Virus record (IMG/VR): IMGVR_UViG_3300008267_000581
Coordinates: 1 to 29,030 of that record
DNA length: 29,030 bases
Reading direction: 5' to 3' (one strand)
Origin: a virus
Part shown: positions 1 through 29,030 of the stretch, piece by piece
Numbering within the stretch: position 1 is the first letter of the stretch
How the letters are laid out: each line of letters starts with the position of its first letter
Program-made: the position numbers and the translations under genes
Notes under the pieces: generated by a model
What the model saw: only the letters and a program-made list of their open reading frames with translations
Database searches by the model: none
Told to the model about the DNA's origin: nothing

Positions 1-1
1 T

Positions 2-1453
2 GTTTTAACTTTATTTCAAGAAAACCCATATTCAATTGTTTTAAAATCTAGACAGTTAGGTATATCAACTTTATCAGCAGGTTATTCTTTATGGTTGATG
101 ATGTTTCATCAAGACAAAAACGTACTTTGTATTGCAACAAAACAAGAAACTGCAAAAAATATGGTTACAAAGGTTAAGTTTATGTATAATAACTTACCTT
201 CTTGGCTTAAATTTCCAAATAAACCCGAAGAGGAAAATAAATTGACCCTACGCCTCCCAAATGGTTCTCAAATTAAAGCTACTTCAGCATCAAGTGATGC
301 AGGTCGTTCAGAAGCAGTTTCTTTGCTACTAATTGATGAAGCAGCATTTATTCATAATATTGGTGAGATATGGGCTTCAGCTCAACAAACCTTAGCAACT
401 GGTGGAGGTTGTATTGCATTATCTACACCTTATGGTACAGGTAACTGGTTTCATAAAACATGGATAGGTGCAGAAATGGGTGAAAATAGTTTTTTACCTA
501 TTCGTTTACCTTGGAGTGTACACCCTGAAAGAGATCAATCATGGAGAGATCAACAAGATGCCGATTTGGGACCTAAAATGGCAGCACAAGAATGTGACTG
601 TGATTTTAGTACCTCAGGTGATACTGTATTTTTATCAGATGAAATTGATTTTTACGAAAAAACATTTATAAAGGAACCACTTGAAAAACGTGGAGTTGAC
701 CAAAACTTATGGATTTGGGAACCAGTAGATTATTCTCGTAATTATTTAATTACAGCTGACGTTGCTAGAGGAGATGGGGCTGACCATTCCACATTCCACA
801 TATGGGATATAGAAACATTTACACAAGTAGGTGAATATAGAGGTCAGATCAGTACAAAAGATTTTGGACATTTATTAGTTGGAATAGCAACTGAATATAA
901 CAATGCTTTACTTGCACCTGAAAATTCAAGTATAGCTTGGTCAACTGTTCAAACTATTATGGATAGAGGATACCATAATTTATATTATTCACCTAAAGGA
1001 AATGCTTTAACAGTTGATACTTATTTTGATCCTTATATGGATCATAGTAAAATGACACCTGGTTTTACAATGTCTTCTGCTACTCGTCCTATATCAATTG
1101 GTAAATTCCAAGAAGCAATTAGAGATAGAGGTATTACTATACAATCCATCCGACTCCTAGAAGAAATGAAAGTATTTATATGGAGAAACGGACGACCAGA
1201 AGCACAACCAGGATATAATGATGACTTAATTATGGCTGCTGCTATTGGATGTTTTTTAAGAGACACAGCTTTTAAATTAAGACAAAACGGAATGGAAATG
1301 ACTAAAAGTATGTTAAATAACATACATAATAATAATACAACATATTCTGGAGGATATTCAAATAATACAAGATATTCAAGTGGAACTAACAATCCATTTA
1401 AAATAGATAATCCATACTCAAATGGTCAAGAAGATATTTCTTGGTTACTATAA
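2..1453 (+). CDS. gp17: Terminase large subunit (T4 gp17-like), 5' end cut by window
   Basis: ATP-driven motor and nuclease that packages DNA into the prohead through the portal. The frame is open from base 2, so the gene starts upstream; about 100-150 N-terminal residues are probably missing compared with T4 gp17. A P-loop reading KSRQLGIST lies at 44-70. The usual Walker A lysine is replaced by Ile, and a Lys sits at the first position instead. Walker B LLIDE lies at 326-340. The C-terminal half is an RNase H-fold nuclease: ITADVARGDG with Asp at 758-760, an acidic position in APENSS (Glu at 920-922), and GYNDD (Asp-Asp at 1220-1225). The tail is rich in Asn, Ser and Tyr. The portal gene starts 10 bases downstream. 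Family assignment is secure. Confidence 0.95.
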   Translation, partial: VLTLFQENPYSIVLKSRQLGISTLSAGYSLWLMMFHQDKNVLCIATKQETAKNMVTKVKFMYNNLPSWLKFPNKPEEENKLTLRLPNGSQIKATSASSDAGRSEAVSLLLIDEAAFIHNIGEIWASAQQTLATGGGCIALSTPYGTGNWFHKTWIGAEMGENSFLPIRLPWSVHPERDQSWRDQQDADLGPKMAAQECDCDFSTSGDTVFLSDEIDFYEKTFIKEPLEKRGVDQNLWIWEPVDYSRNYLITADVARGDGADHSTFHIWDIETFTQVGEYRGQISTKDFGHLLVGIATEYNNALLAPENSSIAWSTVQTIMDRGYHNLYYSPKGNALTVDTYFDPYMDHSKMTPGFTMSSATRPISIGKFQEAIRDRGITIQSIRLLEEMKVFIWRNGRPEAQPGYNDDLIMAAAIGCFLRDTAFKLRQNGMEMTKSMLNNIHNNNTTYSGGYSNNTRYSSGTNNPFKIDNPYSNGQEDISWLL

Positions 1454-1463
1454 AACATAAAAA

Positions 1464-2711
1464 ATGGCAGATACTAAACTATTTTCAAGATTAAAAAGAC
1501 TATTTTCAACAGATGTAATCATCAGAAACACTGGGGGAAATCAACTAAAAGTAGTTGACGTCAATAAAATCCAAATTTCCGGTGAATATGAAACAAATGC
1601 TCTTGTAGATAGATTTAATCGAATTTACACCAATTCACACACATCAATTTACGGTTACCAAAGTAGTTTTAACTACCAAACATTACGACCTACTCTATAT
1701 TCAGAATATGATTCAATGGATACAGATGCAATTGTTGCTTCTGCTTTAGATATTATATCTGATGAAAGTACTTTACGTAATGATATGGGTGAAGTATTAC
1801 AAATTAGATCTTCAGACGAAGATGTTCAGAAAATTCTATATAATTTGTTTTACGATGTATTGAATGTAGAATTTAATTTATGGCCTTGGATTCGTAATAT
1901 GTTAAAATATGGTGATTTCTTTTTAAAATTAGAAATTGCCGAAAAATTCGGTGTATATAATGTAATACCTTATAATGCATTTCACATCGAAAGACAAGAT
2001 GGATACGATAAAGATCACCCAGCTTCTGTAAGATTTAGATTTGACCCAGATGGTATTTCATCTCCTTCAGATTATGGTTACTATAATGTACCAAATGCTG
2101 GAGGTCAAGCTAATTCAATATATTTTGATAATTATGAAATGGCTCATTTTCGTTTATTAACGGATACTAACTTTTTACCTTATGGTAGATCATATTTAGA
2201 GCCTGCTCGTAAATTATTTAAACAATACACAATGATGGAAGACGCGATGTTAATCCATCGTATCGTTAGAGCCCCTGAAAAACGTATATTTTATGTTAAT
2301 GTTGGAAATATCGCTCCTGCTGAAGTAGAAAACTTTATGCAGAAAACAATTTCCAAAATGAAACGTACCCCATATATTGATCAACAAACAGGTGATTATA
2401 ACCTAAAATACAACATGCAAAACTTACTTGAGGATTTCTACATCCCAGTAAGAGGTAACGACCAAGCAACTAAAATAGATAATCTATCAGGTTTACAATG
2501 GGATGGAATTCAAGACGTTGAATATTTAAGAGATAAATTATTTGCTGCTCTTAAAGTACCTAAAGCGTTTATGGGTTATGAAAAAGATTTAACTGGTAAA
2601 GCAACATTAGCAGCTGAAGATATTAGATTTGCTCGTACAATTGAACGTATTCAACGTATTGTAGTATCTGAATTAACTAAATTCATTAACTACACCTTCA
2701 ATTATATATGA
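1464..2711 (+). CDS. gp20: Portal protein (T4 gp20-like), N-terminal and central part; frame broken
   Basis: Portal (head-tail connector) subunit, a ring at one vertex that guides DNA entry and starts prohead assembly. Typical gp20 features are the block around YGRSYLEPARK and EDAMLIHRIVRAPEKR (about residues 238-275), followed by FYVNVGN. The ORF stops at 2709-2711 after SELTKF and a short unrelated tail (INYTFNYI). The rest of the portal follows in another frame (2677-3303), so this is a frameshifted gene, not a complete 415-residue portal. The upstream leader is A-rich (TATAAAACATAAAAA) with no Shine-Dalgarno. Direct repeats ATTAACT at 2672-2678 and 2685-2691 flank the break. Identity is secure; whether the break is biological is not. 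Confidence 0.93.
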   Translation: MADTKLFSRLKRLFSTDVIIRNTGGNQLKVVDVNKIQISGEYETNALVDRFNRIYTNSHTSIYGYQSSFNYQTLRPTLYSEYDSMDTDAIVASALDIISDESTLRNDMGEVLQIRSSDEDVQKILYNLFYDVLNVEFNLWPWIRNMLKYGDFFLKLEIAEKFGVYNVIPYNAFHIERQDGYDKDHPASVRFRFDPDGISSPSDYGYYNVPNAGGQANSIYFDNYEMAHFRLLTDTNFLPYGRSYLEPARKLFKQYTMMEDAMLIHRIVRAPEKRIFYVNVGNIAPAEVENFMQKTISKMKRTPYIDQQTGDYNLKYNMQNLLEDFYIPVRGNDQATKIDNLSGLQWDGIQDVEYLRDKLFAALKVPKAFMGYEKDLTGKATLAAEDIRFARTIERIQRIVVSELTKFINYTFNYI

Positions 2712-3303
2712 TCAAGAAAGAGTAGCATTAATGAAAGAAAAGGTTGAACTTGCTAACCAAATGATTGAAAATAAAATCATGCCTACTGACTGGATTTATG
2801 AAAATATATTCCATTTAAGTGAAGATCAATATGATGAATATAGAGACTTGATTATTCAAGATGCTAAACGTAAATTCCGTTTAACTCAAATTGAGAATGA
2901 AGGTAATGATCCACTTGAAACTGGAAAATCTTATGGTACACCACATGATTTAGCAGCTTTATATGGAAGAGGAAGATATGAAGATGGAGGGGTGCCTGAA
3001 GGATATGATGAAGAAAAAGCAGTACTAGGAAGACCTGAAGAAAAAATAACAGATAAAAATACTCAAGACAATGCTTTTGGAAAAGATAGAATAGGAGCAA
3101 CAGGAGCTAAAGTAGATGGAGATGAATCAGATTCAATAAAACCTAAATACCAAGGTGGGTCTCCATTAGCCTTAGAAACAAAAAATGCTAGAAATAAAAA
3201 TGCATATACTTTTAATTCAATTAAAAACCAGAAAAAACAAATCATATTTGAATCAGATGTTAATGGAAACTCATTATTAGATGAATCACAAATACGCGAG
3301 TAA
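2677..3303 (+). CDS. gp20: Portal protein gp20, C-terminal part in a shifted frame
   Basis: This frame is open from 2677, with the first ATG at 2731. The peptide before that ATG (TPSIIYDQERVAL) reads straight into MKEKVELANQM, the helical C-terminal region in which T4-like portals have a run of Glu, Lys and Arg. It therefore continues the preceding portal ORF rather than being a separate gene. WIYENIFHLSEDQYDEY follows, then a charged Gly-rich tail ending in DESQIRE. Compared with portals of this type, about 15-25 residues between SELTKF and TPSIIYDQE seem to be absent. If translated alone it would start at 2731 (190 residues). A conserved head-region gene starts 37 bases downstream, behind a late-promoter-like box. 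Confidence 0.85.
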   Translation, partial: LNSLTTPSIIYDQERVALMKEKVELANQMIENKIMPTDWIYENIFHLSEDQYDEYRDLIIQDAKRKFRLTQIENEGNDPLETGKSYGTPHDLAALYGRGRYEDGGVPEGYDEEKAVLGRPEEKITDKNTQDNAFGKDRIGATGAKVDGDESDSIKPKYQGGSPLALETKNARNKNAYTFNSIKNQKKQIIFESDVNGNSLLDESQIRE

Positions 3304-3315
3304 CAATTTTTCATA

Positions 3316-3327
3316 TATTTATAAATA
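3316..3327 (+). promoter_or_regulatory. Late-promoter-like box TATTTATAAATA
   Basis: The 12-base sequence TATTTATAAATA contains the T4 late-promoter core TATAAATA (3320-3327). It lies in the short gap after the portal, 21 bases from core start to the ATG at 3341. The same box recurs before several other genes in the window. Promoter function is inferred from the T4 parallel. Confidence 0.6.
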
Positions 3328-3340
3328 AACAAATATTAGA

Positions 3341-4198
3341 ATGCAAGTAAAACATTCAAAGTATAAAAATACTGGTATACTTTTTGAACTTTTAGTTCGC
3401 CAAATCACCTCAGACACACTGGAAGGTAAAGATTCCCCCGCAAAAGATATACTTAAAAAATATTTCGTAAAAACAGAATTAGGTCGTGAATACAAGTTAT
3501 ACGAAACATTATTAAAGAAAACTTCATTAACTGAAACAAAAGCTAATATTGTAGTTTCAACGTTAACGGATTCATCTAAATCTTTAAATAGGGGAGTAAT
3601 TAAAAGACAAAAATATAATTTAATTAATGAAATTCAAAATCATTACGATTTAAATACATTTTTTAATCACAAATTACCTAACTACAAAGTATACGCTGCG
3701 TTTTATACCTTATTGGAAATATCCAATTCTCAAACCCCAATTAATCCTGAGCAAACTATTATAAATAAAGTTACTATTTTAGAGCATTTAACAGCTGCCC
3801 AAATAAAAAAGAGCACTATTCAAGATGAAGTTCTAAACGAAATAGAAAACTCAGACAAAGATGTTAAATTTCTTGCATATAAAATATTAATGGAGAAGTT
3901 TAATGACAAATATAATGATTTAAGTATTAATCAAAAACTTATTCTAAAAGAATACATTAATTCAGTAGACAATACACCTCGTTTAAAAGAATTTTATACA
4001 AATAAAATTAATGAAATTAAAACTGAATTAACTAAACTTAATAAAAAAACAAACAACCCAGCTACCAAAATAAAAATCAATGAAATTATTTCAGTAATTC
4101 AACCACCTGCTAAAAATGCAAAGTTGACAGATAATGATTTAGTTGATTTGTTACAGTATTGTGATTTAATTAACGAGTTAGAAACTGTAAATGGATAA
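3341..4198 (+). CDS. Conserved T4-like head-region protein of unknown function (285 aa)
   Basis: Soluble, Lys/Asn/Ile-rich, mostly helical protein with no signal peptide or membrane segment. It begins with KHSKYKNTGILFELLVRQIT, a type of N-terminus I associate with unnamed proteins of T4-like marine phages encoded near the portal and protease; this is recalled, not searched. It sits between gp20 and gp21, where T4 encodes prohead core proteins (67, 68), so a role in the prohead core or in assembly is a reasonable inference. No catalytic motif is visible. The start follows a late-promoter-like box, and the end overlaps the next gene by 8 bases, which suggests translational coupling. Confidence 0.75.
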   Translation: MQVKHSKYKNTGILFELLVRQITSDTLEGKDSPAKDILKKYFVKTELGREYKLYETLLKKTSLTETKANIVVSTLTDSSKSLNRGVIKRQKYNLINEIQNHYDLNTFFNHKLPNYKVYAAFYTLLEISNSQTPINPEQTIINKVTILEHLTAAQIKKSTIQDEVLNEIENSDKDVKFLAYKILMEKFNDKYNDLSINQKLILKEYINSVDNTPRLKEFYTNKINEIKTELTKLNKKTNNPATKIKINEIISVIQPPAKNAKLTDNDLVDLLQYCDLINELETVNG

Positions 4199-4640
4199 AC
4201 TTAAAGAAATAATAAGAAAAAAATTAAAAGAAATGAACGCTACTGGTGACGGTGGCGCTTCTTTTAAAGCCGGCTCAGGAGAAAATTATGCTACTCCAAA
4301 AGCATTTAACAAAGATAAAAATGCTAAAGGGGCTAAAAATATTTATTACTATAAGTTAGGGTTTAAAAACGTATCTAATATTAAACCAAAATCTTTCGAT
4401 AAAAAACAATTATGGGAAGATGAAGTATTAAATGAAATGAACGAATTTCAAAAGAAACGTTTAGCTGGTTTAGATGAAATTGAGAAATTAATGAATGAAA
4501 TAACTCCATTAGTTTCTAATGCAAAAAATGAAACAATTGAACTATATAGTGGAAACGCTGGTTCATTCGATATAACACAACCAATAGAGATGGTATTAAG
4601 TTACCTTAAAGAAATAAAAGAACTTTTAACAGAAAAATAA
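4191..4640 (+). CDS. Small head-region protein with a capsid-like cleavage motif (149 aa)
   Basis: Unnamed protein in the prohead core gene position. The N-terminus is short and basic (residues 1-14, ending LKE), followed by MNATGDGGASFKAGSGE. This closely copies the region of the major capsid protein that reads VVE then ANTTGNGGATFQVGQGE. In gp23 that site fits the gp21 protease rule (hydrophobic-x-Glu, cut after Glu), and LKE at residues 12-14 fits the same rule. I infer that this protein enters the prohead and loses a 14-residue propeptide. The rest is helical and charged (DEVLNEMNEFQKKR). It overlaps both neighbours (8 bases before; TAATG after). It could also be a minor capsid or decoration protein. 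Confidence 0.7.
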   Translation: MDKLKEIIRKKLKEMNATGDGGASFKAGSGENYATPKAFNKDKNAKGAKNIYYYKLGFKNVSNIKPKSFDKKQLWEDEVLNEMNEFQKKRLAGLDEIEKLMNEITPLVSNAKNETIELYSGNAGSFDITQPIEMVLSYLKEIKELLTEK

Positions 4641-6397
4641 TGAAAAAGACTTTACAAGATCAATATCTATTAATTAAAGAAGGCAAAGGACATAAAGGTG
4701 TTTTTCTTGCTGAAGCAAAACGTACATTCCCACAATATGTACCCAATGCTGCTTCATTTGATGAAGCCGTTGCTTCCCTTAAAACCAAAAATATTATATC
4801 AGAAAATATAGTTGGTTTATCTGTAGTTTCTGGATATGAACCTAAGAAAAAAGAATCATACGAAACTGCATTTGAGGCGTTTTTAGCTGAAGCTAGAAAA
4901 AAAGATCAAGAGGAAAAAGAAAAAGCTGAATTGAAAAAACCTTCAAAACAAGTAGAAGAAGATCTTGATAAACAATATGATAAAGAAGACGATAAAAACC
5001 CAGATAATATGATCTTTGGTCAAATTATGATGGGTTATTATACTGAAATGAAAGATCCTAAAAATGTTGATAAGACAATGCAACAAGTAAAAGACATTGT
5101 ATTTAAAAATTTATCAAAAGATCCAATTTATTATACAAAAGAGGGCCAATTTGGAGTTAAAGGTTTAGGATATACTACTGAAGCACCAGGTTTAGGTACT
5201 CCAAAAGAACCTAAAGGTAAATATGCTTCATCTGGATATGGTAATCTAAATGAATCTATATCTGAAAAAGATATTAATATGATGGATGAATTAGATCTTA
5301 AATCAAAATTAACCAGTATGGGTGTTACCCCTATAGTAATTGATTCTGTTCTATCAACCTCAGGAATTGAAGGATTAAGAGATAGACTTAAAGACAAACT
5401 TAAAGATAGAGCAATTGGATTTAAAGAATCTAAAGAAATTGAAGATTTTAAAGCAAGTGTTAAAAAAGCATTCTCTGAAAAACCAGATAAAAAATTCACC
5501 CCAGAAGAAATTGAAGCAAAATTAAATCAATTATATCCTGGACGCGCTGAAAGAAAAAAAGATACTCCTGAAGAATCTAAATTACGTGAAGTAATTCGTG
5601 AAATGATTAATTCTGAATTAGAGGAAGCTACTCAATTAAGTACTATCATTACCCCTAAAACAAGTGATAAAGAAAGAGAAGAAAGAGACCCTCAACAATT
5701 CATTACTACATACTTAGCGGCTCCAACAGAAGAATTAATGAAGAAAAACCAACACTTAAGAATATTAAGAGATCCACAAAATCCCGAAGAAATTAAAGGA
5801 GTTGCTATTCGTTCTAGATTTATAGCCCCACAAAACTTAAAAAAATTACCTTACGATATTAACCCAATGTTTATTAACTTTTTAAATACAGCTAATAATA
5901 TTGGAGGTGAAATTTCTCTTCCAACAAAAGAAGGAGTTATGGACACATATACTGTTCTTAACAATGTTAATATAGGTAGAGATGGAAGACTTTCATTTAA
6001 AACTCCAAATCCAAAGTTTGAAAAACCTGTTGGAGAATCTTTACGTGAAAGTGTTGAAAAAGATTTAGCTGATATTAATAAAGAAGCAGAACATGAAGTA
6101 CTTCAATCTAAATTAGATAAAATTGATGCTTTAATTGACCACAAACGTTCTAAACTTAATAAACTTGACGAGGATGAAGATATGAAAGCTTTAACTGACA
6201 AGAAAAAAGTTAAAGAACTTGAAAAAGATATCAAAAAATTAGAGCAAGCAAGAGCTAAAGTTGAAAAAATGCTTGGTAAAACCAAAGGTAAGAAAAAAGA
6301 GGTAATTGACGAAACAGACGAGGATACAATGGATGAAAACATGCCATTAGATGATAATATGATGGGTGAAGAAATGTCATACGAAGAAAATTACTAA
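4640..6397 (+). CDS. Large charged prohead-region protein of unknown function (585 aa)
   Basis: No family is recognised. The start codon overlaps the previous stop (TAATG). The protein is very rich in Lys and Glu. About residues 85-125 are a highly charged coiled-coil-like stretch, residues 210-330 are helical (with RDRLKDKLKDR), and residues 350-470 look more globular (RDPQQFITTYLA, INPMFINFLNTANN). About residues 480-550 form another strong coiled coil, and the last 30 residues are acidic and Met-rich. Placement directly before gp21 and gp22 and the scaffold-like composition suggest an internal core protein. Glu-containing sites such as LEE followed by Ala (near residue 330) would fit gp21 cleavage, but short motifs like this occur by chance. 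Confidence 0.65.
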   Translation: MKKTLQDQYLLIKEGKGHKGVFLAEAKRTFPQYVPNAASFDEAVASLKTKNIISENIVGLSVVSGYEPKKKESYETAFEAFLAEARKKDQEEKEKAELKKPSKQVEEDLDKQYDKEDDKNPDNMIFGQIMMGYYTEMKDPKNVDKTMQQVKDIVFKNLSKDPIYYTKEGQFGVKGLGYTTEAPGLGTPKEPKGKYASSGYGNLNESISEKDINMMDELDLKSKLTSMGVTPIVIDSVLSTSGIEGLRDRLKDKLKDRAIGFKESKEIEDFKASVKKAFSEKPDKKFTPEEIEAKLNQLYPGRAERKKDTPEESKLREVIREMINSELEEATQLSTIITPKTSDKEREERDPQQFITTYLAAPTEELMKKNQHLRILRDPQNPEEIKGVAIRSRFIAPQNLKKLPYDINPMFINFLNTANNIGGEISLPTKEGVMDTYTVLNNVNIGRDGRLSFKTPNPKFEKPVGESLRESVEKDLADINKEAEHEVLQSKLDKIDALIDHKRSKLNKLDEDEDMKALTDKKKVKELEKDIKKLEQARAKVEKMLGKTKGKKKEVIDETDEDTMDENMPLDDNMMGEEMSYEENY

Positions 6398-6399
6398 AA

Positions 6400-7032
6400 A
6401 TGGACAAGCAACTCTTAATAGAAACAAGACATTTTATCCCTAAACCAGTTCGCCTTATAGAAGGTATGCGAAATGGGGGAAATGTTTTTGTTGAAGGTAT
6501 TTTAGCTACTGTTGAAGTAAAAAACGGTAACGGAAGATACTATAAACGTGAGTTGTGGGAACGTGAAATTGAACATTTTCAAAGAAAAATTGATGCTAGA
6601 ACCACAGAAACATGTGGTGAATTAGACCACCCAGATTCTCAAATAATAAATTTAAAAAATGCATCACACGCTATTAGAAAAATATGGTGGGATGGAGATG
6701 AAATCTGGGGTACAGTCGAAATATTTTCAGACCCAGGAGAAAAAGGTACAGTATCTGGTCGTATAGCAGGTGCTTTAGTTAATAATGGTTTAACTATTGG
6801 TATTTCTTCTCGTGGGATGGGTTCATTAAAACAAATGGGTGAAGTAATGGAAGTACAAGATGACTTTGAATTACTAACTTGGGATTTAGTTTCAAATCCT
6901 TCAAACCCAGACTCATGGATGAAAAATGGTGCTTTAAATGAATCAAGAACAACATATTTAGATCCATATGCACGTACAAACTCAATTTTAACTGAAATCC
7001 TATGTGCAAAAGGTACGTGTCCCATATTTTAA
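6400..7032 (+). CDS. gp21: Prohead core protease (T4 gp21-like, MEROPS S80 type)
   Basis: Serine protease that matures the prohead by cleaving scaffold and capsid proteins after Glu in hydrophobic-x-Glu sites. Its 210 residues match T4 gp21 (212). The signatures are the N-terminal block GNGRYYKRELWE, the His site GELDHPD (His77) and the Ser site GISSRG (Ser136-137), then WDLVSNPSNPDSWM. These correspond to the catalytic His and Ser regions of gp21. The gene starts two bases after the previous stop. The C-terminus ends ILCAKGTCPIF, with two Cys. A strong hairpin terminator follows 24 bases downstream, so the unit from the portal to the protease may end here. Confidence 0.93.
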   Translation: MDKQLLIETRHFIPKPVRLIEGMRNGGNVFVEGILATVEVKNGNGRYYKRELWEREIEHFQRKIDARTTETCGELDHPDSQIINLKNASHAIRKIWWDGDEIWGTVEIFSDPGEKGTVSGRIAGALVNNGLTIGISSRGMGSLKQMGEVMEVQDDFELLTWDLVSNPSNPDSWMKNGALNESRTTYLDPYARTNSILTEILCAKGTCPIF

Positions 7033-7056
7033 AATGTGCAAACCGGTGACTAAATT

Positions 7057-7079
7057 GCCCTCTTTTTGAGGGCTTTTTT
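7057..7079 (+). terminator. Intrinsic terminator after the protease gene
   Basis: A perfect six-base-pair stem, GCCCTC (7057-7062) with GAGGGC (7068-7073), and a TTTTT loop, is followed by six T residues. It lies just after gp21 and before the scaffold gene, so it separates the protease from scaffold and capsid transcription. Confidence 0.85.
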
Positions 7080-7218
7080 ATTTCTTGCGACTTTGAAAAA
7101 AAATATACATACATATAACAGAATATACCACCCCTCACACACTATGTGGTATCGATATTAATTGAATTCTATTACGTTTTAAAATAAACGTATTTTCCCA
7201 ACAAAAAATTTAGGAAAA
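7080..7218 (+). other. Leader region of the scaffold-capsid unit with two inverted repeats
   Basis: The longest gene-free stretch of the + strand late block. It holds the inverted repeat ATACCAC (7125-7131) / GTGGTAT (7146-7152) with a 14-base spacer, and a second one, TACGTTT (7173-7179) / AAACGTA (7186-7192), with a 6-base TAAAAT loop. No exact TATTTATAA box is present, unlike before many other genes. A role as promoter or leader for the highly expressed gp22-gp23 pair is inferred from position only. Confidence 0.4.
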
Positions 7219-7347
7219 ATGGCAAAAAACAGAGAAATGCTTAAAGAAGCAATCGCTGAAGCTAAAGCTGTAAAAGAAAGAAGCCTTCACACCTCAATTA
7301 AAATCAATGTTATCTTTAAAACTTCAAGAAATGGAGGAAATGGATGA
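7219..7347 (+). CDS. gp22: Scaffold protein gp22, N-terminal fragment (frame broken)
   Basis: The ATG at 7219 has an A-rich leader (TTTAGGAAAA) and starts MAKNREMLKEAIAEAKAVKE, the expected helical N-terminus of a gp22-like scaffold. After residue 20 the reading becomes unrelated (RSLHTSIKIN...) and stops at 7345-7347. The expected continuation (EAFTPQLKSML) is found in the next frame from about 7280. The true scaffold start is therefore very likely here, not at the ATG at 7307, and a frame-disrupting loss lies at about 7270-7285. Confidence 0.75.
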   Translation: MAKNREMLKEAIAEAKAVKERSLHTSIKINVIFKTSRNGGNG

Positions 7348-8404
7348 AGCTGAAGAAGAAGTAAATGAAGCTGAAGACATGGAAAAAATGGATGAAGCAG
7401 AAGACAAAGAAGACATGATGGAAATTGATTTGGAAGAGCTTTTAGCAGAGCTAGAAAATGAAGAAATGGATGAGTCTTTAAACGAAGCTGAAGAAGAAGA
7501 AGAAGGTGAAGAGGAAGAAGGTGGAGAAGAAGGTGAACCATTAGATTTAGAAGACATGACTGATGAAGACCTTAAAAAAATGATCGAAGACGTAATCGCA
7601 GACATGGTTGCTTCAGGTGAACTTGAAGCAGGTGAAAGCGAAGAAGGCGAAGAAGGTGAAGAAATGGAAATGTCAGATGAAGAAGAAGTAGATTTAGCAG
7701 AACTTTTAAGAGAAATTGAAGAAATGGAAAAAGAAGAAATGTACGAAGAAAAAGAAGAGATGACCGAAGAAAAAGAAGAAGTTGAAGAAGGTCTTGGTGA
7801 TTTCTTTAAAAACCTATTCAAAGGTGCTGAACAAAAATGGCTAGAGAAAAATTACCCAGATTGGGAGAGTATTGACTCTAAAGATGAAGCTAAAATTAAA
7901 GAAATTATATCTAAATTTCAAGCTGAAATGAAAGCCGGAGGTGTTCAACCAGAATATCTAAGAGCAATGAACTCAGAACTTTTACGTCTTTTAGGAAGAG
8001 GTAGTGGAGTTAGAGGAGTAGGAGCGGGATTAACCGTAGCTCGTGAAGGTCAAGAAAAAGAACTAGAAGAAGCATACGCTACAATCGAAACTTTAAAATC
8101 AGAATTGAATGAAATTAATTTGTTAAATGCTAAATTGCTTTATACAAACAAAATCTTCAAAGCTAAAAATTTAAACGAAAATCAAAAGGTAAAAGTATTA
8201 AGTTCGTTTGATAAAGCTAAAACTGTAGGTGAAGTAAAAATGGTATTTGAAACTTTAAACGAGGGAATTAAAGTTAAAAAAGAAACCATTAAAGAAAACC
8301 TAGGTAGAGCTTCTAAATCAACTATTACTCCTACCGCAAAACAACCAATCGTAGAGTCAAACGATGTATTTAAAAGAATGCAAAAATTGGCTGGAATAAT
8401 TTAA
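7274..8404 (+). CDS. gp22: Prohead scaffold protein (T4 gp22-like), main part in a shifted frame
   Basis: Major internal scaffold of the prohead, normally digested by gp21. The frame is open from 7274 (KKEAFTPQLKSML) with the first ATG at 7307 (365 residues from there). About residues 5-160 are extremely acidic (runs of Glu, with EEEEEGEEEEGGEEGE). A short globular or amphipathic segment follows (GLGDFFKNLFKGAEQKWLEKNYPDWE), then a coiled coil (EGQEKELEEAYATIETLKSE) and a conserved-looking C-terminus ending VFKRMQKLAGII. Position between gp21 and gp23, acidity and coiled coil together support gp22. The N-terminus is separated by the break described for 7219-7347. Confidence 0.85.
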   Translation, partial: KKEAFTPQLKSMLSLKLQEMEEMDEAEEEVNEAEDMEKMDEAEDKEDMMEIDLEELLAELENEEMDESLNEAEEEEEGEEEEGGEEGEPLDLEDMTDEDLKKMIEDVIADMVASGELEAGESEEGEEGEEMEMSDEEEVDLAELLREIEEMEKEEMYEEKEEMTEEKEEVEEGLGDFFKNLFKGAEQKWLEKNYPDWESIDSKDEAKIKEIISKFQAEMKAGGVQPEYLRAMNSELLRLLGRGSGVRGVGAGLTVAREGQEKELEEAYATIETLKSELNEINLLNAKLLYTNKIFKAKNLNENQKVKVLSSFDKAKTVGEVKMVFETLNEGIKVKKETIKENLGRASKSTITPTAKQPIVESNDVFKRMQKLAGII

Positions 8405-8433
8405 TTTTAATTTAAAAACAAAAAACAAAACAA

Positions 8434-10086
8434 ATGTCAAGTATTAATTCTTTATTAGAAAGTGCAGCATCTGGATGGAAAAACATGCAGAGTGATGCAG
8501 CTCGTATGGCCTCAAAATGGTCAAAAACGGGATTATTAGAGGGTCTTGGTAGCGAAGTTGATAAAAACAACATGGCTATGATCCTTGAAAACCAAGCAAA
8601 ACAATTAGTTGTTGAAGCTAACACAACTGGAAACGGTGGTGCTACTTTTCAAGTAGGACAAGGTGAGCAATGGGCTGGTGTAGCTCTTCCATTGGTACGT
8701 AAAGTATTTGGTTCTTTATCAACTAAAGAATTTATGTCAGTACAACCAATGAATCTACCTTCAGGTCTTGTATTTTTCCTAGATTTCCAATATGGACAAG
8801 GAAAATTTGCTCCAGGATCTCCATTTGGTCCTTCTGGAAATGTTTATGGTGCTACATCTTCAATGTATGGTGACACTAACCCAGGTGTTGATTTCCTTCC
8901 AAACGGTGGTTTGTTTGGTGCTGGTAGATTTGCTTACTCAATTAACCAATTCTCAGCTTCTATCGCTTCAGACCCATCAACAGATGCAACATGGGCTGAT
9001 TTAGATTATGCATCTGAACTTTCAGCTTCAGCTGCTGCTGGTGATTTTAAAAAGTTAGTAATTCCTTCTGCTTCTTTAGCTGCTGGTGCTCCAAATGCAG
9101 ACCTTAAAGGTATCCGTGCATTTGTTATTAGCGGTTCAGGTGTAGATATTACTCAAATCCTACCACAATATACTAGTTATAACCCAGTAAGCGGTTTAAC
9201 ATTTGTATTCGCTTCAGGTTCACTTCCAACAACTGGTAGTACATTGTACTATAACATCCAACCAGTTGACAACAACAGAGGTGATTTTGAAGATCGTTCA
9301 ACTGCAGGATACGGTGGTTACCCTAACGCTGAATCAACAGCTGCTGATCAATTAGCTATCCCTTCTATCGATATCAAAATAAAATCTGAAGCTATTGTTG
9401 CTAAAACAAGAAAATTGAAAGCACAATGGACACCAGAATTTGCTCAAGATTTGAACGCATACCAATCTTTGGATGCTGAAGCTGAATTGACTTCAATCAT
9501 GTCTGAGTATATCGCTCTAGAAATCGACCTAGAAAACCTAGATATGTTGATTCAAGATGCTTCTGCTGCTGATGAGTATTGGACTGCAGAAAATAACAAA
9601 TCTTTGAATGCTGCAAAAGATGGATATGATACTTTAGGGTTCTTTAACCAACAAGGTACTTGGTTCCAAACTATAGGAACTAAATTCCAAAAAGTATCTA
9701 ACAAAATCCACTTGAAAACTTTACGTGGTGGTGCTAACTTCTTAGTATGTTCTCCAACAGTTGCAACTGTACTTGAATCTATCCCAGGATTTGCTACAAA
9801 CTCTGATGGTGATGTTACTAAAATGTCTTATGCATTTGGTATCCAAAAATCAGGTAACTTGAATAACCGTTACACTGTTTATAAAAACCCTTACATGACT
9901 GAAAACGTTATCTTGATGGGTTATAGAGGATCTCAATTCCTTGAAACAGGTGCGGTATTTGCTCCATATGTTCCACTTATCATGACTCCATTAGTGTACG
10001 ATCCAGACACTTTCACACCAAGAAAAGGTCTATTGACTCGTTACGCTAAGAAAATGATTCGTCCAGAATTCTATAACAAAAATTAG
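8434..10086 (+). CDS. gp23: Major capsid protein (T4 gp23-like)
   Basis: Main shell protein of the head; 550 residues compared with 521 in T4. The N-terminal propeptide (about residues 1-61, with SGWKNMQSDAARMASKWSKT) ends in LVVE, followed by ANTTGNGGATF. This fits gp21 cleavage after Glu61. The HK97-like core follows, with ALPLVRKVFG, QPMNLPSGLVFFLDFQYG and the C-terminal TPRKGLLTRYAKKMIRPEFY, all characteristic of the gp23 family. About residues 190-290 form a Ser/Ala/Gly-rich insertion with ISGSGVDITQILPQYTSYNP that resembles a beta-rich extra domain. Codon use leans to C-ending codons compared with neighbours, as expected for a highly expressed gene. The PhoH-like frame starts inside its last codons. 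Confidence 0.96.
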   Translation: MSSINSLLESAASGWKNMQSDAARMASKWSKTGLLEGLGSEVDKNNMAMILENQAKQLVVEANTTGNGGATFQVGQGEQWAGVALPLVRKVFGSLSTKEFMSVQPMNLPSGLVFFLDFQYGQGKFAPGSPFGPSGNVYGATSSMYGDTNPGVDFLPNGGLFGAGRFAYSINQFSASIASDPSTDATWADLDYASELSASAAAGDFKKLVIPSASLAAGAPNADLKGIRAFVISGSGVDITQILPQYTSYNPVSGLTFVFASGSLPTTGSTLYYNIQPVDNNRGDFEDRSTAGYGGYPNAESTAADQLAIPSIDIKIKSEAIVAKTRKLKAQWTPEFAQDLNAYQSLDAEAELTSIMSEYIALEIDLENLDMLIQDASAADEYWTAENNKSLNAAKDGYDTLGFFNQQGTWFQTIGTKFQKVSNKIHLKTLRGGANFLVCSPTVATVLESIPGFATNSDGDVTKMSYAFGIQKSGNLNNRYTVYKNPYMTENVILMGYRGSQFLETGAVFAPYVPLIMTPLVYDPDTFTPRKGLLTRYAKKMIRPEFYNKN

Positions 10087-10676
10087 CTAAAGCTAAAATT
10101 TTAAATGATGTAGTAACAATATTACGTGGTAAAGCAGGATCTGGAAAATCATTATTAGCAGCAAATGTTGCTTTAGATTTACTATTTAGTAGAGAAATTG
10201 AAAAAATCATAATAACTAGACCAACTGTAGTAGCAGGACAAGATATTGGATTTTTACCTGGTGATGTTAATGAAAAATTAGCCCCATTTACTGCCCCAGT
10301 TTACGAAAACATGCACCGTTTGTATAGTAAAGAAAAAATTGAAAAATGTATACAAGAAGGTGAAATTGAAATTGTGCCTGTATCATTTATGCGAGGTAGA
10401 AACTTTACAAATTGCTTGGTTGTAGTAGATGAAGCACAAAATTTAACAGATAATCAAACAGAATTACTTTTAACACGTATATGTTCAGGTAGTAAAATGA
10501 TATTTTGTGGAGATGGTGCTCAAATTGATTTACGAGATAAAAAAACTTCTGGATTTGATGTAATATGTAAACATATGAAAGAAGTACCTGGATTTAACGT
10601 AATTACATTAGAAAAAAATCATAGACATCCAATAGTGGATGATATTTTAGAAGTTTACAAATCATTTAGAGGTTAG
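10077..10676 (+). CDS. phoH: PhoH-like P-loop ATPase, start codon missing
   Basis: PhoH-family ATPase, widespread in T4-like and marine phages; its cellular role is uncertain. Walker A GKAGSGKS is encoded at 10128-10151, followed by IIITRPTV and IGFLPGD. Walker B VVDEAQNL starts at 10425. ICSGSKMIFCGDGAQIDL and EKNHRHPIVDDI follow, all in family order. The frame is open only from 10077, and no ATG, GTG or TTG precedes the P-loop; the first ATG is at 10311, after the essential motif. The coding sequence abuts the capsid stop (TAG at 10084-10086) with no intergenic gap. The 5' end therefore seems deleted, unless it is reached by a -1 frameshift from gp23. The direct repeat GCTAAA lies at the join. 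Confidence 0.85.
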   Translation, partial: QKLAKAKILNDVVTILRGKAGSGKSLLAANVALDLLFSREIEKIIITRPTVVAGQDIGFLPGDVNEKLAPFTAPVYENMHRLYSKEKIEKCIQEGEIEIVPVSFMRGRNFTNCLVVVDEAQNLTDNQTELLLTRICSGSKMIFCGDGAQIDLRDKKTSGFDVICKHMKEVPGFNVITLEKNHRHPIVDDILEVYKSFRG

Positions 10677-10679
10677 CCA

Positions 10680-10690
10680 TATTTATAACA
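10680..10690 (+). promoter_or_regulatory. Late-promoter-like box TATTTATAACA
   Basis: TATTTATAACA lies in the gap after phoH, with the TATAA start 14 bases before the ATG at 10698. It probably starts the adhesin module. Function is inferred from recurrence and from similarity to the T4 late promoter. Confidence 0.55.
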
Positions 10691-10697
10691 AAAAATA

Positions 10698-11099
10698 ATG
10701 GCCGCAGGAAGATACTCTTTTGTAATTGAACAAGGTGCTACAGTTGATTTTCAAATAGCTTACACAGATTCTAACGGAACCCCAGTTGATTTAACAGGAT
10801 ATCAAGCTAGAATGCAAATTAGACCTAGTGTTGGGTCAAATGAAGTATATATTACTTTATCATCTAGTTTAGATCCATGTGGAACTGGTTTAAATTTAAG
10901 TGGATCCAATTCAATCAACCCACCAACATCAGGAACAATAGGAATATATGTTTCTGCTATATCCTCTTCTCAACTTGATTTTACTCAAGGTGTATATGAC
11001 TTAGAACTTGCCACAGGAAGTGGAGATTGTTATGTAGTAACACGTATTTTAGAAGGAGAAGTACGACTATCTAAAAATGTAACTTTAGGGAGCTTTTAA
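10698..11099 (+). CDS. Small beta-rich virion protein preceding the fibre genes (133 aa)
   Basis: Starts MAAGRYSFVIEQGATVDFQI and continues with DLTGYQARMQIRP, a pattern typical of small immunoglobulin-like phage proteins (beta strands, a DLTG turn and a second-half EVRLSK strand). Some baseplate upper-protein (BppU-like) N-terminal domains look similar. No signal peptide or catalytic motif is seen. Its stop overlaps the start of the large fibre gene (TAATG), so the two are probably co-translated, which suggests a tail or fibre adaptor role. The assignment is by pattern only. Confidence 0.65.
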   Translation: MAAGRYSFVIEQGATVDFQIAYTDSNGTPVDLTGYQARMQIRPSVGSNEVYITLSSSLDPCGTGLNLSGSNSINPPTSGTIGIYVSAISSSQLDFTQGVYDLELATGSGDCYVVTRILEGEVRLSKNVTLGSF

Positions 11100-13612
11100 T
11101 GGCTAATAATATAAATATTAACCAAAATAATAATGCTGTATCCTTACAGGACAACAACAAAAATATTATTATTACCGATAATAGTACAGGAACTTCTGTA
11201 AATATAACCCAACCAACCACAGATATTATTACAGTATCTACTCCTGGCCCTCAAGGACCAGCAGGACAATTCCCAGATACTGGTTCATTTGTTTTAACAT
11301 CATCATTTAATGCTTTTACAGCATCATATTATACAGATAGTGCATCATTTGAGGCACAAATATTAGCAAATAGTTCAAGTATTGCATTACTTTCTGGTAG
11401 TTTTGAGACAACTAGTGGTTCATTTTCTACACGTATAACTGATTTAGAAAATTTTAGTTCATCACTTGATGCAACTTTTGCAACTGACGCTGAATTAAAC
11501 GCAGCTACGGCTTCTTTAAGTGCTAGTATAACATATTTAAGTTCAAGTTTTGAAATATTTAGTGGATCATACAATACAGGATCATTTAGTGGTTCATTTG
11601 AAGGTAATTTAAATGGAACTGCTTCATATTCAAATAATTCTATAAGTGCTTCATATGCTTTAACAGCTAGTTACGTTGAAAATGCTCAAACGGCTTCATA
11701 TGTTGAAGTAGCACAAACGGCATCTTACGTTGAAAATGCTCAAACGGCTTCATATGCTTTACAAGCATTAAGTGCATCTTATGCAATAAGTGCTTCATAT
11801 GAAATAAATTACGAAACATCTTCATCATATGCTGAAACAGCAAGTATAGCATATACTGCATCTTATGTAGAGAATGCTCAAACGGCTTCATATTATGATG
11901 AAACCGACCCTGTATTTGTAGCTAAAAGTGGTTCATTTGCAACAACTGGTTCAAATATATTTGATGGTGATCAAACTATTTCTGGTAATTTATATCAATC
12001 TGGAACATTTTACCCTAACCAAATTGATTGGTTTAGCAGCAGTATAGGATATGATACTGGTTCTTACATATTAACAACCACTGCTAATGGTTTAACTACA
12101 TATGCTAATTATCAAGATGTAGCAAATATAATAAATAGTGGAGTAGTTCTTACTTCTTCATTTAATGCTTATACAGGTTCAAATACTAGTCAATTTGCAG
12201 GTACTTCTTCATATGCTTTAACAGCTTCATATGTTGAAAATGCTCAAACGGCGTCTTATGTTTTAAATGCTATTTCAAGTTCATATGCTTTAAGTTCATC
12301 TTACGCTACAAGTGCATCCCATGCCGAAAGTTCATCATATGCTATATCAAGTTCATACGCTTTAAGTGCTTCACATGCTGAAAGTTCATCATATGCTATA
12401 ACATCTTCATATGCATTGTTTGCAGAAACAGCATCAAATGCATTAAATGCCCAAGATATTTTAATATATGTTTTAAACCAATCTGGTCAAAACATTGCAA
12501 AAGGTGTTGTAGTTCATATAACAGCATCTGGAAATTCAAGTGATATTCCTAGAATCATAACAGCTTCGTATGAAAATGATGCAAATTCTGCTAACACTTT
12601 AGGTATTACAAATCAAGCAATTGCTAACGGAGCTGAAGGTTATGTAATGACTGAAGGTATACTTAAAGGGATTAATACTCAAGCATTTACCTCTGGTCAG
12701 TTAATATATTTAGGTGCAACTGGTTCTATAATTGGAACTGCTCCTGTAGCTCCACTTCATAGTGTACGTTTAGGCCAAGTTGTTAGACAACAATCAAATA
12801 ATGGCTCGATTTATGTTCGTATAGATAATGGATATGAAATTGAGGAATTACATGATGTTCTTATTTTAACATCATCATTGCAATATGGTGATTTACTTAT
12901 GCGAAGCGGAAGTGTTTGGACAAATTCAAAACAACTTTCTGGATCATATAGTTTAACAGGTAACTTTACAGCAGCATCTATCACAGCATCTAATTTATAT
13001 GCTGGAAATACATTTATATCTGGTTCTTTAACAGTATTACAAGGAGCAACAATATATGGTTCATCTTCATTTCAATATGTAACATCATCTCAACTTGCAG
13101 TTTCAGCTTCATTTATTTCCGTAAATGTATTTGAACCAGTAGAGCGTTTTGGTGGCTTAAAAGTATATGATTCTGGATCTTCTTCTGCTTCTGCATCACT
13201 TGCTTGGGATTCATTCCATAATCATTGGGTATACCAAAATGTAAGTGGATCAACCTACACAGGAGGTATGTTACTTTCAGGTCCTCGCAATACTGGGTCT
13301 TTAGGTGACGAACCCAATTTAACTTTATGGTATGTCCCTCGATCAGATGGTGGGGATCATTTAAATGATTCACAAATATATTCAAGTGGTTCAACTACAA
13401 TTGTAACAGGTTCATTAACTGTAACCAATGGTATTACAGGAAGCTTAAGTGGAAGTGCAACAAATGCTACAAGTGCCTCATATGCTCAAACTGCTTCATA
13501 CGTTGAAACAGCACAAACTGCTAGTTATATTTTAAATGCTGTATCAAGTTCATATGCTTTAACTTCATCTTTTGCCCAAACAGCTTCATACATTGATGGT
13601 GGATTTTATTAA
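11099..13612 (+). CDS. Large TASYA-repeat tail fibre protein (837 aa)
   Basis: Probable adhesive fibre. Residues 1-45 are Asn/Ile-rich, then a short collagen-like PGPQGPAGQ segment and a Ser-rich region. From about residue 170 there are many short repeats of the form TASYALTASYVENAQTASY, a period of 6-9 residues that suggests a beta-helical or trimeric shaft. A globular domain at about 455-590 (GYVMTEGILKGINTQ, AHVAP-type Pro turn, GYEIEELHDV) is shared with the protein at 13633. A further beta domain follows (FEPVERFGGLKVYDSGS, AWDSFHNHWVYQ), then more TASYA repeats and the C-terminal YIDGGFY. It overlaps the upstream gene by one base. Fibre identity is well supported; the receptor is unknown. 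Confidence 0.85.
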   Translation: MANNININQNNNAVSLQDNNKNIIITDNSTGTSVNITQPTTDIITVSTPGPQGPAGQFPDTGSFVLTSSFNAFTASYYTDSASFEAQILANSSSIALLSGSFETTSGSFSTRITDLENFSSSLDATFATDAELNAATASLSASITYLSSSFEIFSGSYNTGSFSGSFEGNLNGTASYSNNSISASYALTASYVENAQTASYVEVAQTASYVENAQTASYALQALSASYAISASYEINYETSSSYAETASIAYTASYVENAQTASYYDETDPVFVAKSGSFATTGSNIFDGDQTISGNLYQSGTFYPNQIDWFSSSIGYDTGSYILTTTANGLTTYANYQDVANIINSGVVLTSSFNAYTGSNTSQFAGTSSYALTASYVENAQTASYVLNAISSSYALSSSYATSASHAESSSYAISSSYALSASHAESSSYAITSSYALFAETASNALNAQDILIYVLNQSGQNIAKGVVVHITASGNSSDIPRIITASYENDANSANTLGITNQAIANGAEGYVMTEGILKGINTQAFTSGQLIYLGATGSIIGTAPVAPLHSVRLGQVVRQQSNNGSIYVRIDNGYEIEELHDVLILTSSLQYGDLLMRSGSVWTNSKQLSGSYSLTGNFTAASITASNLYAGNTFISGSLTVLQGATIYGSSSFQYVTSSQLAVSASFISVNVFEPVERFGGLKVYDSGSSSASASLAWDSFHNHWVYQNVSGSTYTGGMLLSGPRNTGSLGDEPNLTLWYVPRSDGGDHLNDSQIYSSGSTTIVTGSLTVTNGITGSLSGSATNATSASYAQTASYVETAQTASYILNAVSSSYALTSSFAQTASYIDGGFY
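11620..13590 (+). repeat. In-frame TASYA-type repeat blocks within the fibre gene
   Basis: Three blocks (about 11620-11900, 12200-12440 and 13460-13590) encode tandem short repeats around (T/S)ASYA and VENAQTASY. DNA copies are nearly identical in places: GTTGAAAATGCTCAAACGGC occurs at 11675, 11729 and 12233. Such repeats favour slippage and length change of the fibre shaft. Confidence 0.8.
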
Positions 13613-13625
13613 TATATATAATAAA
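13613..13625 (+). promoter_or_regulatory. Weak late-promoter-like sequence TATATATAATAAA
   Basis: A degenerate version of the recurrent box lies in the 20-base gap between two fibre genes, with TATAA starting 16 bases before the ATG at 13633. Weaker than the other copies. Confidence 0.35.
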
Positions 13626-13632
13626 CTAAAAT

Positions 13633-14229
13633 ATGTCTACTAGAACTATACACTGGACTGAAGATACTAAAACAATGAAAATTCGCACGGATATTCCGGG
13701 GTTTTTCATTGAATTTGGTAATCAAATAGTTTATAGAATTAAAAACACCACAGGTAATACATTAAATCCAGGAACTGTTGTATTTTTTAATGGTTCAGAT
13801 ACTTTCCCAACAGTAACAGTTGCGGACTACAATTCATATACAACTTCGGAAGGTACAATTGGAATTTGTGCTCATTCGATTACAAACAATACAGAAGGAT
13901 ATGTTGTAACTTCGGGTATAGTTAGAAATATAAATTTAACTTCATATGCAAACGGTGCAGAAATTTATTTAGCTGCATCTGGTTCATTTACAGCAACACG
14001 CCCTGTAGCACCTTTACCTGAAGTATATTTAGGCACAGTAATTCGTTCAGGTTCTGCTGGTGTTTTAAGTGTAAATGTAGAACTTGGATTTGAAATAGAG
14101 GAACTACATAACGTTAAAATAGATAATGTGCAGGATGGGGATATATTAGCGTGGGATTCAACACAACAAGTTTGGAAAAATACCAACAACATAAGCACAT
14201 CATCCTCAATTGATGGTGGAATGTATTAA
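13633..14229 (+). CDS. Fibre-associated protein sharing a domain with the large fibre (198 aa)
   Basis: All-beta protein built around the same domain as residues 455-590 of the upstream fibre. Both have a GxVVxxN-type strand, GYVVTSGIVRNINLTS, YLAASGSFTATRPVAPLP and GFEIEELHNVKI. A GDILAWDSTQQVWKNTN motif then leads to a short Ser-rich tail ending in SIDGGMY, matching the YIDGGFY end of the upstream protein. I infer a head-fibre or tail-fibre tip paralogue, possibly produced by duplication of the fibre tail end. No enzyme motif is visible. Upstream is a weak box; downstream is a strong box before the next gene. Confidence 0.75.
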   Translation: MSTRTIHWTEDTKTMKIRTDIPGFFIEFGNQIVYRIKNTTGNTLNPGTVVFFNGSDTFPTVTVADYNSYTTSEGTIGICAHSITNNTEGYVVTSGIVRNINLTSYANGAEIYLAASGSFTATRPVAPLPEVYLGTVIRSGSAGVLSVNVELGFEIEELHNVKIDNVQDGDILAWDSTQQVWKNTNNISTSSSIDGGMY

Positions 14230-14241
14230 TATTTATAAATA
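14230..14241 (+). promoter_or_regulatory. Late-promoter-like box TATTTATAAATA
   Basis: An exact copy of the box found before the gene at 3341. It directly follows the stop of the upstream gene. The TATAAATA core starts only 11 bases before the ATG at 14245, so a transcript from it would be almost leaderless. Confidence 0.6.
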
Positions 14242-14244
14242 GAA

Positions 14245-14946
14245 ATGGCAGATAAAATATTACATAAACGCAGTTTAGTATCTGGAAGTATACCAACAAC
14301 ATCATCATTAGATTTAGGTGAATTAGCAATTAACGTAAATGATGGTAAACTATATTTAAGACAATCTGGAAGTACTACAGATCAGATTGTAAACATAGGT
14401 GAAAGTGCTTCTTTTGCTACAACTGCATCATATGCTATAACTGCATCATATGCTTTAAATGGTGGAGGAACAACAATAGATACAGGTTCACTAGTTACAA
14501 CTGCATCCTTTAATGCATATACTGGTTCAAACACATCACAGTTTGCAGGAACAGCATCATATGCTTTAACAGCATCATATTTTACTACCCCAATTGAAAT
14601 ACAAGCAGCATGTTCAGATGAAATAACAGCTTTAACAACAGGAACTGCGAAAGTTACATTTAGAACACCATGTGCTATAACTGTAACAGCGGTTAGAGCA
14701 TCTTTAACAACAGCACAAGCAAGTGGCAATATATTTACAGTAGATATTAATGAAGGAGGTACATCAATTTTAAGTACTAAATTAACCATTGATAATACAG
14801 AATTAACTTCAACAACCGCAACAACACCTCCAGTTATTAGTGATACAACATTAGCAGATGATGCTGAGATAACAATTGATATTGACCAGATAGGTGATGG
14901 AACAGCTAAAGGATTAAAAGTAACTATTATAGGCACAAGAATATGA
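14245..14946 (+). CDS. Short tail fibre with TASYA repeats and a beta-sandwich tip (233 aa)
   Basis: The N-terminus contains LDLGELAINVNDGKLYLR (residues 22-39), the GE-A-IN-DGK-LY motif that many phage fibres carry near their virion end. Next come TASYA repeats and a segment (SFNAYTGSNTSQFAGT) nearly identical to one in the fibre at 11099. From about residue 120 there is a Thr-rich beta domain (ACSDEITALTTGTAKVTFRT to GLKVTIIGTR) that looks like a receptor-binding tip. The end overlaps the next gene by four bases (ATGA). It reads like a compact version of the large fibre with a different tip. Confidence 0.75.
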   Translation: MADKILHKRSLVSGSIPTTSSLDLGELAINVNDGKLYLRQSGSTTDQIVNIGESASFATTASYAITASYALNGGGTTIDTGSLVTTASFNAYTGSNTSQFAGTASYALTASYFTTPIEIQAACSDEITALTTGTAKVTFRTPCAITVTAVRASLTTAQASGNIFTVDINEGGTSILSTKLTIDNTELTSTTATTPPVISDTTLADDAEITIDIDQIGDGTAKGLKVTIIGTRI

Positions 14947-16286
14947 TAATTAATCCTTATGTTTTTTCTAATCTATTACTTGACTTGTACCCAAATGCAG
15001 CAGTTGCATATTCTTTGCGTAAATTAAGAACAGCATATACAGGTAGTGCAATAAGAGTAAGGAGGTCAAGTGATAATGCAGAACAAGATATTGCATTTGT
15101 AGGTAATGATTTAGATACTCAAACAATGCTTGACTTTGTAGGTTATAACCGTTGGACTTATTCAGAGGATATTTCACAAGCTGTTTATACAAAAACACAA
15201 TTAAATACAACAGGAACACCAGCTTATATTGATGTTGAAACAGCTCCTGATTCTACTTTGACAGCAGATAAAATAATTGAAAATACAATATCTGCAACCC
15301 ACTCAACATCAAGGACATTTACGGTAACAAATGGAGTAACTTATAATGTTTCAGTTTATTTAAAAAGTGGTGGTAGAAATGCAAGAGTTGCATCGAATAT
15401 ATCAAGTTTAGCAACATACCAAGTAGATGTTAATTTAACAAATGGTACTTTAAGTAATAATACATTCCCAACAAGCCCTGTTTTAGATTCAGTTGGTAGT
15501 GGTTGGTATAGACTGAGTTATTCTGTTACAGCGGCTAACACTCAAACAAGACAAGCAATAGCTATACAACTATTAAATGGAACAATTACAAATTATTTAG
15601 GTGATGGCACAAGCGGAGTGTATGTTTGGGGATTCCAACTAAGTCAAACATCAACTGTTAAAACCTATCAAAAGACGGTTGCAGATGCAGGAAGGAATGG
15701 TTTTGTAACAACTTGGTATGACCAAAGTACAAACGCTAATAACTCAACACAAGCAACGCCAACCAATCAGGCACAAATTGTTTCAGGGAATAACTTAGTT
15801 TTAGACCCAATAACAAATAAAATTTCTTCACTTTGGACAGGTGATACTTATTTGTTAGGAACTGCTTTAATAAATACTCAGCTTAATTTTCAGCTTTCGG
15901 TATTTAATAGATCAGCTTTGACTCAAAGAATTGTAAACTTGGGAAGTGCGGTTGTAGCACCCTATTTGGCACAATGGTCAACAACAGACACAATTGCAAC
16001 ACTTTACGGGAATTCTGTAATAACACATACAACAAGCTCAGCTACGGGCATTTTTATACAAACAGTATTAAGAAATAGCTCTAATGTAGTTAAGTGTTGG
16101 AATAATCAAACAGCTTTGACAACGGGAGTAGATTCAAGCACATCATATAATATTACTTATTGGGGTAAGTCCGCATCGCCTCAAAGTAATGGATATAAAC
16201 AAGAACTTGTATATTGGGCATCAGACCAAGAAGCAAACAGAATAGCAATAGAAACAAACGCAAATACTTATTGGGATGCTTATTAA
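14943..16286 (+). CDS. GH54-like concanavalin-fold protein with inserted carbohydrate-binding-like domain (447 aa)
   Basis: Residues about 18-66 (AAVAYSLRKLRTAYTGSAIRV, then RRSSDNAEQDI) and 250-447 (FVTTWYDQSTNANNSTQ, ending ELVYWASDQEANRIAIETN) follow the start and remainder of the alpha-L-arabinofuranosidase B (GH54-type) jelly-roll fold. Between them, residues about 68-245 form a separate module with the pattern SEDIS-W-like start, APDSTLTADKI, VTYNVSVYLKSG, GSGWYRLS and VYVWGFQLSQ, known from phage and bacterial carbohydrate-binding domains. I cannot place the GH54 catalytic acids, so glycan binding is safer than hydrolysis. It overlaps the fibre before it (4 bases) and the small gene after it (11 bases), which suggests a co-produced adhesin. 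Confidence 0.75.
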   Translation: MIINPYVFSNLLLDLYPNAAVAYSLRKLRTAYTGSAIRVRRSSDNAEQDIAFVGNDLDTQTMLDFVGYNRWTYSEDISQAVYTKTQLNTTGTPAYIDVETAPDSTLTADKIIENTISATHSTSRTFTVTNGVTYNVSVYLKSGGRNARVASNISSLATYQVDVNLTNGTLSNNTFPTSPVLDSVGSGWYRLSYSVTAANTQTRQAIAIQLLNGTITNYLGDGTSGVYVWGFQLSQTSTVKTYQKTVADAGRNGFVTTWYDQSTNANNSTQATPTNQAQIVSGNNLVLDPITNKISSLWTGDTYLLGTALINTQLNFQLSVFNRSALTQRIVNLGSAVVAPYLAQWSTTDTIATLYGNSVITHTTSSATGIFIQTVLRNSSNVVKCWNNQTALTTGVDSSTSYNITYWGKSASPQSNGYKQELVYWASDQEANRIAIETNANTYWDAY

Positions 16287-16494
16287 CGGTTACAAATGGA
16301 ACACAGTAGAAGAAGCTGATTTGTCAATGACTCAATTGAATGAATATTATGGTCTTCCTGTACCTGGTGGAATTTCTTATTTTTCATCAGAGAGTTATTC
16401 TTATAGTGAAAACGGTATTTATTATATGTACTATAATGAAATGTTAGAACCTGTATTAGGAAAACCAACTGAATTTGAAGTGGTTTTTCTATAA
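16276..16494 (+). CDS. Small protein at the end of the fibre module (72 aa)
   Basis: The start lies inside the last codons of the GH54-like gene (11-base overlap), implying coupled translation. The sequence has INGYKWNTVEEAD, NEYYGLPVPGG and ends LGKPTEFEVVFL. I recall similar short proteins ending PTEFEV next to fibre genes in many uncultured phages, but cannot confirm this here. It is aromatic-rich and acidic, with no membrane segment. It could be a fibre chaperone or a small tip component; neither is shown by the sequence. Confidence 0.65.
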   Translation: MLINGYKWNTVEEADLSMTQLNEYYGLPVPGGISYFSSESYSYSENGIYYMYYNEMLEPVLGKPTEFEVVFL

Positions 16495-16507
16495 AAAATA
16501 AATATAA

Positions 16508-16518
16508 TATTTATAACA
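16508..16518 (+). promoter_or_regulatory. Late-promoter-like box TATTTATAACA
   Basis: The same 11 bases as before the gene at 10698. They lie in the 36-base gap between the adhesin module and the neck genes, with TATAA starting 19 bases before the ATG at 16531. Confidence 0.55.
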
Positions 16519-16530
16519 AAATATTTAACC

Positions 16531-17679
16531 ATGAATATCCCAATTTGGCCTGGCTCAAGTAGTTTCTTTCCAGGCAGCACTCCTTTTGGATTTTACGATA
16601 ACGATTACCAGTTTCAACAAGATGCTGATAAATTTGCTAAATTTGCTTCACAACGTTTAGGATATCCATTGGTTGAAATTGAACTTCAAGATATAAATTT
16701 TTACACTGCTTTAGAAGATGCTATAACAACTTATGGAAATGAAATATACTCGTATCAAGTAGCGGATAATCTATTATCTTTTCAAGGAAACCCATTAACT
16801 ATTCCTGTAGCAAATAATAAACTTGTACAAGAAAATTTGGCAAATGTTATTTTATTGTCCCACCAATATGGAACAGAAGCCGGAGTTGGAGGTAAAGTAA
16901 CATATTATTCTGGTTCACTTGATCTACTAGCAAACCAGCAAGAATATGATCTAAATGAATGGGCAATTTCCCAAAGCATTTCAGGTGGAATTGAAATTAA
17001 ACGAGTATATTACGAAGCACCCCCAGCAATTACACGTTACTTTGACCCATATGCCGGAACTGGTACTGGGATGATGCAAATGTTAGATAGTTTTGGGTGG
17101 GGATCATATTCTCCTGCAATTAACTTTATGTTAATGCCTATAAATTACGATTTACAAAAAATTCAAGCAATTGAATTTAATGATCAAATTAGAAAATCAC
17201 AATATACTTTTGAACTTGTAAACAACCGTATAAAAATATTCCCTATCCCACGTACAAGTGGATATTTAAAATTATGGTTTCAATATGTTAAACTAGATGA
17301 TACGAGAAATGCATATGCTGATATAAGCGGCAGTGTAATAACAAATGTTGCAGATGTTCCATATGCAAACCCAACATACTCTAATATAAATTCAATAGGA
17401 CGTTCTTGGGTATTTGAATATGCTTTAGCCATCGCTAAAGAAATGTTAGGATACATTAGAGGAAAATACCAATCAGTACCCATTCCAGGATCTGAAATTA
17501 CCCTAAACCAATCAGATTTAATTTCTGCAGCAACTTCGGAAAAACAAGCATTAATTGAACGTTTAAGGGCATATTTAGATACAACTTCACGTAAAGCTTT
17601 ACTTGAAAAGAAAGCAGCAGAGGCAGAAGCACAAAATAGAACTTTAGGTCAATCACCAATGACAATTTATATAGGATAA
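16531..17679 (+). CDS. gp13: Neck protein (T4 gp13-like)
   Basis: Head-completion or neck protein acting after DNA packaging at the portal vertex. Its 382 residues are somewhat longer than T4 gp13 (309). The C-terminal third carries the recognisable part: a helical stretch with IGRSWVFEYALAIAKEMLGYIRGKY, then PIPGSEITLNQSDLISAA and a long coiled helix (EKQALIERLRAYLDTTSRK). This layout matches gp13 proteins of T4-like marine phages. The N-terminus has an aromatic, Gly-rich stretch (PGSSSFFPGSTPFGFYDND). gp14 follows one base after the stop, which strongly supports the assignment. Confidence 0.85.
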   Translation: MNIPIWPGSSSFFPGSTPFGFYDNDYQFQQDADKFAKFASQRLGYPLVEIELQDINFYTALEDAITTYGNEIYSYQVADNLLSFQGNPLTIPVANNKLVQENLANVILLSHQYGTEAGVGGKVTYYSGSLDLLANQQEYDLNEWAISQSISGGIEIKRVYYEAPPAITRYFDPYAGTGTGMMQMLDSFGWGSYSPAINFMLMPINYDLQKIQAIEFNDQIRKSQYTFELVNNRIKIFPIPRTSGYLKLWFQYVKLDDTRNAYADISGSVITNVADVPYANPTYSNINSIGRSWVFEYALAIAKEMLGYIRGKYQSVPIPGSEITLNQSDLISAATSEKQALIERLRAYLDTTSRKALLEKKAAEAEAQNRTLGQSPMTIYIG

Positions 17680-17680
17680 C

Positions 17681-18190
17681 ATGGCATTATTTGGATCAGC
17701 TCGCGATATTTCATTGTTTAGACACCTTAATAGAGAGTTGTTATGGGATGTTATTACACAACAATGTGTATTTTATCAACTTAAAGCAGCTGAAACTAAA
17801 GTTAACATTTATGGTGAAGCAGCTGGTGCTAGGTATTACGCTGATCCTGTTTTATTAAACGTGTTAATTGATAGAGGAGATGCTGCTCAACCAATTGACG
17901 ATTTTGGTGCATCTTATGATCGTCCTATGACATTTAAATTCTTACGTGATGATTTAGTTGATGCTAATGTATTACCTGAACCTGGAGATGTAATAATGTG
18001 GTATGAATCGTATTGGGAAATAAACAATGTAAACAATAACCAACTTGTAGTTGGAAAAGACCCACTTTACCCATACAACCAAAACCCATTAAACCCAGGT
18101 TTGGAAAATTTTGGTGCAGATTGGTCTATTATTTGTACAGCAAATTATATCCCTGCAGATAAAGCTCAAATTACAAGAGAAAGACTATAA
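17681..18190 (+). CDS. gp14: Neck protein (T4 gp14-like)
   Basis: Neck/head-completion protein that partners gp13 before tail joining. It has the conserved N-terminal block DISLFRHLNRELLWDVITQQ, then QLKAAETKVNIYGEAAGARYY and DRPMTFKFLRDDLVDANVLP, which are hallmark stretches of gp14 in T4-like phages. At 169 residues it is shorter than T4 gp14 (256) but similar to marine versions as far as I recall. One base separates it from gp13, and its stop overlaps the next start (TAATG). Confidence 0.88.
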   Translation: MALFGSARDISLFRHLNRELLWDVITQQCVFYQLKAAETKVNIYGEAAGARYYADPVLLNVLIDRGDAAQPIDDFGASYDRPMTFKFLRDDLVDANVLPEPGDVIMWYESYWEINNVNNNQLVVGKDPLYPYNQNPLNPGLENFGADWSIICTANYIPADKAQITRERL

Positions 18191-18900
18191 TGGCGGAACA
18201 ACTTAATATAACTAGAAGATATTTAAATCAATTTAAAAACAGAAATGTTGTTGAAATATCTTCAACCACTTTAACCCAAACATCCCCAGACTTATCATAT
18301 TTAACCCAAACAATAAATCAAATAGCAAGCTCAATTAATTTAACAGCTCAATCACTTGGACAAATATCTCAATCTTTAGCAACTCAAAGTATTCAAATAG
18401 AAGATTTATCTTCAACAGCAAATGCTTTAAATTCATCAAAAATATTTGTAAATAAAGAAGTACCTTCTGGTTCAATAGATGGAATAAACACTACATATAC
18501 TTTAGAACACGAACCAACCCTAGGTAGCGATCATTTATATTTAAATGGTTTATTAATTGAAGATGGAACCCATACAGACTATTCAATTTCAGGATCAACA
18601 ATAACATTTACAGAACCTTTACTTTCTGGAATGAAATTACATTGTACATATTACTATGCTGATTCAACCCCAGTAAAAGTATTAGTGGATAAAGAAATTC
18701 CTTCTGGTTCAATAAATGGTATAAATTCGATATATGTGTTAAAAAATATACCTGTAGAGGGAAGCGAACATGTATATTTAAATGGTCTTTTACAAGAGAG
18801 TGATGGAAATGATTATACCATTTCTGAAAATATTATAACGTTTGTTACACCTCCTGAAACAGGCTTAAAACTTCGTGTAAGTTATTATTATTCAATATAG
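18190..18900 (+). CDS. Virion protein with tandem YLNGLL beta modules (236 aa)
   Basis: Residues 1-90 are helical and Ser/Gln-rich (SLGQISQSLATQSIQ), probably a coiled-coil anchor. Two tandem beta modules follow, at about residues 93-160 and 167-236. Each runs VPSGSIDGINTTYTL or IPSGSINGINSIYVL, then a YLNGLL turn, a DY-(S/T)IS strand and a final YYY-type strand. The same module ends the long fibre at 19315, which ties this gene to tail or neck appendages. One-base overlap with gp14 suggests a neck-proximal fibre or whisker. The function is inferred from context. Confidence 0.65.
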   Translation: MAEQLNITRRYLNQFKNRNVVEISSTTLTQTSPDLSYLTQTINQIASSINLTAQSLGQISQSLATQSIQIEDLSSTANALNSSKIFVNKEVPSGSIDGINTTYTLEHEPTLGSDHLYLNGLLIEDGTHTDYSISGSTITFTEPLLSGMKLHCTYYYADSTPVKVLVDKEIPSGSINGINSIYVLKNIPVEGSEHVYLNGLLQESDGNDYTISENIITFVTPPETGLKLRVSYYYSI

Positions 18901-18983
18901 AAAAAAAATTTTTCAAATACCAATTAAAATATTTTTTATTTTTTAAAAAAATCTTAATACGTATTACAAAACCCAATATTTAG
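18901..18983 (+). promoter_or_regulatory. Very AT-rich spacer with a perfect 12-base palindrome
   Basis: An 83-base gap of A and T tracts before the DUF5659-like gene. It holds TAATACGTATTA, a perfect palindrome at 18955-18966, about 18 bases before the ATG. There is no TATTTATAA box here, so this small gene may be controlled separately from the late virion genes. A protein-binding role is a guess. Confidence 0.35.
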
Positions 18984-19217
18984 ATGAATCCAGAGAATTT
19001 ATATTCAACCTCAGATTTATATTTAACCGCATACCTTAAGATCAAGGGGCATAAATTTAAAGTAGAAAAATCTGCAAAGAAATCTACATTTATTTTTCCA
19101 TCTAGTCCCGAATTATTATCCGATGCAGATGCATATTTAACGGAAATGGGGTCATGTGAGCCTTTAGCTTACACAAACGCCATTAAAAACTTGAAAAACC
19201 TTTTATTTAACCGTTAA
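18984..19217 (+). CDS. Small DUF5659-like protein (77 aa)
   Basis: The pattern STSDLYLTAYLKIKGHKFK, a central VEKSAKKSTFIFPS strand pair and a C-terminal helix (TNAIKNLKNLLFNR) fits the small DUF5659 family, whose function is not known to me. The protein is basic and soluble with no signal peptide. It lies between two appendage-protein genes but has AT-rich spacers on both sides (83 and 97 bases), unlike the tightly packed virion genes, so it may be an independently expressed accessory protein. The family call is from memory of the pattern. Confidence 0.6.
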   Translation: MNPENLYSTSDLYLTAYLKIKGHKFKVEKSAKKSTFIFPSSPELLSDADAYLTEMGSCEPLAYTNAIKNLKNLLFNR

Positions 19218-19314
19218 TATTCTGTTTCTAGAGTAGATATATTAACATTTTAAAGGGAAACATTCTGGTTTATTCCTATTTAATTTAATTTACAAACATT
19301 TTAATTTTTTAAAA

Positions 19315-21651
19315 ATGGCAATTACAAAAATAGTATTGGACAGACAGTCCGACTTAATCTTAACCAACGCCACCATTACCTCACCAGATGGTCTTGTTAT
19401 GGCGGATATTTCTGGTTTAGATTCTACAGTTGCGTCTATTGATACCCAAGTATCTACAGACATTTCAACTGAAGCTTCTAGCCGTGTTTCTGGTGACGCT
19501 TCTATTGCTGCAAACCTATCAACAGAAATCATTGATCGTTCAACTGCAGTATCTGCTGAAGTTTCTAACCGTATTTCCGGTGACGCTTCTTTAGCAACAG
19601 CTATTTCAACTGAAGCATCTCGTATTGATGTTATCCTTGATGGCTCAGAAGTTGATTTAGATCAATTTGCTGAAATCGTTGATTTCGTTAACGGTATCGA
19701 CCTTGAAAATGACAATGCTCTATTGAGTGCTGTAACTTCAATCGGTTTAGATATTGATGCTGAAGAATCTCGTGCAACATCTGCTGAAGCTGTATTAACT
19801 GCTGATTTATCTACTGAGGTAGTAAACAGAGAAAATGCAGTATCTGCTGAGGCTTCATCTCGCGTATCAGGTGACTTATCTTTAGAAAACAAAATCTCTG
19901 CTGACTTATCAACTGCAAACGCTTCAATAGAAACTGCATTATCTACTGAAATTTCAGATAGAATTGCTGATGTTGATGCTGAAGAATCACGTGCAATGAG
20001 TGTTGAAGCTTCTTTATCTGATCAAATTACTCTTGAAGTTGATGGACTTTACACTACCGTAGAAGGTTGGGTATCGAATGAAGCTGGAGAGCGTTCAACA
20101 TTTGATGCTAATATTTCTGCTGAACTTAGTGGTTTCGTTGATACTACAGTTTCTAACGAAGCTTCATTGGCTGCAGATATATCAACTGAAGTAGCAAATA
20201 GAGAAAATGCAGTAAGTACTGAAACATCTGCTCGTGTATCTGGTGATGAGTCTTTAGCAACTAAACTTTCAAATGATATATCTAGAGAAGGTGATGCAAG
20301 AACTTCAATAGCAACATCATTGTCAGCTGCATTATCAACTGAAGTAGCTAACCGCGAAGCAGACGTTGACGCTGAAGAATCTCGTGCAATGGTAGCTGAA
20401 ACTTCATTACAAAACAACATCGATGCTGAAGCATCTGTACGTGTTGTAGGTGATGAAAGTTTGGAAGCTGCAATGTCAACTGCTGATGCATCTTTGGACG
20501 CTAAAGTTTCTACTGAAACTGCTCGTGCAGAATCAGCTGAATCTTCATTAGAAGACAGAATTGACTACATCGTATCAAACGTAGATCCTGCTGCTCTAGA
20601 TTCATTAACTGAAATCGTTGGTGCATTCCAAAGTGCAGATGGTGATCTTAACGGTGCTATTACTTCATTGGCAACAGCTGCTGGTGCTTCTTTAAGTGCT
20701 GAAGTATCACGTGCTGAATCAGCTGAAGCATCTTTGGCATCTGATTTGTCAACTGAGGTTGCAAACAGAGAAGGTGCTGTATCAACTGAAGAGGCTGCTC
20801 GTATTTCTGGAGATAACTCAGTTGCTGCTGATTTGTCAACTGAAACAGTAAACAGAGAGGCTGCTGTATCAACTGAGGCTTCTGCTCGTACATCTGCTGA
20901 TACATCTTTAGAAGCTAAAATTTCTACCGATCTTTCTTCAGCTAACTCTTCAATTGATTCAGCATTATCAACTGAGGTTTCTGCAAGAATTGATAACGAT
21001 GATGCACTTTCATCTGAAATATCTATTGCAGTAAGTGATCTTTATGCAAATGATGATGCTGAAACTTCTCGTGCAATGAGTGTTGAAGCTTCTTTAGAAG
21101 CATACCTTATTGAAGCTGAAAATACATTAGCAACTGATTTGAATGAGGAAACATCTCGAGCAGTTTCAGCTGAATCCAGTTTAAATGACAGATTATTTTA
21201 CGAAGAAGAACGTGCAGTATCTGCTGAAGCATCTTTGGATTCTGCATTATCAGCTGAAATCTCACGTGCTGAAGCTGCTGAAGATTCAATTGCTACTGAA
21301 TTGTCAACTCAAGTTTCTTACTTGATCTCAAACATTGATGTAACTGAAATCGATTCATTCTCTGAAATCGTTGCAAATGTATCAACTGAGGTATCAAGAG
21401 CGGAAAGTGCTGAATTGTCTTTAGCAAATGATTTTGCTAATATTTACTTTAGAAATGCTGGTGTAAACGAAGCAGCAAATGGTTCAAGAACTGAATTTAC
21501 ATTTGGTGCTACACTTAGAACTGGTTCACAAGCAGTTTACTTGAATGGTCTATTACAAGACGCTGGTGATTATACAATCACTACAACTTCTGTAACATTC
21601 AACGCTGCTCCACTTACTGGTGATAAAGTTGCTGTTTACGGAATGTATTAA
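19315..21651 (+). CDS. Long coiled-coil fibre protein with repeats (778 aa)
   Basis: Probable trimeric fibre or whisker. The N-terminal 40 residues (AITKIVLDRQSDLILTNATI) look like a virion-binding beta region. Most of the rest is imperfect repeats of STEVANREAAVSAEASARVS-type sequence, rich in Ala, Ser, Glu and Arg with hydrophobic spacing suited to a coiled coil. Three non-coiled spacers recur: DLDQFAEIVDFVNGID (about residue 115), DPAALDSLTEIVGAFQSADG (about 425) and DVTEIDSFSEIVANV (about 680). The C-terminal 65 residues are a beta module with AVYLNGLLQDAGDYTI, shared with the protein at 18190, and end VAVYGMY. A strong terminator follows. The product is clearly structural; its attachment point is unknown. 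Confidence 0.8.
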   Translation: MAITKIVLDRQSDLILTNATITSPDGLVMADISGLDSTVASIDTQVSTDISTEASSRVSGDASIAANLSTEIIDRSTAVSAEVSNRISGDASLATAISTEASRIDVILDGSEVDLDQFAEIVDFVNGIDLENDNALLSAVTSIGLDIDAEESRATSAEAVLTADLSTEVVNRENAVSAEASSRVSGDLSLENKISADLSTANASIETALSTEISDRIADVDAEESRAMSVEASLSDQITLEVDGLYTTVEGWVSNEAGERSTFDANISAELSGFVDTTVSNEASLAADISTEVANRENAVSTETSARVSGDESLATKLSNDISREGDARTSIATSLSAALSTEVANREADVDAEESRAMVAETSLQNNIDAEASVRVVGDESLEAAMSTADASLDAKVSTETARAESAESSLEDRIDYIVSNVDPAALDSLTEIVGAFQSADGDLNGAITSLATAAGASLSAEVSRAESAEASLASDLSTEVANREGAVSTEEAARISGDNSVAADLSTETVNREAAVSTEASARTSADTSLEAKISTDLSSANSSIDSALSTEVSARIDNDDALSSEISIAVSDLYANDDAETSRAMSVEASLEAYLIEAENTLATDLNEETSRAVSAESSLNDRLFYEEERAVSAEASLDSALSAEISRAEAAEDSIATELSTQVSYLISNIDVTEIDSFSEIVANVSTEVSRAESAELSLANDFANIYFRNAGVNEAANGSRTEFTFGATLRTGSQAVYLNGLLQDAGDYTITTTSVTFNAAPLTGDKVAVYGMY
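19440..21430 (+). repeat. In-frame degenerate repeats encoding the coiled-coil shaft
   Basis: Roughly two kilobases of repeats based on peptides such as STEVANRE, SAEASARVSGD and EESRAMSAE. DNA copies are recognisable but diverged (for example CTGAAGAATCTCGTGCA near 19760 and 20370), so the array is old rather than freshly expanded. Confidence 0.7.
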
Positions 21652-21673
21652 TCATTAGATTAATTACAAAAAG

Positions 21674-21700
21674 AAAGGGACTCGAAAGAGTCCCTTTTTT
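21674..21700. terminator. Bidirectional intrinsic terminator between convergent genes
   Basis: A perfect ten-base-pair stem, AAAGGGACTC (21674-21683) with GAGTCCCTTT (21688-21697), closes on a GAAA tetraloop; T residues continue to 21700. On the - strand the same hairpin is followed by TTTCTTTTT-type sequence. It lies between the convergent fibre gene and the glycosyltransferase-like gene, so it probably stops transcription from both sides. Confidence 0.9.
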
Positions 21701-21718
21701 ACTTATATTAAATTAAAT

Positions 21719-22903
21719 TTATTTATATAAATTAGTCATTGGGTCATAAACCAACCCACTATTTCCACCATTAAAAACACCTTCAATTAAACGATCGTAC
21801 GTTTCAATTACATCGGTATTATCAATATGGTAGCGTTGTAACACAACATCATTACGTTGATTATAACCGTCAATATCTTTATCGTGTTCCGTTAGGATAT
21901 GATTTAGCATTTTAGCGGCCTCAACTGTATCTGAACCCTCGTAATAGTAACCCAAATCTTTACACATTGGGGCATTATGTAAAACAGGATACCCTAAATA
22001 TGCGGCATCTAAATACAAATAATTTAATGGATTCAGCAATTGATGGCAAATCAAAACATCCAAATGTTGAGTAAGCATGTATGCTGTTTGATAACGTGAC
22101 TCGGCACTTACTTTATTGTCCTTATATAAATCAAATGTGGATATGATTGAGAGAAACTCTTTGTGCTTTGAAACCATCCCAGAATTAGTAATACGAAGCT
22201 TATCTATATGTTTTCTACCAATTTTAGTGCGATATGATTCTTCAGCAATCATAGCAGGAATCAAACAAAATTTAACAATGTTTAGATTTGGTTCCATTAT
22301 ACCAATTATCTTTTGTTCTTTCTTATCGTCGTATTGCCAGTTTTTCTTGTATTTTCCATCTTTATAACCTTTACTAATTTCAGCAACAGATTCAAACAAA
22401 AATTTCTCTGACCAAATAAATGGAACTGGAAATGCATTTGTACGATATAATGTTTTATATAAACCTGAATTTACTTCATCTTGTTGTGGTACATACCAAA
22501 TCTCATCGTATTGTTTTTCGTATTGAAATGTTTTATTTTCACTTGGTTTAAATAAAATGTTTTCCATGTGAATAACATAATTGTTTCCACATTTATATGA
22601 TACAACTTTTTTGTTTTTACCCGAACGTTTAAATGTTTCTAGTTGATGGTCAAATACTTGAGCACCCATACAAATTAACAAATCCATATCTAAAAAATGA
22701 TCGTTAAAATATACTATATCAATGTCGTTTAGATAAGACGGGCGTTCTGTAAAATCAACATTCATTGTATTTAGAATATAGACTTGATAGTTTTTCTTGG
22801 AGTTTTTTAACAAATGTACTAACATCAATACATTTTGTTTAATTCCATTTGTCCAAATAGATTCTTTGTTGTCTTTTAACCCTAATGTAATACCAATTTT
22901 CAT
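21719..22903 (-). CDS. DUF2827-type glycosyltransferase-like protein (394 aa)
   Basis: The N-terminus MKIGITLGLKDNKESIWTNG followed by IKQNVLMLVHLLKNS has the pattern of DUF2827 proteins, which look like GT-B-fold glycosyltransferases. The second half has features expected of the nucleotide-sugar domain: a strand-turn IIGIMEPNLNIVKF, and LDVLICHQLLNPLNYLYLDA with AAYLGYPVLHNAP, resembling the Glu/Pro loop region of GT-B enzymes. No donor or acceptor can be read from sequence. The gene is on the opposite strand to all virion genes and overlaps the J-domain gene by four bases (ATGA). Likely roles are glycosylation of Ser/Thr-rich fibres or of host surface; both are inferred. Confidence 0.7.
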   Translation of the reverse strand: MKIGITLGLKDNKESIWTNGIKQNVLMLVHLLKNSKKNYQVYILNTMNVDFTERPSYLNDIDIVYFNDHFLDMDLLICMGAQVFDHQLETFKRSGKNKKVVSYKCGNNYVIHMENILFKPSENKTFQYEKQYDEIWYVPQQDEVNSGLYKTLYRTNAFPVPFIWSEKFLFESVAEISKGYKDGKYKKNWQYDDKKEQKIIGIMEPNLNIVKFCLIPAMIAEESYRTKIGRKHIDKLRITNSGMVSKHKEFLSIISTFDLYKDNKVSAESRYQTAYMLTQHLDVLICHQLLNPLNYLYLDAAYLGYPVLHNAPMCKDLGYYYEGSDTVEAAKMLNHILTEHDKDIDGYNQRNDVVLQRYHIDNTDVIETYDRLIEGVFNGGNSGLVYDPMTNLYK

Positions 22904-23454
22904 CCGTGTGTTTTTATAAAGTGATCAATTAATTTTTGTTTTTCTTCTTCTGTTTGAGCATGAGCGTATAACCATATAAAAGAACTTTCAATAGATTTAA
23001 GCTCATCCCGTTTTTTGTTTATACGTATTTTTAAAATATCTTTATCTTCAATATCTATTGAATGTGTTATATTTAATTTAGAACATATTTCATATAAAGT
23101 AAATAAATCAAATTCATCTGCTGCTACTGTAGCTTGCATATACAATTCAGTATGTTCATCTGTTTTAGCTTTATCTGGGTGAGTTACTTTAGCAACCTCA
23201 CGATATAACTTTTTTACCTTGTCTTTAGTAGATTTATCTACTGTATTTGGATCTATTTTATCTTTTTTTGGTTGTTGTTGAGGTTCTGTTGGGGGAGGGG
23301 GAGGAGGTGTATCTCCACGTACATCTCGTATTTTATTTAAAAATTCTTCCCTGTTATTTTCAACAATTTCTTTTTTATATTCTTCATCTAGCAATAAAAA
23401 ACTATACTCTTGTAGTAATTTTTGTATTTCAAGTTGCTCTAGTCGTTTGCTCAT
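22900..23454 (-). CDS. J-domain (DnaJ-like) protein (184 aa)
   Basis: A J-domain lies at about residues 75-125, with HPD at 92-94 inside VKKLYREVAKVTHPDKAKTD and a following helix (TELYMQATVAADEFD). J-domains stimulate the ATPase of a DnaK-type Hsp70. There is no Gly/Phe-rich linker or Cys-rich zinc domain. The N-terminus is a helical, Glu-rich stretch joined by a proline run (TPPPPPPTEPQQQ), and the C-terminus is a charged helical extension. First gene of the inverted cassette, translationally coupled to the glycosyltransferase-like gene. Its start codon overlaps the palindromic promoter. It may recruit host DnaK for folding of virion proteins; partner unknown. Confidence 0.82.
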   Translation of the reverse strand: MSKRLEQLEIQKLLQEYSFLLLDEEYKKEIVENNREEFLNKIRDVRGDTPPPPPPTEPQQQPKKDKIDPNTVDKSTKDKVKKLYREVAKVTHPDKAKTDEHTELYMQATVAADEFDLFTLYEICSKLNITHSIDIEDKDILKIRINKKRDELKSIESSFIWLYAHAQTEEEKQKLIDHFIKTHG

Positions 23455-23490
23455 ATTTATAAATATTTATCATTGACTTATATTTATAAG
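23453..23490. promoter_or_regulatory. Divergent late-promoter-like region with a 14-base palindrome
   Basis: ATATTTATAAATAT at 23453-23466 is a perfect palindrome, so it reads TATTTATAAATA on both strands. A second box at 23481-23490 reads TATTTATAAG on + and TATAAATA on -. The + boxes lie 37 and 10 bases before the ATG at 23495. On -, the box at 23488-23481 lies 34 bases before the ATG at 23454, and the palindrome overlaps that start codon. The arrangement suggests that both directions are transcribed late. Confidence 0.6.
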
Positions 23491-23494
23491 GGAT

Positions 23495-24763
23495 ATGCCA
23501 TCAAGTAGAAAACCCAACCCAAAATCACAACGTCAAATCTCAAATGATTTGATAAACCCATATGTTAATCCTGAAAATGGTGAGACTAGAGGTAACCCAA
23601 ACATCCCTTCAAATTTTGATCAATTTACAGCAAATGAACAAAATGGGGTTGGATTTAATCGTTCAAACCAACTTTCCTTTAAAGGAGATACAACAAAACC
23701 ATTTACACTTGGATTTGAAGATATAGATGAATCCATAATGTATTATTTTCAAAACGTAATACGCCCTTACGTTATTCAAAATGGAAACCGATTACCAGTT
23801 CCTGTAATTTATGGTTCTCCTGAAAGATGGAAGTCAACTCAAAAAGACGGATATTATAAAGATAAAAATGGCGCTATTATGGCACCATTAATTATGTTTA
23901 AACGTAGTGGGATAGATAAAAATAGATCATTGGGAAATAAATTGGATGCAAATTCTCCAAATTTATACACTTCTTGGAAAAAAGTATACAATCCAAAAAA
24001 TGCATATTCAAATTTTGATGCTTTAAATAATAGAGTCCCAACAGAACAATTTATAGTTAACGTAATACCTGATTATGTTACTATAAGTTACGATTGTGCT
24101 ATACAAACATATTATGTATCTCAATTAAATAAAATAGTTGAAGCAATAAATTATGCATCTGACTCATATTGGGGTAATCCGGAACGTTTTAAATTTATGG
24201 CTACCATAGATTCATACTCAACCCCTATTGAAATTACAGATAATTCAAGTAGAATAGCAAAAGCTACATTTACTCTAAACATCAAAGGATATATCATCCC
24301 AGATAACATCCAAAAACAAATAACTGCTATTAAAAAATACAACAGTAAATCCCAAGTTATAATTGGATTAGAGGTAGAAGGGATAGGTAGTGAATTTATT
24401 ACAACCCAACCTAAAAAAACAGCTATATCTTTACCAGGACCTGTAGAGGAAGGAACAAATATGAGTTTAATAAACAATCAAGTTTTAGTTTATTTAAATT
24501 CTAACGTTACTGTTCAAGGAACATTTGAATCTTCTAACGAAGCTTCATTCCCTTATGGGTGGTTAAGTGCCCCTCCAAACCTACCTCAAACCTCAGTTAA
24601 CGAATTTTCGTTTTTTGTTAATGGGGTATTAATTGATAATTCAAATATTATTTCTTTTACTCAAAATAATAATATTTCTACTTTAACTTTAGATATATCT
24701 TCATTAGGATATTCTTTAGATTCTACAGATGTAATAACATCAGTGGGAAAATTTAATATTTAA
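23495..24763 (+). CDS. Virion structural protein of T4-like type, role unassigned (422 aa)
   Basis: The central part has FTLGFEDIDESIMYYFQNVI followed by RPYVIQNGNRLPVPVIYG, SPERWKSTQKDGYYKDKNG and APLIMFKRSGI, a pattern I associate with unnamed virion proteins of marine T4-like phages. A conserved beta-rich segment then reads IVNVIPDYVTISYDCAIQTYY. The N-terminus is Asn/Pro-rich and unstructured. The last 100 residues add a beta domain with FSFFVNGVLIDNSNI, resembling the YLNGLL modules elsewhere in the window. It follows the divergent promoter. A baseplate or tail-tube-proximal position is possible, but no T4 gene number can be given with confidence. Confidence 0.7.
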   Translation: MPSSRKPNPKSQRQISNDLINPYVNPENGETRGNPNIPSNFDQFTANEQNGVGFNRSNQLSFKGDTTKPFTLGFEDIDESIMYYFQNVIRPYVIQNGNRLPVPVIYGSPERWKSTQKDGYYKDKNGAIMAPLIMFKRSGIDKNRSLGNKLDANSPNLYTSWKKVYNPKNAYSNFDALNNRVPTEQFIVNVIPDYVTISYDCAIQTYYVSQLNKIVEAINYASDSYWGNPERFKFMATIDSYSTPIEITDNSSRIAKATFTLNIKGYIIPDNIQKQITAIKKYNSKSQVIIGLEVEGIGSEFITTQPKKTAISLPGPVEEGTNMSLINNQVLVYLNSNVTVQGTFESSNEASFPYGWLSAPPNLPQTSVNEFSFFVNGVLIDNSNIISFTQNNNISTLTLDISSLGYSLDSTDVITSVGKFNI

Positions 24764-24767
24764 TCTA

Positions 24768-24778
24768 TATTTATAATA
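24768..24778 (+). promoter_or_regulatory. Late-promoter-like box TATTTATAATA
   Basis: A copy of the recurrent box directly before the 47-residue basic gene, with TATAA starting nine bases before the ATG at 24781. A promoter this close would give a leaderless transcript, so the box may also matter for translation. Confidence 0.5.
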
Positions 24779-24780
24779 AA

Positions 24781-24924
24781 ATGGCAAAAGCAAAGTTACA
24801 ATCCGCAATTTCATTTGTAAAAAAACCTAGAAAAAAACGTCCTGGAGTTCATGCAAAATCAAAAACTAGCAAAACAAAAACTAGTAAAAATTATACTAAA
24901 CCATACGTAGCACAAGGTAGATAA
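24781..24924 (+). CDS. Small highly basic protein (47 aa)
   Basis: Starts MAKAKLQSAISFVKKPRKKR and continues PGVHAKSKTSKTKTSKN, ending KPYVAQGR. Roughly a third of the residues are Lys or Arg and there are almost no acidic residues. It is preceded by a late-promoter-like box, and its stop overlaps the start of the giant downstream gene (TAATG), so it is very likely a real gene. I recall similar small KRPGVHAK-type proteins among T4-like marine phages without an assigned role. Nucleic-acid binding or virion incorporation would fit the charge, but this is not shown. Confidence 0.7.
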   Translation: MAKAKLQSAISFVKKPRKKRPGVHAKSKTSKTKTSKNYTKPYVAQGR

Positions 24925-27900
24925 TGGCATTAATTCAACCTAAACAACTAGCAGGACAATTTTATGAAATAACAGGATCTTTTACAGGTTCTTTTATTGG
25001 AGATGGTAGTGGATTAACAAATGTACCTGGAACTGGAGGAGGTTATGCTCAATTAATTATTACCACAACATCTTCATTTAATACAAGTGATTTAATTGGA
25101 GGTGTTTCCCAAAATGGTAAACATGTAGTAGTAAATAATGGATCTTCTAATATAACAATTACAGTAGATAATTCTGTAAATTCATTTTACCAAATGATAG
25201 GAACTGGAAATATTACATTTGTTTCTGGTTCTGGAAGAACATTAACTGCTCCAAATGGTACAACAGTATTTACTCAATATAATGGAGCTAATTTATCATT
25301 TAATGGAACCGAAAATATTTTAGTATTAAATAACGCTGGTTTTTTTTTTGATAACTCTCCCGAATTAAGGTTAGGAGATTATAGAATAGCGGAACAAATA
25401 AATGATCCTAGATTTCCACCATTAACTCCATTAAATTCATCTTCGGGTGAATATCTTACAGTAAATACAAGTAATTATATAGCTAGAACCCAAGATACTT
25501 GGTTTGATTTAGCATTAGATCTTTCAAATTTACCTGGAAATATAACAGATTATACTTTTTATGCAAAACGAACAATACCTGGATACTCTGATTTAGCAAT
25601 CGGACTACAATTCACTTCTTCAGCTACACATTCATATATCCAAACAAATGTTAGATACCCACTATCAAATGGTATAATCCCTAGCTCTAAAACAATGGCT
25701 GTTGAAATTACAGCTAAATCAGGTTCACAATACATTGACTCAGTAGTTTATAAATTTCAAGTTGAACCTACTGCTTCATTAACATCAGGTAGTATTATCC
25801 CATTAATTATAGATGTTGATCAATCTTCTTCAAATTCACCTTCATCTTCACTTGTATTTGGTGTCCCGTTTGCACCTGGGCAATTATGGGATGAAAATAG
25901 AGTTACATTACAATATGTTGGAGGAACTCCAATTGAATATCAACGTGAAATAACTGGAAACTGGATCACAAGTGGATCTATCCAATGGGTACAATTAAGA
26001 ACAGTAGCCCCTTCAGGTAGTCAATTAGAGGTAGCCATTGATGGAACAAATCATCCTTCAACAGGATCTAATTTAGTTACGGATTTAGGTGGAGGACAAT
26101 ATCAAATGGTAGCAGGTGATTATACTTTAACACTTGCAAAAGAACATTCTCCTATTAAAACAATTAAAAAAGGGACAACTACTATAGCAGATAACATTGG
26201 TGCTAAAGGTTTATATTTATATATTAGTAATACTGCTTTAACAGCAAGTGGTGAATTAGCCCAATCATCAACTGATGTTGACATAACAGTTGAATCTGCT
26301 GGACCTGTTTCTTCTTGTGTTAAAATAGAAGGTGACTATATCACCTCAGGTGGAACACGAGTAGCTAAACATATTACACGTTTAGAAAGTCACAAAGGAA
26401 TTGATGGTGTAAATATATCTCATACTTTAGTACTTTCAAATTCAACAAATAATATTTGGTTTAGTGAAATGGGATGGGAATTTTCAACTAACCCAACTAC
26501 TTCTACCTCTGTTACTGCTTTATTTAATATTACCTCAAGTAATTTAGAAAACATAACAGAAATTCCTTTATCTAGTTTAACTACCGCTAGTATATTACAA
26601 GACATTTACCCTACGTTTGGTAGAACTGGTTCTGGAGTTCCATTTACGTATCAACATTTTTCAATATATGAAAATGGTGTTGAAACTGCATCATATCCAA
26701 CAGGATCAATGGGTGAATGGTTTGGATATAAAAGTGACAATAATGGTTTAGTTTGGGGTATTCAAGATGCCGCTAGACAAGCCCCAAAAGAAATTGTTGT
26801 AACTAGAGATAAAATTAACTTAATGTTATTTTCCCCAAATGGAGGAGATGAAATTGATTTTAGAAACCCAACCCTATATAACCGTTGGAACCTATCAGGT
26901 ATATTACCTTACTTAGGAACTACTTCAGCTTCATTTGCTGCAGCACCAAGTGATGCTTATGGGTGGTCAAAAACAACTAATCTTTTACTTTTACCAATTG
27001 ATACAACTCCAAATACATCTTCAATTGCTCAAGAAGCAAATAAATTACTTTACCCTGACTATGGGTATGTAGATGCTAATTGGATGTATCAATCAGATGC
27101 TATGGGTCCTTTATACCCATATGATTCTGCTAGTTTTGATTTAGCTGAAAAAGTTATAGATTCCCAAATATCATACTATACTGGAAGTGTACCTGGAGTA
27201 GCATATAATACATTTTTTGATTATTACAATGGTCCGGCATATTTTTACAACCAACGTTATCGTTTATCATATACATTAATACATGATTCATGGTTATTAA
27301 CCGCTAGAAATGCAAACAGAAATGAGAATATTCGAAGACAAACTAGAAAATTCTCAGAAAATGTTTCAAAAGCTTTTAGAGACAGTTATATCTGCCATTT
27401 AGATGAACCTGTAGGTACCCCTAACCGTAAATTTAAAGGTTTATTTATAGATGGTCAAGGAGTTGCTGGTGATTTCCCTATGTATTGGGAGGATCGACCA
27501 GCATATAATTTAGCTACCTCAGGTGATGTCCTTAATCTTATTTGGGATTATCACATATCAGGGGATAGAAGATCTAAAGATGTTGCTATTGATTATGGGA
27601 ATGGTTTTAAAAATAATTTTAATTATAATCAAAGACAATTTAGAACACTACCTAATATAAAACATATAGCTCATGCTTACCAATTTTCAGGTGACTATGA
27701 AATGCTATTAGCTGTTGAAAAATTAAAAAATAGCTACAGCTTAATTGTAAATCAATCTGGTCCTTTAGTGTATGATAAGGATGGTGCTCTTTTACTTTCT
27801 AAAATTAAAGCATATGAAAGTACAACATATAAAACAAATACCGATGTTGGCTCTATAATTGAAGCTTGGAAAGTAACAGGCTCAGATATATTTAAACAAA

Positions 27901-29030
27901 TGGCACTTCGTTTAGCAAAATATTGGAAAAATGCTAACATGGGAAAAGATGCATTTACTAGAATATATGGTCAATATGATACATTCTTATATTACAATAC
28001 AGATTTACTTTCACAAGGTCAAATTATAGATTTTAATTTTAGGGGAAAAAATTTAAAATTTTTTCAAGGTTCTTATTTAAATGTAGGTTTTTCAACATAT
28101 GATACTATTATAGGGGGGATGCCTTATCAAATGGATGTTATTTCCAAAACAAGTGCAAGTTTGCAACCTGTATCTTCATTTGTTTCGTTTAGAGACTATC
28201 AAAATAGTAACCCTATTTTTATTAAAAAGAACAATAATGGGAAAGGAATAGTAACCTACCTACAACCTGCTTCTTCTATAGAAGAACCTGAAGATGAAGT
28301 AGACGATGACGAAATTTCAAACAATTTTATACAAGGAGGATTTACCTTTAAAATTTTAAAAAACCCAGCTACTACACGAACTTGGTCAGGTAATGATCCT
28401 ATTCCTGTAATACAAAATGGTGTTAATCCTAGTACAGCGATACAATTAGAAATATCAAGAGACTTAGGTGCAAATGACTTAACTCGTGATTTTGCATATA
28501 AATTTCAACCAACTGTTAGAGGAAATCAATTTTTAGTAACAGATTCAACCTCATCTATAGTATTTAGAAGTGATGGTTACTGGATGCCTAAAATGGTAAG
28601 ACCAAACTACACGTATTATTTTAATGTAGATTCAACATCTTCTTTACCTACCATATTTTTTGAATACCCAACTAATTTATACGACCCTACAGGAAGTTTA
28701 TACACTGGAACAGCAGTTTCAAAAAGTATAAATCTACCTTCAACCGGCTTATGGTCATTTACCCCAGGAGATTTTCCTTGTTTAGTATCTAGCTCAGGAA
28801 TACCTCCTTATTTTGCAATTAATAGTGGAAGTTTTTGGTTTGATCCTTTAACTACTATCCAAGCAACTACCTCTTCTAGTGTATATGATGATATTAAAGT
28901 ACAACCTCAATATTACCCTAACCTAGGAACTCTTACCGGTTCTTTAATTAGTGGTAGTTTAATAGGTGGTGGTTCTGGTATTTTAAATATTGCATCTTCA
29001 TCAGGCGATACAGAATTATTTAGTAATGTA
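24924..29030 (+). CDS. Giant virion protein with PcRGLX/YetA (PL26-like) lyase architecture, 3' end cut
   Basis: Open for 1,369 codons with no stop, running off the window. Residues 1-140 are fibre-like (TGSFTGSFIGDGSGLTNV). The middle follows the exo-rhamnogalacturonan lyase/YetA family in order. A RIFT-type N-domain has VFGVPFAPGQL (Gly313 onward), W347 and GSIQW (351-355). A beta-sandwich has SAGPVSSCVKIEG (GPV 460-462) and VNISHTLVLSN (about 496-506). An alpha/alpha toroid at about 600-1050 has YWEDRPAYN (854-862), YHISGDRR (876-883), HIAHAYQFSGDY (914-925) and EAWKVTGSD (980-988). Beta domains follow. PL26 enzymes cut rhamnogalacturonan; here a tail-borne depolymerase is inferred. Activity and substrate are untested, and the catalytic residues cannot be fixed by eye. 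Confidence 0.8.
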   Translation, partial: MALIQPKQLAGQFYEITGSFTGSFIGDGSGLTNVPGTGGGYAQLIITTTSSFNTSDLIGGVSQNGKHVVVNNGSSNITITVDNSVNSFYQMIGTGNITFVSGSGRTLTAPNGTTVFTQYNGANLSFNGTENILVLNNAGFFFDNSPELRLGDYRIAEQINDPRFPPLTPLNSSSGEYLTVNTSNYIARTQDTWFDLALDLSNLPGNITDYTFYAKRTIPGYSDLAIGLQFTSSATHSYIQTNVRYPLSNGIIPSSKTMAVEITAKSGSQYIDSVVYKFQVEPTASLTSGSIIPLIIDVDQSSSNSPSSSLVFGVPFAPGQLWDENRVTLQYVGGTPIEYQREITGNWITSGSIQWVQLRTVAPSGSQLEVAIDGTNHPSTGSNLVTDLGGGQYQMVAGDYTLTLAKEHSPIKTIKKGTTTIADNIGAKGLYLYISNTALTASGELAQSSTDVDITVESAGPVSSCVKIEGDYITSGGTRVAKHITRLESHKGIDGVNISHTLVLSNSTNNIWFSEMGWEFSTNPTTSTSVTALFNITSSNLENITEIPLSSLTTASILQDIYPTFGRTGSGVPFTYQHFSIYENGVETASYPTGSMGEWFGYKSDNNGLVWGIQDAARQAPKEIVVTRDKINLMLFSPNGGDEIDFRNPTLYNRWNLSGILPYLGTTSASFAAAPSDAYGWSKTTNLLLLPIDTTPNTSSIAQEANKLLYPDYGYVDANWMYQSDAMGPLYPYDSASFDLAEKVIDSQISYYTGSVPGVAYNTFFDYYNGPAYFYNQRYRLSYTLIHDSWLLTARNANRNENIRRQTRKFSENVSKAFRDSYICHLDEPVGTPNRKFKGLFIDGQGVAGDFPMYWEDRPAYNLATSGDVLNLIWDYHISGDRRSKDVAIDYGNGFKNNFNYNQRQFRTLPNIKHIAHAYQFSGDYEMLLAVEKLKNSYSLIVNQSGPLVYDKDGALLLSKIKAYESTTYKTNTDVGSIIEAWKVTGSDIFKQMALRLAKYWKNANMGKDAFTRIYGQYDTFLYYNTDLLSQGQIIDFNFRGKNLKFFQGSYLNVGFSTYDTIIGGMPYQMDVISKTSASLQPVSSFVSFRDYQNSNPIFIKKNNNGKGIVTYLQPASSIEEPEDEVDDDEISNNFIQGGFTFKILKNPATTRTWSGNDPIPVIQNGVNPSTAIQLEISRDLGANDLTRDFAYKFQPTVRGNQFLVTDSTSSIVFRSDGYWMPKMVRPNYTYYFNVDSTSSLPTIFFEYPTNLYDPTGSLYTGTAVSKSINLPSTGLWSFTPGDFPCLVSSSGIPPYFAINSGSFWFDPLTTIQATTSSSVYDDIKVQPQYYPNLGTLTGSLISGSLIGGGSGILNIASSSGDTELFSNV

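Follow-up and report, generated by a model that had tools for sequence, protein, structure and literature searches.

The open reading frame that closes a 29,030-nucleotide viral contig (IMG/VR record IMGVR_UViG_3300008267_000581, positions 1 to 29,030; hereafter, the window) raises the question of whether a phage virion protein carries a polysaccharide lyase fold of the PL26 type and, if so, whether this module still cuts a sugar chain. PL26 enzymes are exo-rhamnogalacturonan and pectin lyases from bacteria and fungi. Phage depolymerases are, to our knowledge, known almost exclusively as beta-helix and propeller enzymes, and the same two folds are those on which depolymerase prediction tools have been trained. 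A PL26-like virion module, if real, would add a fold to the phage depolymerase repertoire. An earlier note, made from the sequence alone, had proposed such a module in this protein, fused behind a fibre-like start.

The putative adhesin gene and its genomic neighbourhood

The ORF (24924-29030, plus strand, as are all the parts of the protein given below) comprises at least 1369 codons, with no stop ahead of the contig end. Three more IMG/VR contigs contain complete adhesin homologues and form with the window a four-contig family; the homologues are 1608 (L002), 2044 (L003) and 1585 (L010) amino acids long and match the window protein at 90%, 86% and 63% in the core, respectively. When IMG/VR was scanned again with profiles of the phages, of bacteria and of the sandwich alone, by means of short peptide patterns that may miss relatives, nothing beyond this family and no canonical PL26 was recovered from the viral contigs; tblastn searches of INPHARED gave no credible match to the core, and bacterial and archaeal PL26 queries gave the same result.

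The upstream part of the window is a T4-like head module, including the Gp17 large terminase, the Gp20 portal, the Gp21 prohead protease and the major capsid protein Gp23 (8434-10086, plus strand), whose closest named relatives belong to the Flavobacterium phage immuto group (57%). These genes, together with the tail sheath located directly downstream of the adhesin in L003, identify the source as a T4-like myovirus; the window ends before the sheath position. Head and neck genes are in the same order as in Flavobacterium phage vB_FspM_immuto_2-6A (MCP 57%, terminase 57%, portal 65%), in which none of the structural-region proteins compared is PL26-like. A homologue of immuto gp057 (23495-24763, plus strand; 40% identity) directly precedes the adhesin in the window, L002 and L003; in L010 the adhesin comes sooner in the gene order, with the PhoH-like gene region on one side and the neck gene on the other.

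Some features of this neighbourhood are recorded here in their own right. The window Gp20 portal (1464-3303) occupies two ORFs, 1464-2711 and 2731-3303, each of which matches immuto gp074, with a frameshift near 2700 that represents either a sequencing error or a real split. Just after the capsid gene begins an open PhoH-like frame (10089-10676) whose GKAGSGKS motif is intact, although no standard start codon occurs in it upstream of 10311. Two more proteins of fibre or decoration type, each with a phage cement-like domain (PF09956), are coded at 11099-13612 and 13633-14229, and parts of the first are found again in fibre-like genes that follow the L002 adhesin. On the minus strand, the gene at 21719-22903 shows a strong match to DUF2827 (E=2.9e-99) and no INPHARED relative, and the one at 22900-23454 a weak DnaJ-like match; both genes are absent from the corresponding place in L002 and L003.

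The protein starts with an anchor (MALIQPKQLAGQ...GSFTGSFIGDGSGLTNV, 24924-25025) that varies among the relatives, followed by a region without family match (residues 41-300, 25044-25823) that is common to all four phages. The N-terminus MALIQPKQLAGQ...GDGSGLTNV is found in both the window and L002; L003 starts in a similar way and continues into a region of about 430 residues, while L010 has a swapped, collagen-like start. The region in L003 (gene at 3757-9891) contains SHAEG repeats, YadA-head-like by eye, and separates the anchor from the PL26-like module; its insertion is a modular stalk exchange. At the opposite end, the L002 and L010 proteins lead to a laminin-G/concanavalin-A-like domain (PF13385; 25.0 versus a cut-off of 27.6 bits, E=2.3e-5, in L002, and E=7.8e-4 in L010); the corresponding C-terminal region of the window ORF, after the toroid (28104-29030), is cut by the contig end and stops short of this domain. 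Judged by analogy, a protein made of anchor, module and lectin-like end is built as receptor-binding and depolymerase proteins usually are.

The fibre-like start described in the earlier note is supported, as a fibre-type N-terminus on a gene lying in a T4-like structural cassette; the synteny, the swapped N-termini and the lectin-like C-terminus of the relatives indicate, at the sequence level, a virion adhesin, which would be carried on the particle. The gene could instead code for a large secreted or intracellular enzyme, foreign to the virion and carried as an auxiliary metabolic gene, as might be thought from the cellular PL26 genes that adjoin GH78, GH2 or GH88 catabolic genes; this is very improbable, given that fibre-type N-termini and a LamG C-terminus are fused to the module and that in all four contigs the adhesin lies within the structural cassette.

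Sequence homology to the PL26 family

The module comprises a RIFT-barrel-like domain (PcRGLX_1st, PF19501-like; residues about 304-375, 25833-26048), a central beta-sandwich (PcRGLX_2nd, PF21345-like; residues about 376-700, 26049-27023) and a predicted alpha/alpha toroid (PcRGLX_3rd-like, below PF21346 detection; residues about 701-1060, 27024-28103). The motifs quoted for the first two domains in the earlier note are all present in the ORF and in the order given there, that is GVPFAPGQL (residue 313), GSIQW (351-355), SAGPV (458-462), KIEG (467-470) and NISHTLVLSN (497-506), and they map to RIFT and sandwich positions that the cellular family conserves; all four phage homologues retain G313, P315, G319, W347, G351, S352, W355, E457, G460, G470, R486 and H500. 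For the toroid, the earlier note had pointed to SGD/TGS helix turns, but these are not characteristic of PL26.

Pfam finds PcRGLX_1st (PF19501) at residues 308-363 (E=0.01, 16.1 versus a cut-off of 22.1) and PcRGLX_2nd (PF21345) at residues 449-522 (E=3.6e-5, 23.4 versus 23.5, 0.1 bit short), in the correct order, and no match to PcRGLX_3rd (PF21346); none of the three domains attains its gathering score in the window protein, and the curated PF21345 cut-off is reached by one relative, L003 (24.1, genome search). Since the window adhesin has no PHROG match and the Pfam score is just under the cut-off, the module would be missed by current annotation.

Searches against cellular sequences revealed a large set of relatives: tblastn of the core against plasmids found three cellular proteins at marginal E-values, all of them full three-domain PL26 proteins by Pfam, and an alignment-driven scan of bacterial genomes found 124 confirmed relatives over many phyla, with tblastn E-values down to 1e-11, 80 of which were kept (L011-L090). 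Profile-profile comparison (hhalign) between the four phages and these 80 bacterial proteins aligned all three domains, with P=99.4% and E=5e-21; the RIFT barrel and sandwich by themselves gave 98.9% and the toroid by itself 6%. The toroid score of 30.6, over 268 collinear columns, was exceeded by 1 of 200 column shuffles, so that toroid homology is supported, yet modest when taken alone. A phmmer search of the window protein against PDB sequences returned nothing, as expected at such divergence. Pectate-lyase beta-helix homology, which was also considered, had no supporting match and fell out of favour.

As far as the alignments go, a chance origin of the RIFT and sandwich motif matches is excluded, and residues ~305-1060 are homologous to the PL26 exo-rhamnogalacturonan lyases (PcRGLX/YetA). 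The RIFT and sandwich homology covers the bacterial L011-L090 as well as the archaeal L005, with the toroid collinear; most cellular PL26-like proteins have 840-950 amino acids, and some up to about 1200, whereas the phage homologues have 1585-2044. In the RIFT-sandwich tree the four phages lie outside all cellular rows, and the branch leading to them, at 8.7 changes per site, is too long for a donor to be named. Within the phage family the module is under purifying selection, with dN/dS of 0.03-0.17 over its three domains (window versus L002 and L003).

Predicted fold and replaced toroid motifs

An AlphaFold model of residues 40-1110, obtained from an alignment of four phage and 43 bacterial sequences, has a mean pLDDT of 55 and a pTM of 0.61, a middling quality: model residues about 270-460 mostly reach pLDDT 80-93, and confidence is uneven along the helical C-terminal part, where the better helices are at 60-79. 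In Foldseek, 13 PcRGLX chains were on top (E 1.7e-22 to 1.5e-20), followed by GH38 at 3.7e-5; VIA gave Z 28.3-28.6 for PcRGLX and 17.8 for the next structure, and all four PcRGLX crystal entries (5xq3, 5xqg, 5xqj, 5xqo) ranked first by either method. The best superposition in VIA (Z 28.6) comprises 529 residues at 3.1 A, or 617 at 3.9 A untrimmed, within model residues 242-1057, with about 15% identity over the structurally aligned residues. PcRGLX is the best structural match by a wide margin and has the same domain order: the succession of RIFT barrel, beta-sandwich and alpha/alpha toroid that had been predicted is found in the model, with the toroid at medium confidence. The anticipated likeness to PL26 profiles and structures held in Foldseek and fell short at the PF19501 cut-off.

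Since its alignment included bacterial PL26 sequences, the model does not count as evidence separate from the homology, and a toroid model from phage sequences alone, intended to remove this bias, was uninformative (pLDDT 30). The toroid, whose detailed fold would resemble that of PcRGLX, is the weakest part of the PL26-like assignment, since PF21346 has no match, the toroid-only profile evidence is modest and the phage-only model is poor. Further down the structural matches, GH38, GH2 and mutarotases covered mainly the sandwich, which is common in carbohydrate enzymes, and were rejected; among viral structures in BFVD, protein A0A516M318 (738 aa) gave a weak match (E=2.8e-5, TM 0.44 on its own length). 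Shared ancestry with PL26 is established by fold and sequence, and the presence of a PL26-like fold within a phage adhesin is well supported.

The comparison with the PcRGLX active site, which had also been suggested, led to a different picture, where 'active-site residues' means those conserved across the PL26 family and not the experimentally proven catalytic set of PcRGLX. The toroid motifs WYGFxxYGDxxHxYD, WDNxEL and SRHxxxHW occur, with minor variants, in PcRGLX and almost every cellular row, and contain residues that do not vary even in one archaeal and one fungal relative; in all four phages they are replaced. The remodelled motif YNTFFDYYNGPAYFYNQRYRLSYTLIHDSWLL (residues 761-792, 27204-27299) takes the place of the cellular WYGFWNYGDVMHxYDxxRHxWRYDVGGYAWDNxELxxDxW, and DSYICHLDEPVGTPNRKFK (residues 820-838, 27381-27437) that of EVDxYHxGxxxGLGSRHNV; the cellular WDNxEL segment faces a gap in the phage alignment, and YGD, RH and HW have zero occurrences in residues 40-1110 of the window protein. 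Divergent cellular proteins, such as L021 and L089, keep WYGxxDYGD and RRH, whereas the phages have neither. Catalysis may be lost, because the absent motifs hold family-invariant residues.

These replacements bear on the proposal that the protein digests pectin-like or rhamnose-containing polymers. A canonical PL26 exo-rhamnogalacturonan lyase would have the same PcRGLX fold and domain order; against it stand the replacement of the toroid motifs in every phage, the lack of a Pfam domain at gathering score in the window protein and the very long, separate phage branch, and we regard it as highly improbable. PL26 chemistry and pectin digestion are not supported, and rhamnogalacturonan I is unlikely to be the substrate of PcRGLX-type cleavage here. 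The module differs from PcRGLX also in being part of a fibre-type protein, and it is not filed as a PL26 enzyme, because it remains below the curated cut-offs and lacks the family-conserved toroid motifs.

Proposed binding and cleavage of host glycans

Of the columns conserved in at least 93% of the cellular rows, 18 of 38 in the RIFT barrel and sandwich are retained by the phages, but only 17 of 64 in the toroid, the latter count including phage-gapped columns. Between residues 740 and 900, cellular-invariant columns are more often invariant in the phages than the other columns, even where the residue has changed (28/38 versus 53/106, p=0.009, a test that rests on four phages, three of them close), which supports the alignment in this region. 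The charged or aromatic residues H787, D788, H825, D827, E828, R835 and K836 are invariant in all four phages. This pattern suggests that the toroid pocket was remodelled rather than decayed, an apparent case of a conserved enzyme pocket rebuilt with new residues.

The module might also be a catalytically dead, lectin-like derivative of PL26, a receptor-binding domain that would do nothing more than bind the host glycan; the loss of most of the cellular-invariant toroid residues and the lectin-like LamG domain of the relatives fit this, whereas the unusual conservation of toroid-core columns with new residues, those just listed included, does not, as a pocket without function ought to drift, even though one used for binding would stay conserved too. 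We consider such a binding-only module less likely than a cutting one, but a serious possibility. On balance, and with modest confidence, we favour a tail-fibre or adhesin protein of the virion of a T4-like myovirus, whose PL26-like module both binds and cuts host polysaccharide. In the complete relatives, the three-domain module lies between an interchangeable N-terminal anchor and the C-terminal lectin-like domain; lectin and toroid cleft would hold the host surface polysaccharide, and the remodelled cleft, if its pocket is functional, would cut the polysaccharide so held, letting the phage reach the cell surface. Binding of a host surface glycan in the toroid cleft is what we infer for the module, which probably cuts it as well. 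That the PL26 scaffold has been turned into a new polysaccharide-cleaving family, with another active site and another substrate, acting as a virion depolymerase of RIFT-sandwich-toroid and not beta-helix type, is a plausible but tentative proposal. The protein may be a phage tip, for cutting or binding sugars, of a kind not described so far.

The earlier note was right that most phage depolymerases have a beta-helix: DepoScope assigned 85.8% of the folds to beta-helices, 12.1% to propellers and 1.1% (11) to the alpha/alpha toroid, a class that was dropped for having too few examples (PMC11326577). These 11 hits show a toroid-type polysaccharide-degrading fold in phage proteins, as in the present case, so that an alpha/alpha toroid in phage proteins is not new by itself; in the DepoScope text searched, PL26 is not mentioned for them (PMC11326577). 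The view that no virion depolymerase of the PL26 class had been described holds for the phage literature and INPHARED searched, but the toroid fold itself was already known. In the literature consulted, another phage 'rhamnogalacturonan lyase' match is a beta-helix (PMC13243795), and others are pectinesterase/lyase-type assignments (PMC10194240).

Two observations concern the cellular proteins. L021 (1007-3649) and L089 (5956-8622) belong to a divergent Lewinellaceae/Saprospiraceae PL26-like branch, long in the tree, in which the toroid motif is shortened to WYGMFDYGD...RRH. The haloarchaeon Halomontanus rarus codes for a three-domain PL26-like protein (L005, 3509-6037), annotated as hypothetical and located beside GH78 and GH2 genes.
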